64,000 nt of DNA. Source: Mycobacteroides immunogenum (GTDB lineage Bacteria; Actinomycetota; Actinomycetes; Mycobacteriales; Mycobacteriaceae). The DNA is taken from assembly GCF_001605725.1 (NCBI RefSeq), contig NZ_CP011530.1:4774001-4838000 (forward strand), in the 5' to 3' direction. The first letter of the stretch is position 1, and each line of letters begins with the position of its first letter. Made by a program: the position numbers and the translations under genes. The notes under the pieces are model-generated. The model saw only the letters and a program-made list of their open reading frames with translations. It was not told where the DNA came from and did no database searches. This document shows positions 1-64,000 of the stretch, piece after piece.

Positions 1-554
1 TGGGCCACCACGATATCGACGCCGTTTTCGACGTGCCGTTTGGCGTGTTCGGCCTTACCCGCGAGTGCGGCCACCGGCACGCCATGCTCGTGCGCCTGGT
101 CGATCACGTCCTTCGGCGGAGAGCCGAGCGCATTGGCGATCAGCTTGATCGGATGCTTGAGCGCGACTTCCACATGCGAGCGGGCCACCGAATGCAGCCA
201 GCCCAACACCCCCGCCGACTCACGTTCGCCCGGCAGTGGGGGCACGCCCAGGTCGGCAAGAGTCTTCTCGACGAAGTCCTTGTGCCCCTGCGGGATCAGT
301 TTGTCGATGTCCACCGCGGTGCCCTCGGTGGGCACCTTGGCCGGCATCACGATGTCGACACCATAGGGCTTGCCGTCGGTGTTCTCATCCATCCAATTCA
401 GAACGGCGTCCAACTCGTCGGGATCGTTGAAGCGGACACACCCCAGCACACCCATGCCGCCCGCGCGGGTGATGGCCGCGGCGACCTTTTCCGACGGCGT
501 GAAACCGAATATCGGATAACGGATTCCGAACCGCTCACACAGGTCGGTATGCAT
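1..554 (-). CDS. nitronate monooxygenase-family flavoprotein (C-terminus outside window)
   Basis: The reverse-strand reading frame begins with ATG at 554 (MHTDLCERFGIRYPIFGFTP) and stays open to the window edge, giving about 184 N-terminal residues. The family is usually about 330-380 residues. The opening, the GGMGVLGCVRF stretch and the later LIANALGSPPKDVIDQAHEHG stretch fit the TIM-barrel FMN enzymes of the nitronate monooxygenase / 2-nitropropane dioxygenase family, which oxidise alkyl nitronates or act as enoyl reductases. It starts 2 bp after the fadD19 stop, so it is the downstream gene of a fadD19 operon and may act on a CoA-thioester intermediate rather than a nitro compound. The family is clear; the substrate is unknown. 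Confidence 0.85.
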   Translation of the reverse strand, partial: MHTDLCERFGIRYPIFGFTPSEKVAAAITRAGGMGVLGCVRFNDPDELDAVLNWMDENTDGKPYGVDIVMPAKVPTEGTAVDIDKLIPQGHKDFVEKTLADLGVPPLPGERESAGVLGWLHSVARSHVEVALKHPIKLIANALGSPPKDVIDQAHEHGVPVAALAGKAEHAKRHVENGVDIVVA

Positions 555-556
555 GG

Positions 557-2209
557 TCAGGCTCCCGTGTTGACGTGCTTGGAGTTCACCAGGTCCACCT
601 TCTCGGTTTCGGAGATCTCCTTGGCCCAGCGGTAGTCGGCCTTACCCGCGGGGTTGCGCTTGACGGACTCCACGATCCAGACGCTGCGCGGCACCTTGTA
701 TCCAGCGATCTCCTTGCGCGCGTGGATATCCAGGTCCTCAAAGGTGAGCTCCACGCCCTCACGCACCGCGATGACGGCACCCACATGCTGGCCCCACTTC
801 TCATCGGGCACGCCGACGACAACCGCGTCGAACACCGCCGGGTGCCCCTTCAGGACACTCTCGACCTCTTCGGGGAACACCTTCTCGCCGCCGGTGTTGA
901 TCGATACCGATCCGCGCCCGAGCATCGTCACGGTGCCATCCGCTTCGACGGTCGCCCAGTCACCGGGGATCGCGTACCGCACACCGTTGAACGTCTTGAA
1001 GGTCTCGGCGGTCTTCTTCTCGTCCTTGAAGTATCCGACCGGGATATGACCGCTCTTGGCGATGAGCCCGCGCACCCCGGAACCGGGCTGGATCGGGTTG
1101 CCTTCCTCATCCAGAACCGTTGTGGTGGAACTGATCTTGACGGTCGGGCCACCCGGGTGCATCTGCCCCTTGGTAACGGTGGACAGTCCGCCGGTGCCGG
1201 TCTCGGAGGCGCCGATCGCGTCGGTGATCACCCGGTTGGGCAGCAATTCCAGGTACCGCTCCTTGACCGTCTGCGAGAACAGCGCGGCACTGCTGGCCAA
1301 CACCCACAGCGAGGACAGATCGCGGGCGCGGCCCACCTCGGTGTCCAACGCGTCGATCAGCGGTCGCCCGATCGCGTCGCCGGCGAAGAACAGCATGTTG
1401 ATCTTGTGCTTCTCGATGAGTTCCCACACCTCTTCGGGGTTGAACTCGGGCGCGAGCACCGTGGTGCGCCCCTGGAACAGGGCCATGAAGGTCGCGGCCT
1501 GGGTGGCGCCGTGGATCATCGGTGGGATCGGGAAACCGATGAATGGAGCGGCCTCGGCTCCCTGCTTTGCCAGGTCCCACTCACCCTCGATGTACTCGCC
1601 GGTGACGTAGTTGATCCCGCCGAACAGCGAGCGATAGATGTCCTCGTGCCGCCACATCACACCCTTGGGGAAGCCGGTGGTGCCGCCGGTGTAGATCAGG
1701 AAGATGTCGTCGGGGCTGCGCTCGGCGAAATCACGTTCCGGAGATCCCTGCGCCAGCGCATCTGCGAACGCGACGCCGCCGTACGAGTCAAACGACCCGT
1801 CCGCGCCATCTTCCACCACGATCGCGGTCTTGACGTTCGGGGTGCTCGGCAAGACGTTCGCGACCTTGTCCGCATACCGACGCTCATGCACCAGGGCCGC
1901 CATATCGGAGTTCTCGAACAGGTAGTGCAGCTCGGCCTCGACGTACCGGTAGTTCACGTTGACCGAGATGGCACGGATCTTGACGATGGCCGTCAGCGCC
2001 ACGACGATCTCGATGCCGTTCCGGCAGTACAGACCCACCTTGTCGCCCGGGCCCACGCCCCGGCTCTGCAGATAGTGCCCCAGCCGGTTGGACTGCTCCT
2101 CAAGCTCTGCGTATGTCAGCTTTCGGTCACCGGAAATGATGGCAACACGATCGGGCATAGTGTCGATCGCATGCTCAATGAGGTCGGCAATGTTAAGGGC
2201 CATGTCCAT
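557..2209 (-). CDS. fadD19: steroid-CoA ligase FadD19-type acyl-CoA synthetase
   Basis: This is a 550-residue adenylate-forming enzyme with the AMP-binding signature YTGGTTGFPKG near residue 175, the GDWA motif, GRGSVSINTGGEKVFPEEVE, and the C-terminal GYKVPRS...NPAGKADYRWA with the catalytic Lys. The sequence and the divergent pairing with echA19 match M. tuberculosis Rv3515c, which activates C24/C26 steroid side chains as CoA thioesters. ATG at 2209 (MDMALNIADL) lies 4 bp from a perfect KstR box; ATG at 2203 is an alternative start. Expression is expected to be repressed by KstR and induced by steroid-CoA. The adjacent nitronate monooxygenase-like gene follows after 2 bp. Confidence 0.93.
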   Translation of the reverse strand: MDMALNIADLIEHAIDTMPDRVAIISGDRKLTYAELEEQSNRLGHYLQSRGVGPGDKVGLYCRNGIEIVVALTAIVKIRAISVNVNYRYVEAELHYLFENSDMAALVHERRYADKVANVLPSTPNVKTAIVVEDGADGSFDSYGGVAFADALAQGSPERDFAERSPDDIFLIYTGGTTGFPKGVMWRHEDIYRSLFGGINYVTGEYIEGEWDLAKQGAEAAPFIGFPIPPMIHGATQAATFMALFQGRTTVLAPEFNPEEVWELIEKHKINMLFFAGDAIGRPLIDALDTEVGRARDLSSLWVLASSAALFSQTVKERYLELLPNRVITDAIGASETGTGGLSTVTKGQMHPGGPTVKISSTTTVLDEEGNPIQPGSGVRGLIAKSGHIPVGYFKDEKKTAETFKTFNGVRYAIPGDWATVEADGTVTMLGRGSVSINTGGEKVFPEEVESVLKGHPAVFDAVVVGVPDEKWGQHVGAVIAVREGVELTFEDLDIHARKEIAGYKVPRSVWIVESVKRNPAGKADYRWAKEISETEKVDLVNSKHVNTGA

Positions 2210-2213
2210 AAAT

Positions 2214-2227
2214 TAGAACGTGTTACA
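2214..2227. promoter_or_regulatory. KstR-type operator between fadD19 and echA19
   Basis: The 14-mer TAGAACGTGTTACA fits every fixed position of the KstR consensus TnnAACnnGTTnnA. It lies in the 53-bp divergent gap, 4 bp from the fadD19 ATG and 35 bp from the echA19 ATG, so one repressor dimer could control both directions. Confidence 0.85.
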
Positions 2228-2262
2228 TTTTTAGACAAGCCCCGGCCCAATGAAGGAGCCTC

Positions 2263-3072
2263 ATGACGGACACAGTGACCGAACAGGACGCCCCGCACGC
2301 CCTGGTGGAACTCCGCGATCACGTCCTCATCGTGACGATGAATCGTCCGCACGCACGCAACGCCCTGTCCGGGGAAATGCTGGAGATCATGACGCAGGCC
2401 TGGGACCGCGTCGACAACGATCCCAACGTTCGCGTCTGCATCCTGACCGGCGCGGGCGGGTACTTCTGCGCTGGCGCCGACCTCAAGGCCATGAACAAGC
2501 GCGCCCCGGGCGACCAGTTCTCCGACGGCAGCTACGACCCGTCCGTCATCCCCGGTCTGCTCAAGGGCCGGCGCCTGACCAAGCCGCTGATCGCGGCCGT
2601 CGAGGGTCCCGCGATCGCCGGCGGCACCGAAATCCTGCAGGCCACCGATATCCGCGTCGCGGGTGAGAGCGCCAAATTCGGTGTCTCCGAGGTGAAGTGG
2701 AGCCTGTACCCGATGGGCGGGTCGGCCGTGCGCCTCCCCCGGCAGATCCCGTACACGGTCGCCTGCGACATCCTGCTCACCGGCCGGCACCTCAAGGCCC
2801 CGGAGGCCAAGGAAATCGGGCTCATCGGCCACGTCGTCCCCGACGGCCAGGCCCTGGACAAGGCCCTGGAGCTCGCGAACATGATCGCCGCGAACGGGCC
2901 CCTAGCGGTACAAGCGGTCCTCAAGACCATCCGCGATTCGGAAGGCCTGCACGAGAACGAGGCCTTTAAGGCCGACACCAAGGTGGGCATCGGCGTCTTC
3001 ACCAGTAACGACGCCAAGGAAGGCCCCCGGGCCTTCGCCGAGAAGCGCGCCCCCAACTTCACCGGTACCTAA
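2263..3072 (+). CDS. echA19: enoyl-CoA hydratase EchA19
   Basis: This 269-residue crotonase-fold protein has the oxyanion-hole region [15 protein letters not shown], the second oxyanion segment [18 protein letters not shown], and a C-terminal helix ending in [12 protein letters not shown]. It corresponds to M. tuberculosis Rv3516, which hydrates enoyl-CoA intermediates of the cholesterol side chain. The start ATG has an AGGAG Shine-Dalgarno sequence 6-7 bp upstream. It is divergent from fadD19 across the KstR box and convergent with the kinase gene, with 10 bp between their ends. Confidence 0.92.
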
Positions 3073-3082
3073 ATCCGGGGCC

Positions 3083-5161
3083 TCACGGCACGAACAACTC
3101 GGGGTCGGCGAGCACCACGCCCACCGGCACATCGCCAATCCGTGTCGCCACGAACGGGACCCGCAGTTCCATGTTGCCGGGGAGGCAACTGGCCCCCGGG
3201 GCCGATTTGATGAGTTCGCCGGTGAATGTGCCGTCGGGTTGCGGCGTCCACTCCGAGGATTCGGTGACGATGACGCTGGGGCCGCGCTGCTGACTCGGGT
3301 TGCACGGCAACTCGGTTTTCAGCGGTTCGAGTTGCCATCTGTCATCCATGAAATGCGCGATGTTCGCGTTGATCGCTTCGCGGTGATTGGTGAGGTCCAA
3401 CATCGCCGCGGAGGCCGCACATCCGGTCGCCGTGCATACCGAGTGAAAGGCCTTCCACGCGCTCATCGCCGGCAGCTGGGTGGGGACCTTGGAACCGTTC
3501 AGGGTGGAGTTGGGCTCGAAATCCATCCGGAAGGTTCCATCCAGCGTCGGCCCCGGCACATGCGGCGCAGGGGCAGCGGGCGGTACCGTCGCGGGGCTAG
3601 CGACCAGCACCCCGGCAGGGGCATCGCCGATACGAGCCGCCACGATCGGTACCTGCATCACGGTGCCCTGCAAGCCGCATTCGCTCGTCACCATCGTCAC
3701 GGTGGATTCGCCGCGCAAGGTGCCGTCGGTCTGCGGCGTCAGCGACCACATGGTGATCTGGGTGTTGGCGCCGTCGAATTGCGTATCCGCGGGCGGACAT
3801 TGCGGTTGGGGCTGACGATGCGGGGACGGCAGCCGTTGCCAACGGCCTTGTGTGAAGCGGAGTTCGGCAGACGCAGCCTGGGACAGCGCAACATTCGGGT
3901 TGGCGTTGTCCAGACGCGTTCCGGTGGCAGCACAGCCGGTCGCCACGCACTCCGAACGAAACGACCAAAAGGCGGTCGGTGACGTGGAATCCGGGGCTTG
4001 ATTCGCCGGTGCCGAACCGTTGATCTTCATCTCGGTGTTCGCGATATCGATCCGGTACATCCCGTCCAGCTCCGCCACCGGAGGTTGCGGCGTGACCGCG
4101 GCGGCGGAAACAGCGTTTCGGTTGCGCTGCAACAGATATCCACCGACACCGAATGCGGCCAATACGACCGCAGCCACCACCGCCACCGCCATCACGCGGC
4201 GACGCCTCGGATCCTGTTTCTTGGACGGCTGGTGCACCGCCGGCTGGCCGTACTGGGCGGCGGCCGGGGCCTGAGACGCACTCCCCGACAAGTGCAATCG
4301 GGTTTCCTGAGGGCTGCCGGGCCACTCACCCATCGCGGCCCTCAGGGCGTCCGCGAAATCGCGACACCTATCGAAACGGGCACCGGGCTCCTTCGCCAAT
4401 GCCTTCGCGAACACCGGATCCAGCCGCGCGAGATCCGGGCGACGTTCGCTGAGTGCCGGAGCCGCCGACTTCAGATGCTGGCTGATGACCGCCACCGGAT
4501 TGGAATCCTCGAACGGAGGATTGCCGCACAGCAAATGAAATGCCGTGGCCGCCAGCGCATATTGGTCGGCACGGCCATCCAGTTCAGTACCCAGCAGCTG
4601 TTCCGGCGCCGCGTATGCGACCGTCCCGACAGTGAAGTTTGTGCCGGTGAGCTGACCAGGATCTGAAATCTGGCGCACGATCCCGAAGTCGGCCAGCAGA
4701 ATCCGCCGCCCGCTTTCCGAGTTCGATATCAGGATGTTCGCCGGCTTGACGTCTCGGTGCAGCAAGCCCCGCTGATGGGCATAGTCCAGCGCATCCGCCA
4801 CCGCCGAGACAATCGCATAGGCATCGGCTTCGGGGAAGCCCTTCGCGTACCGCTCGCGCAGCAGACGCGCCGCGTCGGACCCGTCCACGTAATCCATCGC
4901 GATCCACAACCGGCCGTCGGCCTCGCCCCGGTCGTGCACACCGACGATATGCGGATGCCACAGACCCGAGGCAAGCTCAGCCTCGCGGTTGAACCGCGCA
5001 CGGTACTCATCATCTGCCGAGGTCTGCGCGCGAAGAATCTTCAGCGCATCCTGGCGTGGCAATCGCGGATGGTCGGCGAGGTACACCTCGCCCATCCCTC
5101 CCGAGCCCAGCATCCGGACGATGGTGAAACCCGCAAAAACTTCCCCAGCCCCCAACGACAT
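3083..5161 (-). CDS. membrane serine/threonine protein kinase with duplicated extracellular domain
   Basis: The N-terminal Hanks-type kinase has a glycine loop ([12 protein letters not shown]), the VAIK-equivalent Lys in [16 protein letters not shown], the DFG motif ([10 protein letters not shown]), an activation loop rich in Thr, and YAAPEQ. A Pro/Ala/Gln juxtamembrane linker and a basic RRRR stop lead to one hydrophobic span (about residues 323-344). Outside the cell are two related modules of about 160 residues, each opening LDGxxR and containing a Ser-x-Cys-x-Ala-x-Gly-Cys-Ala-Ala pattern and an ARIGD/TRIGD end. The kinase domain resembles mycobacterial PknF/PknI-like enzymes. I chose ATG 5161 ([12 protein letters not shown]) because kinase homology starts there; a GTG at 5185 would add 8 residues. 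The ligand is unknown. Confidence 0.9.
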
Positions 5162-5240
5162 TTCAAGATCGTATAGTGCGCCCACCGCGTCGGTAAGTGC
5201 ATTGATTTACCCGCCGGGCACAGTGCCGTTAGATGGGACG

Positions 5241-5867
5241 ATGACGCCGATGTTCCCGCTGCAGTCGGTACTGCTCCCCGGTGAGCCCCTCCCGCTGCGC
5301 ATATTCGAGCCGCGTTACGTCGCTCTGGTCCGCGACGTGATGGCCGCCGATCGCACTTTCGGCGTCGTGCTGATCGCCCGCGGCCGCGAGGTGGGCGGCG
5401 GCGATGTCCGCAATGACGTAGGGACCGCGGCCCGCGTTCTCGACTGCGAGTCGCTGGGCGCGGATCGCTTCGCCTTGAGCTGCGAGGGCGCACACCGCAT
5501 CCGGATCACCCATTGGCTTGATGACGATCCCTATCCGCGTGCCGAGGTGCAGCCGTGGCCCGATGAACCCGATGAACGCGTACTCCCGTTGAGCGCCCTC
5601 AATGAGGTGCAGATGCGCATCGAGAACCTGCTGCGTCGGGTTGCGGCCGCACGGCAAGTACGGCTGCCCCGACGCTGGTCGGTAGCCGCCGGACTACCCA
5701 CGGGCGCTGAAAAGCGCCTGTGGGCATTGGCATCTCGCGTTCCGATGGGACAGGCCGACCGCTATGCGGTACTGGCGGCACCGACACTCGAGATGCGTGC
5801 CGCCGCGTTGAATGAGGCCATCGATACCGTCGAGGCGATGCTGGACTTCCGGGAGACCGAACGCTAG
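5241..5867 (+). CDS. Lon N-terminal-domain (LON substrate-binding) protein
   Basis: This protein of about 208 residues begins MTPMFPLQSVLLPGEPLPLRIFEPRY, the classic opening of the LON substrate-binding domain (PUA-like fold). There is no AAA+ or protease domain, so it is a stand-alone member as in many actinobacteria. Its role in protein quality control is inferred only from the domain. The frame is open upstream to 4989, but those codons overlap the divergent kinase and lack the family sequence, so ATG 5241 is preferred. Its stop overlaps that of the convergent LLM oxidoreductase by 4 bp. Confidence 0.82.
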   Translation: MTPMFPLQSVLLPGEPLPLRIFEPRYVALVRDVMAADRTFGVVLIARGREVGGGDVRNDVGTAARVLDCESLGADRFALSCEGAHRIRITHWLDDDPYPRAEVQPWPDEPDERVLPLSALNEVQMRIENLLRRVAAARQVRLPRRWSVAAGLPTGAEKRLWALASRVPMGQADRYAVLAAPTLEMRAAALNEAIDTVEAMLDFRETER

Positions 5868-6895
5868 GTCAGCGCCGATAGCTGCTTGACATGCTCAACA
5901 CTGCGGCAGCCGACCACCAGCATGGTGACTCCTGCGGCCTCCCACGCCTTGATCTGCTCGCGCACCTGCGCCTCGGTTCCGACGATCGTGGTGTCGAGCA
6001 CCAGCTCGTCCGGAATCACTTCGGCCGCTTTGTCCTTGCGGTTGGTGCGGAACAGTTCGGTGACCTCGTCTACCACCTCGCCGTAACCCATGCGCCGATA
6101 CACCTCGGCGTGGAAGTTCAGCTCGACGGCACCCATGCCGCCGATGTACAAGGCGGAGAACGGCTTCAGCTGATCGAGCACCGAACGACGATCCTCGGTC
6201 ACGATCACCTGCGCGGTGGCCGCGATCTCAAAATTCTCGCGGGTGCGCCGCGCACCGGGACGCGCGAAGCCCTCGTCGAGCCATTCGTTGTACATGTCCG
6301 CAAGCCGCGGCGCGTAGAACATGGGCAGCCAGCCGTCGGCGATCTCCGCCGTGAGCGCGACATTCTTGGGCCCCTCAGCCCCGAGGAAAATGGGCAGATC
6401 GGCCCTCAAAGGATGCACGATCGGCTTGAGCGGTTTACCCAGCCCAGTGGCCTTATCGCTGGTCAGCGGCAGCGGATAGTGCGGGCCGTCGCTGCGCACC
6501 GGCGCCTCACGGGCCAGCACCTGCCTGATGATGTCGATGTACTCGCGAGTGCGCGCGAGCGGTTTGGGGAACGGCTGCCCGTACCAGCCCTCCACCACCT
6601 GCGGTCCCGATACACCCAACCCCAGGATGTGGCGGCCGCCGGAAAGGTGATCCAGCGTCAGGGCCGCCATGGCGCAAGCCGTCGGCGTCCGCGCCGAAAG
6701 CTGAATCACCGAGGTACCCAACCTGATACGACTGGTATCCGATCCCCACCAGGCCAGCGGGGTGTACGCGTCCGAACCCCAGGCTTCGGCCGTGAAGACG
6801 GCGTCGAATCCACCCTCTTCGGCGGCGGCCACCAGTTCACCGGCGTTGTCCGGCGGCGAGGCCGACCAGTACCCCAGCTGCAATCCGAATTTCAT
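5864..6895 (-). CDS. LLM-class F420-dependent oxidoreductase (Rv3520c counterpart)
   Basis: This is a 343-residue luciferase-like TIM-barrel protein (MKFGLQLGYWSASPP, FDAVFTAEAWGSDAYTPLAWWG, GLGVSGPQVVEGWYG). It corresponds to M. tuberculosis Rv3520c, a KstR-regulon member annotated as coenzyme F420-dependent. The F420 and substrate roles are from the family and the specific steroid step is not established. It is divergent from the DUF35-ltp4-ltp3 operon, with a perfect KstR box in the intervening gap, so control is probably shared. Confidence 0.88.
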   Translation of the reverse strand: MKFGLQLGYWSASPPDNAGELVAAAEEGGFDAVFTAEAWGSDAYTPLAWWGSDTSRIRLGTSVIQLSARTPTACAMAALTLDHLSGGRHILGLGVSGPQVVEGWYGQPFPKPLARTREYIDIIRQVLAREAPVRSDGPHYPLPLTSDKATGLGKPLKPIVHPLRADLPIFLGAEGPKNVALTAEIADGWLPMFYAPRLADMYNEWLDEGFARPGARRTRENFEIAATAQVIVTEDRRSVLDQLKPFSALYIGGMGAVELNFHAEVYRRMGYGEVVDEVTELFRTNRKDKAAEVIPDELVLDTTIVGTEAQVREQIKAWEAAGVTMLVVGCRSVEHVKQLSALT

Positions 6896-6949
6896 GGGTC
6901 AGTTCTACCTGACGAGATATGCCATGACCACCGCCCTTGCGAAAAAAAC

Positions 6950-6963
6950 TAGAACTTGTTCTA
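6950..6963. promoter_or_regulatory. KstR-type operator upstream of the DUF35/ltp operon
   Basis: TAGAACTTGTTCTA matches TnnAACnnGTTnnA at all fixed positions and is nearly a perfect palindrome. It sits 54 bp from the LLM gene start and only 9 bp from the likely GTG start of the DUF35 gene, so the rightward transcript may be leaderless or start within the box. Confidence 0.87.
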
Positions 6964-6972
6964 CTCGGATGT

Positions 6973-7956
6973 GTGACAGCCACCCAAAGCAGCACAACCG
7001 GGCCTTTGCCGCTTCTGACGGCACCCCTCGAACTGTCTTTTGATTACACCCGTTCGGTCGGCCCCACCCTGTCGAAGTTCTTCACCGCGCTGCGGGACCG
7101 GCAGATCGTCGGCACGCGCGGCAGCGATGGCAAGGTGTACGTGCCTGCCGCCGAGTACGACCCGGTGACCTACGAGCCGCTGACCGAAGTGGTCGCGGTG
7201 TCGAGCGTGGGCACCGTCGAGTCGTGGTCGTGGCAGCCCCAGCCGCTCGAAGGACAGCCGCTGGCCAAACCATTCGCCTGGGCGCTGATCAAGCTCGACG
7301 GCGCCGACACCTCGCTGCTGCACGCGGTCGACGCCGGAGAGGCCGGCGCCATCAAAACGGGCGCCCGGGTTCATGCGGTCTGGACGGACGAGACCGTCGG
7401 CGCGATCACGGATATCGCCTATTTCGCTCTCGGGGACAAGCCGCAAGCCATCCCGGCTCCTGCCCCGGATCAGGAGCCGGTGACCATGCAGGTGGCACCG
7501 AGCCGACTTGAAGTCCAGCACATCACGTCCCCCGAAGAGAGCGCCTATCTGCGGGCGCTGGCCGAGGGCAAGCTGCTCGGTGGCCGCACCGGCGCGGGTG
7601 GGCGGGTGTACTTCCCGGCCCGTGGCGCCGATCCCCTGACCGGTGAACCGACCTCCGATCTGGTACAGGTCGCCGACAAGGGAGTCGTCACCACCTTCGC
7701 GATCATCAACATCCCGTTCCCCGGACAGCGCATCAAGCCGCCGTACGTCGCGGCGTACGTGCTGCTCGACGGCGCAGATATTCCGTTCCTGCACCTGGTC
7801 TACGACATCGACCCGGCGGATGTCCGCATGGGGATGCGGGTCGAGGCTGTATGGAAGCCCAAGGACGAGTGGGGATACGGGATCGACAACATCCAGTACT
7901 TCCGCCCGACGGGTGAGCCCGACGCCGACTACGAGACCTACAAGGACCGGATCTGA
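6973..7956 (+). CDS. tandem DUF35/OB-fold acyl-CoA-associated protein (Rv3521 counterpart)
   Basis: The protein (about 327 residues) contains two successive DUF35-type units. Each has the (L/K)FFTALRDRQIVGTRG or YLRALAEGKLLGGRT rubredoxin-like start, then a 'KVYVPA/RVYFPA' strand, and an OB-fold ending in VHAVWTDE or VEAVWKPK. The zinc-binding cysteines typical of the rubredoxin-like part are absent in both copies. It corresponds to Rv3521 and pairs with the thiolase-like Ltp4. Such pairs act as acyl-CoA hydratase/aldolase complexes in steroid side-chain removal in related systems. GTG 6973 is chosen; an upstream in-frame start at 6937 would run through the KstR box. The stop overlaps the next ATG (TGATG). 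Confidence 0.85.
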   Translation: MTATQSSTTGPLPLLTAPLELSFDYTRSVGPTLSKFFTALRDRQIVGTRGSDGKVYVPAAEYDPVTYEPLTEVVAVSSVGTVESWSWQPQPLEGQPLAKPFAWALIKLDGADTSLLHAVDAGEAGAIKTGARVHAVWTDETVGAITDIAYFALGDKPQAIPAPAPDQEPVTMQVAPSRLEVQHITSPEESAYLRALAEGKLLGGRTGAGGRVYFPARGADPLTGEPTSDLVQVADKGVVTTFAIINIPFPGQRIKPPYVAAYVLLDGADIPFLHLVYDIDPADVRMGMRVEAVWKPKDEWGYGIDNIQYFRPTGEPDADYETYKDRI

Positions 7957-9023
7957 TGAGTTCAGTCGCCCCCTCGGTAGCCATTGTGGGCTTCGCCCAC
8001 TCCCCGCATGTGCGCAGCACCCAAGGCACCACCAACGGTGTCGAGATGCTGGTCCCCTGCTTCCGTGAGATCTACAGCGAGTTGGGAATCACCAAGTCCG
8101 ACATAGGTTTCTGGTGCTCCGGCTCGTCCGACTATCTGGCTGGACGCGCCTTCTCGTTCATCTCGGCGATCGATTCGATCGGCGCGGTACCGCCGATCAA
8201 CGAATCTCACGTAGAAATGGATGCCGCGTGGGCGCTGTATGAGGCCTACATCAAGATTCTGACCGGGCAGGTCGAGACCGCTCTGGTCTACGGGTTCGGC
8301 AAGTCCTCCGCGGGCATGCTGCGCAGGGTTCTTGCGCTGCAGACTGATCCGTACACGGTCGCGCCACTATGGCCCGACTCGGTATCGATGGCCGCGCTGC
8401 AGGCACGGATTGGCCTGGACGCGGGCAAGTGGACCAAGGAACAGATGGCCCAGGTTGCCCTCGACGCCTTCGGTCGCGCGCAACGGGTGGACTCCGAGGC
8501 TCCGGCATCCAGTGTCGACGAGCTGCTGGGACGCGACTTCTTTGCCGATCCTCTGCACAAGCACGACATCGCACCGATCTCCGATGGCGCCTCGATCATG
8601 GTGCTCGCCTCGGCCGACCGCGCTCGGGAGCTACGTGAGAACCCGGCCTGGATCACCGGATTCGAGCATCGCATCGAGACGCCGATCCTCGGCGCCCGCG
8701 ACCTGACGGTCTCCCCGTCGACGGCCGCCGCGGCGGCCGTCGCGACCGGCGGTGATACCGGCTCGATCGAAGTGGCCGAGCTGTACGCCCCCTTCAGCCA
8801 CCAGCAGCTGATACTCGCCGAGGCTATCGGGCTCAAGGACTCCGCCACCATCAATCCGTCGGGTGGCGCGCTGGCCGCCAACCCGATGTTCTCGGCCGGA
8901 CTCGAGCGGATCGGCTTTGCCGCACAACATATCTGGAATGGTTCGGCGGGAAGGGTGCTGGCTCACGCAACCAGCGGGCCGGTGTTACAGCAGAACCTCG
9001 TCGCGGTGCTGGAGGGCAAGTAA
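7956..9023 (+). CDS. ltp4: thiolase-like lipid-transfer protein Ltp4
   Basis: This 355-residue thiolase-fold protein (SVAIVGFAHSPHVRSTQG, GFWCSGSSDYLAGRA, NPSGGALAANPMFSAGLERI) corresponds to M. tuberculosis Rv3522. Like other SCP-x-type thiolase homologues of steroid pathways it keeps the NPSGGAL loop but lacks a canonical thiolase nucleophile context, which suggests retro-aldol or scaffold chemistry rather than standard thiolysis (inference). It is translationally coupled to the DUF35 gene upstream and followed 3 bp later by ltp3. Confidence 0.88.
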   Translation: MSSVAPSVAIVGFAHSPHVRSTQGTTNGVEMLVPCFREIYSELGITKSDIGFWCSGSSDYLAGRAFSFISAIDSIGAVPPINESHVEMDAAWALYEAYIKILTGQVETALVYGFGKSSAGMLRRVLALQTDPYTVAPLWPDSVSMAALQARIGLDAGKWTKEQMAQVALDAFGRAQRVDSEAPASSVDELLGRDFFADPLHKHDIAPISDGASIMVLASADRARELRENPAWITGFEHRIETPILGARDLTVSPSTAAAAAVATGGDTGSIEVAELYAPFSHQQLILAEAIGLKDSATINPSGGALAANPMFSAGLERIGFAAQHIWNGSAGRVLAHATSGPVLQQNLVAVLEGK

Positions 9024-9025
9024 TC

Positions 9026-10216
9026 GTGGGTGTATCAAAGAATCTCGCTGCCGTTCTGGGCACCGGGCAGACCAAGTACGTAGCCAAACGCCACGACGTC
9101 TCCATGAACGGCCTGGTGCGCGAAGCGATTGACCGTGCCATGGCCGATGCCGGCGTGGGCTGGGACGATATCGACGCCGTCGTCGTGGGGAAGGCCCCCG
9201 ACTTCTTCGAGGGTGTCATGATGCCGGAGCTGTTCATGGCAGACGCCATCGGTGCGACCGGAAAGCCGATGATCCGGGTGCACACCGCCGGATCGGTCGG
9301 CGGGTCCACCGGCGTGGTCGCGGCCAGCCTGGTGCAGTCGGGCAAGTACCGCCGGGTACTCGCGCTGGCATGGGAGAAGCAGTCGGAATCGAATGCCATG
9401 TGGGCATTGTCGATTCCCGTCCCCTTCTCGGTGCCGGTGGGCGCGGGTGCGGGAGGCTACTTCGCCCCGCATGTGCGCGCCTACATCGAGCGCTCCAAGG
9501 CACCCTTGGACACCGGCGCCATCGTCGCGGTGAAGGACCGGCTCAATGCCGCCAAGAATCCGCTGGCTCACCTGCATCAACCCGATATCACCGTCGAGAA
9601 GGTGATGGCCTCCCCCATGCTGTGGGATCCGATCCGGTTCGACGAGACGTGCCCGTCCTCGGACGGTGCCTGCGCGATTGTGGTGGGAGACGAAGCGACA
9701 GCGGATCGCCGTATCGCCGAGGGCCACACGGTCGCCTGGGTGCATGCCACCGCGCTACGCACCGAACCCCTCGACTACACCGGGCGTGATCGGGTAAACC
9801 CGCAGGCCGGACGGGATGCCGCCGCCGCACTGTGGAAAGACGCCGGCATCACCAGCCCGATCGACGAGATCGACGCCGCGGAGATCTACGTGCCGTTCTC
9901 GTGGTTCGAGCCGATGTGGCTGGAGAACCTGGGCTTCGCGGCCGAGGGCGAGGGCTGGAAGCTGACCCAGGCCGGCGAGACCGCTATCGGCGGCAGAATC
10001 CCGGTCAACGCCTCGGGCGGCGTGCTCTCCTCGAATCCGATCGGTGCCTCGGGTCTTATCCGGTTCGCCGAGGCCGCCATTCAGGTGATGGGCAAGGGAG
10101 GCGATCATCAGGTTCCCGGTGCTAAGAAGGCCCTGGGCCACGCATACGGCGGTGGCTCGCAGTACTACTCGATGTGGGTTGTCGGATCCGAGAAGCCGGA
10201 GGTACAGACAGCATGA
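9026..10216 (+). CDS. ltp3: thiolase-like lipid-transfer protein Ltp3
   Basis: This 396-residue SCP-x thiolase-family protein contains RVHTAGSVGGSTGVVAASLV, the DETCPSSDGACAIVVGDE loop and GGVLSSNPIGASG near the C-terminus. It corresponds to Rv3523 in the KstR regulon of M. tuberculosis. It may form a heteromeric complex with Ltp4 and the DUF35 protein, as its co-transcription suggests. A GTG start with 2 bp spacing from ltp4 and a stop overlapping the next gene's ATG mark one operon. Confidence 0.88.
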   Translation: MGVSKNLAAVLGTGQTKYVAKRHDVSMNGLVREAIDRAMADAGVGWDDIDAVVVGKAPDFFEGVMMPELFMADAIGATGKPMIRVHTAGSVGGSTGVVAASLVQSGKYRRVLALAWEKQSESNAMWALSIPVPFSVPVGAGAGGYFAPHVRAYIERSKAPLDTGAIVAVKDRLNAAKNPLAHLHQPDITVEKVMASPMLWDPIRFDETCPSSDGACAIVVGDEATADRRIAEGHTVAWVHATALRTEPLDYTGRDRVNPQAGRDAAAALWKDAGITSPIDEIDAAEIYVPFSWFEPMWLENLGFAAEGEGWKLTQAGETAIGGRIPVNASGGVLSSNPIGASGLIRFAEAAIQVMGKGGDHQVPGAKKALGHAYGGGSQYYSMWVVGSEKPEVQTA

Positions 10217-10614
10217 GCCTGGCAGATGACGCGGGTAAGCGTTCGCGCGCGGCCGTGGAGGCCCGCGACAAGCAGGCCTGGGTCGATAACTTCGCCGAGG
10301 ACGCCGTGGTGCAGGACCCGGTCGGCCCGTCGCCGTTCAATCCCGACGGCAAGGGGCATCGCGGCAAGGAGGCCATTGAGGCCTTCTGGGACAACATCAT
10401 CGCACCCACCGAGAAACTCGATTTCATCTTCGACACCACCTACGACTGCGGTACTCATCAAGCCAACGTGGGACGAATCATCACCACCATGAACGGCTAT
10501 CAGATGACGGCCGAGGGGGTGTTCACCTACGAGGCCAACGAGGACGGCAAGCTCGTCGTGCTCCGGGCCTACTGGGAGTTCGACAAGGTCGCCGGAACCG
10601 CGAAGAAGGTCTAG
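10213..10614 (+). CDS. NTF2-like / SnoaL-type small protein
   Basis: The 133-residue product has the cone-shaped NTF2 pattern: an N-terminal helix ending AWVDNFAEDAVVQDPVGPS, a central helix GKEAIEAFWDNIIAP, and beta strands finishing VVLRAYWEF. This superfamily includes ketosteroid isomerase and SnoaL cyclases. Position as the last gene of the KstR-controlled DUF35-ltp4-ltp3 operon (ATGA overlap) suggests an isomerase or hydratase acting on a steroid-derived CoA ester, but the catalytic residues cannot be assigned with certainty. The product ends 20 bp before the convergent sulfotransferase gene. Confidence 0.8.
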   Translation: MSLADDAGKRSRAAVEARDKQAWVDNFAEDAVVQDPVGPSPFNPDGKGHRGKEAIEAFWDNIIAPTEKLDFIFDTTYDCGTHQANVGRIITTMNGYQMTAEGVFTYEANEDGKLVVLRAYWEFDKVAGTAKKV

Positions 10615-10633
10615 CTACACCGGACGCGCCACA

Positions 10634-11812
10634 TCAGCGAAGCGGTTCCGAGGGAACGTCGTAGCGCTCCTGGTATTCGGCGACCTCGTTGCGAACGGTG
10701 TCGAAGTCCAGTCCGGTGTCGTGCCAGGAGTACCAGGCACCAGCATTCTCTTTGGGGTTCGCACGTAAGAACTCCCGCATCCGTTCCTCCACCTCGGGTC
10801 GCAGTTCCAGATCCAGGCGGTTATAGATCTGCCTGACCACCATGAACGGGCGGGCGATGAAATCCGCAAACCGGACGTCGAAAATTCTGTCGACGGGCAC
10901 CGCACCCTCGTCGCGGAAGTGCATCTCTCGCTTAAGCCCGACACCGATTTCCTCGTGCCATTGCTCGGCGACATCTGCAAGTTTGCTTCCGTCCGAGCCG
11001 ATTTTTCGCAGATGGTGAATGGTCGCGCTGACCGACGCGAGAACCTTCAATGGATCACGATGCGTCTGGACGATGAATGCGTCGGGATACTCACCGAACA
11101 ATGCGTCAAGCGACCAGATATGTGCGGGTGATTTCAGCAGCCAACGACCCGGCACACCAGACTGCAAATGCTGAAGGTACCGGCGATGGTACCTGTATGC
11201 GGGGCCATAGTCGGGCTCGTAGAGCAACCATCGATAGTACGACGGGATTCGATAGGACGACGAAAAAACCATACTCCGGAACTGTCCCGTCCAAATTCGG
11301 ACGCATTCTTGGCCGAGCAGCGCACCCATCGGATGAATCTTCTGGAATCCCGGCATCATGGACTCCACCATGTCGTACTGCGATTGCGTCTGTTCGATCC
11401 GCGGATCGGTCCGGTACGTCGCGGCTGTCGGTGCCGGGTAAGGGTTATCCACTTCCCAGGTCAGCGGGGAACGCAACTGGGGATCCTGCGCCAGCATGTC
11501 GTAAAGGATCGTCGTGCCGGTACGGGGTTGTCCCACAATGAAAATTGGTCGCTCAACCTTCTCGTGGACGACATCCGGATGTTCGGCACGCCACGAGGAC
11601 ACATAGAGACGGTTGCGCATCGCAAGCACTAATTCTGACGCGCCGAACTCCACACCCAGAGGACTCAGCTGTGCTTCGTGGATCATCGCGTCCACCACAC
11701 GCGCGAGCCCGTCCCGCCAGCCGTCTTCCTCACCGAAATCATCGGAGCCGGCCGCCGTACAAGCCTCATCGACAAGGCGCTCCAGTCGAAGCCGTTCGAC
11801 CGCGGACGTCAA
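10634..11812 (-). CDS. PAPS-dependent sulfotransferase family protein, cluster copy
   Basis: A 392-residue protein with the 5'-phosphosulfate loop PIFIVGQPRTGTTILYDML and the 3'-phosphate segment VQTHRDPLKVLASVSA. It is a Stf/Rv3529c-like sulfotransferase and resembles the second copy at 29974-31149. I chose the TTG at 11812: it overlaps the DUF1214 stop (TTGA) and follows a strong GAGGGGGA Shine-Dalgarno sequence, whereas the frame extending to 11872 overlaps DUF1214 coding sequence. Together with DUF1214 it forms a leftward operon divergent from the P450/carrier-protein operon, so it may sulfonate the product of that cluster (inference). Confidence 0.85.
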   Translation of the reverse strand: MTSAVERLRLERLVDEACTAAGSDDFGEEDGWRDGLARVVDAMIHEAQLSPLGVEFGASELVLAMRNRLYVSSWRAEHPDVVHEKVERPIFIVGQPRTGTTILYDMLAQDPQLRSPLTWEVDNPYPAPTAATYRTDPRIEQTQSQYDMVESMMPGFQKIHPMGALLGQECVRIWTGQFRSMVFSSSYRIPSYYRWLLYEPDYGPAYRYHRRYLQHLQSGVPGRWLLKSPAHIWSLDALFGEYPDAFIVQTHRDPLKVLASVSATIHHLRKIGSDGSKLADVAEQWHEEIGVGLKREMHFRDEGAVPVDRIFDVRFADFIARPFMVVRQIYNRLDLELRPEVEERMREFLRANPKENAGAWYSWHDTGLDFDTVRNEVAEYQERYDVPSEPLR

Positions 11813-12894
11813 CGGTCCCCCTCGGACCGCACCGCCACCTTGACGGCGGGCGCCTCGGGATTGTCCAACCACCGCACGATGACAAAACCTCGCCTGCGTC
11901 CGCCGGTATCGAGCCAGTGCCCGAGCCCCTGATCGGAGGCGCCGATCGCGATTCGCACCAACCCATCAGCGTCCGGCCGAACCCCCTTGTTCGATACCGA
12001 GCTGTGCCGACGCCGCGGTTCGAGGAGTTCATGAAAGATGTTCTCCAGGGTCACATTCCAATATCTGACGGCAGGTGGCGCGAATTCCAATGTGAGAGTC
12101 TCATCCGGTGCGAGAACGAATGTGCCGATCATGTACAGGTTGTCCGGGTTAGCGTCGGCGACTCCCACTACCTGAGCAGACGCCGTCACGAACACATTGG
12201 GCTGCTCCAAAAGCTCTGGCTTGATCGTGAGGTGCAGGGTCGAAAGCTTGATCATCGCCCACGCCATCGAGGTGAACCGCTCGGCGAGTTCCTCGTCGGT
12301 GATGCGGGTGGGAGGCCCCGGGTCTAGGACTTCGATCTCCAATGTCGCTGGAACCTCCTCGGTGGCGTCGGCAATGTATTCGCGCACCACGAAGCTCGAC
12401 ACATCCGGCGGGGTCTGCACCCATTGCGCCCCGGCGAGCACATCGTCCGCAGGTCTCACGCTTGACAGCACAAGGTCGAAGGCGCCGGCCTTGTCGAGCA
12501 CCAGATCGGTGTCGCTGACGAATGCCGCCATCCGCCGCGGCTCCATCCCGATGCCAGCGAGGATCTGAATACCCAAGTAAACCGACGTGCCGCGATGGCC
12601 CGTGAGTCGATACGTGCGTCCGCCACCGACCATCGCCAGGTAATAGTTGCCGTCGGGGTTGGGCCCACCCACCATCCGTCCCGCGGTACACATGTCCAGA
12701 AACCAGGGGTTGTCCGGGTCCGCGTCGAGCGTCATCTCCGTCGACAATGTCATCACCCTGGCAAGAAACCGCGCCGCCTCCAATTGCTCGGATTCATCAA
12801 TCGCGCCATTTCTTAACGTCGTGTTCAAATCTTGCAGCGTTCGCTGCACAAAACCCCAACTCTCGACTGTATGGGGACCCCACTCATTCGCCAT
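11809..12894 (-). CDS. DUF1214 (DUF1254-like) domain protein, cluster copy
   Basis: The roughly 361-residue frame carries the DUF1214 pattern PDNLYMIGTFVLAPDETLTLEFAPPAVRYWNVTLENIFH and ends WLDNPEAPAVKVAVRSEGDR. It is related to the Rv3531c-type protein at 31951-33123, and each is paired with a sulfotransferase. No biochemical role is established for this domain in mycobacteria. ATG 12894 (MANEWGPHTVESWGF) is preferred because homology begins there; the frame remains open upstream to an ATG at 13029. It is divergent from P450-A; the gap is 152 bp with this start. Confidence 0.75.
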   Translation of the reverse strand: MANEWGPHTVESWGFVQRTLQDLNTTLRNGAIDESEQLEAARFLARVMTLSTEMTLDADPDNPWFLDMCTAGRMVGGPNPDGNYYLAMVGGGRTYRLTGHRGTSVYLGIQILAGIGMEPRRMAAFVSDTDLVLDKAGAFDLVLSSVRPADDVLAGAQWVQTPPDVSSFVVREYIADATEEVPATLEIEVLDPGPPTRITDEELAERFTSMAWAMIKLSTLHLTIKPELLEQPNVFVTASAQVVGVADANPDNLYMIGTFVLAPDETLTLEFAPPAVRYWNVTLENIFHELLEPRRRHSSVSNKGVRPDADGLVRIAIGASDQGLGHWLDTGGRRRGFVIVRWLDNPEAPAVKVAVRSEGDR

Positions 12895-13046
12895 AGCCAG
12901 CACTCTCAGGAGAGAAATCGGACACGAATTGCAGATTTTGACACCACCTCGCCGGTGCCAAGCCGATTGTATGGAAGCCGCAGCGGCGAGAAGTGAATTC
13001 TTCAAGATTCCCCAGACGGGCATCACCAAATCTGTAGCATGACGCC

Positions 13047-14417
13047 GTGCTTGCAGATACCAAGCTCCACCTCATGCAAAGACTGGAAGTCATTCCCCGA
13101 TTAGGCGATACCGCCGGCATGATGCTCGATCCCACACAGTTTTTGCTTTACAAACACCTCAAGTATGGCCCCGTGTCCGAGCTGAAGACGCTATATCAAA
13201 CCTACATCGTGCTGAGCGGGATGGAAGCCGCAGCCTTTGTCAGCAGCCGTGATGGACGCGAATGCCTCACCGTTGGCAATGCCTGGAAATTCATAGAAGA
13301 GGAATTCTCAGCAACCGCGACGCTGGTCACCACAGATGGACAGGAACACAAGGAGATACGCGGAGCACTTCAACGCGGCTATTCCCGAGACGCCATCACG
13401 GGCCGCTACGACGAGGCCGTCCGAATCATCGATGGCAGTGTCGACAGCACGTGGCAACAGGGCAGCAGCGTACCGGTCGTCACTGCCATGCAGTCTTTGG
13501 TGATTCGGCTGCTGGGCACCCTGATGTCGGGCTCACTACCCTCGGATGAAATCGTTGACTCCATCAGCTATGTTTCGGATCGTATTCTGAAAGTTGTTCC
13601 AGTACAACAAATTCCCAAGTTCATGTTGCGCCGCGGCCGCTATCTTGTCGAGCGACAACGCGTCATCGAGTTCGCATCCGACACCCTGCGAATCGCCGCC
13701 GAGCGGCGCGGCAACGGTACGCGCGGCAGCAAGCCAACCCTGATCGACGACATTCTGGACACCTACCAACCCGAGTCTGGCGGGGAGTTGCAGGACAACA
13801 CCGTGATCAATGCGCTCCTACCCTTCTTCGCAGGTATCGAGACAACGGCATCAACCACTTCACTGGCTTTGTACATGATTCTTAGCAACCCTTCTGTACT
13901 GGATGCAATACGGCAGGAGCTCGATCAGTTGTTCGCCGGTGACAACGTCGAACATGAGTCACTTTTCCGTGGTGCCCCCACCCTTCACGGTGCTATCAAT
14001 GAAACGATGCGCCTTCATCCCGTAGCCGCCACTTTGGTGCGATTCGCGAAGAAGGATTTTGAATTCCACGGATATCGCGTCCGCAAAGGAAGCAGGATAC
14101 TGGCAGCGACTTCCGTATCGCATTTCCTGAACGATTGTTACGAAAATCCGGAAGAATTCGATGTACATCGATATTCCGCACGTGCCGCCCAACACCGACA
14201 GCCCGGCGCCTATTCGCCATTTGGACGGGGCGAACACATGTGCATAGGCAAAGGCGTAGCGGAAGAACTCATGATGATCATCATGGCGCGGCTACTATTC
14301 CGGACAGAGATCATTCTCGATCCACCCATCTATGAATTGAAAAAGCGGTTGGCATCGACGGGTCCGGCGGAGAATTTCGCCGTGAGAGTTGTGGGGAATC
14401 GCCGTGCCTCCGCGTGA
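13047..14417 (+). CDS. cytochrome P450 (P450-A), first gene of carrier-protein cluster
   Basis: A 456-residue soluble P450: I-helix oxygen-binding AGIETTAS (about 262-269), ExxR in NETMRLHP (E319/R322), and heme loop SPFGRGEHMCIGKG with ligand Cys399. No membrane anchor is seen. It is related to P450-B at 22263-23633 over its whole length but is not one of the steroid P450 types (CYP125, CYP142) that I recognise. It starts at GTG 13047 and overlaps the FAD monooxygenase by 14 bp, so it leads the rightward operon. Codon use is visibly less GC-rich than in the flanking steroid genes. Substrate: probably an intermediate of the cluster. Confidence 0.88.
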   Translation: MLADTKLHLMQRLEVIPRLGDTAGMMLDPTQFLLYKHLKYGPVSELKTLYQTYIVLSGMEAAAFVSSRDGRECLTVGNAWKFIEEEFSATATLVTTDGQEHKEIRGALQRGYSRDAITGRYDEAVRIIDGSVDSTWQQGSSVPVVTAMQSLVIRLLGTLMSGSLPSDEIVDSISYVSDRILKVVPVQQIPKFMLRRGRYLVERQRVIEFASDTLRIAAERRGNGTRGSKPTLIDDILDTYQPESGGELQDNTVINALLPFFAGIETTASTTSLALYMILSNPSVLDAIRQELDQLFAGDNVEHESLFRGAPTLHGAINETMRLHPVAATLVRFAKKDFEFHGYRVRKGSRILAATSVSHFLNDCYENPEEFDVHRYSARAAQHRQPGAYSPFGRGEHMCIGKGVAEELMMIIMARLLFRTEIILDPPIYELKKRLASTGPAENFAVRVVGNRRASA

Positions 14418-15666
14418 CGTCGAGTGCGCCATTGTGGGCGGTGGACCCGCCGGAATGGTCCTCGGCCTCATGCTGAGCAGGGCCGGACTCACCGTCACTG
14501 TGCTCGAGAAACACGCCGATTTTCTCCGTGATTTCCGCGGTGACACGGTTCACGCCAGCACCCTCGCGATGCTCGACGAACTGGGCCTCGGGCCCGCCTT
14601 CAAGGAAATAGACCATCAGGTCGTCGAGAAGATCGGGGTCCAACTCGACAGCGGCACCTTTGTCATGGCCGATATGACAGGTCTGCCGGGCGCACACAAG
14701 CACATCGCGATGGCGCCGCAGGCGGAATTCCTGGAGATGCTGGCGCACGCGGCCGAACAGCTACCGAACTTTCGCTTGATGCGTAGCTGCGAAGTCACCG
14801 GCGTGGTGAAGTCGCAAGCCGGCAGGGTCACCGCCGTTCAATACCGTGACATCGATGGCCGGAAGCAGACTTTGGCAGCGCATCTGATTGTCGGATGCGA
14901 TGGGCGCAACTCCGCGCTCAGAGACGCCGTGGGCCTCCGCCCACGGCCCTTCGGTTCATCGATCGACGTGTGGTGGTTCCAGCTTCCGAAGCACCCGGAT
15001 GATCCTGTGGGCCTGCGCGCACGGGTGAGTTCGCGACGGCTGATGCTCATGCTCGACCGTGGTGACTACTACCAGTGCGGCTTCCTCATCGGCAAAGGCG
15101 CCGATCAAGCGGCGCGAGAGGGCGACCTGTCCACCCTGACACATGCGATTGCCGAGCTAGTACCGCATTTCGCCGATCGCGTGAGGTCACTTCGAAGCTG
15201 GGACGACATCAAGCTTCTCGACGTGCGATTGAACCGGCTTCGCCGCTGGTACGTAGATGGCGCGCTGTTCATCGGCGACGCCGCACACGCCATGTCACCG
15301 CTGGGGGGTGTTGGCGTGAACTTGGCTGTCGCGGACGCAGCCGCCGCGGCGCGACTACTCGCTAACCCTCTCCTCGCGCATTGCGTGACAACCAGGGATC
15401 TGCGGCGAGTGCAGCGCAGACGCTGGATTCCCACGGTGGTCTACCAGCTCTTTCAACGCATGGCCCATCGCCGGATTCAGCGCCACGTACCCGGACAGGC
15501 ACCGCAGATCGACAACCATCGCACCCCTTTGGGGGCCGTCTTGATGCAGCGATTCCCAGCGCTGTGCCGGTCTGCCGGTTACGCGATGGCAATCGGATTA
15601 ATGCCAGAACATGCACCCGAATTCGCCCGTCCCATACCTGATATACGAAATGAGGTCGCACCATGA
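14404..15666 (+). CDS. FAD-dependent monooxygenase (PHBH-like group A)
   Basis: This 420-residue protein has the dinucleotide fold ECAIVGGGPAGMVLGLMLS, the mid-protein HLIVGCDGRNSALRDAVGL (DG motif region) and the second FAD motif FIGDAAHAMSPLGGVGVN. These are the signatures of single-component aromatic/polyketide hydroxylases. GTG 14404 is chosen because GGGGA lies about 7 bp upstream; a TTG at 14389 is a weaker alternative. It overlaps P450-A at its start and the acetyltransferase at its end (ATGA). Its role is probably hydroxylation or oxidative decarboxylation of a cluster intermediate. Confidence 0.87.
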   Translation: MPPRDVECAIVGGGPAGMVLGLMLSRAGLTVTVLEKHADFLRDFRGDTVHASTLAMLDELGLGPAFKEIDHQVVEKIGVQLDSGTFVMADMTGLPGAHKHIAMAPQAEFLEMLAHAAEQLPNFRLMRSCEVTGVVKSQAGRVTAVQYRDIDGRKQTLAAHLIVGCDGRNSALRDAVGLRPRPFGSSIDVWWFQLPKHPDDPVGLRARVSSRRLMLMLDRGDYYQCGFLIGKGADQAAREGDLSTLTHAIAELVPHFADRVRSLRSWDDIKLLDVRLNRLRRWYVDGALFIGDAAHAMSPLGGVGVNLAVADAAAAARLLANPLLAHCVTTRDLRRVQRRRWIPTVVYQLFQRMAHRRIQRHVPGQAPQIDNHRTPLGAVLMQRFPALCRSAGYAMAIGLMPEHAPEFARPIPDIRNEVAP

Positions 15667-16295
15667 CCGCGCCGCAAGTCACCGTACGCCGACTGCCCAA
15701 GCGTGAAGTCCTGTCTGCCTCAAAATTATTGGCCGCAGCGTTCATCGACGACCCGCTATGTCTGGCGGTTAGTCCGAAGGCGGAATCCAGCCGGCGATTC
15801 ACCTTGCGCTGTTTCAACCTCGCCGAACTGGTCATCGCCTTCGGGCGACGGGCCTACGTGTACGGCGCCTATACCGATGGGCGGCTGAGCGGCGTCGTGA
15901 TCGCCTACCCGAACGGAACCGACTTTCCGTGGTGGTCGTGGCTGGTCCGATTACCTGCCGCCGTGCCCTCGCTACTGCTGGCAGGCCCACGAACGATGAT
16001 GCGGGGAGCCAAGATTCTGAACGACATCGAGGACATGCGACCGACCGAACCGTACGTACATTTCTGGACGGTCGGCGCCGCCAGCGATACCCGCGGAATT
16101 GGCGTCATGTTGCTGCGCAAGGTTCTCACCGAACATGTCGATCCCGAGCACCGGAACGCGTTTCTGGAGGCAGCGGGCCCTCATCTACTCGAGCTGTACG
16201 GACTCCTAGGCTTTGAGGAGCAACAGGAATACGTCCTCCCCACCGGAGAGGCACTGATCACGATGTGGCGTCCCGGGGTGAAAGATCGCTTATGA
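15663..16295 (+). CDS. GNAT N-acetyltransferase family protein
   Basis: This 210-residue protein has a GNAT core with the acetyl-CoA loop SDTRGIGVMLLRKV (R/Q-x-x-G-x-G/A type) and a C-terminal strand YGLLGFEEQQEYVLPTG. It could acylate an amino group of the pathway product or give self-resistance; the sequence cannot separate these. ATG overlaps the FAD monooxygenase stop and its own stop overlaps the next ATG. A TTA Leu codon near the N-terminus is one of several in this block, unusual for mycobacteria. Confidence 0.8.
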   Translation: MTAPQVTVRRLPKREVLSASKLLAAAFIDDPLCLAVSPKAESSRRFTLRCFNLAELVIAFGRRAYVYGAYTDGRLSGVVIAYPNGTDFPWWSWLVRLPAAVPSLLLAGPRTMMRGAKILNDIEDMRPTEPYVHFWTVGAASDTRGIGVMLLRKVLTEHVDPEHRNAFLEAAGPHLLELYGLLGFEEQQEYVLPTGEALITMWRPGVKDRL

Positions 16296-17338
16296 CACAG
16301 TCTTCGGCAGATCCCAGCCCGTTGCTCAACGCGCTTGAAACGCTGTTCCCGGTGCCGTGTGAATACTGGTCACCCGATACGTCCGCGGCCGTCGCAGAGC
16401 AATTACTCGGCTGTGGCACCGCCACTCTCGACGAATTGACCGCCCAGGGGCTGCCCCATCGAATACTCGATGGGGAGACTTGGTACGACCAATGCGATCT
16501 TTTCAACCTCGCGCTCTACAGCGGATCCGGTGCTACACCGCCGGAGATGTCCTTTCGATTTGCCTTGCGATGGATGTCGTCACCGCTTGACGATCTACTA
16601 GTGCGGCGCAGCTGGTCCTTTCGCGCGGATATCTCTTGCCCACAACCCGATACCTGCGGGGGTAACGCGGAATCTACGTTTGCCGTGCCTATTCCCGAGT
16701 TGTACGGGGGATCGATCGCCGTGGAGCCGAACGAGGGGGCATCGCCCGTAGTAGATTCCGACGGACTGCTGCACAGCGTCACAGACGACGGGGCGTTATC
16801 GCTACAGGCATCGCTGAGGCTCGGCGGTGATCACGCAGCGATACTGTCGCCGGAGATCCGCGAGATCTATTCAGCCTTTCTCGACAACCGTCCTCGCTGG
16901 GTCAAACTGCCACCCGAACTACACATCGAGGTCGATTTACTCGAAGCGCACGGGGTGGCGACATGTGTCAGTGCGAGCTTGTATCTGGAACGCGAGTTGC
17001 GAAGGGCCGGTTTGAATGTGCGCACCCGCCGGGGATGGGTGTTGGGGATGCTTGATCTCGTGCACGCATGGGTCGAAGTACTCGACAGCGACGGCACCGT
17101 GCGCGTGATCGATCCGATCTTCGGGCTCTTCTCGGCAATGCTGCCCAACGCAAACCCATTGCTATCTGACCCAAACATGAGCATTCGGTCCAACCGCGTA
17201 CTGCCCACTGGCCGCAGCGCAGCGCAGCCGATTGCGCGCCACCGTTGCGGCGGGGAAGAATCCGCACCGAAAACTCGTCTACGAATCGCACCGGTTCCCC
17301 TCCCGGAAGCACAGTCCCCCAACGGAGTACCGATATGA
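16292..17338 (+). CDS. transglutaminase-like cysteine acyltransferase/protease-fold protein
   Basis: A 348-residue protein of unclear family. The segment around GVATCVSASLYLERELRRAG, then LDLVHAWVEVLD, then VRVIDPIFG places Cys225, His258 and Asp274 in the order and spacing of a transglutaminase-like Cys-His-Asp triad. The N-terminal 200 residues show no domain I recognise. A transglutaminase-like fold can form amides from thioesters or amides; in a cluster with tethered aminoacyl groups it could be the condensing or releasing enzyme (inference). Both ends overlap neighbours by ATGA, and TTA codons occur at least three times. Confidence 0.6.
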   Translation: MTQSSADPSPLLNALETLFPVPCEYWSPDTSAAVAEQLLGCGTATLDELTAQGLPHRILDGETWYDQCDLFNLALYSGSGATPPEMSFRFALRWMSSPLDDLLVRRSWSFRADISCPQPDTCGGNAESTFAVPIPELYGGSIAVEPNEGASPVVDSDGLLHSVTDDGALSLQASLRLGGDHAAILSPEIREIYSAFLDNRPRWVKLPPELHIEVDLLEAHGVATCVSASLYLERELRRAGLNVRTRRGWVLGMLDLVHAWVEVLDSDGTVRVIDPIFGLFSAMLPNANPLLSDPNMSIRSNRVLPTGRSAAQPIARHRCGGEESAPKTRLRIAPVPLPEAQSPNGVPI

Positions 17339-18225
17339 CGAAACACGCTGCGATCACTGATGATGACACCGATCTGATGCGCCTTCTGGACCGACTGTCT
17401 GAGATGTCCGAGCGGGATTACTACAATCCGTATCGCACCTTCGACTGGCCGGCGGAGCTGCCACTGGACGAGTACTGGATGAGTCCAGAACTGTTGTCGG
17501 TGCATAACACCGTCTATGAGGGCCAGTTGTCCGACGCACAGCTTTTAGCGCTGAGTCGTTGGGAAAGCATCAATTTCTACAGCCTAAACGTGCATGGGAT
17601 CCGCGAACTGCTCATCGAGATCGCCGCCCGTATCCACACCAGAGGATTCGAGCCCGCCTCGGAGTATCTACACCACATCCTCGGCGAGGAGAACGAGCAC
17701 ATGTGGTTCTTCGCAAGGTTCTGCACGAACTACGGCCAAAAGATCTACGACGACAAGCAGATGCGTTTCAACAATTCCGGGGACCCCGACGCCGCCGATT
17801 TCCTGGTCTTCGCGAGGCTGTGGATCTTCGAGGAAATCGTGGACTATTACAACGCAAAGATGGCTACCGACAAGCGGTTACATACCACTGTGCGCCAAGT
17901 CAACGCGATTCATCATCGGGACGAGTCTCGCCACATCGCGTTCGGTCGTCAAATCGTCGGGCACCTCTGGACCAGGCTCAGAGAAGAACTCACCACGGAA
18001 AGACTCCGCGAGATCGGCGATCACCTAAGCACATACATGGATGTCTCCGCACAGTCCACGGTCAGTCCGGCGGCCTATCGCGATACCGGACTTCCGGAAC
18101 CATATGCGCTGCGCCGCAACGTCTTGGCATCCGACGGGTGGAAGGAACACAAAGGAAACATGCTCAAACGTCCCACTGAGTACTTGACCAGAATCGGCTG
18201 CCTGGAATCCGGGGCAAACACATGA
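17335..18225 (+). CDS. AurF-like non-heme di-iron oxygenase
   Basis: This 296-residue all-helical protein has the carboxylate/His ligand order of the AurF (p-aminobenzoate N-oxygenase) / ferritin-like family: an early Glu in LSRWESINFY (E77), ExxH in GEENEHMW (E119/H122), Glu in WIFEEIVDYY (E166/167), and HxxxExxH in IHHRDESRH (H193/E197/H200). The three-His pattern is that of AurF/CmlI-type enzymes that oxidise amines to hydroxylamine or nitro groups; CmlI-like relatives act on carrier-bound substrates. Directly upstream of a carrier protein gene (ATGA overlap), it may oxidise the tethered amino acid, on nitrogen or carbon. Confidence 0.8.
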   Translation: MTKHAAITDDDTDLMRLLDRLSEMSERDYYNPYRTFDWPAELPLDEYWMSPELLSVHNTVYEGQLSDAQLLALSRWESINFYSLNVHGIRELLIEIAARIHTRGFEPASEYLHHILGEENEHMWFFARFCTNYGQKIYDDKQMRFNNSGDPDAADFLVFARLWIFEEIVDYYNAKMATDKRLHTTVRQVNAIHHRDESRHIAFGRQIVGHLWTRLREELTTERLREIGDHLSTYMDVSAQSTVSPAAYRDTGLPEPYALRRNVLASDGWKEHKGNMLKRPTEYLTRIGCLESGANT

Positions 18226-18461
18226 CCAGCAGCGGAGTCGGCCACCAGTTCGTCATGGACTTCCTCCGCGAGCGGCGACCCGACATCGGCCCTCTCGATC
18301 CGAACCTGGACCTCATCGAATCCCGCATCATCAGCTCGATGATGTTCGTGGAATTTCTGTATCGACTCGAGGAGAAGACAGGGCAAGAGATAAATCTAGA
18401 AGATGTTGTCCCCGACGACTTTCGGACCATCAATCAGATAGAGGCACGGTTCTTCTCATGA
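18222..18461 (+). CDS. stand-alone acyl/aminoacyl carrier protein, CP1
   Basis: A 79-residue four-helix carrier-protein-like product. The 4'-phosphopantetheine site would be Ser39 in RIISSMMFVEFLYRLEEKTG; the usual Asp before the Ser is replaced by Ser38, while the following V-E-F and the 'EEKTGxEI' helix agree with carrier proteins that partner amino acid:carrier-protein ligases. It lies between the di-iron oxygenase and the ligase with ATGA overlaps at both ends. It needs a phosphopantetheinyl transferase from elsewhere in the genome. Confidence 0.8.
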   Translation: MTSSGVGHQFVMDFLRERRPDIGPLDPNLDLIESRIISSMMFVEFLYRLEEKTGQEINLEDVVPDDFRTINQIEARFFS

Positions 18462-19309
18462 GCAACGACTACCGGCAAGGGATGACCGCCGCCGCGGGGC
18501 TGGTCACATTCGATGAGTCCACATCCGCGCTGCGCACAAGCCTTGATGAGGTCTTTCTCTCCTGGGCGCGGCAAGCGGGAGCGAGGCCGATGCACTATCC
18601 ACCTCTCGTCGACGTAGAGGGACTTGCGCAGCTCGACTATTTCCGCAACTTCCCGCAGCTGGCGGTCCTCGCGACCGGATTGAACCCCGCAGCACAGAAG
18701 CAGTACGCGTCTCAAGAATCTCCCACCGATCACATCGGCACGGCGGATGTCGATACTGTGCACTATGCATTGCCATCGGCGGCATGCTTCAACGTCTATC
18801 TGTCACTGCGTGGAGAGCTTCTTACTGCCCAGCACACCATCACCACGTCTGCCACCTGTTTCCGGCGCGAGGACGAGTATCACGATCGTCGTCTGCTGGC
18901 CTTCACCATGCGCGAGATCGTCTTCCTTGGCGAACGCGAGCAAGTGTTGGACAACCTCGCCGATCTGAAGAAGGTTGTTACAGCATTCGCAGAGCACCTT
19001 GGTCTTCCACTCGCACTGGAGAACTCCACTGACCCCTTCTTCGAATCCGGTGGAGCGCGCGCACTGATGGCACAACTCTTCCCGGTAAAGCAAGAGTTCG
19101 TCTACCACGGCAAACGCGAGCCGCTGGCGATCGGCTCGGTCAATTTTCACCGCAACTTTTTCGGCGAGCGGTGCGGTATCCAGCTCCCCGACGAGTCTGC
19201 CGCCTACTCCGGATGCGTGGCCTTCGGGCTGGAGCGATGGGTATCGGTGCTGAGCGAACAGTTTGGCGAGGAAGCGGTTACACGATTGAACGGAGTCATC
19301 ACGCAATGA
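18458..19309 (+). CDS. amino acid:[carrier protein] ligase (class II aaRS-like)
   Basis: This 283-residue protein is a truncated class II synthetase core with no tRNA-binding domain. Motif 2 is TCFRREDE and motif 3 is AFGLERW. Cys134, Glu153 and Cys253 match the Cys-Glu-Cys zinc site of atypical SerRS-like enzymes that activate glycine or alanine and load it on the phosphopantetheine of a carrier protein. It is encoded between two carrier-protein genes. The reaction (amino acid + ATP + holo-CP to aminoacyl-S-CP) is inferred from this family; which amino acid is used cannot be read directly. Confidence 0.82.
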   Translation: MSNDYRQGMTAAAGLVTFDESTSALRTSLDEVFLSWARQAGARPMHYPPLVDVEGLAQLDYFRNFPQLAVLATGLNPAAQKQYASQESPTDHIGTADVDTVHYALPSAACFNVYLSLRGELLTAQHTITTSATCFRREDEYHDRRLLAFTMREIVFLGEREQVLDNLADLKKVVTAFAEHLGLPLALENSTDPFFESGGARALMAQLFPVKQEFVYHGKREPLAIGSVNFHRNFFGERCGIQLPDESAAYSGCVAFGLERWVSVLSEQFGEEAVTRLNGVITQ

Positions 19310-19527
19310 GTGTTGCGCTACGCGAGCTGATGGCCAAGGTGTTCAAACGCGACATCGCGGACCTGCCCGACGAACCTGATATCGACAATGTCAAGAATTG
19401 GGACTCGTTGCGGCACACCATGCTGATGATGTCCATCGAGTCCGAGTATGGTGTGACCGTCCCACCCGACCTTGCCCCCACCCTGACCTCGTACGCCGCG
19501 ATCAGCCAATTCCTTGAGCAGTCGTAG
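19306..19527 (+). CDS. acyl carrier protein, CP2
   Basis: The 73-residue product is a typical carrier protein: the phosphopantetheine Ser34 lies in NVKNWDSLRHTMLMMSIE and is followed by the EYGVTVPPD helix. ATG 19306 overlaps the ligase stop (ATGA) and is chosen over an upstream in-frame start at 19171 that would lie inside the ligase. The canonical DSL motif contrasts with CP1, suggesting that the two carriers hold different groups, for example an aminoacyl and a polyketide/acyl partner. Confidence 0.85.
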   Translation: MSVALRELMAKVFKRDIADLPDEPDIDNVKNWDSLRHTMLMMSIESEYGVTVPPDLAPTLTSYAAISQFLEQS

Positions 19528-19534
19528 GCGAGCC

Positions 19535-21658
19535 ATGGTGCATAACGGGAGGTACAGCACGCCCACCGCAGCCACGCTCAACACGCTGGCCGACCTCAAC
19601 CGCGACGGCCGTCCGAACCTATTGTTCGCAGGCTTGGCCATCACGCCCGAAGCAGCGCAATTGGGGTACCTCCTGAGTCGACTCCACGATCCCAGTACCA
19701 ATCACTTTTTGCTGCTTAAGAATTCGCCGGAAGAGGCCATCTCCGCGGCGGTGAGAATCGCCCGCCACAGCGGAAACATCAATGCTAAGAATGGCAATTC
19801 GGTACTGATCGTCGGAGCACCACCTGCGCTGAAGACGTACTTCAATCCACTCGATGAGCCAATTGACACGGCACTGGTACCCGGAATTCGGTTTGAACCC
19901 TCGGTGCGCACGGCAGCGGAACTTCTGTCCTCGGAAGCATTCTCGGCCGTACTGAGCGTGCTCGGCGAGGGTGCTGACAACATGTCCCTCCGCACCCTCA
20001 ATGAGGTCGCACGTGCACGGGGACTGCTGAGCGGTGTCTATGACACCCGCCCGTTGGCCGCCACCCTCAGCGACACCGGCTTTGGCGCCGCCGCGACTGC
20101 AGCCGACATGTACATCTACGGAGAACACCTGGTCGACGACCAGGTACCCTTCGGGTGCCTTTTGATGACTCCCCATGCGTACCGCGTCTGGGACAACCCC
20201 TTGGACGGGATGTCGCAGGGATCCACGTTCTCGTCCAGCACCGGTGTACTCACCATCGCCATCGACACCTTGCGCCGTAGAGAACTCCTACGCCATCAGG
20301 ATGAAGCGGTGCTGCGCCAGATCGGGGCAGATCGCAAGGTCCGCAATGAGTACTTCGGTCGATACGTCAATCCGCACGCGGTGACTCTCCTGGAATCGTT
20401 CGGTTTGGATTTCGAGTTTCGCCATGCCGCAGGTATGACCATGGAGCTTTCCGACGGGCGCAGTCTGTGCGATTGCACAGGAGGTATGGGATCCAACTTG
20501 CGTGGTCACAATCCGCCGGACAACGTCCGAGATGTCTTCACCGACCACGACGAAAGTGTGGACTATTCCACGCAACTCGCCGATACCTTGCACAGGCTGA
20601 GCGGATTCCCCGAGATGTTCACTGCGGTCAGTGGAACCACCGCCGTGGAGAATGCCTTGGCACTGGCGCGACTGGCGCGGCCACTGCGGCCCAAGATCGT
20701 CTCGTTCACCGGAAACTTCTCCGGCAGATCGCTCGCCCCCATCAGTGTCAGCCGCTACGGTCCCCCACTGCCTTCCTCTATTCCCGATGCATTCGCGCCC
20801 TACTGCCCGGGGGTGGTCTTCGTGGACCCGTTCTCTACCGACGCCGCGAAGCAACTCACGCATGCACTGTCCGATCCCTCCGTCGGCTTGGTGTGGTGCG
20901 AGCTCATCCAGGGCAGCTCGTGTTTACCGATACCCCAACACCTGCTGAAGATCATCGAAGATCTCAAACCCGCCGGCGGTTACCTGATAGGGGTCGACGA
21001 GATACTCACCGGCGCGTGGCGCGCAGGCGAAGAGTTTCTCTACCATGCGCGGAATCTGCCGTCGGCGGATCTAGTCGCCATTTCAAAGCCACTTTCGGAC
21101 ATGACTATTCCGATGGCAGCAGCGTTGACCACTCGACAGGTGGTCGACGCTGCGCGCCGCACGGACAGCGCCGCAGTGGATCAGCTACAGACCCAGTACC
21201 GCAACAACTTGGGCGCTCATATCGCCACACATGCCCTGGCTAAAGTAGATACCCCAGGAGCTCACGCCGAACGCCGAAAAGCCCGCGAGATTCTCGCCGA
21301 GGGCCTTGAACAACTGGTCAAAAAGTCCTCACTCTACGAAGGGGTTACCGGCGGTGGCGCACAGCTGCGACTGATTCCCTCGCGAAAGTACTTTCCTTTT
21401 AAGTCAGGATCTTTCGCGGCCGAGATGACCGAATCATCTTTCGAAAACCTCGTGCTACAACGATGCGGTGTCATCCTCAGCCGGGGAAGATTCCTCTTTC
21501 CGATATTCCCTCAGGCACACGATCTGGAGGAAACTATGCGGCGCATGCAGCGACTCGCGGACGTCAGTCCGATAACCGTCTACCGCGGCACCGCAGTCAA
21601 TGTCGTGAAGCTGTTCGTCCACATGGGATTACAGCGTCTACGCCGATCCCGCGGGTGA
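19535..21658 (+). CDS. fused double class III aminotransferase (N-terminal half degenerate)
   Basis: This is a 707-residue protein. The C-terminal 420 residues are a class III PLP aminotransferase: SGTTAVENALALAR, SFTGNFSGRS, Asp in LIGVDEILTGAWR and the PLP Lys in VAISKPLSDMTIPMA (about K518). The N-terminal 280 residues repeat the same fold in weakened form (NSPEEAISAAVRIARHSG; later GSTFSSSTGVLTIAIDTL), but the Lys position reads IYGEHLVDD and has no Lys. So one inactive and one active copy are fused. It probably transfers an amino group to a carrier-bound or free ketone. ATG 19535 is preferred over TTG 19514, which overlaps CP2. It is convergent with, and overlaps by 21 bp, the methyltransferase gene. 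Confidence 0.82.
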   Translation: MVHNGRYSTPTAATLNTLADLNRDGRPNLLFAGLAITPEAAQLGYLLSRLHDPSTNHFLLLKNSPEEAISAAVRIARHSGNINAKNGNSVLIVGAPPALKTYFNPLDEPIDTALVPGIRFEPSVRTAAELLSSEAFSAVLSVLGEGADNMSLRTLNEVARARGLLSGVYDTRPLAATLSDTGFGAAATAADMYIYGEHLVDDQVPFGCLLMTPHAYRVWDNPLDGMSQGSTFSSSTGVLTIAIDTLRRRELLRHQDEAVLRQIGADRKVRNEYFGRYVNPHAVTLLESFGLDFEFRHAAGMTMELSDGRSLCDCTGGMGSNLRGHNPPDNVRDVFTDHDESVDYSTQLADTLHRLSGFPEMFTAVSGTTAVENALALARLARPLRPKIVSFTGNFSGRSLAPISVSRYGPPLPSSIPDAFAPYCPGVVFVDPFSTDAAKQLTHALSDPSVGLVWCELIQGSSCLPIPQHLLKIIEDLKPAGGYLIGVDEILTGAWRAGEEFLYHARNLPSADLVAISKPLSDMTIPMAAALTTRQVVDAARRTDSAAVDQLQTQYRNNLGAHIATHALAKVDTPGAHAERRKAREILAEGLEQLVKKSSLYEGVTGGGAQLRLIPSRKYFPFKSGSFAAEMTESSFENLVLQRCGVILSRGRFLFPIFPQAHDLEETMRRMQRLADVSPITVYRGTAVNVVKLFVHMGLQRLRRSRG

Positions 21659-22261
21659 ATTGGGGCGCGCGAGTGTCAGGGTGGTGGGCACCCATATCCG
21701 GGTGAATCGTTTGACCGGCCACTGGCCCAATACCGTGTAACCGCAACGAGTAATACGCTCGCTGAGTACTTTCGCGGTGGTCAGCGGCGCATCGGGGTGG
21801 TCACGTCCCGTCAACCGAGCAATCCACGGATACAGATTGAACGATGCGATCACGATGAATCCACTAGGCCGCAGGACCCGGCGAAACTCTGCCAGCGCGG
21901 CGGGCTGGTCGAAGAAATGGAAGGCCTCGGTGCTAGTCACCGCGTCCACCGAAGCGTTTTCCAATGGCAAGCGTTCCGCAGAAGCCTCATGCCACGACAC
22001 CTTGGACGACCGTGCGATGCCTTTCGCCAACAACCCCGGGCTGGGATCACATCCATGTACTGTTACACCAAATTCGTCGGCAATTCTTGCAGTGAGAACC
22101 CCTGTGCCACAGCCAATATCAGCCACACTGGTGGGCCTCATCTGCTGCAGGACGGCGACCACCGCGTCATGATTCGGCCGGTAGACGCTACGCTGCAACG
22201 CGGGAGCGTCATAGATCCCGGACACTCGGTCGAAGAATCGGGTGACAAATTGTCGTGCCAT
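21638..22261 (-). CDS. SAM-dependent methyltransferase (class I)
   Basis: This 207-residue protein has SAM motif I VADIGCGTGVLTARIADEF, the acidic motif II region VHGCDPSP, motif III with VTSTEAFHFFDQP and LRPSGFIVIASF. It is of the small-molecule methyltransferase type (Methyltransf_11). ATG 22261 begins 1 bp after the P450-B stop, so both are in one leftward operon facing the carrier-protein operon. It likely O- or N-methylates a cluster product. An in-frame start further upstream (22303) lies inside P450-B and is rejected. Confidence 0.85.
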   Translation of the reverse strand: MARQFVTRFFDRVSGIYDAPALQRSVYRPNHDAVVAVLQQMRPTSVADIGCGTGVLTARIADEFGVTVHGCDPSPGLLAKGIARSSKVSWHEASAERLPLENASVDAVTSTEAFHFFDQPAALAEFRRVLRPSGFIVIASFNLYPWIARLTGRDHPDAPLTTAKVLSERITRCGYTVLGQWPVKRFTRIWVPTTLTLARPNSPAGSA

Positions 22262-22262
22262 A

Positions 22263-23633
22263 TCAAACCTCTGCTCGTAATGGCCTTCTGGCCCCAACGT
22301 CAAGCCGCATATTCAGCGCCAATTCCGTCCCGTAGCTGTGCCTTCCGGTGGGCTGATAGTCAGCCTTCGACGGCGCGAATTCACGTTGGTGTATCAGCCT
22401 GGCAACGGAAAGCGGAATTATCACCTCGGCGATCCGCTTGCCGAGGCACAAGTGAGGCCCGCGCCCAAACGGCGAGTACGCACCCGGCTGTAGATGTTCC
22501 TTCCGATCTCCAAGGAACCGCCAAGGATCGAAATCATGTGGAGAAACAAACAATTCTTCGAGGAAGTGCGGGACACATGTCGCGATCATGATGGGCTCCT
22601 CGGCTTCGATGCGATAGCCCGCGAAGGTGAAGTCGCGGCGCGCGTGTCGCATCAAGACCGGAACCGAAGGAAACATCCGCATCGTTTCCTTGACACATCC
22701 GTCCAGGACCGGGATGGACTCGAACAATGACGGCTCGTCAATGCTATCGAGTGCGAACAATCGGTCGGCCTCAGCCAGCACCTCGCGATAGATATCTGGC
22801 CTGCGCCAGAGCATATAAAGAACAGCGGCAATGGTATTGGATGTCGTGTCCAGTCCTGCCATGAACGGAATGAAGAGATTGAAAGGGAGTTCACGATCCG
22901 CCATGAAATCGGGGTCCTCCCGATTCGCCGCGACCAAGTCGTCGAGCAGGCGGCGGCCGAAGTCATCATCGGCCATGGGCGGCCGGGCCCTAAAGAAGGC
23001 CAATGTCTCGGCCGCGTTCTTCTCCATTATTGCCTTGGCTTTCAAGAACTTCGGAAGCTTCAGCATCCAGCCGGGCCAACGCTTGAGTAGATGGACGTTG
23101 GTTATCCAATGGATGTGCGTTCGCAGATCATCGACATCATCGAAAAACGGTGCACCGGCCACCGCCACGCCGACTTCCGCAACGCTCAGTCGTTGAATCG
23201 TGGTGACCGCCGGTATCAACTGCCCCACCGGACAGTAACGGTCAAGCCAGTCATCGATTACCGCGATGATCTGGTCATATCGTCCATCCAATGCGTGTCT
23301 CGAATAGCCGTGTCGCATAATGTCTCTGAACCGCGCATGCGACTCTCCATCATTGCCGATCACCGCGTTCTCGGCGCCGAAGGCGCCATACACACCCTCC
23401 CAAGAGGGCATCGAATACAGACAGTCCCGCCCTTCTGCCGTACCTGGCAGCATTGACGCTTCCGTACCTGCCAGCACGGTGAACCTGCGGTTCAGCGCGC
23501 GAACCCGGAAAACGGGTCCGTAACGTTCAAAACATTCTGTGAAGAATCGTGGCATGTCGTTGAACATGGACATGGTGTTCCCAATCAGCGGCGTTCCCGC
23601 CGCTACTGGGATCTCCCCGAGCCCTCCGCGCAT
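22263..23633 (-). CDS. cytochrome P450 (P450-B)
   Basis: A 456-residue P450 with I-helix AGLDTTSN (259-266), ExxR in KETMRMFP, and heme loop SPFGRGPHLCLGKR (Cys396). It has the same length as P450-A and aligns with it along the whole chain, so the two are probably in-cluster paralogues. ATG 23633 is preceded by a GGGGAG Shine-Dalgarno sequence. A near-consensus KstR box lies about 40 bp upstream. It is not a recognisable CYP125/CYP142/CYP124, so a role in the accessory pathway is more likely than in cholesterol side-chain oxidation. Confidence 0.87.
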   Translation of the reverse strand: MRGGLGEIPVAAGTPLIGNTMSMFNDMPRFFTECFERYGPVFRVRALNRRFTVLAGTEASMLPGTAEGRDCLYSMPSWEGVYGAFGAENAVIGNDGESHARFRDIMRHGYSRHALDGRYDQIIAVIDDWLDRYCPVGQLIPAVTTIQRLSVAEVGVAVAGAPFFDDVDDLRTHIHWITNVHLLKRWPGWMLKLPKFLKAKAIMEKNAAETLAFFRARPPMADDDFGRRLLDDLVAANREDPDFMADRELPFNLFIPFMAGLDTTSNTIAAVLYMLWRRPDIYREVLAEADRLFALDSIDEPSLFESIPVLDGCVKETMRMFPSVPVLMRHARRDFTFAGYRIEAEEPIMIATCVPHFLEELFVSPHDFDPWRFLGDRKEHLQPGAYSPFGRGPHLCLGKRIAEVIIPLSVARLIHQREFAPSKADYQPTGRHSYGTELALNMRLDVGARRPLRAEV

Positions 23634-23672
23634 GCATCACTCCCCGTGTCTGCATTCCAACCTTGCAGGAAC

Positions 23673-23686
23673 TAGAACACGTTATC
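23673..23686. promoter_or_regulatory. near-consensus KstR-like box upstream of P450-B
   Basis: TAGAACACGTTATC keeps all fixed bases of TnnAACnnGTTnnA except the last (C for A). It lies 40 bp upstream of the P450-B ATG. It may bind KstR or the KstR-like regulator encoded at 47749; a chance match is also possible. Confidence 0.5.
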
Positions 23687-23868
23687 CCGGGGCACGTGGA
23701 TACGACGTTGATTGGGCGACATTTACACCAACGCTACGTGACCAGCCTCCTACACCCGATAGAGCTGGACACTGCGTCTAATAATGCGTCTGCACAACAG
23801 AACTCGGTACCGGGCGGCGACAGCACCTCCTCATTACGCGCCGCCAGGCCGCGGGCCACCGGAGACGC

Positions 23869-23909
23869 ACACAAAGACCCCCGCGCTCAGGCGTCGGGGG
23901 CCTTTGTGT
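23869..23909 (-). terminator. stem-loop terminator after the ferredoxin reductase gene
   Basis: Arms ACACAAAG-A-CCCCCG (from 23869) and CGGGGG-C-CTTTGTGT (to 23909) pair over 14 of 15 positions with an 11-base loop. It lies 8 bp beyond the stop of the leftward reductase gene. No long U tract follows, as is usual in mycobacteria. Confidence 0.7.
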
Positions 23910-23916
23910 CTTCACG

Positions 23917-25263
23917 CTAAGAGGCCTGGCGCCCGGCGCTGATCATCTCCTCGCGCGGTACCACTTTGATGCGTTCGCGGCCCTGCTCTTCGCCGAGTGC
24001 CACCTCGTGAGCGTCGAGCCGCTCCCACTCCTCCCAGGTGGTGTAGTCAATCCCGCTTCCCCGCAGATGCGCGAATATCGCATCGGGGTCCGAGATTTCG
24101 GCGGGTTGGATACCCGGGAGGTCTGCGAGCAGGCTCGCGATCGTTTCGGCGGCGTCAGATTTGGTGTGCCCGATCAATCCGACGGGCCCGCGCTTGACCC
24201 ACCCCGTGACGTAGGTGGACTCGACGGGAATCCCGTCGATATCGAGCACCCGGCCCGCGTCATGAGGGACGACACCAGCGTGGTGATCGAACGGGAGGTC
24301 GGCCAGATGCGAGGAAATGTAACCAACCGCGCGATAAACGGCCTGCACCGGCCAATCGGTGAATTCGCCTGTTCCCCTGACGGTTCCGTCGCCGATGAGC
24401 TCTGTCCGCTCGGTGCGCAAGCCCTCCACCCGGCCGGTGCCGAGCACGGCCGCCGGCGACTGGCACAGATGGATATGAATACGGTGCGGCGCCCCGGTGG
24501 GCTCTTGATCCAGGTACTTCATCATGGTGTCGACGACCAGCTTGGTGGCCTTGCTCGAGTTGATGGCCTGCTGGCTGCCCTCGTCGATCTCGAATCCCTC
24601 CGGATGCACAATGACATCCACGCTCGGCGAGTGCGACAGTTCACGAAATTCCATGGGGCTGAACTTGATCTGGGCCGGTCCGCGCCGCGCGAAGACGTGC
24701 ACATCGGTGGCCTGGTTGAGCGCCAGCCCCTGGTAGACGTTGGCGGGGATCTCGGTGCCGAGTTGTTCATCGGCGGGTTTGGCCAGCATCCGGGCGATAT
24801 CGAGCGCCACATTTCCCGCGCCCAGGACCGCAACGCTCGTGGCGGTCAGCGGCCAGTCCCTGGGGACATCGGGATGACCGTCGTACCAGGACACGAAATC
24901 TGCGGCACCGTAGCTTTCCGGCAGATCGATGCCCGGGATATCGAGTTCGCGATCGGCGCGGGCGCCGGTGGAGAAGATCACCGCGTCATAGAAGCGGCGT
25001 AGGTCCGAGAGCTTGATATCGGTGCCGTAATGGACATTGCCGATGAATCTGATCTCATCGCGGGAAAGCACCCGGCGTAGGGCCTTGATGATCTCCTTGA
25101 TGCGCGGATGGTCCGGCGCCACGCCGTAGCGCACCAGGCCGTACGGCGCGGGCAGCCGATCGAAGACGTCAACCTGCGCCTGCTCGTACTCCTTGGTGAG
25201 GATGTCGGCGGCATATATACCGGCCGGACCTGCGCCGATGACCGCGACTCGAATCTTCCTCAT
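23917..25263 (-). CDS. ferredoxin-NADP+ reductase, FprA/adrenodoxin-reductase type, iron-regulated
   Basis: This 448-residue protein has the FAD fold IRVAVIGAGPAGIYAADIL, the RYGVAPDHPRIK signature of adrenodoxin-reductase-like enzymes, the NADP fold VAVLGAGNVALDIARML and the C-terminal YVTGWVKRGPVGLIGHTKSDA. It passes electrons from NADPH to ferredoxins that feed P450s or reductive iron release. ATG 25263 is chosen: AAGGGGA lies just upstream, and the longer frame (to 25302) would run across the IdeR box. That box, 26 bp upstream, implies expression under iron limitation. Confidence 0.88.
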   Translation of the reverse strand: MRKIRVAVIGAGPAGIYAADILTKEYEQAQVDVFDRLPAPYGLVRYGVAPDHPRIKEIIKALRRVLSRDEIRFIGNVHYGTDIKLSDLRRFYDAVIFSTGARADRELDIPGIDLPESYGAADFVSWYDGHPDVPRDWPLTATSVAVLGAGNVALDIARMLAKPADEQLGTEIPANVYQGLALNQATDVHVFARRGPAQIKFSPMEFRELSHSPSVDVIVHPEGFEIDEGSQQAINSSKATKLVVDTMMKYLDQEPTGAPHRIHIHLCQSPAAVLGTGRVEGLRTERTELIGDGTVRGTGEFTDWPVQAVYRAVGYISSHLADLPFDHHAGVVPHDAGRVLDIDGIPVESTYVTGWVKRGPVGLIGHTKSDAAETIASLLADLPGIQPAEISDPDAIFAHLRGSGIDYTTWEEWERLDAHEVALGEEQGRERIKVVPREEMISAGRQAS

Positions 25264-25289
25264 GCCATCCCCTTGCGATTTGGAATCTA

Positions 25290-25308
25290 TTAGGTAAGGC
25301 AAGCCTAA
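25290..25308. promoter_or_regulatory. IdeR (iron box) operator
   Basis: TTAGGTAAGGCAAGCCTAA matches 16 of 19 positions of the mycobacterial IdeR consensus TTAGGTTAGGCTAACCTAA. Both outer half-sites are intact. It lies between the reductase gene (26 bp from its ATG) and the divergent deazaflavin-type gene at 25386, so it most probably controls the reductase. Confidence 0.8.
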
Positions 25309-25385
25309 AAAGAATTCCGGCAGAAGTGGGACGCACGTCCAGAGATCCCGGTCACACCCCGATCGGACCCCAGTAGCCTGATCGC

Positions 25386-25874
25386 GTGGTTGTCGCCCTC
25401 GTCGTCATCGGTGTCATCGCCGCCGTGCCACTGACACTGTTCTCACTGGTCGTGGCGGGCATACGCCTGCAGAATCGCCCCATTCTCAACGCCATCCGTC
25501 GGTTCAATCGGGCCGTCACCAATCCGAGGATCATGTCCACCGCCGGAACGGACGCCACCTCCACGGCCGTCATTCGGCACATCGGAAGACGCAGCGGCCA
25601 CGCCTATGAGACCCCGGTCGAGGCCTTCAACGCGCCGGACGGCACGGTGCTGATCCTGCTGCCCTACGGACAGTCGGCCGACTGGGTGCGCAACGTGACG
25701 GCCCAGGGCGGCGCCGAATTGCTTCGGGCGGGCGAACAGCTCAGGCTGTCCCATCCGCGGGTGGTCCCCACCGCCGAGGTCCGCACACAGCTGCCCGCCA
25801 AGGAGCAGCGAATGATGCGGCTGTTCAACGTCCCCGAGTGCCTACGACTGACACGGGAACAGGAGCGGGCGTAA
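25386..25874 (+). CDS. deazaflavin-dependent (Ddn-like) split-barrel protein with N-terminal membrane anchor
   Basis: The 162-residue product opens with a hydrophobic span (residues 1-26, VVALVVIGVIAAVPLTLF). A split-barrel segment follows: RHIGRRSGHAYETPVEAFN, VLILLPYGQSADWVRNVTAQGGAEL. That is the signature of the nitroreductase-family, F420-binding Ddn/Rv1155-related proteins (PF04075). The GTG start has no clear Shine-Dalgarno sequence, so the mRNA may be leaderless. The substrate is unknown. It ends 5 bp before the convergent carbonic anhydrase. Confidence 0.8.
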   Translation: MVVALVVIGVIAAVPLTLFSLVVAGIRLQNRPILNAIRRFNRAVTNPRIMSTAGTDATSTAVIRHIGRRSGHAYETPVEAFNAPDGTVLILLPYGQSADWVRNVTAQGGAELLRAGEQLRLSHPRVVPTAEVRTQLPAKEQRMMRLFNVPECLRLTREQERA

Positions 25875-25879
25875 CGCCG

Positions 25880-26401
25880 CTAGGTGTCCAAACCGGTCAG
25901 ATAGCGCTTGCCCAACGCCTGGTAGGCAGCGGGAACGCCCTTGGTGAGGAACTCCGCCGGGGTACCCGCGACCGGCCCCTTGACCTTGGCGGGCGAGCCC
26001 ATGACCAGGACGTCCTCGGGAATTTGGGTGCCACCCAGCACCAGCGAGCCCGCGGCCACCATGCTGCGCGAGCCGATGGAGGCGCCGTCGAGCACCGTCG
26101 CATGATTGCCGATCAGGGCGCCATCGCCCACCGTGCAGCTGTGCACCAGACACATGTGTGCCACCGTGGCTCCCTCACCGATATCAACCGGCATACCCGG
26201 GTCGCTGTGCAGCACCGACCCGTCCTGAATGTTGGCACCCGCCCTGATGACAATCGGGGCGTAATCGGCGCGAATGACGGTGTTGAACCAGATCGAGGCG
26301 CCGGCTTCCACCGTGACATCTCCGATAAGACAGGCGGTCGGCGCGACGAACGCCTCCGGGTGGACGCTCGGGCTTTTTCCGTCGAGTGAGTACAAGGGCA
26401 T
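25880..26401 (-). CDS. gamma-class carbonic anhydrase / hexapeptide-repeat protein (Rv3525c counterpart)
   Basis: This 173-residue left-handed beta-helix protein has repeated hexapeptide-type turns and the three zinc-ligand His positions of the gamma-carbonic anhydrase family, in SVLHSD and VAHMCLVHS. It corresponds to Rv3525c, divergent from kshA as in M. tuberculosis. It may act as a carbonic anhydrase or as a PaaY-like CoA thioesterase protecting CoA-ester catabolism; the sequence does not decide. The KstR box in the shared intergenic region suggests co-regulation with kshA. Confidence 0.87.
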   Translation of the reverse strand: MPLYSLDGKSPSVHPEAFVAPTACLIGDVTVEAGASIWFNTVIRADYAPIVIRAGANIQDGSVLHSDPGMPVDIGEGATVAHMCLVHSCTVGDGALIGNHATVLDGASIGSRSMVAAGSLVLGGTQIPEDVLVMGSPAKVKGPVAGTPAEFLTKGVPAAYQALGKRYLTGLDT

Positions 26402-26483
26402 CGAAATACCCTAGCGACCCCTGCCAAAGGATCTTATTTCCGCTTGTGGCAGGCACATTTCTTGCGCTTCCGGCGACCAAAAC

Positions 26484-26497
26484 TGTAACATGTTCTA
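26484..26497. promoter_or_regulatory. KstR-type operator upstream of kshA
   Basis: TGTAACATGTTCTA fits TnnAACnnGTTnnA at all fixed positions. It lies 54 bp upstream of the kshA ATG and 83 bp from the divergent carbonic anhydrase start. Confidence 0.85.
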
Positions 26498-26551
26498 GTT
26501 GAAGGTGGTCGCCACAGCGACCAGCATCGAAACACTGGAGGCAGCCCCGCC

Positions 26552-27751
26552 ATGAGCACAGACACCGCAGGAATCGGCGTTCGCGAGATCGACGTCGGCG
26601 AGCTCCCCACGCGTTACGCACGCGGTTGGCACTGCCTGGGCGTCGCGGAATCGTTCAGGGACGGGGAGCCGCACGCCATCGACGCGTTCGGCACCAAACT
26701 GGTCGTATTCGCCGACAGCCACGGCGATATCAAGGTGCTGGACGGCTATTGCCGCCACATGGGTGGCGATCTGTCCCAGGGCTCCATCAAGGGCGACAAT
26801 GTCGCCTGCCCGTTCCACGATTGGCGCTGGGGCGGCGACGGCAAGTGCAAGCTCGTTCCGTACGCCAAGCGCACTCCCAAGCTGGCCCGCACCCGCAGCT
26901 GGACCACCGATGTGAAAAGCGGTCTGCTCTTCGTCTGGCATGACGCCGAAGGCAACGGTCCGACGGATGATGTCGAGATTCCAGAGGTTCCGGAATTCGC
27001 CGATGACGGCTGGACCACCTGGGACTGGAACACCATCGTCATCGAGGGTTCCAACTGCCGCGAAATCGTGGACAACGTCACCGATATGGCGCACTTCTAC
27101 TACATCCACTTCGGATTCCCGACGTACTTCAAGAACGTCTTCGAGGGCCATATCGCCTCGCAGTACCTGCGTACCGTCGGTCGTCCCGATGTGCAGCTGG
27201 GCGGTTCCTCGCAGTACACCGGCGAGCAGATCCTGGATTCGGAGGCCTCGTACTTCGGGCCTTCCTTCATGATCAACTGGCTACACAACAACTATGGCGG
27301 GTACAAGGCCGAGTCGATTCTGATCAACTGCCACTACCCCATCGACCAGAATTCCTTTGTGCTGCAATACGGCGTCATCGTCCAGAAGCCCGAGGGCATG
27401 GACGAGAAGATGACCGGAAAGCTCTCGCGCGCCATGACCAAGGGTGTCGGGCAGGGCTTCCTGCAGGATGTCGAGATCTGGAAGAACAAGACCCGCATCG
27501 ACAACCCGCTGCTGGTCGAGGAGGACGGCGCCGTCTACCAAATGCGCCGTTGGTACTCGCAGTTCTACGTCGACAAGGCCGATGTCACCGCCGAGATGAC
27601 CGATCGCTTCGAGCTGGAGATCGACACCACCAAGGCCAACGAGTTCTGGCACGGCGAGGTCGACGAGAACCTGAAACGCCAAGCGGACGAGAAGGCTTCC
27701 GCAGAAGCTCAAGCCGAGGCAGAAGCTCCCGCCGAGGCGACGCAAAGCTAG
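26552..27751 (+). CDS. kshA: 3-ketosteroid-9-alpha-monooxygenase oxygenase subunit KshA
   Basis: This 399-residue Rieske oxygenase has a [2Fe-2S] site at YCRHMGGDL and CPFHDWRW (CxH / CxxH), and the mononuclear iron site DNVTDMAHFYYIHFGFP. It corresponds to Rv3526 and opens the steroid B-ring by 9-alpha-hydroxylation of androstadienedione-type substrates, with the KshB reductase encoded elsewhere. A GGAGG Shine-Dalgarno sequence lies about 10 bp upstream. The C-terminus is an Ala/Glu-rich tail after ENLKRQADEK. Confidence 0.94.
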   Translation: MSTDTAGIGVREIDVGELPTRYARGWHCLGVAESFRDGEPHAIDAFGTKLVVFADSHGDIKVLDGYCRHMGGDLSQGSIKGDNVACPFHDWRWGGDGKCKLVPYAKRTPKLARTRSWTTDVKSGLLFVWHDAEGNGPTDDVEIPEVPEFADDGWTTWDWNTIVIEGSNCREIVDNVTDMAHFYYIHFGFPTYFKNVFEGHIASQYLRTVGRPDVQLGGSSQYTGEQILDSEASYFGPSFMINWLHNNYGGYKAESILINCHYPIDQNSFVLQYGVIVQKPEGMDEKMTGKLSRAMTKGVGQGFLQDVEIWKNKTRIDNPLLVEEDGAVYQMRRWYSQFYVDKADVTAEMTDRFELEIDTTKANEFWHGEVDENLKRQADEKASAEAQAEAEAPAEATQS

Positions 27752-27755
27752 TGCT

Positions 27756-28244
27756 ATGACTGAAGTTTCAGCATCGACTGAGGCCAACACCACCCCACCT
27801 TCCGTGGAGGAGCTGGCTCAGTCGATGCTGGCTTTGCATGGCGCCCACGGGGAAGACGAGGCTCACGGTTCCGCTGGATCAGGCAGGCCGAACGGCCAGT
27901 GGTCGAAGGCTCCCGCATTCGAACACAACCCGGAGCAGGCCGCGCTGCTGCATGAGGCGACCGAGAACGACAAGCAGCGGTATCTGACCTCCGGCCTGCA
28001 GGAGGTCGACTGCAGGTTCTGCCATGGCTCGGTGATGGTCAAAAAACTGGGCATCAATCACACTGCTGTGCAATGGAATACCGCCGCTGCCGGGCGGTGC
28101 GCCTACTTTGCGCAGCTACGCGAGGAGGGCACCAACACCGCCCGGATACGCGGCTGTCCGCGCCTGTCCGACAGCATCGCGCACGCCGTAGCCGAGGGCT
28201 GCCTCGATCCGATCTGCACGGCTCCCCCGCCCGGAGACGGCTGA
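27756..28244 (+). CDS. conserved mycobacterial protein, Rv3527 type
   Basis: A 162-residue protein starting 4 bp after the kshA stop. The C-terminal half has a CRFCHGSVMVKKLG segment (CxxCH) and further Cys in AGRCAYF, RGCPRL and GCLDP, a pattern that could bind zinc or a cluster. It matches the position of Rv3527 behind kshA. No function is known. Co-transcription with kshA suggests a steroid-linked role, for example an accessory to the Rieske enzyme, but that is inference. It ends 1 bp before the convergent dtd. Confidence 0.8.
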   Translation: MTEVSASTEANTTPPSVEELAQSMLALHGAHGEDEAHGSAGSGRPNGQWSKAPAFEHNPEQAALLHEATENDKQRYLTSGLQEVDCRFCHGSVMVKKLGINHTAVQWNTAAAGRCAYFAQLREEGTNTARIRGCPRLSDSIAHAVAEGCLDPICTAPPPGDG

Positions 28245-28245
28245 G

Positions 28246-28677
28246 CTAAAGCTCCAGCAGCAGGGTAACCGGACCGTCGTTGATCAGTTCGACCCGCATG
28301 TGCGCGCCGAACACTCCGGCCTCGACATGCGCACCGAGATTGCGCAGGGCATCAGCGAAGGCCTGCACGATGGGTTCTGCGACGCCGCCGGGTGCCGCCG
28401 CGTTCCAGGCCGGCCGGCGTCCCTTCTTGGTATTGGCATACAAGGTGAATTGGCTGACCACCAAGATCGGGGCCCTCACGTCCGCGGCGGACTTCTCCTC
28501 GTCGAGGATGCGCAGCTGCCACAACTTCTCGGCGAGCTGCGCCGCTTTGTCCGCATCGTCGTCATGCGTGACGCCCACCAGGGCCAGTAATCCCTGACCT
28601 TCGGGGTGAATAGCACCGACCACTTCGCCCTCGACGGACACGGCCGCCGAGGCCACCCGTTGCACCAGAACCCGCAC
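28246..28677 (-). CDS. dtd: D-aminoacyl-tRNA deacylase
   Basis: This 143-residue DTD-fold protein has the two active-site signatures [15 protein letters not shown] and [14 protein letters not shown] (the latter a variant of NxGPVT). It hydrolyses D-aminoacyl-tRNAs and glycyl-tRNA(Ala). The GTG start is 1 bp from the stop of the upstream FAD protein, so it is the last gene of the leftward Rv3531c-Rv3529c-type operon, an uncommon setting for dtd. Confidence 0.93.
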
Positions 28678-28678
28678 G

Positions 28679-29977
28679 CTAGGACCCTATCAGCGCCGCG
28701 AGACCTTCCGCCTGTGCCCTGATCTCAGCGAATGCCGTTGTTTCCCAAAGATTCCCGCGCCGCAGCGGCCCCAAGGTCCATATCGGCAAGTCCCCAGGGC
28801 GAAGCCGGCCCGACGAGTCCGTATCCAGCCCGAGGCTCAGCGGCCCGGGCCGCACCAGCCCGTCGGCCAGCAGCTGGTTCCACAGCGGATCGGCACTGCT
28901 GGTGATGTCGTACTGCGGACCCGTGCAATTGACCACCGCGCATACATCGAGGACCTGCCCCGTGGATAACGTCGCTTTGATCTGCGAGCCCGATGTCAGG
29001 CTCTCCACCAGCTCCGCACGATGAATGCGCAGCACGCCATCGGTGATGTCGCGTTCAAGCTGCGCGGCGGACTGTGGCGCCAGCCGGTGCCGGTGAATGT
29101 CCCAGAGTCTGCGGTATTTTCGCAGAAACACCTCGCGCTCACCGGCAGTCATCGCCGACCACAGCGCGCCCACATGCGGGCGTAGCGCGTCCACTGCCGC
29201 ACAGGCGTCGCCGCCCTGCGCCATCACATCTTGGACATAGCGCACGGAACGCTCCAATACCTGGCCGTGATCCATCGCGAAGGTGGGCACCGGTACCGCG
29301 GAATACGATCCGTGTGCCCTGGGCAGCAGGCCGCTACGGGATATCGCGTGCAGGGTGCGACCGGACCCGCGCAGCGAGCGAGCGAGGTCTGCCATCGTCA
29401 GACCGGTTCCCACCAGGAGTACATCGCCGCCCTCGGGAATGTCCTCAAGGGCGCCCGGGCGCCACGGATCCCGGATGAACCGTCCGCTGTCACGTAAATG
29501 AGCAGGTGCCCAGGACGTTCCGGGAGTGTTCGGACCCGCTGCCAGAATCACGGTGTCCGCATGGGTGATGTCACCGTCGTCCAGCACGACAGAAAGCCCG
29601 TCGCCCCGGCTGGTCACCGCGACCGCTCGGCGGTGGACACGACTCACCCGATCGCCGCGTGCCCGTTCGAACGTGCCGGAAAGGTAGCGTCCGAACAGCC
29701 CGCGCGAGACGAAATCCTCGGGGCCGGTTCCCGGCCGGCCGTTACCGCGCAGCCAGGCCACGAAATCGAGCGGTTCCGCGGAGTCGACACCGAGCTTTCC
29801 GGCCGGCACGTTCAGGAGATGACGCGGATCTGTGGTGCGGTACGGCACTCCGGGCCCAGTACCCCGATCGGGGTCGATCACCGTCAGATGTAGCGCCCCG
29901 GAGGCCTCGCGCCGCAGTAGATGCAGGGCGACAAGCGTTCCCGCCGCGCCGGCGCCCACCACGGCGACGCGGGTCAC
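28679..29977 (-). CDS. FAD/NAD(P)-binding protein (NAD_binding_9 type)
   Basis: This 432-residue protein has an N-terminal FAD fold [19 protein letters not shown], the [14 protein letters not shown] motif found in this family, and a central nucleotide-binding [17 protein letters not shown]. The family is poorly characterised and resembles flavin N-hydroxylases in architecture. It overlaps the sulfotransferase stop by GTGA, placing it in the same operon. The substrate is unknown. Confidence 0.8.
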
Positions 29978-31149
29978 AGTCCGGCGAAGCGCTCCATCAC
30001 CGCTTCCTTACTCAGCCCGTAATCGGCGAGTGAGTACACGTGCTTCGGCGCGCGCGGGCCCTTTTGGCTCTCATCGTTCATCTTCTGCATCTCGACCAAG
30101 GCCGATGCCGAGAGCTCGATCCCGAAGTGCCGGTATATGGATTCGACGGTCCCGATGGGGTCGGAGATGAAGTCGAAGTAGTCGACATCGCAGAACTGAG
30201 ATTCGTCGTACTTGGTGCGTGCCGTCTTGAATGACTCCAGCCCGCGCGCCCAGGTGTCGAGCTGATCGGCACCCAGGGTGGCGCCGACGAAGGTGTCCGA
30301 CCAACCCGCCGTCGCATGCTCGTTGAGCGAACAGACCGAGGCGATGATGGTCTCGGCGGGGCGATGCGTCTGAATGACCAACGCGTCCGGATACACCTCC
30401 ATGAGTGCGTCGAGCGCGAAGAGATGACTCGGATTCTTGAGCACCCAGCGCTTTTCGATGTCGTTGAGGCCGATCAGCTGCAGATTGGCCTTGTAACGCC
30501 GATACGCCGGCGTCCAGTCCTGGCCCGCCAGCCACTGCGCGTAGGACGGCACATGAGCAAGACACTCATAGGACACCGAATGCACCGATTGCCGCAGCAG
30601 CTGCCAACATTCCTCGACCTCGCTGGCCGACATGTAGTGCAGACCCATGAATTCCGGGTTCTCCACGTGATGCTTCGAAAACTGGCCCTCCAGCTGCTGG
30701 TACACCGGATTGGCATCCCAGGTGTCGCGTGGGGGACGTGGCTGGGGGAAATCGGCCAGCCACATCTCCAGACCCTGATGCATGGGATCGGCGTTGAGGA
30801 GCCGGTGCAGCGCGGTGGTGCCGGTGCGCGGCAGGCCGGTGACGAAGATGGGCCGATCGATGGCAACCTGAGCATGGTCGGGATGCGCCTTGAAGGCGGC
30901 CTCACTGAGCAACCGCGCACCCAGCGCACCACGCAGGAAGACCCGAGACATCTTGGAGCCCAAGGGTGTCAACCCGGCCTCGCGCTGGTAGGAGTCCAGC
31001 AGGACACCGAGCGCTTCGCGGTAGTTGTCGACGGACCCGTCCCCGAAGTCGTCCAGGCCGATCAGCCGCGAGGCCGACTCGTGCAGGTCGTCGACCGTAC
31101 CGACACCGGTGCGTTCGGTACTTGATCCAGGCTTCTCGTCAATACTCAT
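29974..31149 (-). CDS. PAPS-dependent sulfotransferase (Rv3529c counterpart)
   Basis: This 391-residue protein has the phosphosulfate loop PIFVTGLPRTGTTALHRLL, the 3'-phosphate segment VIQTHRPAETIIASVCS, and a C-terminal YSLADYGLS...MERFAGL typical of the Stf3-like family. It corresponds to Rv3529c. ATG 31149 is chosen because AGGAGATCACC precedes it; a longer frame to 31398 runs into the SDR gene. It is the third gene of the DUF1214-SDR-sulfotransferase-FAD-dtd operon. The natural acceptor is not known. Confidence 0.88.
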   Translation of the reverse strand: MSIDEKPGSSTERTGVGTVDDLHESASRLIGLDDFGDGSVDNYREALGVLLDSYQREAGLTPLGSKMSRVFLRGALGARLLSEAAFKAHPDHAQVAIDRPIFVTGLPRTGTTALHRLLNADPMHQGLEMWLADFPQPRPPRDTWDANPVYQQLEGQFSKHHVENPEFMGLHYMSASEVEECWQLLRQSVHSVSYECLAHVPSYAQWLAGQDWTPAYRRYKANLQLIGLNDIEKRWVLKNPSHLFALDALMEVYPDALVIQTHRPAETIIASVCSLNEHATAGWSDTFVGATLGADQLDTWARGLESFKTARTKYDESQFCDVDYFDFISDPIGTVESIYRHFGIELSASALVEMQKMNDESQKGPRAPKHVYSLADYGLSKEAVMERFAGL

Positions 31150-31165
31150 GGTGATCTCCTTGTGG

Positions 31166-31951
31166 CTAGGCGTGGAACTCGCCGCAGTTGACATCGAGGG
31201 CCTGGCCGGTAATCCCGCTTGCCAGGTCGGATGCGAGGAACAGCACGGCATGGGCGACCTCATCGGTGGTCGGCAATCGCTTGAGGTCGGAATTGGCCGC
31301 CGTGTACTCGTAGATCTGCTCGACGGTCCCTCCGTATTTCTTGGCCTGATGTTCGAAGTAGCCCTTGAGGTTTTCACCCCACATATATCCGGGGACAACC
31401 GAATTCACACGGATGCCCTGCGGGCCTAGCTCCGTGGCCAACGACTGAGACATGGCCAGCAGCGCGGCCTTGGCGATCTTGTAGCTGCCGTAGCGCAGCT
31501 GCGAATGCCGAATCACCATCGAATTGATATTGACCACCGCGCCGTTGGATTGAGCAAGAGCGGCCGCCAACTGTTGCGTCAGACGCAGTGTGCCCACCAC
31601 GGTGAGCTCGACACTATCGCGAATGTGCTGATAGTCCGTCCTCTCCAGGGATTTCATCGATGGAATGCTGAAGGCGTTGTTGACCAGAACGTCGATACCG
31701 CCGAAGGTGTCGGTGGCGCGCGCGACCAGATTCGCGACACTGGACTCATCGGTGATGTCTGTGGCCACGGCGAGGGCCTTACGCCCGGCGGCGGTGACCT
31801 GTTCAGCGACCTCGTCAAGACGCGACTGCGTGCGCGCCGCGAGCACGACGTCGGCACCCGCAGCGGCGAACTTGGTGGCCAGACTGGCGCCGAGGCCGGG
31901 GCCGATACCGGATACAACGACAACCTTGCCGTCGAAATTGAGAAGACTCAT
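31166..31951 (-). CDS. short-chain dehydrogenase/reductase (Rv3530c counterpart)
   Basis: This 261-residue Rossmann protein carries a TGxxxGxG-like loop (VVSGIGPGLGASLATKF), NNAF, and the catalytic Ser (INSMVIRHS) with YGSYKIAKAAL (Tyr-x-x-x-Lys), plus N-S-V-V-P-G-Y. It corresponds to Rv3530c. ATG 31951 shares a base with the DUF1214 stop. It would oxidise or reduce a hydroxyl/keto group with NAD(P); the substrate is probably a steroid or lipid given its neighbours (inference). Confidence 0.88.
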   Translation of the reverse strand: MSLLNFDGKVVVVSGIGPGLGASLATKFAAAGADVVLAARTQSRLDEVAEQVTAAGRKALAVATDITDESSVANLVARATDTFGGIDVLVNNAFSIPSMKSLERTDYQHIRDSVELTVVGTLRLTQQLAAALAQSNGAVVNINSMVIRHSQLRYGSYKIAKAALLAMSQSLATELGPQGIRVNSVVPGYMWGENLKGYFEHQAKKYGGTVEQIYEYTAANSDLKRLPTTDEVAHAVLFLASDLASGITGQALDVNCGEFHA

Positions 31952-33123
31952 CAGCCCAACATCCTTGCCCCGATTGCAGTCTGACGCTCCGCGATACGAC
32001 TGCGCCACCCCTCCGCACTGATCCGATTCTGCGGGTAATACGGCAGTTTGGCCGGGACGTCGCCGAGTGCGACCACCTCCACCGTCGGGCCGTCGGCGGC
32101 GGTCAGCTGCCGGTCGGCCCGTTGCCAGCGGAACTGCAGATACGCACGACGATGCCCCAGCGTTTCGATCCAGTTGGTGACGCCGGGATTGGCGTTACTC
32201 ACCACCAGCCGGATATTCCCGTCCGGATCAACCTGAGCCTGACTGGAGTTCAGCGATGTCTGGTGGTTGATGTAGTCGAGCGAGATGTACCAGAGGCTGC
32301 CGAGCTGGAAACCCTGGTACGGCGCATCGGATTTGGGGACAGTGATGATCATCGCCTGGTCGTCGGCGAGGTCATAGTGCCCTACCGACGAGAACTGTGT
32401 GGCCAACCCGCCGGGTGTGAGCCGCGGCTCGGTCATGGTGTTGACGGGCAGCGTGTCGTAGAACCACTTGGGAAACTGCAGCCATGTCTTCACTCGATTT
32501 ACCAGCTGCTTGCCCGCACTGGCATAACGCTTTTCGATCTGCTCTGTGGTCAGCGGAGCCGGCGCGGTGCCCGCGGTGTCTACCCGCGCGATGGCAAGGC
32601 TGCCGCGCTGCTCGCGCCAATCGCTGTACACCTCACGCATGACCAGCTGCGCCGGCCCCGGCCCCAACGTGAAGTAGTTGGGCCGGGAGTCATCGGCAGG
32701 CGCGGGCCCGAAACGTACCTCGAAGCTGCCGTCACTCTCGATATGGATCTCGCGATCGTCAAAAGCAATGGCACTGCCCGGTACGTTTTTGTCGGTGTAG
32801 TCACCGCCGCCCAACACCTGGAAGCTCAAATCCGCAGTGGTACCCCGCCTTCCGGTGACCACATACTCGTATTCACCGTTGACGCGAGCGCCGAAGTAGA
32901 GGGTGTCGGGGTTGTCCAGCCCCATTTTGGTGAACGGTCCCGTACCGGAGAGCAGGAACGGATGATCACGGTCGGTATGAAATGCCATGTGCGTACACGC
33001 CGCTATCCCCTGTGCCAGATACTGAAGCCCCTCGAGCAGGTCGGCTTCGGTTTCGATGTGGGGCGCCGCGACGATCAGCTCCTCCGCCTCCGCGATCGCG
33101 GCGGTGAATGCCTGGCTGTACAT
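31951..33123 (-). CDS. DUF1214 domain protein (Rv3531c counterpart)
   Basis: This 390-residue protein contains two-part DUF1254/DUF1214-type sequence, with the C-terminal module LGSLWYISLDYINHQTSLNS...NPGVTNWIETLGHRRAYLQFRW. It corresponds to Rv3531c. ATG 33123 with AGGAG 5 bp upstream is preferred to an upstream start at 33177, which would cross the palindromic operator. It is the first gene of the leftward operon, divergent from the IclR regulator. The function is unknown; the same family accompanies a sulfotransferase at 11809. Confidence 0.83.
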   Translation of the reverse strand: MYSQAFTAAIAEAEELIVAAPHIETEADLLEGLQYLAQGIAACTHMAFHTDRDHPFLLSGTGPFTKMGLDNPDTLYFGARVNGEYEYVVTGRRGTTADLSFQVLGGGDYTDKNVPGSAIAFDDREIHIESDGSFEVRFGPAPADDSRPNYFTLGPGPAQLVMREVYSDWREQRGSLAIARVDTAGTAPAPLTTEQIEKRYASAGKQLVNRVKTWLQFPKWFYDTLPVNTMTEPRLTPGGLATQFSSVGHYDLADDQAMIITVPKSDAPYQGFQLGSLWYISLDYINHQTSLNSSQAQVDPDGNIRLVVSNANPGVTNWIETLGHRRAYLQFRWQRADRQLTAADGPTVEVVALGDVPAKLPYYPQNRISAEGWRSRIAERQTAIGARMLG

Positions 33124-33136
33124 GTCACTCCTGACT

Positions 33137-33152
33137 GGTACAGATTTGTACC
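33137..33152. promoter_or_regulatory. palindromic operator between DUF1214 and IclR genes
   Basis: GGTACAGATTTGTACC is a 6+4+6 inverted repeat (GGTACA / TGTACC), 14 bp from the DUF1214 ATG and 90 bp from the IclR start. The half-site spacing suits an IclR- or TetR-type dimer, so it is a candidate site for the adjacent IclR protein. Confidence 0.55.
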
Positions 33153-33242
33153 GAAGTGGTAGAATCCATCCCGACACTAGAGCGCCCTCGCCGGGTTCGT
33201 CAAGAATGGCGAGATTCGCGCAGGGACACAGGAGGTTTCACG

Positions 33243-34166
33243 GTGGTCGAGGACCGCGAGAGCACGGCAGGCAGAACGTCTCCTCCTACCGAACGCGTGA
33301 TGGCCGTGCTCGACTTTCTGGCGCGGCACCGCACCGAACGCTTCGGCCTGTCCGAGCTGGCGCGGCGACTGGGCCTGAGCAAGCCCACCTGCCTGGGCAT
33401 CGTGACCACACTGGCCGAATCCGGATTTCTCATCCGCGACGATCGCGACAAGACCTACAGCCTGGGCCCGGCACTGATCCGCATCGGCAGAGCCGCCCAG
33501 GAATCGCTGCGTGCCAAGCCCGCCAGTCGCGATCAATTGTTAACACTCACTCGGGAATTCGGACATACGGCGGCGCTCTCCGCGGTGGTGAGCGATCGAG
33601 TGACCGTGCTGGAGGTGGTCAGCGACCCCGATCACCCGGTGCGGGTCGAGGTGGGCCAGAGCTATCCCTTCACCCCTCCCGTCGGCCTGATGTTCGTACT
33701 CTGGGACACCGACGAGACCATTGCCGCCTGGCTGGCCAAAGACCCGACCGCACCCGGCCGGACCGCAGATGACCGCCTGCGCAAGGTGATCGAGGAATGC
33801 CGTACCGACGGCTACCTGGTGGAACTGCTGACCCCCGCCGGCCGTCAGCTGTACTCACTGATGGCCGGGGTGCCCGGCGATATCCCCAACGAGCTACGCG
33901 CACTACTCGGCGAGATCGTCTCGGGCATCGGCGAGCGGGTCTACCTGCGCAGCGAGAACTACACCGTCGGCTCCGGCGCGAAGGTGCGGCACCGGGTGAA
34001 CGTCATCTCGGCACCGGTATACGACCACAACGGCAAGCAGGCCATGGTCGCCAGCCTCTACATCGCCGACGACCTCACCGATGCGGAGATCACCACCCGC
34101 GCCAGGGCGCTCGTGCGTACCGCGGACGGAATCACCGAACACATCGGCGGCGTGAAGCCCGCCTAG
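33243..34166 (+). CDS. IclR-family transcriptional regulator
   Basis: This 307-residue protein has an N-terminal winged helix (RVMAVLDFLARHRTERFGLSELARRLGLSKPTCLGIVTTLAESGFL) and an IclR effector domain. GTG 33243 is chosen because AGGAGG lies about 9 bp upstream; the longer frame from 33156 has no ribosome-binding site. Divergent transcription from the Rv3531c-Rv3529c-type operon across a palindrome suggests it regulates that operon. The effector is unknown. A strong terminator follows. Confidence 0.88.
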   Translation: MVEDRESTAGRTSPPTERVMAVLDFLARHRTERFGLSELARRLGLSKPTCLGIVTTLAESGFLIRDDRDKTYSLGPALIRIGRAAQESLRAKPASRDQLLTLTREFGHTAALSAVVSDRVTVLEVVSDPDHPVRVEVGQSYPFTPPVGLMFVLWDTDETIAAWLAKDPTAPGRTADDRLRKVIEECRTDGYLVELLTPAGRQLYSLMAGVPGDIPNELRALLGEIVSGIGERVYLRSENYTVGSGAKVRHRVNVISAPVYDHNGKQAMVASLYIADDLTDAEITTRARALVRTADGITEHIGGVKPA

Positions 34167-34179
34167 CGTCACCCCCACT

Positions 34180-34220
34180 CCGCCGAGTGTGAGCGCCACT
34201 GCTCACACTCGGCGGTTTTT
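34180..34220 (+). terminator. perfect intrinsic terminator after the IclR gene
   Basis: A 15-bp perfect inverted repeat (CCGCCGAGTGTGAGC at 34180, its complement ending 34215) with a 6-base loop is followed by five T residues. The GCTCACACTCGGCG arm is repeated again at 34231-34244. Confidence 0.88.
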
Positions 34221-34244
34221 GCGCACTGGCGCTCACACTCGGCG
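34180..34244. repeat. three-fold copy of the CGCCGAGTGTGAGC word
   Basis: Within 65 bp the 14-mer CGCCGAGTGTGAGC (34181-34194) recurs as its reverse complement at 34201-34214 and again at 34231-34244. The first two build the terminator hairpin; the third is not needed for it. Confidence 0.7.
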
Positions 34245-34255
34245 CACGCACACCG

Positions 34256-34283
34256 TTGACACCCAACGAGAACGCGTTCTACT
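34256..34283 (+). promoter_or_regulatory. candidate promoter and palindrome upstream of cysD
   Basis: TTGACA (34256-34261) followed after 16 bp by TCTACT (34278-34283) resembles a sigma-A promoter. Between and over the -10 is the perfect palindrome AGAACGCGTTCT (34269 onward to 34280). Extended to 34268-34281 it matches the KstR consensus except for the first base. A sulfur-responsive repressor is an alternative reading. Confidence 0.4.
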
Positions 34284-34343
34284 CTGAGCTGGACCGAATA
34301 CGAACCGATACGGTACATATTTGGAATGAATGGAGTTGTGGAA

Positions 34344-35297
34344 ATGCCGACATCACCCGATGTTCTTCGCTCACGAGGCTCATCAGCCGCCGAGTCCTAC
34401 GAGTTATCGCACTTGAACGCCCTGGAAGCCGAGGCCGTCTATATCTTTCGTGAGGTAGCGGCGACCTTTGAAAGGCCCGTGCTGCTGTTCTCGGGCGGCA
34501 AGGATTCCGTGGTCATGTTGCATGTCGCGGCCAAGGCGTTCTGGCCGTCGCCGCTGCCATTCCCCGTCATGCATATCGATACCGGACACAACTTCGACGA
34601 GGTCATCGCCTTCCGCGATGAGACGGTCGGCCGCTACAACCTACGACTGGAAGTCGGCAGCGTGCAGGACGACATCGACTCGGGCGCCGTGGTCGAAGAG
34701 ACCGGACCCGGCGCCACCCGCAATCGCCTGCAGACCGCGACCCTCTTGCGCAGCATCAACGAGCACCGCTTCGACGCGGTATTCGGGGGTGCGCGCCGCG
34801 ACGAGGAGAAGGCGCGCGCCAAGGAGCGGGTGTTCAGTTTCCGCGATGAGTTCGGCCAGTGGGATCCACGCGCGCAGCGCCCCGAACTCTGGAACATCTA
34901 CAACGGGCGGCACCGCAAGGGTGAGCACATCCGGGTGTTCCCACTATCCAACTGGACCGAACTGGACATCTGGCAGTACATCGAATCGGAAGACATCGCG
35001 CTGCCGCCGCTGTACTACGCACACAAGCGCAACGTCGTGGAGCGCGACGGAATGCTGTTGGCGGATACCCGATTCCTGACCCTACAGCCCGGTGAGGAGT
35101 TGATCGAGCGGTCTGTGCGTTTCAGGACCATCGGTGACGCGACCTGCACCGGCGCCGTCGAATCCATCGCGGCCACACCCAGCGCCGTGGTGGAAGAGGT
35201 TGCCGCCACCCGTATTACCGAGCGTGGGGCCACCCGCGCCGACGACCGGATCTCCGAAGCCGGCATGGAAGACCGTAAGAAAGAGGGGTATTTCTGA
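34344..35297 (+). CDS. cysD: sulfate adenylyltransferase subunit 2
   Basis: The PP-loop ATP pyrophosphatase motif LLFSGGKDSVVMLH and the conserved GGARRDEEKARAKERVFSFRD and ISEAGMEDRKKEGYF identify CysD, which with CysN makes adenosine phosphosulfate for cysteine and PAPS synthesis. ATG 34344 follows GGAG with 8 bp spacing; ATG 34326 in frame is possible. The stop overlaps the cysN ATG (TGATG). Two PAPS-using sulfotransferases are encoded in this window. Confidence 0.93.
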   Translation: MPTSPDVLRSRGSSAAESYELSHLNALEAEAVYIFREVAATFERPVLLFSGGKDSVVMLHVAAKAFWPSPLPFPVMHIDTGHNFDEVIAFRDETVGRYNLRLEVGSVQDDIDSGAVVEETGPGATRNRLQTATLLRSINEHRFDAVFGGARRDEEKARAKERVFSFRDEFGQWDPRAQRPELWNIYNGRHRKGEHIRVFPLSNWTELDIWQYIESEDIALPPLYYAHKRNVVERDGMLLADTRFLTLQPGEELIERSVRFRTIGDATCTGAVESIAATPSAVVEEVAATRITERGATRADDRISEAGMEDRKKEGYF

Positions 35298-37195
35298 TGA
35301 GCACGGTGATCGAGACCGCCGAACCGGCCCAGGAACTCATCCGCATCGCCACCGCGGGCAGCGTCGACGACGGCAAATCCACTCTGATCGGCCGCTTGCT
35401 CTACGACTCGAAATCGATCTTCGCCGATCAGCTCGCCGCAGTGGAAGCCAGCAGCAAGGCAAAGGGTGAAACGCAGACCAACTTGGCGCTGCTCACCGAT
35501 GGCTTGCGCGCCGAACGTGAGCAGGGCATCACCATCGACGTCGCACACCGCTATTTCTCCACTCCCGTGCGCAAATTCATCATCGCCGACACCCCGGGGC
35601 ACGAGCAGTACACCCGAAACATGGTCACCGGAGCCTCCACCGCCGACTTGGCGATCATCCTCGTCGATGCCCGCAACGGGCTGACCCAACAAACCCGCCG
35701 GCATGCGTTCATCACCTCGCTGCTCGGCGTCGAACATGTGGTGTTGTGCATCAACAAGATGGACCTGGTCGATTGGTCGCCCCAGCGGTTCGACGAAATC
35801 AAGGAAGAATTCCGGCGATTCGCCACCAAGCTGGAGCTGCACGACCTCACCGTCATTCCGGTATCGGCCCTACTCGGCGACAACATTGTCACCCGATCCG
35901 TGAACACTCCGTGGTACGAGGGACCGTCGCTGCTGCATCATATTGAGCAGGTCCACATTTCGTCGGACCGCAACCTGATCGACGCGCGTTTCCCCATCCA
36001 GTACGTGATCCGTCCTCAGGGCGGCGCGGCAGCACCCGGCGCCGAGCAGATCACCGATTTGCACGACTTCCGTGCGGTAGCCGGAACCGTCGCCAGCGGC
36101 GTGTTCAAGCCCGGCGACGAAATCGTCGCACTGCCTTCCGGTTTCACCTCAACTGTCTCGGCCATCTGGGGACCGGGCGGTGCGGTGGTGGACGAGGCAT
36201 TCGCGGGCAGCGCGGTGAGCGTGCAGCTCACCGACCAGTTGGACCTGGGCCGCGGCGATATGCTCTGCCGCCCCAACAACCGGCCCCTGGTCGGCGCGCA
36301 GATCGACGCCATGGTGTGTTGGTTCACCGATGTGTCGACGCTGGCCGAGGGATCGCGCTTTGTGATGCAACACGCGAACTCGACCGTCAAGGCCGCCATC
36401 GCCGGACTCGACTACCGCCTCGACGTCAACAGCCTGCACCGCGATCAAGAGGCAAAAGAGCTCAAGCTCAACGAGATAGGGCGCGTTCAGCTGCGGTTGC
36501 AGCGCCCGATCATGTTCGACCCCTACCGGCGCAACCGAACCACCGGCAGCTTCATCCTGATCGACGAGGCCACCAACAACACGGTCGCGGCGGGCATGAT
36601 CTCCGGCCCCACGCTGCACCAGTCCAAGGTGGTCTGGCACTCGTCGGCGGTTTCTCGCGACGAGCGTTCCACCAAGGGTGGCACCATCTGGATCACCGGG
36701 CTCTCGGCTTCCGGAAAGTCCACCGTGGCCGTGGAATTGGAACGGCGGCTGGTGGCCAGGGGTATCCCGGCTTACCGGCTCGACGGCGACAACCTGCGGC
36801 ACGGCCTCAATGCCGACCTCGGATTCTCGGCGGCGGACCGTGCGGAGAACGTACGCCGCGTCGGTGCTGTCGCACAGATCCTGTCCGATTCGGGTGTGGT
36901 CGCGGTGGCGGCACTCATCAGCCCCTATCGTGCCGATCGCGACAAGATCCGCGCTCAGCACGAAAAAGCCGGGTTACCGTTCGTCGAGGTGTTCGTGGAC
37001 ACCCCGGTGGAAATCTGCGAGCAACGCGACCCCAAGGGCATGTATGCCAAGGCCCGGGCCGGCGAGATCAGTGACTTCACCGGAGTCAACGCTCCGTACG
37101 AGGCTCCCGAGGGAGCCGAACTGGTGCTGCGCCCTCAGGAAGGAGATCCCGAGCAGCAGGCGGCCGCGATCCTGGACTACTGGTTGTCGATCTAG
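35297..37195 (+). CDS. cysN: bifunctional sulfate adenylyltransferase subunit 1 / APS kinase
   Basis: This 632-residue fusion (CysNC) starts with the GTPase part: P-loop AGSVDDGKSTLIG, DTPGHEQYTRNM and NKMDLVD. An elongation-factor-like beta-barrel region follows, then from about residue 450 the APS kinase part with P-loop ITGLSASGKSTVAVELE and RLDGDNLRHGLN. It produces APS and then PAPS. It overlaps cysD by one base and is convergent with the ligase gene, overlapping 4 bp. Confidence 0.94.
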   Translation: MSTVIETAEPAQELIRIATAGSVDDGKSTLIGRLLYDSKSIFADQLAAVEASSKAKGETQTNLALLTDGLRAEREQGITIDVAHRYFSTPVRKFIIADTPGHEQYTRNMVTGASTADLAIILVDARNGLTQQTRRHAFITSLLGVEHVVLCINKMDLVDWSPQRFDEIKEEFRRFATKLELHDLTVIPVSALLGDNIVTRSVNTPWYEGPSLLHHIEQVHISSDRNLIDARFPIQYVIRPQGGAAAPGAEQITDLHDFRAVAGTVASGVFKPGDEIVALPSGFTSTVSAIWGPGGAVVDEAFAGSAVSVQLTDQLDLGRGDMLCRPNNRPLVGAQIDAMVCWFTDVSTLAEGSRFVMQHANSTVKAAIAGLDYRLDVNSLHRDQEAKELKLNEIGRVQLRLQRPIMFDPYRRNRTTGSFILIDEATNNTVAAGMISGPTLHQSKVVWHSSAVSRDERSTKGGTIWITGLSASGKSTVAVELERRLVARGIPAYRLDGDNLRHGLNADLGFSAADRAENVRRVGAVAQILSDSGVVAVAALISPYRADRDKIRAQHEKAGLPFVEVFVDTPVEICEQRDPKGMYAKARAGEISDFTGVNAPYEAPEGAELVLRPQEGDPEQQAAAILDYWLSI

Positions 37196-38313
37196 CGGAC
37201 GGGTTCTAGTTCGTTGACCACCGCGTCCACCACGGCGCCCAGATCGCCGTCATGCTCTTCAGCCACCCGGCGTTGACGTTGATAGGACCCACCGTGCCGG
37301 TAGATCTCTTCCACCGCGGCCAGTTCCCTCTCGCATTCCAGCAGCCTGGCGACGGGCTGTAGCCGGGTCAGCAGGTCGTCGAGGTCCTCGGTCACCAATC
37401 GTTCGTTGCTGTCCTCATCCAGGATGATGACGGCGTCGAGTCCGTAACGTGCGCTGCGCCACTTGTTTTCCTGCACGTGCCAGGGCGGCATGGTGGGCAG
37501 CGATTCCCCGGCCTCCAGCTTGCGATCCAGGTCGACCACCAGGCAGTGGGTGAGCGCGACCAGCGCTTCAAGCTCTGCGACATTGGAGATACCGTCGAAG
37601 ATGCGGACCTCGACCGTGCCAAGCGCCGGTGACGGCCTGATGTCCCAACGAATTTCGTTGAGCTGGTCGATGATTCCGGTCTTCATCTGGTCATCGACGA
37701 AACCCTCGAACTGCTCCCAGGTCTGGAAATGGAATGGCAGACCCGCCGTGGGCAGCTGCTGGAACATCATGGCCCGGTTACTGGCATACCCGGTGTCCTG
37801 GCCTTCCCACATCGGTGAGGAGGCGGAAAGCGCCAGCAGGTGTGGGTAGTAGTTGAGCATCGAGGTGACGATGGGCATCACCTTGTGTTTGGAGGAGATG
37901 CCCACGTGCACGTGCACACCCCAGATCAGCATCTGCCGTCCCCACCATTGTGTCCGGGCGATGAGTTCGTCGTAGCGCGGCGCGTCGGTGAGCTGCTGCG
38001 CGGACCAGCGGGCGAAGGGGTGGGTACCGGCGCAGAACAACTCCATCCCCATGGACTGCACGGTGGGCCGCACAGTGGCCAAGGTGGTCTGCAGATCTTG
38101 CATCGCCTCGTCGACGGTCCCGCAGATACCCGTCACCACCTCGATGGTGTTACGGAGCAGTTCCTTGTGCACGTGCGGAGTCTCACCGATCGCCGCAAGT
38201 ACCGCGGACGCCTCATTGGTGAGGTCCCTGGTCTGGGCGTCGACGAGCGCGAATTCCCACTCAACCCCCAGCGTCGGTCGCGGTGACCCGCGAAATTCAA
38301 TCGGACGGGCCAC
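37192..38313 (-). CDS. carboxylate-amine ligase, YbdK-type glutamate-cysteine ligase 2 family (Rv0433 counterpart)
   Basis: This 373-residue protein has the family opening PTLGVEWEFALVD, the HVHVGI metal motif and VEVRIFDG. Members are called glutamate-cysteine ligase 2, with weak activity in enteric bacteria; mycobacteria use mycothiol, so the true substrate is probably different. It starts the block that keeps the M. tuberculosis Rv0433-Rv0421c order (sodC and onwards). Confidence 0.86.
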   Translation of the reverse strand: MARPIEFRGSPRPTLGVEWEFALVDAQTRDLTNEASAVLAAIGETPHVHKELLRNTIEVVTGICGTVDEAMQDLQTTLATVRPTVQSMGMELFCAGTHPFARWSAQQLTDAPRYDELIARTQWWGRQMLIWGVHVHVGISSKHKVMPIVTSMLNYYPHLLALSASSPMWEGQDTGYASNRAMMFQQLPTAGLPFHFQTWEQFEGFVDDQMKTGIIDQLNEIRWDIRPSPALGTVEVRIFDGISNVAELEALVALTHCLVVDLDRKLEAGESLPTMPPWHVQENKWRSARYGLDAVIILDEDSNERLVTEDLDDLLTRLQPVARLLECERELAAVEEIYRHGGSYQRQRRVAEEHDGDLGAVVDAVVNELEPVR

Positions 38314-38321
38314 TCTGGCGG

Positions 38322-39041
38322 CTAGCCCGCGTCGATGAGACCGCAGGCGACACGCTTGCCCGCGTCACCCGTCGACTTCGTGGTGTCGTCGGGGCCTGCG
38401 GCGCCGTTGGCCTGGGTGTACCGCTCCGCCGGGATGTTGGCGAAGTTGTCCGACTTCTCGTGAATGATGATCGCGGTGCCGTTACCGGCCAGCAGATCTT
38501 CCTTGGTGAACGAGTCCGCCGTGGTAACCAGCTCGCCCGACCCGTCCTTGAGGATGTTCAGGGACACCAGGTCACCACTGGAGGGGTGGCCGCTGTATCC
38601 GGGGACATTGAAATGTCCGCCCGCCGACAGGAAATCGCCGGGAGCGCCGCCTGCCGGCGCCACGGAATTGGCCTCGCACTTCTTGAACGAGTGGATGTGC
38701 AGACCGTGGAAGCCAGGAGTCAGCTTGCCGTTCTGGGTGGTCTGGACGGTGATCCGGGCAAATCCGTCCTGAAATACGAACTGCGCGGTGGCCACCGGGG
38801 TGCCGTCCGCCAGCTTGAGTGTGGCGTTGAGCTTCTCGCCCGCGGGCACCGGCTGCTCGCCGCCGCCGTGGCCGCCATGCTCGCCCGCGGTCGCGGGCGC
38901 GGTGGAACCTGTCCACACCGGAGGCGTGGTACCCGGCGTGGTGCTGGCCTGCTGATCCGGGGAGCATCCGCTCAGGGACAAGGCAACGGCAGCAAGGGTT
39001 CCGGAGGCAAGAACGGCGGGCTTAACCATGGGCATCATCAT
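38322..39041 (-). CDS. sodC: periplasmic lipoprotein Cu/Zn superoxide dismutase
   Basis: A 239-residue protein with signal peptide and lipobox LSLSGC (residues about 21-26), a Pro/Thr/Gly/His linker, and a SOD core. The core keeps [40 protein letters not shown] and the terminal [10 protein letters not shown] disulphide segment. It dismutates superoxide outside the membrane, protecting against phagocyte oxidants. Three consecutive ATG codons begin the gene after a GGAGAGG ribosome-binding site. It corresponds to Rv0432. Confidence 0.94.
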
Positions 39042-39104
39042 GCCACCTCTCCGACAGCGCGTAGCACCCAGTGGTAGACCGGAAGTGCTGATCCGTCAGA
39101 TCGA

Positions 39105-39569
39105 TCAGATGGCGACGGCGACGACGACACCCGGCGGCTGCTCCAGCAGCTCGGGCGCGCGTGGCGCGGCCTGCACGCCGAGCACCTTGGCGATTTCGTG
39201 CGCGGCTTCCTCTTCGCCGGCGGTCTTGCCGAAGAAGACCGTCGTCACGTTGACCTCGGGCATGGGCAGGTTGCCTACCTCGGCGACCTTCCACCCGGCG
39301 GCGGTGACCTGGTCGGCAGCACCTCGCGCCAAATCGGGCACCGAGGTGGTGTTGTAGACACGTACCTCGGGCTTGGGGGCCGGAGGCGGTGTCGTCGACT
39401 TGGGGGCTGCGGTGGCGCTGACCGATGAGGACGTCGAGTCGGAGGACGCCGACTTGTCGGATCCGAGTGCGTTGAACCCGACAAGCAGGAAGATCACTCC
39501 GAGAAACAGCAGCACCATCACCATGGCACGCAGCGGGAGGCCATGAGAATCGGGTACGCGTTCGTTCAT
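39105..39569 (-). CDS. LytR_C-domain membrane-anchored protein (Rv0431 counterpart)
   Basis: A 154-residue protein with a short N-terminal cytoplasmic part, one membrane span (about 12-32, LRAMVMVLLFLGVIFLLVGF), a Ser/Thr/Pro linker, and a LytR C-terminal domain (VRVYNTTSVPDLARGAADQVTAAGWKV). M. tuberculosis Rv0431 controls outer vesicle release (VirR). Gene order next to sodC supports orthology. Confidence 0.85.
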   Translation of the reverse strand: MNERVPDSHGLPLRAMVMVLLFLGVIFLLVGFNALGSDKSASSDSTSSSVSATAAPKSTTPPPAPKPEVRVYNTTSVPDLARGAADQVTAAGWKVAEVGNLPMPEVNVTTVFFGKTAGEEEAAHEIAKVLGVQAAPRAPELLEQPPGVVVAVAI

Positions 39570-39642
39570 TGTGAATCCACTGTACGGTCCGCGGGCGCCA
39601 ACACCTATTTAGCGGGGCCGCACCGCGATCTCTCCGCGACGG

Positions 39643-39990
39643 CTACGTGACCTCAAAACCCAGCCGGCGGGCGGCCCGGGCTTTCTGACGGCTCGCCCGC
39701 ATTCTGCGCAGCCGCTTGACCAGCATCGGGTCCGCGGCCAGGGCTTCCTGCCGATCTACCAGGGCATTGAGCACCTGGTAGTAGCGGGTAGCCGACATGC
39801 CGAACAGCTCCTTGATGGCGTCTTCCTTGGAGCCCGCGTACTTCCACCACTGCCGTTCGAAGGCCAGGATGTCGTGTTCACGCCGGCTCAGGCCAGCGGC
39901 AATCTCGACTCCGTCCGAGCCGACGGCAGGCGAATCCTGACCAGCATTCGCAGCCTTCGACTGCTCAGCTCGCGCCTGGGCGCCGTCCAT
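39643..39990 (-). CDS. DUF3263 protein (Rv0430 counterpart)
   Basis: This 115-residue, basic protein with LSRREHDILAFERQWWKYAGSKEDAIKELFGMSATRYYQVLNALVDR has an HTH-like DUF3263 core and an Arg/Lys-rich tail. It resembles a small DNA-binding protein; the target is unknown. ATG 39990 follows AGGAG at 6 bp and is chosen over an ATG 18 bp upstream. Confidence 0.83.
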   Translation of the reverse strand: MDGAQARAEQSKAANAGQDSPAVGSDGVEIAAGLSRREHDILAFERQWWKYAGSKEDAIKELFGMSATRYYQVLNALVDRQEALAADPMLVKRLRRMRASRQKARAARRLGFEVT

Positions 39991-40153
39991 AAAAGCTCCT
40001 AGACCCAACCGGGGGCGTTCACTCGTACATTGTTAAGTCGATGCGATAACTACAACACTGTGGTTCGGCGATATTTAACCACGCTCAAACCGCAACTGCG
40101 GCTAGCCAACCCCGCGCGTCGGCCCTCAATACCGAGCCGATAGCTTGCCTTCC

Positions 40154-40747
40154 GTGGCTATTGTTCCCATCCGCATTGTTGGCGACCCGGTGCTGCACAC
40201 GCCCACCCAGCCCGTCCCGGTCGGTCCAGACGGTTCGCTACCCGACGATCTGCCCGAGCTGATCGCCAATATGTACGAGACCATGGACGCCGCCAACGGC
40301 GTCGGGCTGGCCGCCAATCAGATCGGCGTGCCCCTGCGACTCTTCGTCTACGACTGCGCCGAGACCCGGGGCGGCGGGCCCCGCCATCGCGGCGTCGTGA
40401 TCAACCCGGTGCTGGAGACCTCCGAAATCCCGGAGACGATGCCCGACCCCGATGACGACGAGGAAGGGTGCCTCTCGGTGCCCGGCGAGTCCTTCCCCAC
40501 CGGGCGCGCAAACTGGGCCCGGGTCACCGGCCTGGACGCCGAAGGCAAGGAAGTGACCCTCGAGGGCAACGACCTGTTCGCGCGCATGCTGCAGCACGAA
40601 ACCGGACACCTCGATGGATTCCTCTATATAGACAAGCTGGTGGGGCGCAACACCCGCGCGGCGAAGCGCGCCGTCAAGTCCAACGGCTGGGGCGTGCCCG
40701 GCCTGAGCTGGACACCCGGGCAAGTGGCCGATCCGTTCGGGCACTGA
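40154..40747 (+). CDS. def: peptide deformylase
   Basis: A 197-residue protein with the three deformylase motifs [19 protein letters not shown] and QHETGHLDG, which bind the catalytic metal (Cys, two His) and Glu. It removes N-formyl from nascent proteins. GTG 40154 is chosen to match the M. tuberculosis start; a TTG 9 bp upstream is in frame. It includes the insertion [10 protein letters not shown] typical of actinobacterial enzymes. Confidence 0.95.
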
Positions 40748-40757
40748 GAACGGCACA

Positions 40758-41657
40758 GTGCGCTTACCCGAGCTCGGAACACGGGTAGCCATCCGTAGTC
40801 GGCGGCCACCCGGTTCGGTGCCGCCGTTCACCGATACCGTCGGCGAGCTGGTGGCGGTCGCTCCAACCGTGCAAGTACTGCATAAGTCCGGTGCGGTGGT
40901 GGACATTTCGGCCGATGACATCGTTTCGGTGCGTGAATTGCCGCCCGTCCCGGTACTGAACCGTGACATCAGATCGATGCAGCGGGCCGCAGCCTTCGCG
41001 TGGCCCGGCCTGGAGCACCAATGGCTGGACGGATGGTTCGTCAGGGCAGCGGACGGATACACGCGGCGCGCTAATTCTGCGGTGCCCCTGGAACATTCGG
41101 CCTCTCCTCGCTCCCTCGGCGAGATGGATGCCTGGTATTCCGGGCGCGGGCTGCCCACCCTGCTCTGTCTGCCCGACCGGTTGGTGCACCCGCCCGAGGA
41201 TTTGATGACGAGCGATGAAACCGTGGTGATGGTGCGGGATGTGCACGGGCCGGATGCGCACACGCTGCCTGCCGCGCCCTCAGCGGATTGGCTTGCCCTG
41301 CACGGTGACGACCATCCGCTGGTCACGCCGGTGTTGACCGCGGTGGTGGACGGAATGTTGGGATTCGCCTCCATCAGCGTGGCGGGCGACACGGCAGCCA
41401 TCGCCCGGGGCGCCGTGACGGAGGGCTGGCTGGGCATCTCGGCGGTGCGGGTGGCAGAGGCCCATCGACGGCGCGGATTGGCCCGCCAAGTGTGCGAGAT
41501 CCTGCTGGGCTGGGGCGCCGCGCATGGCGCGCGCCGGGCATATGTCCAGGTGCGTGCCGAAAACGACGCGACCCTTGCCCTGTACCCCACCATGGGTTTC
41601 ACCGAGCAGCACCGGTATCGCTATGCGCAAATATGTGCTGTCGGCCGCGAAAAGTAG
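40758..41657 (+). CDS. GNAT acetyltransferase (Rv0428c counterpart)
   Basis: This 299-residue protein has an N-terminal SH3-like/unknown part and a C-terminal GNAT core with acetyl-CoA loop VAEAHRRRGLARQVCEILLGWG and LYPTMGFTEQHRYRY. It corresponds to Rv0428c between def and xthA. The substrate is unknown. The GTG start is 10 bp after def, and the gene ends 9 bp before xthA, so the three are co-transcribed. Confidence 0.87.
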   Translation: MRLPELGTRVAIRSRRPPGSVPPFTDTVGELVAVAPTVQVLHKSGAVVDISADDIVSVRELPPVPVLNRDIRSMQRAAAFAWPGLEHQWLDGWFVRAADGYTRRANSAVPLEHSASPRSLGEMDAWYSGRGLPTLLCLPDRLVHPPEDLMTSDETVVMVRDVHGPDAHTLPAAPSADWLALHGDDHPLVTPVLTAVVDGMLGFASISVAGDTAAIARGAVTEGWLGISAVRVAEAHRRRGLARQVCEILLGWGAAHGARRAYVQVRAENDATLALYPTMGFTEQHRYRYAQICAVGREK

Positions 41658-41666
41658 GGTGGCGTC

Positions 41667-42467
41667 ATGCGATTGGCCACCTGGAATGTGAATTCGATCC
41701 GCGCCCGTGCCGACAGGGTCATCTCCTGGCTGGAGCGGTCCGGAACGGACGTGCTCGCCATGCAGGAAACCAAGTGTTCCGACAAGCAGTTCCCCATGCA
41801 GGCCTTTACCGACGCGGGGTACGAGGTCGCGCACGTCGGCTACAGCCAATGGAACGGCGTGGCCATCGCGTCGCGGGTCGGGCTTGACGACGTGACGGTG
41901 GGGTTCGACGGGCAGCCCGGCTGGGCGTCCGGCGAAGACATGGAAGAGACCACCGAAGCGCGCGCGCTGGGTGCCACCTGTAACGGGGTGCGGGTGTGGA
42001 GCCTGTACGTCCCGAATGGCCGGACCCTGGAGGATCCGCACTATCAGTACAAGCTGCGCTGGCTGTCCGCGCTGCGCGATACCGCTGCGGGGTGGCTTGC
42101 CGCCGATTCCGAACAGCAGGTGGCGCTGGTGGGTGACTGGAATATCGCGCCCACTGACGAGGACATCTGGAGTGTCGAGTTCTTCCAGGGCAGCACCCAC
42201 GTCTCCGAGCCGGAACGCAGCGCCTTCACCGCGATGAACGACGCCGGGTTCGCCGATGTGACGCGGTCCTTCACGCCCGGCCCCGGGGTGTACACCTACT
42301 GGGACTACACCCAGCTGAGCTTCCCGAAGAAGCGCGGCATGCGCATCGACTTCGTGCTTGGCTCACCGGAATTCGCCAAGCGCGTGGGTGATGCCCACAT
42401 CGACCGCGAAGAACGCAAGGGCAAGGGCGCCAGCGACCACGCTCCCGTCGTCGTCGACCTGGACTGA
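41667..42467 (+). CDS. xthA: exodeoxyribonuclease III / AP endonuclease
   Basis: This 266-residue protein of the EEP fold carries TWNVNSIRAR, MQETKCSD, GDWNIAPTDEDIW, GMRIDFVLGSP and GKGASDHAPVVVDLD, the complete catalytic set. It cleaves abasic sites and removes 3' blocks in base excision repair. It corresponds to Rv0427c. Confidence 0.94.
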   Translation: MRLATWNVNSIRARADRVISWLERSGTDVLAMQETKCSDKQFPMQAFTDAGYEVAHVGYSQWNGVAIASRVGLDDVTVGFDGQPGWASGEDMEETTEARALGATCNGVRVWSLYVPNGRTLEDPHYQYKLRWLSALRDTAAGWLAADSEQQVALVGDWNIAPTDEDIWSVEFFQGSTHVSEPERSAFTAMNDAGFADVTRSFTPGPGVYTYWDYTQLSFPKKRGMRIDFVLGSPEFAKRVGDAHIDREERKGKGASDHAPVVVDLD

Positions 42468-42499
42468 GCCAGCCCGGTCCCCGGCGGGCCGCGTTGAGC

Positions 42500-44236
42500 T
42501 CAGTCGTCGGCGTGTGCGTACTTACCGCCGGCGCCCAGCGAGGCCAGCGCCGCGACCGCCATCATCAGCGCCGCGGCGCCGAACACCACGACAAGACCGG
42601 CGTGGAATGGCTCGGTGATGAGATTCGGGAAGAACGACTGCCCGGTCAGCTCCGCCGCGTTGACCCCGGGCTGCTCCAGAACACCTGACGGAGCGAGCAA
42701 TTCACTGACCGGGTTATAGCCCAGGAAGGCCGCGAAAAGGCTGCCCACCGGGGGCAGGCTGGACACTTGGGTCGCAGTGGACGCGGGCACGCCTTGGGCG
42801 GTGAGACCGGATTGCATGGCTCCCGGCAAGGTCGCTGATAGCCCGATGATCATGAGCGAGAAGAAGATTCCGATGGACAGCGAGCTTCCCGCGTTGAAGA
42901 AGGTGCCGCGCACGCCCGAGGCCGCGCCGCGCTGATGTGCTGGGACACTGGACATGATGGCGGCGGTATTGGGCGCGGTGAAGATCGCCGAGCCCAGACC
43001 GTTGAGGAAGATCAGTGCCGCGAAGACCCAGTAATTGAAGTTGACCGGAATGGCGATCAATGCCAGGAAGGTCACCGCCGAGAGCACCATGCCGCCGGTG
43101 GCGAAGGGCCGGGCTCCATATCGATCAGATAGCAGGCCGGCGACCGGACCTGCCACCAGAAATCCAAGTGTCATGGGCAGCAGGAAGATTCCCGCCCACA
43201 GCGGCGTCGACTCGTAGCTGTATCCGCGCAGCGGCAACCAGATGCCCTGCAGCCAGATGATGAGCATGAACTGCAGGCCGCCGCGGCCCACCGAGGCGAG
43301 CAGGTTGGCCAGGTTCCCCAGACCGAAGGCCCGGTTCTTGAACAACCGGATATCGAGCATCGGGTCGGCCACCCGGGCCTCGATCACGCAGAACAGCACG
43401 AGCAGCGCGGTACCCACGATCAGCGCGCCGTACACCAGCGGATTACCCCAACCGGTACTCGAATTGCCATAGGGCTGAATGCCATACGTGATTCCGGTGA
43501 GCAGCACGGTCAGGCCGAGCGCCACCGCGACGGTGCCCGCCCAGTCCAGTTTTCCGGGAGTCGGCTGGTCGATCTCGACCAGGGAGCGGTACGACCACAC
43601 CGTGCCCAGCAGGCCCACCGGCACGCCCACCCAGAAGATCGCCCGCCAATCCCATTCGGAGAGCACGCCTCCGATCAACAGTCCGAGGAACGATCCGGCC
43701 ACCGCAGCCACCTGGTTGATGCCCAGTGCGAAGCCGCGCTGAGTGGACGGGAAGGCATCGGTGAGGATGGCCGACGAGTTGGCCATCAACATGGCGCCGC
43801 CGACTCCTTGCACCACACGCCAGGCGATGAGCCACACCGCGCCGCCGCCATAGTGAAATGGGTCGAAGGACAGCACCACCGCGGCAACGGTGAAGACGAC
43901 GAACCCCATGTTGTAGATGCGGACTCGTCCATACATATCGCCGAGGCGGCCGAACAGCACCACCAGAACCGCAGAGGCCAGCAGGTACCCCATCAGCATC
44001 CACAGCAGATAGCTCACGTTCCCGGGCGCGAGCGGGTTGAGCCCGATGCCACGGAAGATCGCGGGCAGCGAGATCAAAACAATGGACGAGTTGATGGTCG
44101 CGAGCAGCACTCCCAGCGTCGTGTTCGACAGTGCCACCCACTTGTAGTGCGGATGGTCGCGATCGACCCGGATCCGGCGCCGTGCGGTCTCGATATCCGC
44201 AGGTGTCTCATCGGTCCGTGTAATCAAGTCAGTCAT
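42500..44236 (-). CDS. MFS drug/proton antiporter, DHA2 (14-TMS) family
   Basis: This roughly 578-residue protein has about 14 hydrophobic spans; motif A appears as LFGRLGDMYGRVRIYNMGF and motif C-like GGVLSEWDWRAIFWVGVPVGLLG. Such proteins export drugs or lipids by proton antiport. ATG 44236 with GAGG upstream is preferred to a GTG 6 bp earlier. It is divergent from thiC, and an imperfect palindrome in its leader may be an operator. Confidence 0.88.
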   Translation of the reverse strand: MTDLITRTDETPADIETARRRIRVDRDHPHYKWVALSNTTLGVLLATINSSIVLISLPAIFRGIGLNPLAPGNVSYLLWMLMGYLLASAVLVVLFGRLGDMYGRVRIYNMGFVVFTVAAVVLSFDPFHYGGGAVWLIAWRVVQGVGGAMLMANSSAILTDAFPSTQRGFALGINQVAAVAGSFLGLLIGGVLSEWDWRAIFWVGVPVGLLGTVWSYRSLVEIDQPTPGKLDWAGTVAVALGLTVLLTGITYGIQPYGNSSTGWGNPLVYGALIVGTALLVLFCVIEARVADPMLDIRLFKNRAFGLGNLANLLASVGRGGLQFMLIIWLQGIWLPLRGYSYESTPLWAGIFLLPMTLGFLVAGPVAGLLSDRYGARPFATGGMVLSAVTFLALIAIPVNFNYWVFAALIFLNGLGSAIFTAPNTAAIMSSVPAHQRGAASGVRGTFFNAGSSLSIGIFFSLMIIGLSATLPGAMQSGLTAQGVPASTATQVSSLPPVGSLFAAFLGYNPVSELLAPSGVLEQPGVNAAELTGQSFFPNLITEPFHAGLVVVFGAAALMMAVAALASLGAGGKYAHADD

Positions 44237-44309
44237 CGTCACCCTCGTTGCGCGCTTCTCCCCGACGCGGGCAGCACCGACCGGCCGTCACTGGTTACCA
44301 CCGCTAGTA

Positions 44310-44340
44310 ACTTTAGCAAGAGAAACTATATTCCTAAAGT
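44310..44340. promoter_or_regulatory. inverted repeat upstream of the MFS gene
   Basis: ACTTTAG (44310-44316) and CTAAAGT (44334-44340) form a 7-bp inverted repeat with a 17-bp AT-rich spacer in the MFS leader. This AT-rich patch stands out from its surroundings and may be a regulator site or promoter. Confidence 0.35.
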
Positions 44341-44520
44341 CATGTTTCCCCGATCTGTCAGATCGATCCCGGGGCAGGCGCACAACACCCGGCGCCACTG
44401 CGAGCCGCACGCGGAAATCTGGCCGCAATTCCGCGCCAGTCGCGCACTCGGCGGAGAAATCGGGGACCCACCGGGTAGCGTGGCCATTGTTCGTCAACGA
44501 ACAGCCCCACAACACAAACA

Positions 44521-47070
<2,550 letters not shown>

Positions 47071-47101
47071 GCGCCCGCGCGAAGAACCTTAGGCTGAACG
47101 C

Positions 47102-47737
47102 GTGAGCACCTAGGAACTTCCGGATATCGCCGGAATCGCCCACCATCCCGACGGGCATCCTCGCGGTGCCGTGGTGCTCACCCACGGGGCCGGCGGTAGC
47201 TGCCACTCCCCCATGCTGCGTCTGCTGTGCACGGCATGGGCAGAGCGCGGTTGGCTGGCAATACGTTTCGATATGCCCTTCCGACGTAACCGGCCCAGCG
47301 GCCCACCGTCGGCCTCCGCGGCCGACAAGGACCGCGCGGGGATCGCCGAGGTGATCAACAAGGCTCGCGCCATGGTGGATGGGCCGCTGCTGGCGGGCGG
47401 CCATTCCTACGGTGGACGGCAAACCTCGATGCTGGTCGCGGAAAAAGGGCCGATCGTCGATGTCCTGACCCTGTTCTCCTACCCGTTGCACCCACCCGGG
47501 AAGCCCGACCGGCTGCGCGTGGAACATCTCCCCGATATCCAGGTTCCGACCGTGTTCACCCACGGCACCTCGGATGCCTTCGGCACCATCGCCGAACTCA
47601 AAGAGGCCGCAGTGCTGATTCCGGGCGGCGCGACCATCGTGGAAATCGCCGGCGCGCGCCACGATCTGGGCGCCAAGACCATCGACGTGCCCGCCCTCGC
47701 CATCGACGCCGCGCTGGCGGCACTGGAATCGCGCTAG
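47102..47737 (+). pseudogene. alpha/beta hydrolase (Rv0421c counterpart) with in-frame stop at codon 4
   Basis: From GTG 47102 the frame reads V-S-T-stop(TAG 47111)-ELPDIAGIAHHPDGHPRGAVVLTHGAGG and continues open to 47737. The residues after the TAG are the normal first beta-strand region of the dienelactone-hydrolase/KAT8-like alpha/beta hydrolase family, so the native start lies before the stop. The rest is intact: nucleophile elbow GGHSYGGRQT, Asp and His regions (GTSDAF, GARHDLG). Translation could restart only at GTG 47171 (MVLTHGAGG), losing the first strand. It is a probable nonsense mutation of a recent kind, or a sequence error. It directly follows thiD. Confidence 0.6.
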
Positions 47738-47748
47738 CGGATCCGGGC

Positions 47749-48366
47749 TCAGCCCAGTGCGTGCCAGTCGCGCATCAATAGCCGCGACGCCCGGCGCAGA
47801 TCGTCCTCGGCCTGTGCGACGGTGAGACCTCCGTTGAGGCACACCTGAATACAGCCGAACCACTGATGCACCAGCAGCCTGATCACTGCCTCATCGTCTT
47901 CGGTGGGATCGGACAGCCCGGCCACCTCGGATATCAGCTCATGAAAGCGTTTCTCGATCTGCATCAGATCGGGCACCTCGGCCAGTGAGGCCGAATTCGA
48001 GGACCGGATCATCGCGATGGCCAGCATGCGCCGCCGCGTCAACCCGCGCAGCGCCCGCACCAACGCTTCACCCACCCGGTCGGACGGGTTTTGTTCGGGC
48101 AGTGCCGGAATTCGACCGACAAGCCGCTCGGACTCACGCACCAGCGCCGAGACGAACAGATGGCGCTTGGTCGGGAAGTACCGGTACAGCGTGCCGATGG
48201 CAACGTTGGCGTGCTTGGCGACATCGTGCATCTGAACGTGGTCGAGCTCGCGTGTCATGGCGAGTTCTTCGGCCGCATCGAGCATGCGCTTGTACTGCTC
48301 ATGTTGGCGCCTGGTCGACGGCATGGCGGCTGGCCGCACCGGTGATGCTTCAACCATGGCGCTCAC
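47749..48366 (-). CDS. TetR-family regulator, KstR-like
   Basis: This 205-residue regulator's N-terminal domain is very close to KstR in the recognition-helix region: VQMHDVAKHANVAIGTLYRYFPTKRHLFVSAL versus the KstR pattern VQM-AVA-RADVAVGTLYRYFPSK-HLLVSAL. The C-terminal ligand domain diverges. It is unlikely to be KstR itself, which sits elsewhere in mycobacteria. GTG 48366 has AGGTGA upstream; ATG 48357 is possible. A perfect KstR box lies 33 bp upstream, so autoregulation and cross-talk with the steroid regulon are likely (inference). Confidence 0.85.
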   Translation of the reverse strand: MSAMVEASPVRPAAMPSTRRQHEQYKRMLDAAEELAMTRELDHVQMHDVAKHANVAIGTLYRYFPTKRHLFVSALVRESERLVGRIPALPEQNPSDRVGEALVRALRGLTRRRMLAIAMIRSSNSASLAEVPDLMQIEKRFHELISEVAGLSDPTEDDEAVIRLLVHQWFGCIQVCLNGGLTVAQAEDDLRRASRLLMRDWHALG

Positions 48367-48398
48367 GATCTTTTCACCTGCATAAATAACCCCGAAAC

Positions 48399-48412
48399 TG
48401 GAACCTGTTCTA
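48399..48412. promoter_or_regulatory. KstR-type operator upstream of the KstR-like TetR gene
   Basis: TGGAACCTGTTCTA fits TnnAACnnGTTnnA at all fixed positions and sits 33 bp upstream of the TetR start, the usual place for an autoregulatory operator. Confidence 0.82.
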
Positions 48413-48461
48413 ATAAGGTAGCACTACCAAGACCCCGCGCACTGCGAATTCGAAGACAGAT

Positions 48462-49991
48462 TCAGTTCCCCGAGCCGGGCGTCCCGGCCAGCATCGCCAG
48501 CAGCAGCTCGGCGCGCACCCGCGCGATATCGAGGTCACAGGCCAACAGAGATTGCGCCGTTTCGATCCGTTTCCGCAGCGTATGGCGGTGCACACCCATG
48601 GCCGTGGCCGCCGATTCCCAATGGCCGTTGGCTTCCAGATATGCCCGCAATGAGGCCATCAATTCGCTGCCGTGCGCGGTGTCGTACTCGGCGATGGGGG
48701 CCAATGTCGCGTTGGCGACGGCCACCAACACCTCACGGCTCGCGCCGAAGGACAGCAGTGCGCTGCCCGCCAGGGAGGTGAATTCCAGCGGCGTCCCACC
48801 GCGCTCGGCCACCGACGCGGCGAGCCTCGCGTTCTGTACCGCGTCGGCGAGCCGCACCACCGGGTGCGCTCCACTCAACCCGGCCCGTAGCCCCTTCTTG
48901 GTGCGGCCGTCCGCCTCCCCGAAGAGGCGACGGGCAAAGTCGGCGGTCTCCGCCCCGGGCAACACGACGATCAGCTGGCTTGCACCGGCATGCGCGAATA
49001 CCGGGTAACCGGCCGACTCGATCGCCCGGCTGATTGCCGAGAGCGCCTTGCCCAGAATCGCCTGGGATTCGGCATCCACCGCCAGTACCCGGATGCGCCC
49101 ACGCCCGTCGGCGACCTGCCCCAACTGCGCCCAGATCGGATCCAGGTTCAGCTCATCTGCGAGCAACAGACCCAAGGCCTGGCCGTTCAAGCGCCGTTGC
49201 GCCTCCTGTAGACGCGATGGCTTATCAAAATCCAAGGCCAGCAAGGAGTTTGCGTGCCCAAGCAGCACCTGATCCACAAAGGTCAACGGCGTCTTGCTGA
49301 CCACGGCCAACACTCCGTATGACGCCGGGCCCACTCCGATCGCCTGTTGCGAGACGGTGATTCCCGGATCGAGCTGCTGCGCACCCGCCGACGCGCCCGG
49401 TGTCACCGCACCCCGGATGAGATTCACCGTGGCGACGTCCAGATTGCGCGGATGACTTGCGATCACCGTGCCGCCGGGGTCCAACACCACGACGTTGGCC
49501 CGCAGTGACCGTCCGAGTTCGGCGGTGACCGCCTGTACACCGCCATTCACAATCGCCCGGGTGATCCTGGGCTGGGCCCGCGATGCTCGCAACACCGCGT
49601 CGTATTCCAACTCGGCGATGCGCGTGCTCACGGTCTTGACCACGGCCGCGAACGGGGTGCGTAACGGAATCTCCAGCAGTGGCATACCCAGCTCGTCGGC
49701 CGCGGCCACCAGCTCTGGCGGCACCTCGTCGAATGTCAGTCCAGTGCCGAATCCCAATGCCGCAACATTATTTTCGTTGAGCGCACACAGGTAACGCCGC
49801 CGGTCTCGGGGATTCTTGGGCAGACCGATGCCGGTGGTGAGCACCAGTTCACCACCGGAGAGCCACTGTGCGGGATCGGCGAGTTCAGTGGTCAGTGCCA
49901 TATTGATCTCGCGGCCAGCGCCCGCGGCACCGCCCTTGAGGGTGAGTTTGAGGTCTGGCTGGTCCAGTACCCAGCGCACTGGAACGGTCAT
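48462..49991 (-). CDS. PucR-family transcriptional regulator
   Basis: A 509-residue protein with the N-terminal PucR sensor domain (purine catabolism PurC-like, residues 1-150), a middle GGDEF-like/CdaR region, and a C-terminal HTH_30 (YLEANGHWESAATAMGVHRHTLRKRIETAQ). Members activate purine or amine catabolism genes. It is divergent from the aldehyde dehydrogenase/amine oxidase operon, so it probably controls it. ATG 49991 is the start. Confidence 0.88.
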   Translation of the reverse strand: MTVPVRWVLDQPDLKLTLKGGAAGAGREINMALTTELADPAQWLSGGELVLTTGIGLPKNPRDRRRYLCALNENNVAALGFGTGLTFDEVPPELVAAADELGMPLLEIPLRTPFAAVVKTVSTRIAELEYDAVLRASRAQPRITRAIVNGGVQAVTAELGRSLRANVVVLDPGGTVIASHPRNLDVATVNLIRGAVTPGASAGAQQLDPGITVSQQAIGVGPASYGVLAVVSKTPLTFVDQVLLGHANSLLALDFDKPSRLQEAQRRLNGQALGLLLADELNLDPIWAQLGQVADGRGRIRVLAVDAESQAILGKALSAISRAIESAGYPVFAHAGASQLIVVLPGAETADFARRLFGEADGRTKKGLRAGLSGAHPVVRLADAVQNARLAASVAERGGTPLEFTSLAGSALLSFGASREVLVAVANATLAPIAEYDTAHGSELMASLRAYLEANGHWESAATAMGVHRHTLRKRIETAQSLLACDLDIARVRAELLLAMLAGTPGSGN

Positions 49992-50058
49992 TTCTCAGGA
50001 CTGTACAGAATGGTGAAAAACACCGCGAAGATTCCCGGAATTGTCAGATGATCAAAGA

Positions 50059-50074
50059 TGTGCCTTAACGCACA
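50059..50074. promoter_or_regulatory. inverted repeat upstream of the aldehyde dehydrogenase operon
   Basis: TGTGC-CTTAAC-GCACA is a 5+6+5 inverted repeat in the 134-bp gap between PucR and the dehydrogenase gene. It is a candidate PucR site; a TTATAC-like -10 lies about 17 bp downstream. Confidence 0.35.
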
Positions 50075-50125
50075 CTGGTTCTCTGCGTACTTATACGGGA
50101 TTGTCTCGACGGATGGACGTGCGAT

Positions 50126-51565
50126 ATGCCAGATTCGGTACTCCAGAACTACATCGATGGCCAGTTCGTCGATGCTCTATCCCTGAAATCATCCGAGCCT
50201 ATCGACCTGATCAATCCGGTCGATGAGTCGGTGGTGGGGCGCTCCCCGGTCTCCAATGCCGACGATGTGAACGCCGCCGTCGCCGCCGCGGAGCGGGCCT
50301 TTCAGACTTGGGGCAGATCCACCCCGAGCATCCGTCAGCAGGCACTGCTCAAACTCGCCGATGCCATCGAAGAGCATTCGGACGAGATCGTCGCTGCCCA
50401 ATGCCGTAACACCGGTCAGCCCAAGGCGATCATCGCCGCCGAAGAGGTCGCCGTGAGCGCCGACCAAATCCGGTTCTTCGCCGGCGCCGCGCGCATCGTG
50501 GAAGGCAAATCGGCGGGCGAGTACATGGACGGGTTCACCTCCTACGTGCGACGCGAGCCCATCGGGATTGTCGGACAGGTAACCCCGTGGAACTACCCGT
50601 TCATGATGGCGATCTGGAAGATCGGGCCCGCGCTGGCGGCCGGAAACACCATTGTCCTCAAGCCCAGCGACACCACCCCGGAAAGCACTCTGGTGCTGGC
50701 GCGCCTGACGAAGGGCATCCTGCCCGATGGCGTCTTCAACGTGGTGCTGGGCACGGCGGCCACCGGTTCGGAATTGGTGAGTCACCCTGCTATCGGCCTG
50801 GTTTCGATCACCGGGTCGGTACGCGCCGGTATCGCCGTGGCTGCCTCCGCCGCCGAGCAACTCAAGCGCAGCCACCTCGAGCTCGGGGGCAAGGCCCCTG
50901 CCGTGGTGTTCGGCGATGTCGATGTCGACAAGGCCGCGCTGGGTATCGCGCAGGCCGCCTTCTTCAACGCCGGGCAGGACTGTACGGCTGCCACCCGCGT
51001 CATCGTGCATGAATCGATTCACGACGACTTCGTCAACGCCCTCAACTCGGCGGCACAGACGCTGCGGCCCGGCCTACCCGATGATCCCGACAGCTTCTAC
51101 GGGCCCATGAACAACATCAACCACTTCACCGTGGTGACCAAGAAACTGGACAACCTGCCCGCACATGCCACGGTGGTGACCGGCGGAAAGCGCTGGGGCG
51201 ACAAGGGGTACTTCATCGAACCCACCATCGTCACCGGCGTGCGGCAAGATGACGCGATAGTGCAGGAAGAGACGTTCGGCCCCATCCTGACGGTCCAACC
51301 CTTCTCGGACGCCGACGAAGCCGTTCGGCTGGCCAACGGCGTGCGCTACGCCCTTGCCTCCAGCGTCTGGACCAAGGACCATGCCACAGCTGAAAAATTC
51401 ACTCGCGAGCTGGATTTCGGGTGCGTGTGGGTCAACTGTCACATCCCGTTGGTCGCCGAGATGCCACACGGCGGGTTCAAATACTCCGGGTACGGCAAGG
51501 ATCTGTCGGCCTACAGCGTCGAGGACTACACCCGCATCAAGCACGTGATGAGTGCGCACGCGTGA
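50126..51565 (+). CDS. NAD-dependent aldehyde dehydrogenase (aminobutyraldehyde/aminoaldehyde type)
   Basis: This 479-residue ALDH has the fold signature VTPWNYPFMMAIWKIGPAL, general base Glu in HLELGGKAPAVVF and nucleophile Cys in FFNAGQDCTAATR, plus the C-terminal KYSGYGKDLS. The sequence resembles 4-aminobutyraldehyde/phenylacetaldehyde-type enzymes. It immediately precedes a copper amine oxidase (overlap by one base), which would make its aldehyde substrate. Confidence 0.9.
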   Translation: MPDSVLQNYIDGQFVDALSLKSSEPIDLINPVDESVVGRSPVSNADDVNAAVAAAERAFQTWGRSTPSIRQQALLKLADAIEEHSDEIVAAQCRNTGQPKAIIAAEEVAVSADQIRFFAGAARIVEGKSAGEYMDGFTSYVRREPIGIVGQVTPWNYPFMMAIWKIGPALAAGNTIVLKPSDTTPESTLVLARLTKGILPDGVFNVVLGTAATGSELVSHPAIGLVSITGSVRAGIAVAASAAEQLKRSHLELGGKAPAVVFGDVDVDKAALGIAQAAFFNAGQDCTAATRVIVHESIHDDFVNALNSAAQTLRPGLPDDPDSFYGPMNNINHFTVVTKKLDNLPAHATVVTGGKRWGDKGYFIEPTIVTGVRQDDAIVQEETFGPILTVQPFSDADEAVRLANGVRYALASSVWTKDHATAEKFTRELDFGCVWVNCHIPLVAEMPHGGFKYSGYGKDLSAYSVEDYTRIKHVMSAHA

Positions 51566-53505
51566 TGAGTGACACGTTCCATCCTCTGGATCCCCTGACC
51601 GCGCAGGAATTCACCACCGTCGCCGAGATTCTGGCGCAGACACACAACGTCGGGAAGAACTGGCGATACACCTCCATCGAACTCATCGAGCCCGCCAAGG
51701 CCGAGATCGCCGCCTTCGACGCCAACGGCACCCGGCCCGATCGCCGCGCGCTGGCGACCTGCCTGGACACCCTCGCGAACGCCACCTACAAGGCCGTCAT
51801 CTCGCTGGACTCCGGCACGGTGCTGTCCTGGGATCACATTCCCGGCGTGCAGCCCAACTTCACCGTCGATGAGTGGGAAGAGGCCGACGCGGTCCTGCGC
51901 AGCCACCCCGACGTGATCGCCGCCCTGGCCAAACGTGGCATCACCGATATGGACCTGGTGTTCATGGACACTTGGACCTACGGCGAGGCCGTCATGCCCG
52001 AGAAATACCAGGGCAGACGCCTCGGCTGGTCGGATACCTGGGTGCGTGCCGCCGCGGGCGCCAATCCGTACGCGGGTCCTGTCAACGGGTTTCACTGCAT
52101 CATCGACATGAACAGCATGGAGCTGTTGGACATCGAGGACACGTTCACCGTCGAGCGACCGGAGATGATGGGCGAATACGTGCCACGCCACGTCCCGGAG
52201 CGACTGCGCCGGCAGAGCACCCGCGAGTCCCTGCAGCCATTGCACATAACCCAGCCCGATGGGACGTCCTTCACCATCGAGGGCAACAAGCTCCAGTGGC
52301 AGAACTGGTCACTACGAGTCGGCTTCAACTACCGCGAGGGCATGACCCTGCACGCGGTGACCTACAACGACAACGGCCGGGTACGGTCCGTCGCCAACCG
52401 GATGTCCTTCGCCGAGATGATGGTGCCCTACCGAGATCACTGCGAAGATCACTACCGCAGAACAGCTTTCGATATCGGCGAGTGGGGCATCGGGTTCATG
52501 ACCACCTCTCTGGAGCTGGGCTGCGACTGCCTCGGTGAGATCCGGTACCTGGACGCCGTGCTGCACAACAGCAAGGGCGAGCCATACACCATCAAGAACG
52601 CGATCTGCATCCACGAAGAGGACAACGCCGTCCTGTGGAAGCACGTCGACCACGACCACGGCGCGGAGGTGCGCCGGATGCGGCGGCTCACCGTGTCGTT
52701 CCACGTCACCGTCGCCAACTACGAATACCTCACCTACTGGCGGTTCTACCAAGACGGAAACATCGAGTGCGAGGTTCGCGCCACGGGAATCATGGTGGTG
52801 AGCAATTTCGAGGAGGGCGCCGCGCATCCGCACGGAACCCTCGTCGACAACCGCACCTATGCGCCGTACCACCAGCATTTCCTGGTCGCGAGGCTGGACC
52901 TGGACGTCGACGGCACCGAGAACACGGTCTACGCCACCGAAACCGAGATCGAGCCGGTCGGACCCCGTAACCCCTACGGGCTCTCCCTGCGGCAACGCAA
53001 CACCCCGCTGCGCACCGAATCGGAAGGCAAACAAGACTTCTGCTGGGAGACTCAGCGCGCCTGGAAGGTCGTCAACGACAACACCCGCAACGGCATTGGC
53101 ACGGCGCCGGCCTACAAGCTGGTGCCTGGCGCGGCCATCCCAGCCATGTTCGACCCGTCCTCACCGGTGCTGGCGCGCTGCCGCGCCATCGAACACACTC
53201 TCTGGGTTACCCCCAACTCGCCCGAAGAACGCTGGCCCGCAGGAGAATTCGTCACGCAAAGCAAGGAAGACCACGGGCTGCCGGCCTGGACCGAACGCAA
53301 CCGGTCGATCGAGAACACCGATGTGGTGCTGTGGTACGTGTTCGGTATCCATCACATCACCCGGCCCGAAGACTGGCCGATCATGCCCGTCGACACGGTG
53401 AACTTCTGGCTCAAGCCGGTCGGATTCTTCGACCGGAACCCCTCTCTTGACGTAGCACCCACCCCGCCGAAGAGCTGTCACACGTCCGGACACCAGGAGG
53501 ACTAG
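51565..53505 (+). CDS. copper-containing primary amine oxidase
   Basis: This 646-residue CuAO has the topaquinone precursor Tyr in TVANYEYLTYW (T-x-x-N-Y-E), the Asp general-base region IRYLDAVLHNS, and copper His in YHQHFLVARLD plus a C-terminal His in FGIHHITRPEDWPIMP. It oxidises primary amines to aldehydes with H2O2 and ammonia. ATG 51565 overlaps the ALDH stop (TGATG). The product is taken by the ALDH, and the H2O2 and stress may explain the neighbouring Usp. Confidence 0.93.
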   Translation: MSDTFHPLDPLTAQEFTTVAEILAQTHNVGKNWRYTSIELIEPAKAEIAAFDANGTRPDRRALATCLDTLANATYKAVISLDSGTVLSWDHIPGVQPNFTVDEWEEADAVLRSHPDVIAALAKRGITDMDLVFMDTWTYGEAVMPEKYQGRRLGWSDTWVRAAAGANPYAGPVNGFHCIIDMNSMELLDIEDTFTVERPEMMGEYVPRHVPERLRRQSTRESLQPLHITQPDGTSFTIEGNKLQWQNWSLRVGFNYREGMTLHAVTYNDNGRVRSVANRMSFAEMMVPYRDHCEDHYRRTAFDIGEWGIGFMTTSLELGCDCLGEIRYLDAVLHNSKGEPYTIKNAICIHEEDNAVLWKHVDHDHGAEVRRMRRLTVSFHVTVANYEYLTYWRFYQDGNIECEVRATGIMVVSNFEEGAAHPHGTLVDNRTYAPYHQHFLVARLDLDVDGTENTVYATETEIEPVGPRNPYGLSLRQRNTPLRTESEGKQDFCWETQRAWKVVNDNTRNGIGTAPAYKLVPGAAIPAMFDPSSPVLARCRAIEHTLWVTPNSPEERWPAGEFVTQSKEDHGLPAWTERNRSIENTDVVLWYVFGIHHITRPEDWPIMPVDTVNFWLKPVGFFDRNPSLDVAPTPPKSCHTSGHQED

Positions 53506-53507
53506 CC

Positions 53508-54398
53508 GTGAACACCGCCGCCACGAGGATTGCTGTTGCATATCTGGCCACCCCGGGCGGCGATGACGCGCTAGCCGTCGGCGCACAGATCGCGCGCTCG
53601 TTGGGCGCGCATCTGGATCTGTGCATGGTGCTGCCCCTGGACCGCCCGATCCTGGCTCCCCTACCCCAGCAGGAACGTCAGGACATCTTGTCCCAAAACG
53701 CCACGCATTGGCTCAAACATGCCGAGGCGACCATCCCCGACGACCTGTCGGTACAGACGCATATCAGCTTCCACGAATCGATAGCGGAGGGGCTCATCGC
53801 GCAATGCGAGGCCGTGGGCGCCGCGGCCATCGTGGTGGGCGGCTCCGGGGGTGGACTGGTGGGCAGCCTGTCACTGGGATCGGTAGTCAACGAACTCGTG
53901 CATTCCTCGCCGATTCCGCTGGTCATCTCACCGCGCGGCGCGCGTTACCAGAAAAACCTGCGCATCCGTGAGGTCACCTGCGCCATGGGCACCCGGCCCG
54001 GCGCGCGGGTGCTGCTGGACGCCGCACTGCGGATCTGCAAGCGCGCGGACACCCCGCTGCGGCTGGTGTCCCTGGTCTCCATCGATCCGATTCCCGGCGG
54101 AGACGACGACCAGTCGGCGCGTGAGCGGGCCACCATCCACGCGCAGCAATCCCTCGAAACCGCCAAATTGGTTCTTCCACCGGACTTCCCGGTTACCTCA
54201 ATGGTCGCCGAGGGACCCACCGTGGAAGCGGCGGTGAACAAACTGGACTGGCGCGAGGGCGACATCATCATGGTGGGTTCCAGCCGTCTCGCGCAGCCGC
54301 GACGACTCTTCCTCGGGTCGACGGCAGCCAAGATGCTCCGGGTGCTGCAGGTTCCCATGGTCGTCATCCCGAAGGAAGAAGGGGGCGATAGTGACTGA
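53508..54398 (+). CDS. tandem universal stress protein
   Basis: A 296-residue protein of two Usp domains. The nucleotide-binding loops are VGGSGGGLVGSLSLGSVV in the first and VGSSRLAQPRRLFLGSTAAK in the second (G-x2-G-x9-G-S/T pattern). It starts 2 bp after the amine oxidase and overlaps the permease by 8 bp. The protein is cytoplasmic. It may bind ATP and modulate the transporter or stress response. Confidence 0.88.
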   Translation: MNTAATRIAVAYLATPGGDDALAVGAQIARSLGAHLDLCMVLPLDRPILAPLPQQERQDILSQNATHWLKHAEATIPDDLSVQTHISFHESIAEGLIAQCEAVGAAAIVVGGSGGGLVGSLSLGSVVNELVHSSPIPLVISPRGARYQKNLRIREVTCAMGTRPGARVLLDAALRICKRADTPLRLVSLVSIDPIPGGDDDQSARERATIHAQQSLETAKLVLPPDFPVTSMVAEGPTVEAAVNKLDWREGDIIMVGSSRLAQPRRLFLGSTAAKMLRVLQVPMVVIPKEEGGDSD

Positions 54399-55932
54399 GG
54401 ACGTCGCTCGCGCTGAACTGGAACATGCCGAGCAGTCCGAAGGACTTGTCTCAAAAGGCCTGGCCGCCGGACGGATCGGCACCTTCACCGGCGCGGTCCT
54501 CGGAATCTCCACGGTGGCACCTGGATACACGCTCACCGCCAGCATCGGACTGATCGTGGCGGCGGTCGGCCTGAAGATGCCCGCCATCCTCATCGCCGGA
54601 TTCATCCCGATGTTCCTCACCGCGTACGCCTACCGCGAACTGAATTCGCGAGCACCGGACTGCGGAGCCTCATTCACCTGGTCCACCAAGGCATTCGGAC
54701 CCTACGTCGGCTGGATGTGCGGGTGGGGCATGGTGATTGCCACCATCATCGTGCTGTCCAATCTGGCCTCGATCGGTGTGCAATACGGATACCAGTTCCT
54801 CGGCGCGGTCTTTCACAATCAAACGGTCGCCGAGCTCGCCAACAACAAGGCCGTCAACATCATCTCCACTGTGGCGCTTTTGGCCATCGCCACCTACATC
54901 TCCAGCCGCGGCATCACCACCAGCGAAAAGGTGCAGTACGTTCTGGTCGGCTTTCAGATGATCGTGCTGGTGCTCTTCGCCGTCGTCGCCATCGCGAAGG
55001 CCCCCAGCGCGGCCGGACACCTCGACTTCGACCTCGATTGGTTCAACCCACTCACCGGACTAACCCTGAGCGCCTTCGTCATTGGGCTTATCGGCTCGAT
55101 CTTCGCGTTCTGGGGCTGGGACACCTGCCTGACGCTCGGCGAGGAATGCAAGGACCCCACCAAAGTACCCGGGCGGGCCGGTCTGCTCTGCGTGCTGTCC
55201 ATCCTGTTGACCTATCTCCTAGTGGCGGTCGCGGTCATGATGTTCGCGGGCGTCGGCGACACCGATCTGGGTCTGGCGAACGAGGCGAACAAGGACAATG
55301 TCTTTGGCTCCCTGGCCAACCCGGTGCTGGGCAGTTGGCTCGGCCCGCTGCTGCTGTTGGCGATATTCGCCTCCGCGGTGGCCAGCCTGCAGACCACCTC
55401 GCTGCCCGCCGCGCGCACCATGCTGGCCATGGGGACCTACGGCGCGTTCCCGAAGCGGTTCGCCAGTGTCAGCCCGCGATTCCTCACACCCACATTCAGC
55501 ACCGTGGTGGCCGGCGCCGTCACCGCGGCCTTCTACACGATTGTCAGCCTGCTCTCCGATCGCACCCTGCTGGATACCATTGCCGCCCTGGGCATCATGA
55601 TCTGCTGGTATTACGGCATCACCGCCTTCGCCTGCGTGTGGTACTTCCGCACAGAGCTGTTCGCCAGCGCTCACAACGTGGTGTACAAATTCCTGTTTCC
55701 GCTCCTGGGCGGTCTGATGCTGGGGGCGGTGTTCGTGATCTCCGTACGCGAGAGCATGGACCCCGAGAAGACCGGCAGCGGTGCCGCGATCGGTGGTATC
55801 GGCCTGGTGTTCTATCTCGGCTTCGGAATCCTGGCGTTCGGCGCGGTGCTCATGCTGATCATGCGCTTCACCAGCCCTGACTTCTTTCGGGGACGCACCC
55901 TCACCCGGGACACCGCACCGTTGTCCGAATAA
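54391..55932 (+). CDS. APC-superfamily amino acid/polyamine permease
   Basis: This 513-residue integral membrane protein has about 12 spans, with the APC hallmark GISTVAPGYTLTASIGLI and GAVLGIS in the first span region. It imports an amine, GABA or amino acid for the upstream oxidase/dehydrogenase. A GTG start overlaps the Usp stop region. A C-terminal LTRDTAPLSE is hydrophilic. Confidence 0.88.
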   Translation: MTEDVARAELEHAEQSEGLVSKGLAAGRIGTFTGAVLGISTVAPGYTLTASIGLIVAAVGLKMPAILIAGFIPMFLTAYAYRELNSRAPDCGASFTWSTKAFGPYVGWMCGWGMVIATIIVLSNLASIGVQYGYQFLGAVFHNQTVAELANNKAVNIISTVALLAIATYISSRGITTSEKVQYVLVGFQMIVLVLFAVVAIAKAPSAAGHLDFDLDWFNPLTGLTLSAFVIGLIGSIFAFWGWDTCLTLGEECKDPTKVPGRAGLLCVLSILLTYLLVAVAVMMFAGVGDTDLGLANEANKDNVFGSLANPVLGSWLGPLLLLAIFASAVASLQTTSLPAARTMLAMGTYGAFPKRFASVSPRFLTPTFSTVVAGAVTAAFYTIVSLLSDRTLLDTIAALGIMICWYYGITAFACVWYFRTELFASAHNVVYKFLFPLLGGLMLGAVFVISVRESMDPEKTGSGAAIGGIGLVFYLGFGILAFGAVLMLIMRFTSPDFFRGRTLTRDTAPLSE

Positions 55933-55937
55933 CGGTG

Positions 55938-56726
55938 TCACACAAAAAGCAACAGTCGCTGCGAGGGGTCGTCAAACAACAGGGTGACCACGTCGACGAC
56001 GATCTCGCCGGTTTCGGGGTGGTGCAAAGGCAGCGCCGGTATTCCGCGTGGCTGTGCGACGTCGAATTGGTGCCACATGGCATGGAAATCGGCACTGGCC
56101 TCCGAGATTTTCTGGAGGTGGGCCGAGTACTCACCATTGGACAGTTCGTCGGCGGACGTGGAGCGAAGGATGCCTACGGCGACGCGACGCATGGCGGGCA
56201 AGTCACCGAATCTGCTTTGGAAGCTCTCGTGCGTGAACAGCAGCTCGACGAAGGTTCGTTCGGCGACGGGTATCTGCCCGAAGTCCAGGAACAGCCGTGC
56301 CGCTGCGTCGTTCCACGCAAGAATCGCGGTTTGGGGTCCGATCAAGATCGCGGGGATATCGGTAAGCCGTTGCAGTAGGTGCAATATCGGCCCACTGACC
56401 TGGGGCAGTGCGGCTATCGGGGAGGGGCGGAGGCCGGAGCCGGCCAGCAGCTGGCGGGCATAGCGGCACTCGTCTTCGGTGAGCCGCAGGACCGAGGAGA
56501 GGCGGTCCAGTACATCCCTGCTGGGCGGAACGCGGCCCTGCTCAATACGGGTGTAGTGCTCCAGACTGGTGAAGGCCATATCGGCTACTTCTTCGCGACG
56601 CAGCCCCGCCACCTGTCTGCGCGCGTCCGGCGTGGGAAGCCCCACCGCGTCGGGGTGAATCGCGCTTCGGCGGGTCCGTAGCAAGGACCCCAGCTCCACC
56701 AGCCGCGGATCACGTCGGGCTGCCAT
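55938..56726 (-). CDS. XRE-family regulator with MmyB-like ligand domain
   Basis: A 262-residue protein with an N-terminal HTH_31 (RRQVAGLRREEVADMAFTSLEHYTRIEQG) and a C-terminal MmyB-type domain (AILAWNDAAARLF, VDVVTLLFDDPSQRLLLFV), which binds acyl chains or small ligands. It is convergent with the permease gene (5 bp gap) and divergent from the amidohydrolase, its likely target. Confidence 0.88.
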   Translation of the reverse strand: MAARRDPRLVELGSLLRTRRSAIHPDAVGLPTPDARRQVAGLRREEVADMAFTSLEHYTRIEQGRVPPSRDVLDRLSSVLRLTEDECRYARQLLAGSGLRPSPIAALPQVSGPILHLLQRLTDIPAILIGPQTAILAWNDAAARLFLDFGQIPVAERTFVELLFTHESFQSRFGDLPAMRRVAVGILRSTSADELSNGEYSAHLQKISEASADFHAMWHQFDVAQPRGIPALPLHHPETGEIVVDVVTLLFDDPSQRLLLFV

Positions 56727-56868
56727 ATCTCGCAGACTAATTGCTCACGTATGGGGGTGGGCAAATTTCTCCCCCTCCCGCAACCCCTGGCCCGGTCATA
56801 GTGTCCAACTGAGCCGGAATCGCGGTTCAGGATGGCGGAATCGCACCAAGAGACAGGAGAGAGTCAGC

Positions 56869-57807
56869 ATGGCCGCGGATCGTATTGACGTTCATACACA
56901 TGTGGTGCCCCCGTTCTGGGGCGAGGCATTGCTGAACCACGGCGGAGACCCATCGGGGTGGGCGATTCCCGGGTGGAGCGCCGACGCACATCTGAAGTTC
57001 ATGGATGAGAACCAGATCGCCACCAGCGTCCTGTCCTTGACGGCCCCCAGCGTCACCGGTTGGCACGGCCAGCAGCGGATTGATCTGGCCCGCAAGGTCA
57101 ACGAGTACGTCGCCGACTTGGTTGCCAAGTATCCCAGCCGATTTGGCAACTTCGCGACGGTGCCGCTACCGGACGTCGGGGCCGCCGTCACCGAGGCCGA
57201 GTACGCGTTGGACAGCATCGGCGCCGACGGCATCGTGTTGTTGAGCAACTACGACGGTGCCTACCTCGGTGACCCACGCTTCGCACCGCTGTGGAAGGCC
57301 CTCGATAAGCGCTCGGCGGTCGTCTTCATTCACCCCGGCCACCCGCAGATCCCGCTGCTACCCGATGTGCCGGGGCCGTTGGTGGACTACCCGTTCGACA
57401 CCACACGCAATGCCGTACACATGGTGTTCAACGGGGTGCTGGACAACTATCCGAATGTGAAGATCATCCTGTCGCACGCGGGTGGGTTCGTCCCCTACAC
57501 CGTGCTGCGGTTCTGCGAACTACAGCCCTCTCTGGCGCCGGACGGCCCCAACGCCGAGCAACTGCTGGCCAAGTTCAAGCTGTTCTACTGGGACACCGCG
57601 CTGTCCTCGGGCAAGTACGCGTTTTCAAGCTTCCTGGAACTCGCCGATTCCGAACGCATCCTGTTCGGCAGCGACTTCCCTTACGCCGCCCCACCGGTGG
57701 CCGCACGGTTCACCCAGATACTGGACAATGAAACGGGTTTGAGCGATTCGCAGAAGGCCGCTTTCAACAACATCAACGCCAAGAAGCTCTTTGCGCGTCT
57801 TGGGTGA
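56869..57807 (+). CDS. amidohydrolase (ACMSD/uracil-5-carboxylate decarboxylase-like)
   Basis: This 312-residue TIM-barrel metal hydrolase has the N-terminal HxH (IDVHTHVVPP), HPGHPQIPLLPD and ILSHAGGFVPY, and FGSDFPYAAPP with the catalytic Asp. These are signatures of amidohydrolase_2, which includes ACMSD decarboxylases. The ATG has AGGAGAGA upstream. It is divergent from the XRE gene. The substrate is not known. Confidence 0.86.
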   Translation: MAADRIDVHTHVVPPFWGEALLNHGGDPSGWAIPGWSADAHLKFMDENQIATSVLSLTAPSVTGWHGQQRIDLARKVNEYVADLVAKYPSRFGNFATVPLPDVGAAVTEAEYALDSIGADGIVLLSNYDGAYLGDPRFAPLWKALDKRSAVVFIHPGHPQIPLLPDVPGPLVDYPFDTTRNAVHMVFNGVLDNYPNVKIILSHAGGFVPYTVLRFCELQPSLAPDGPNAEQLLAKFKLFYWDTALSSGKYAFSSFLELADSERILFGSDFPYAAPPVAARFTQILDNETGLSDSQKAAFNNINAKKLFARLG

Positions 57808-57840
57808 CACCCCGCCCTCCTGACGTCCTTCTGACCGATC

Positions 57841-57901
57841 GCCGACACGCCGTGTTTGTACGCAAAGCGGGAGAACCGCGCGTCAAACACGGCGTGTCGG
57901 C
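57841..57901. repeat. perfect 18-bp inverted repeat
   Basis: GCCGACACGCCGTGTTTG (57841-57858) is repeated as its exact reverse complement at 57884-57901 with a 25-base loop. It lies between the amidohydrolase and gabT, where it could act as a terminator hairpin, but it has no T tract. It may belong to a dispersed family of intergenic repeats. Confidence 0.75.
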
Positions 57902-58020
57902 GCTTCGGTGAGTGCGTGCCAAAACGGCACAACCGGGGCCCGTCGATAGACAAACCGGCCATTCCCAGGGACGCCGCACAGCGGCACACTGAGATCGCCG
58001 GATCGACGACAGGAAGCGCC

Positions 58021-59370
58021 ATGACCGACATCACCTATCGCCTCCCCCAGAAGCGCAACATCGTGACGCCCCTGCCGGGGCCCCGGTCCAGTGCCCTGGC
58101 CGAGCGACGCCGCGCCGCGGTATCGGCGGGCGTCGGCTCCACCGCGCCGGTCTACGCGGTCGACGCCGACGGCGGTGTGATCGTCGACGCCGACGGCAAC
58201 TCCTTCATCGACCTGGGGGCGGGCATCGCGGTCACCACGGTCGGCGCCTCCCACCCCGCCGTTGCGGCCGCAATCGCGGACCAGGCAACGCATTTCACCC
58301 ATACCTGTTTCATGGTGACGCCCTATGCGGGGTACGTGCAGGTCGCCGAACTCCTCAACGCCCTCACCCCGGGCGATCACGAGAAGCGCACCGCACTGTT
58401 CAACTCCGGCGCCGAGGCCGTGGAGAACGCCATCAAGGTGGCACGGCTGGCCACGGGCCGCCCCGCCGTCGTCGCCTTCGACAACGCCTACCACGGCCGC
58501 ACCAACCTGACCATGGCGCTGACCGCCAAGTCGATGCCCTACAAGTCGCAGTTCGGGCCCTTCGCGCCCGAGGTCTACCGGATGCCTGCCTCCTATCCGT
58601 TGCGTGACGAGGCGGGCTTGACCGGCGAGGAAGCCGCACGGCGCGCGATCTCCCGCATCGAGACCCAGATCGGCGCCCAGTCACTGGCCGCGATCATCAT
58701 CGAACCCATCCAGGGCGAGGGCGGCTTCATCGTGCCCGCGCCCGGATTCCTCTCCACACTCACCGCATGGGCCAAGGACAACGGTGTTGTCTTCATCGCC
58801 GATGAGGTGCAAACGGGGTTCGCGCGCACCGGGGCCTGGTTCGCCTCCGAGCACGACGACATCGTTCCCGACATCGTCACCATGGCCAAGGGCATCGCGG
58901 GCGGCATGCCGTTGTCCGCCGTCACCGGACGCGCCGAGCTGATGGACGCGGTGTACACCGGCGGCCTGGGTGGCACCTATGGCGGCAACCCCGTCACCTG
59001 CGCGGCCGCCATCGCCGCGCTGGGCGTCATGCGTGAGCTCGACCTTCCGGGCCGCGCACGCGTCATCGAGACCTCGGTGGTGTCCCGGCTGCGCACACTC
59101 GCCGACGAGGTGGACGTCATCGGCGAGGTGCGCGGACGCGGCGCCATGCTGGCCATCGAGATCGTCAAACCCGGCACTCTCGAACCCGACGCGGCTCTGA
59201 CCAAAGCCATTGCCGCCGAGGCACTCTCCCAGGGTGTGCTGATCCTCACCTGCGGAACCTTCGGGAATGTCATCCGCTTGCTGCCCCCGCTGGTCATCGG
59301 GGACGATCTACTGGACGAGGGCATCACCGTCCTCGCCGACATCATTCGCGAGAAGGCGAGCCGCCAGTGA
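58021..59370 (+). CDS. gabT: 4-aminobutyrate aminotransferase
   Basis: This 449-residue class III aminotransferase has FNSGAEAVENAIKVAR, AYHGRTNLTMALT, EPIQGEGGF, ADEVQTGFARTG and the PLP Lys in TMAKGIAGGMPLSAV. It transfers the amino group of GABA to 2-oxoglutarate, giving succinate semialdehyde. ATG 58021 has AGGAAG upstream; the frame open from 57856 lies in the inverted repeat. It overlaps gabD by GTGA. Confidence 0.92.
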   Translation: MTDITYRLPQKRNIVTPLPGPRSSALAERRRAAVSAGVGSTAPVYAVDADGGVIVDADGNSFIDLGAGIAVTTVGASHPAVAAAIADQATHFTHTCFMVTPYAGYVQVAELLNALTPGDHEKRTALFNSGAEAVENAIKVARLATGRPAVVAFDNAYHGRTNLTMALTAKSMPYKSQFGPFAPEVYRMPASYPLRDEAGLTGEEAARRAISRIETQIGAQSLAAIIIEPIQGEGGFIVPAPGFLSTLTAWAKDNGVVFIADEVQTGFARTGAWFASEHDDIVPDIVTMAKGIAGGMPLSAVTGRAELMDAVYTGGLGGTYGGNPVTCAAAIAALGVMRELDLPGRARVIETSVVSRLRTLADEVDVIGEVRGRGAMLAIEIVKPGTLEPDAALTKAIAAEALSQGVLILTCGTFGNVIRLLPPLVIGDDLLDEGITVLADIIREKASRQ

Positions 59371-60821
59371 CCGACCACTCCACGCTGATCGATGCCATTC
59401 CCACCGAGCTGTGGATCGGGGGCAAGCAGGTCCCGTCGTCGACGGGAGCCCGGTTCTCGGTGCACAACCCCGCCACCGGCGCCGTCCTGACGACAGTGGC
59501 AGACGCCGCGCCCGCCGACGGTGCCACCGCGCTCGATGAGGCTTACGCCGTGCAGCAGTCCTGGGCCGCCACCGCGCCCCGTGAACGAGCCGAAATCCTG
59601 CGGCGGGCCTGGGAATTGGTGATGGCGCGGCGCGACGATTTCGCGCTGGCGATGACGCTGGAAATGGGCAAGCCGCTGGCGGAGAGCCAGGGCGAGGTGG
59701 CCTACGGCGGCGAGTTCCTGCGCTGGTTCGCCGAGGAGGCCGTGCGCATCAACGGCCGGTACACCTCGTCACCGACCGGTGCCGGCCGGATCCTGGTCAC
59801 CAAGCAGCCCATCGGCCCGACACTGGCCATCACCCCATGGAACTTTCCGCTGGCGATGGGCACCCGCAAGATCGGCCCGGCGCTAGCCGCCGGGTGCACC
59901 ATGATCGTCAAACCCGCCGCCGAAACACCGCTCACCATGCTGCTGCTGGGCCAGGTGTTCGCCGACGCCGGGCTGCCCGCGGGTGTGCTCTCGATCCTGC
60001 CCACCACCAGCGCCTCGGCCTTGACCGGTCCGCTGATCGATGACGCCCGACTGCGCAAGCTGACCTTCACCGGCTCCACCGGGGTCGGCAAGATCCTGCT
60101 GTCCCAGTGCGCCACCAGGGTCTTGCGCTCCTCGATGGAGCTCGGTGGCAACGCGCCGTTCGTGGTGTTCGACGACGCCGACGTGGATGCCGCCGTCGAC
60201 GGTGCGATGGCGGCCAAGATGCGCAACATCGGTGAGGCCTGTACCGCGGCCAATCGCTTCCATGTCGACAACGCGGTGCGCGCCGAGTTCACCGAGAAGC
60301 TCACCGCCCGGATGAGTGCGCTCACCATTGGCGCCGGCGACGAGAGTGGCGTGCAGGTGGGGCCGCTGATCACCGCCAAGCAGCGGGCATCGGTGGACGA
60401 GTTGGTGCGGGACGCCGTCAGCAAGGGCGCCGTCATCACCACCGGTGGCGCCATCGCCGACGGCGAGGGCTACTTCTACCCGCCGACGGTGCTCACCGAT
60501 GTGCCCACGGACGCAAGGATTCTGCGTGAAGAGGTCTTCGGGCCCGTCGCCGCGATCACCGGGTTCGACGGTGAAGAGGCGGGCATAGCCGCCGCCAATG
60601 ACACCGAGTTCGGCCTGGCCGCGTACATCTACACCGCCAATCTTGATCGTGCGCTGCGGGTTTCGGAGTCCGTGGAATCGGGCATGGTTGGCGTGAACCG
60701 CGGCGTCATCTCCGATGTGGCCGCGCCGTTCGGCGGTATCAAGGAATCGGGCATCGGCCGGGAAGCCGGCAGCGAGGGCATCGAGGAATACCTCGAAACG
60801 AAATACATCGCACTGCCCTAG
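59367..60821 (+). CDS. gabD: succinate-semialdehyde dehydrogenase
   Basis: This 484-residue ALDH has ITPWNFPLAMGTRKIGPALA, the Glu in SSMELGGNAPFVVF, the Cys in RNIGEACTAANRF, and GIGREAGSEGIEEYLETKYIAL, the ending typical of GabD. It oxidises succinate semialdehyde to succinate. A GTG start overlaps the gabT stop. Confidence 0.92.
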   Translation: MTDHSTLIDAIPTELWIGGKQVPSSTGARFSVHNPATGAVLTTVADAAPADGATALDEAYAVQQSWAATAPRERAEILRRAWELVMARRDDFALAMTLEMGKPLAESQGEVAYGGEFLRWFAEEAVRINGRYTSSPTGAGRILVTKQPIGPTLAITPWNFPLAMGTRKIGPALAAGCTMIVKPAAETPLTMLLLGQVFADAGLPAGVLSILPTTSASALTGPLIDDARLRKLTFTGSTGVGKILLSQCATRVLRSSMELGGNAPFVVFDDADVDAAVDGAMAAKMRNIGEACTAANRFHVDNAVRAEFTEKLTARMSALTIGAGDESGVQVGPLITAKQRASVDELVRDAVSKGAVITTGGAIADGEGYFYPPTVLTDVPTDARILREEVFGPVAAITGFDGEEAGIAAANDTEFGLAAYIYTANLDRALRVSESVESGMVGVNRGVISDVAAPFGGIKESGIGREAGSEGIEEYLETKYIALP

Positions 60822-60836
60822 ACCTAGGATCTCGCA

Positions 60837-61898
60837 ATGGGCCACTCACACGGGAATCACTCACACGAGTCTCGGCCCGGTCGCGAGCTGTCCGAAGGAA
60901 TGCAGGAGCAACTCGACATCCCCTATTCCGGGATGGTGTCGTTCGGGCAGCGGCCATTCCTGACAGACATCGAGCAGCTGGAAAAGTGGCAACCGGATGT
61001 CGCGATTGTCGGGGCACCCTTCGACATCGGGACAACCAACCGCCCGGGTGCGCGGTTCGGCCCGCGCGCGATCCGCTCCACCGCCTACGAACCCGGTACC
61101 TACCACCTGGATCTAGGTCTGGAGATCTTCGACTGGCTCGAGGTCGTCGACTTCGGTGACGCGTACTGCCCGCACGGCCAAACCGAGGTGTCGCACGCCA
61201 ACATCCGTGAACGCGTGCACGCCATCGCCTCCCGCGGCATCGTGCCGGTCGTGCTGGGCGGCGACCATTCCATCACCTGGCCCTCGGCCACGGCCGTCGC
61301 CGACGTGCACGGCTACGGCAACGTCGGCATCGTGCACTTCGACGCGCACGCCGATACCGCGGAGGAGATCGAGGGAAATCTCGCGAGCCACGGCACCCCG
61401 ATGCGGCGGCTCATCGAGTCCGGCGCGGTGCCCGGAACTCACTTCGTCCAGGTTGGTTTGCGCGGATACTGGCCGCCGCAGGACACCTTCGAATGGATGA
61501 AGGAACAGGGCATGGTCTGGCACACCATGCAGGAAATCTGGGATCGCGGCTTCAAGAACGTGATGGTCGACGCCGTCGGCGAGGCCCTGAACAAGGCCGA
61601 GAAGCTATATCTGTCGGTGGATATCGATGTGCTGGATCCGGCGCACGCTCCGGGCACCGGCACCCCAGAACCCGGCGGCATCACCAGCGCCGACCTCCTC
61701 CGTATGGTGCGCCAACTCTGTTACGAACACGATGTCGCCGCCGTGGATGTGGTGGAGGTGGCGCCGGCCTATGACCACGCCGAACTCACCGTCAACGCCG
61801 CGCACCGGGTGGTCTTCGAGGCCTTGTCCGGAATGGCGGCGCGGCGGCGGGACGCGGCGGGCGCCAGCGCCGGGCCACCGTCGCCGCAGGCACGCTGA
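60837..61898 (+). CDS. agmatinase/guanidinobutyrase-family ureohydrolase
   Basis: This 353-residue Mn-dependent ureohydrolase has VVLGGDHSITWP, HFDAHADTAEE and SVDIDVLDPAHAPGTGTPEPGG, all metal ligands present. The family includes agmatinase, guanidinobutyrase and guanidinopropionase. Its position right after gabTD suggests guanidinobutyrase (giving GABA) as a strong alternative to agmatinase. It starts 15 bp after gabD. Confidence 0.9.
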   Translation: MGHSHGNHSHESRPGRELSEGMQEQLDIPYSGMVSFGQRPFLTDIEQLEKWQPDVAIVGAPFDIGTTNRPGARFGPRAIRSTAYEPGTYHLDLGLEIFDWLEVVDFGDAYCPHGQTEVSHANIRERVHAIASRGIVPVVLGGDHSITWPSATAVADVHGYGNVGIVHFDAHADTAEEIEGNLASHGTPMRRLIESGAVPGTHFVQVGLRGYWPPQDTFEWMKEQGMVWHTMQEIWDRGFKNVMVDAVGEALNKAEKLYLSVDIDVLDPAHAPGTGTPEPGGITSADLLRMVRQLCYEHDVAAVDVVEVAPAYDHAELTVNAAHRVVFEALSGMAARRRDAAGASAGPPSPQAR

Positions 61899-61900
61899 CC

Positions 61901-62851
61901 TCAGGCGGCGAAAAGCTCCAAACGCTGCGGCGTCTCGATACCCGAGTAGTGGCTGGCGTCCCCGAGCAGGATCTGGCTTCGCCGGCCACGAACATCCACC
62001 GGCACGTCCCCTGCCAGCGTGACGCGATGCAGCTCGCGCTGTTGCTCACCGAAATCGGCGATGCCGTAGTGCTGGGTGGCCCGGTTATCCCAGATGGCCA
62101 CGTCGCCTAGCCGCCAATTCCAGCGGAAGGTGTTCTCCAGCTTGGTAATACGCGATTGCAATAGCTGGAACAACGCCGCGAACTCGGCGCTCTGTAAATC
62201 CTGGAAGCTCTTCACGAACTGCCCGAGCAGCAGGCTGCGCTCACCGGTCTCCGGGTGCACACGCACCACCGGATGCAGGGTTTCGTAACGGGAACTGGTG
62301 AACTCGCTGTAACAGGCGGCCCGGCGCTCAGCGCTCACCCCGCCCGATGCCCCCGACGACGCGTAGTCATACAGGTTGGTGTGCGTGGCCCACAGATCCT
62401 CGACGAGAGAACGCAACGGCGTGGGCAGTTGTTCGTACGCGGCGACGGTCGACGCCCACGTGGTGGCACCCCCATAGGACGGCAGCGTCACCGGCCGCAG
62501 TACCGATGCCTTCGGGATGCGGTCGACGAAGGTGACATCGGTATGCCAACCGTTCGCGGCCCCCTCCAGATTCAGCAGCTCGGTGCCGTGGGACCGCACC
62601 GTCGGATGCGGCAGTGTCGGCTCCCCTAGCAGCGCGGCGAACCCGTACTGTGCGGCATCGTCGAGGTGATGCTGCCCGGTGAACACCAGCACCTTGTTGA
62701 CGGCCAGCGCGACGCGGATCGCCTCCACCCGTTCGGCGGGAACGTCGGCGCGCAGCTCAACCCCATCGACTCGGGCGCCAATGTGTTCACCGAGCTTTTC
62801 CACGGTGATGCCGGCTTCCCGATAGATACGTCGTGTCTGGTCGTCGCCCAT
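61901..62851 (-). CDS. TauD/TfdA-family Fe(II)/2-oxoglutarate dioxygenase
   Basis: This 316-residue protein has the HxD motif GWHTDVTF, the distal His and Arg in [23 protein letters not shown], and the [16 protein letters not shown] opening of TauD-like enzymes. It may desulfonate taurine or oxidise another sulfonate or aryl-oxy substrate. ATG 62851 is preferred; the frame to 62899 lies in the divergent Nudix leader. Confidence 0.88.
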
Positions 62852-62945
62852 TCCCGCATCACAACAATCCCTGCGCCGTATGCCCAGGTATAGAGCCACC
62901 TCGATCCGAAAGAGCGCCGCGCGCGGCGGCAGATATGGTCGAACG

Positions 62946-63662
62946 GTGATCGCGTACGACGAAGAACTGCGAGACCGTATCGGCGAGCGCCTGGCGGGTC
63001 ACGCACGCAGGACCGTCGATGACCCGGAGAAGCGCCGCGCCGCGGTGGCCGTCGTACTGGTCGATTCGGACCTAGGCGAAGACCGCATCGATCCGGCGCC
63101 ACTGGAAGACTGGATCGGCGGCCGCGAGATTCCCGGGCACGGACTTGACGGCAGAATGGTCGACGTATCGGGTGGCGCAGCATTCCTGCTGTGCCGCAGG
63201 GCCTCTCGGCTCAACTCGCACGCCGCACAATGGGCGCTACCCGGCGGGCGATTGGATCCGGGCGAGGATGCCATCGAGGCCGCGCTGCGCGAGTTGGACG
63301 AAGAACTGGGCGTCGCGCTACCCGATTCCACGGTCCTCGGATTGCTCGACGACTATCCGACACGTTCGGGGTACGTGATCACGCCGGTGGTGGTGTGGGG
63401 CGGAGGCCGGCTGGAGCTGAGCCCCTCCCCCGATGAGGTGGTCGCCACCTATCGCGTCGGGTTGCACCAGCTGCAACGCGAGGATTCACCGCGCTACATC
63501 ACGATTCCGGAGAGCCCGCGCCCGGTGGTGCAGATCCCGTTGGGCAATGATCTGATCCACGCCCCGACGGGAGCGGTCCTACTACAGGTGAGATGGCTGT
63601 GCCTGGAAGGCAACGGCGACCCTGTCGACGATCTGGAGCAGCCGGTCTTCGCGTGGAGGTGA
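62946..63662 (+). CDS. Nudix hydrolase (CoA/NTP pyrophosphatase type)
   Basis: This 238-residue protein has the Nudix box [24 protein letters not shown], agreeing with GX5EX7REUXEEXGU. It hydrolyses nucleoside diphosphate derivatives; the CoA pyrophosphatase type is one possibility from its N-terminal region. GTG 62946 is preferred over an open frame from 62880. Confidence 0.88.
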
Positions 63663-63665
63663 GGT

Positions 63666-64000
63666 CTACGGTACGTCGGCACGCGCCAGCAATGTCGGGG
63701 TCCCATAGGTCGCGCTCTGCTCGGCCACCCAGCCCGGTTCCAGATACACCGTGTTGGACGCGATCACGTTGCCGTCGCGCAGGATCTCGCCGAGGTAGTT
63801 GCCGCCCGGGTCGCTGAACAGGCTCACCGCCGCCTCGCGGGCGGTCATCGTGACGTCATGCTGCCACGGCACGAACGGGTCCAGCCAGGTCTGCTTGACC
63901 GCCTTCTCCCCCTTACCGTTGCGGTACGAGATCGTCACTTGGCGATTGGTTCCGGGATCCTGCAAGGTCACCCGGTACGTCAACTTCACTCCGGGATCGG
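63666..64000 (-). CDS. MmpS-like membrane protein C-terminal part (N-terminus outside window)
   Basis: The reverse frame is open from 63666 to the window edge, ending LLARADVP. The visible part (LTYRVTLQDPGTNRQVTISYRNG, LDPFVPWQHDVTM, SLFSDPGGNYLGEILRDG) resembles the periplasmic domain of mycobacterial MmpS-type proteins. The codon at 63989 (GTG) is in frame but is probably internal. It cannot be judged whole. Confidence 0.6.
   Translation of the reverse strand, partial: DPGVKLTYRVTLQDPGTNRQVTISYRNGKGEKAVKQTWLDPFVPWQHDVTMTAREAAVSLFSDPGGNYLGEILRDGNVIASNTVYLEPGWVAEQSATYGTPTLLARADVP

Follow-up and report, generated by a model that had tools for sequence, protein, structure and literature searches.

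The stretch of Mycobacteroides immunogenum DNA analysed here (64,000 nucleotides, called the window below) carries a biosynthetic island inside a steroid-breakdown locus (Table 1). The genes that an initial annotation had described there are confirmed as present and intact: all frames of the island are open, starts and stops overlap, family matches are found and the catalytic residues are conserved.

Table 1. Positions of the island genes and related features in the window
Feature	Position	Strand	Evidence
Extra segment	~10615..25879		Missing between neighbour genes in relatives; GC
Sulfotransferase (Sulfotransfer_3)	10634..11872	-	PF13469 E 5e-39; GC 0.596; homologue in 4/6 other AT loci
DUF1214 protein	11809..13029	-	PF06742 E 3e-8; GC 0.607; homologue in 4/6 AT loci
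Cytochrome P450 a (P450a)	13047..14417	+	PF00067 E 6e-50; haem-Cys motif FGRGEHMCIG; 446-530-bit homologues in 6/6 AT loci
FAD-dependent monooxygenase (FMO; PRK06185 family)	14389..15666	+	NF004833, 543 bits against cut-off 488
Possible GNAT-type acyltransferase (GNAT)	15663..16295	+	Acetyltransf_10 E 0.066 only, under cut-off
TGL, predicted transglutaminase-fold protein with Cys-His-Asp	16292..17338	+	C234, H267, D283 (357-aa reading from 16265)
AurF-like diiron oxygenase (AurF)	17335..18225	+	PF11583 1e-30; E77, E119, H122, E166, H193, E197, H200
CP1, stand-alone carrier protein	18222..18461	+	PF00550 E 3e-4; Ser39 at phosphopantetheine site
LIG, seryl-tRNA-synthetase-like amino acid:[carrier protein] ligase	18458..19309	+	NF005479 E 4e-36; 3mey_A; C110, E153, C253
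CP2, second carrier protein	19306..19527	+	PF00550 E 2e-4; Trp-Asp-Ser-Leu site
AT, class III aminotransferase (PigE/ArgD-like) in C-half	19535..21658	+	Lys525; Glu204 in N-half (714-aa reading from 19514)
UbiE-like SAM methyltransferase (MT)	21638..22303	-	PF08241 E 1e-21
Cytochrome P450 b (P450b)	22263..23633	-	PF00067 E 2e-47; haem-Cys motif FGRGPHLCLG; 556-/496-bit homologues beside AT in L150, L151
FAD/NAD(P)-binding oxidoreductase	23917-25302	-	Right part of segment, higher GC
Small ORF	25386-25874	+	Right part of segment, higher GC
Sulfotransferase paralogue	29974-31149		Past kshA; 169 bits to the island sulfotransferase
DUF1214 paralogue	31951-33123		Past kshA

The extent of the island is seen best from its absence elsewhere. 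An ltp3 match was present in 11 other genomes, seven of which were read, and in none of these seven stretches do P450a, FMO, GNAT, TGL, AurF, CP1, LIG, AT, MT, P450b or the FAD oxidoreductase find a tblastn match (E 1e-8). In six of the seven kshA lies less than 4 kb from ltp3; in L211, the seventh, it is absent from the 19.6 kb stretch read. In L212 the matches to ORF 10213-10614 and to carbonic anhydrase are only 8 bases apart. Since the neighbour genes adjoin without the island in relatives, we place its bounds at about 10615 and 25879, with the sulfotransferase and the DUF1214 protein included. The limits proposed initially, 12895..23640, were therefore too narrow and left out these two genes, the FAD oxidoreductase and the small ORF. 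Paralogues of the sulfotransferase and the DUF1214 protein occur past kshA in six of the seven relatives as well as in this window.

The segment is mostly of low GC. In 1-kb windows the GC is 0.56-0.63 over 10-24 kb versus mostly 0.64-0.67 leftward, and gene by gene, sulfotransferase through P450b, the values are 0.54-0.63; the two genes with higher GC lie at the right. Within the genus sample TGL is found in one of 396 genomes and a close LIG in one of 198, ten more of which have LIG relatives at 26-35% identity. The low GC, the absence from the seven relatives and the rarity of TGL and of a close LIG support a segment that is lineage-specific and probably acquired.

A cassette built around the ligase

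LIG aligns to the catalytic domain of Bll0957 (3mey_A, E 1.2e-26, residues 34-266), and its match to NF005479 reaches 125 bits, where the curated cut-off is 357. With the Bll0957 ligases (3mey, 4h2s) it shares the class II SerRS-like catalytic domain and the aligned Cys/Glu/Cys residues; however, it is shorter, 283 aa versus a 346-residue chain. C110, E153 and C253 are invariant in 27 of 27 alignment rows and correspond to Cys151, Glu196 and Cys299 of 3mey_A, which we take to be the zinc ligands of Bll0957. The neighbours of amino acid:[carrier protein] ligases given in the available part of PMC2922099 include neither AurF nor TGL.

At E 0.001, 2833 of 6480 candidates are relatives of LIG. A genome scan yielded 255 stretches encoding a LIG relative, of which the best 80 were examined, so the counts refer to the closer relatives only, roughly the nearest third of the family. 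They are made on 78 loci (80 minus L108, where no genes were called, and L094, where no LIG was called; L042-L061, several of which duplicate counted loci, are omitted), and genes beyond the window were delimited with a codon-usage caller written for this analysis. A carrier protein lies 6 kb or less from LIG in 76 of these 78 loci from the best 80 of 255, AurF in 71 and TGL in 25, which answers the initial concern that the genes might be unlinked elsewhere. Within the same distance lie members of the nitronate-monooxygenase (NMO) family (25 loci), PAD-type deiminases (10), condensation domains (9), the MT20 methyltransferase family (9) and R2-like oxidases (8). The order TGL-AurF-CP1-LIG, contiguous and on one strand, is kept in all TGL loci but one (24 of 25); in the remaining one, L077, AurF was not called.

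LIG, carrier and AurF, accompanied by TGL or not, form a cassette that is seen in Actinomycetota, Pseudomonadota, Acidobacteriota and Elusimicrobiota. In the LIG tree the window and P0011-P0014 form a supported group (100/99), which then meets six TGL loci (L062-L066 and L069) at a weak fork (80/49). Relatives of LIG, TGL and AT at 77-86% each lie on a 103,984-base contig, and those at 52-59% each on a 13,351-base contig; because the contig sizes are equal, the three genes probably stay together in other lineages. A cassette unique to the window is ruled out by the many relatives and the recurrent linkage in other genomes. No paper describing a LIG-AurF-TGL cluster was found in the literature searched, which covers few subscription papers.

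The neighbours of the cassette give hints at its chemistry. An NMO-family gene (in L117 with PF03060 at E 3e-31) stands directly 3' of LIG in 22 loci; its best NCBIfam match is FabK, under cut-off, so that its nitronate-monooxygenase activity is putative. The MT20 methyltransferase adjoins AurF in nine loci, six of which have a MetK-family gene and six a PfkB-family gene. Other annotated neighbours are PPTases and an alpha/beta hydrolase, and L063 and L064 have an AMP ligase, an R2-like oxidase, a GMC oxidoreductase and a class III aminotransferase.

CP1 carries Ser-Ser-Met at the site where Asp-Ser-Leu is usual. Its serine, Ser39, is present in 25 of 25 rows, and the window Ser before it is Asp in 20 rows and Asn in four. 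CP2 is more isolated: of all genes called in the LIG loci examined, its best relative reaches only E 0.007, and it found no match to the small carrier that lies directly upstream of TGL in eight of the 25 loci. LIG, a carrier and an AurF-type oxygenase travel together, therefore the loading of CP1 by LIG and oxidation on the carrier would be the most economical reading of the gene linkage.

Active sites and the mosaic make-up

The two-part AT has relatives at 47-49% identity in six other genomes of the 198 in the genus. A P450a homologue is found in all six loci, a strong P450b homologue beside AT in two, a WS/DGAT-like acyltransferase in five, and the sulfotransferase with DUF1214 in four. 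LIG, TGL, AurF and CP1 have no match in any of the six stretches; G147, one of these genomes, has a distant LIG (33%) elsewhere. The mycobacterial cluster of L152-L155 (P450, WS/DGAT, AT, SDR, flavin monooxygenase, sulfotransferase and DUF1214) has homologues of P450a, AT, the sulfotransferase and DUF1214; however, it holds a WS/DGAT acyltransferase and an SDR instead of the cassette, with no match to LIG, AurF, TGL or CP1. Since the AT/P450a set recurs without cassette genes elsewhere, the window joins two sets, a P450-rich mycobacterial one that is probably amine-forming and a probable N-oxidation cassette.

The initial annotation had read AT as two aminotransferases. This probably holds for one half only: Lys525 is present in 26 of 26 rows, and the C-half resembles ArgD/PigE-type enzymes, whereas the segment of the N-half that matches the PLP-lysine region carries Glu204 (25 of 26 rows), which speaks against a second working aminotransferase. 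The N-half is probably a degenerate PLP-fold half. The duplication is suggested mainly by the order of secondary structure in the model, and the half-to-half alignment is weak (E 0.0076, probability 5%).

TGL has the triad C234, H267 and D283 in 21 of 21 rows of the sequence alignment, and the model points to a transglutaminase fold, with a putative cysteine protease as the best structural match. The window protein has no Pfam match above cut-off, and a sequence search of the PDB gave no chain for it even at E 5; the TGL profile likewise found nothing useful there. Profile matches occur in 13 of 394 genomes, three of which (G282, G316 and G546) have short matches only and were left out of examination. 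Among the 13, TGL and LIG stand side by side in the window and in G315. Nine TGL stretches from eight other genomes contain a LIG match in L180 only, and in G479 LIG sits on a different contig; the stretches without a LIG match rule out a TGL confined to LIG loci. In L173 and L174, which have no LIG, the TGL-family gene lies between two carrier-like proteins (identified by eye), and AMP-ligase-family genes flank this group left and right. In L175, L178 and L181, also without LIG, its companions are one carrier-like protein, an AMP ligase and a further AurF-type protein, which belongs to the same family as the one in L173 (PF11583 E 5e-17).

It is mainly because of these carrier-flanked relatives in L173, L174, L175, L178 and L181 that we prefer acyl transfer to hydrolysis. 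A TGL acting as a thioesterase, which would free the N-oxidised amino acid from CP1 while the AT/P450 moiety is separate and attached by another enzyme, is unlikely. The resemblance to a cysteine protease fits it, as does the lack of a loader for CP2 among the island proteins scanned; however, a place between two carriers is better suited to acyl transfer, and in L117 an alpha/beta hydrolase adjoins the cassette on top of TGL.

In AurF the metal ligands E119, H122, E166, E197 and H200 are kept in 32 of 32 rows and E77 in 31 (Gln in L082). H193, four residues ahead of E197, is likewise present in 32 of 32 rows and is the counterpart of the seventh histidine, Dob3 H225. In the available part of PMC12154687 Dob3 H225/E229/H232 form an H-x3-E-x2-H arrangement, and this histidine is described as characteristic of FDO N-oxygenases; the window AurF has the same spacing. 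A single-sequence query of the PDB gave nothing useful for AurF, and the profile search returned R2-like entries. These entries, together with the C-H reactions known in the FDO family (PMC12154687, as far as available), would suit an AurF acting on carbon, by hydroxylation or desaturation, so that CP1 would carry a beta-hydroxy or dehydro amino acid. We regard this as quite unlikely, considering the invariant H193 and the NMO-family neighbours, which suggest a nitronate in related clusters.

A distinctly improbable course is that an N-N bond is formed: the FAD monooxygenase or a P450 would turn the AT-derived amine into a hydroxylamine, to which TGL would add the aminoacyl group, and AurF would oxidise the hydrazine to an azoxy group of the valanimycin type. 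FDO enzymes are reported to turn hydrazines into azoxy groups (available part of PMC12154687), and the cluster does hold AT and a flavin monooxygenase. However, no cupin and no MetRS-like protein is present among the island proteins scanned, and many loci that lack AT and FMO homologues still link AurF to a carrier and LIG, thus the AurF substrate is more likely a carrier-bound amino acid. That the genes are decayed or unrelated acquisitions without a joint product, as the altered CP1 motif and the mosaic make-up might indicate, is highly improbable, since the frames are open, starts overlap stops and the catalytic residues are conserved, and since LIG, TGL and AT probably persist together in other lineages.

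Proposed pathway and known systems

The cassette recurs, the island is a mosaic, the segment is absent from relatives and the active-site residues are intact. Starting from the observed gene anatomy and residues, we infer the substrates, step order and product of an NRPS-free carrier-tethered pathway, in which CP1 is charged by LIG, AurF performs N-oxidation, TGL forms an amide and tailoring follows. We give this pathway about an even chance.

In the first step LIG would adenylate a small amino acid and load it on CP1; the family to which LIG belongs makes glycine the likeliest choice. In the second step the AurF-like enzyme would oxidise the amino nitrogen on CP1 to the N-hydroxy, oxime or nitro/nitronate level; we propose N-oxidation by analogy with the glycine-nitronate system and because AurF has the additional histidine that is typical of N-oxygenases. 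In the third step TGL, as a Cys-His-Asp acyltransferase, would pass the acyl group to an amine with the formation of an amide, the amine being supplied, free or on CP2, by the P450a/P450b/aminotransferase branch. This step is suggested because carriers adjoin TGL-family genes and because transglutaminase-type condensing enzymes exist in the andrimid and closthioamide systems. In the fourth step the product would be tailored by the FAD monooxygenase, GNAT, the methyltransferase and the sulfotransferase. Tentatively, and with a low probability, the product might be a lipid- or terpenoid-like amine, capped by TGL with a carrier-made nitroacetyl (or oxime/N-hydroxyglycyl) group from glycine and then methylated and sulfated.

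In the enteromycin carboxamide work of He and Ryan from 2021, carrier glycine is reportedly converted to the nitronate by a diiron oxygenase, followed by O-methylation or oxidative denitrification. As recounted in the available part of PMC9967187, the glycine-nitronate system uses NRPS-bound glycine together with a diiron oxygenase and a methyltransferase. Common to that pathway and the window are a carrier protein, an activating enzyme and an AurF-type diiron oxygenase together, and the NMO and MT20 neighbours in other loci resemble its two fates. By this analogy these neighbours are compatible with carrier-glycine nitronate chemistry. The window has neither branch enzyme: no PF03060 was found among the 14 island proteins scanned, and the island methyltransferase is UbiE-like and lacks the HTH_65 domain seen in the L138 protein, though it might still act on a nitronate. 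Beyond that pathway the window has TGL, a second carrier, two P450s, the two-part AT and the sulfotransferase.

AdmF is said to be the transglutaminase-type enzyme of andrimid (Fortin 2007). For CtaJ of closthioamide the transglutaminase-type step is a proposal, according to the available part of PMC6772006. The window likewise has a predicted transglutaminase-type Cys enzyme beside carriers and no NRPS condensation domain. In systems of the valdiazen type the carrier is loaded by an NRPS adenylation domain, not by an aaRS-like ligase. Fragin and valdiazen are FDO N-oxygenase systems with amino-acid-derived substrates (compare PMC5878181, PMC11659414). Dob3 has in common with the window the FDO N-oxygenase type on an amino-acid-derived substrate, and the Dob system charges its carrier via an adenylase rather than an aaRS-like ligase (PMC12154687, in the part available).

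The description of the pathway as undescribed thus stands in part: carrier glycine turned to nitronate by a diiron oxygenase is already published and the cassette is widespread; its combination with the AT/P450 partners appears new. As far as the sequences tell, the novelty would be the coupling of a known kind of cassette to a set of P450s, AT, sulfotransferase and DUF1214. Such a gene set within a steroid-degradation locus is unusual in the genus sample, and a cassette without an NRPS or PKS gene nearby, as in the window, may escape tools that seek such genes. TGL belongs to a family of carrier-associated proteins with a predicted transglutaminase fold, and its putative amide formation is directly testable. 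If the tentative reading of a TGL-capped amine product is true, it would give a new class of natural products, carrier-made N-oxidised amides formed without NRPS or PKS modules, and TGL would be a new family of condensation enzymes acting between two stand-alone carriers.

Relatives of the sulfotransferase and DUF1214 genes

The sulfotransferase and DUF1214 genes of the island have paralogues beyond kshA in the window, separated from each other by an SDR-like ORF, and homologues of the pair are also found beyond kshA in six of the seven relatives. The loci L152-L155 represent a conserved mycobacterial cluster, with genes for a P450, a WS/DGAT acyltransferase, a relative of the two-part aminotransferase, an SDR, a flavin monooxygenase, a sulfotransferase and a DUF1214 protein.

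Coordinates of the related genes and clusters
Feature	Location	Remark
Sulfotransferase paralogue	window, 29974-31149	169 bits vs island sulfotransferase
DUF1214 paralogue	window, 31951-33123	81 bits vs island DUF1214 gene
TGL-family gene between two small carrier-like proteins, with two flanking AMP-ligase-family genes	L173, 7356-12372	
Same arrangement	L174, 7412-12079	
730-aa protein, haem-oxygenase-type iron-containing redox domain (PF14518)	L175, 4964-7153	

Transglutaminase-fold (TGL) family clusters

The clusters of L173 and L174 are devoid of the aaRS-like ligase. In L175 the PF14518 protein has TGL and an AurF-type protein nearby.

Loci with AurF, carrier protein and ligase

Among the best 80 of the 255 stretches from named genomes that encode a ligase relative, Elusimicrobiota MAGs and a Tistrella mobilis plasmid also carry the AurF-CP-LIG set (L087, L088, L091 and L075). 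A PAD_porph-type deiminase accompanies this set in ten loci (L080, L081, L083, L095, L096, L099, L100, L106, L109 and L115), most of which also encode a condensation-domain protein; the deiminase-bearing loci are a different cluster type.
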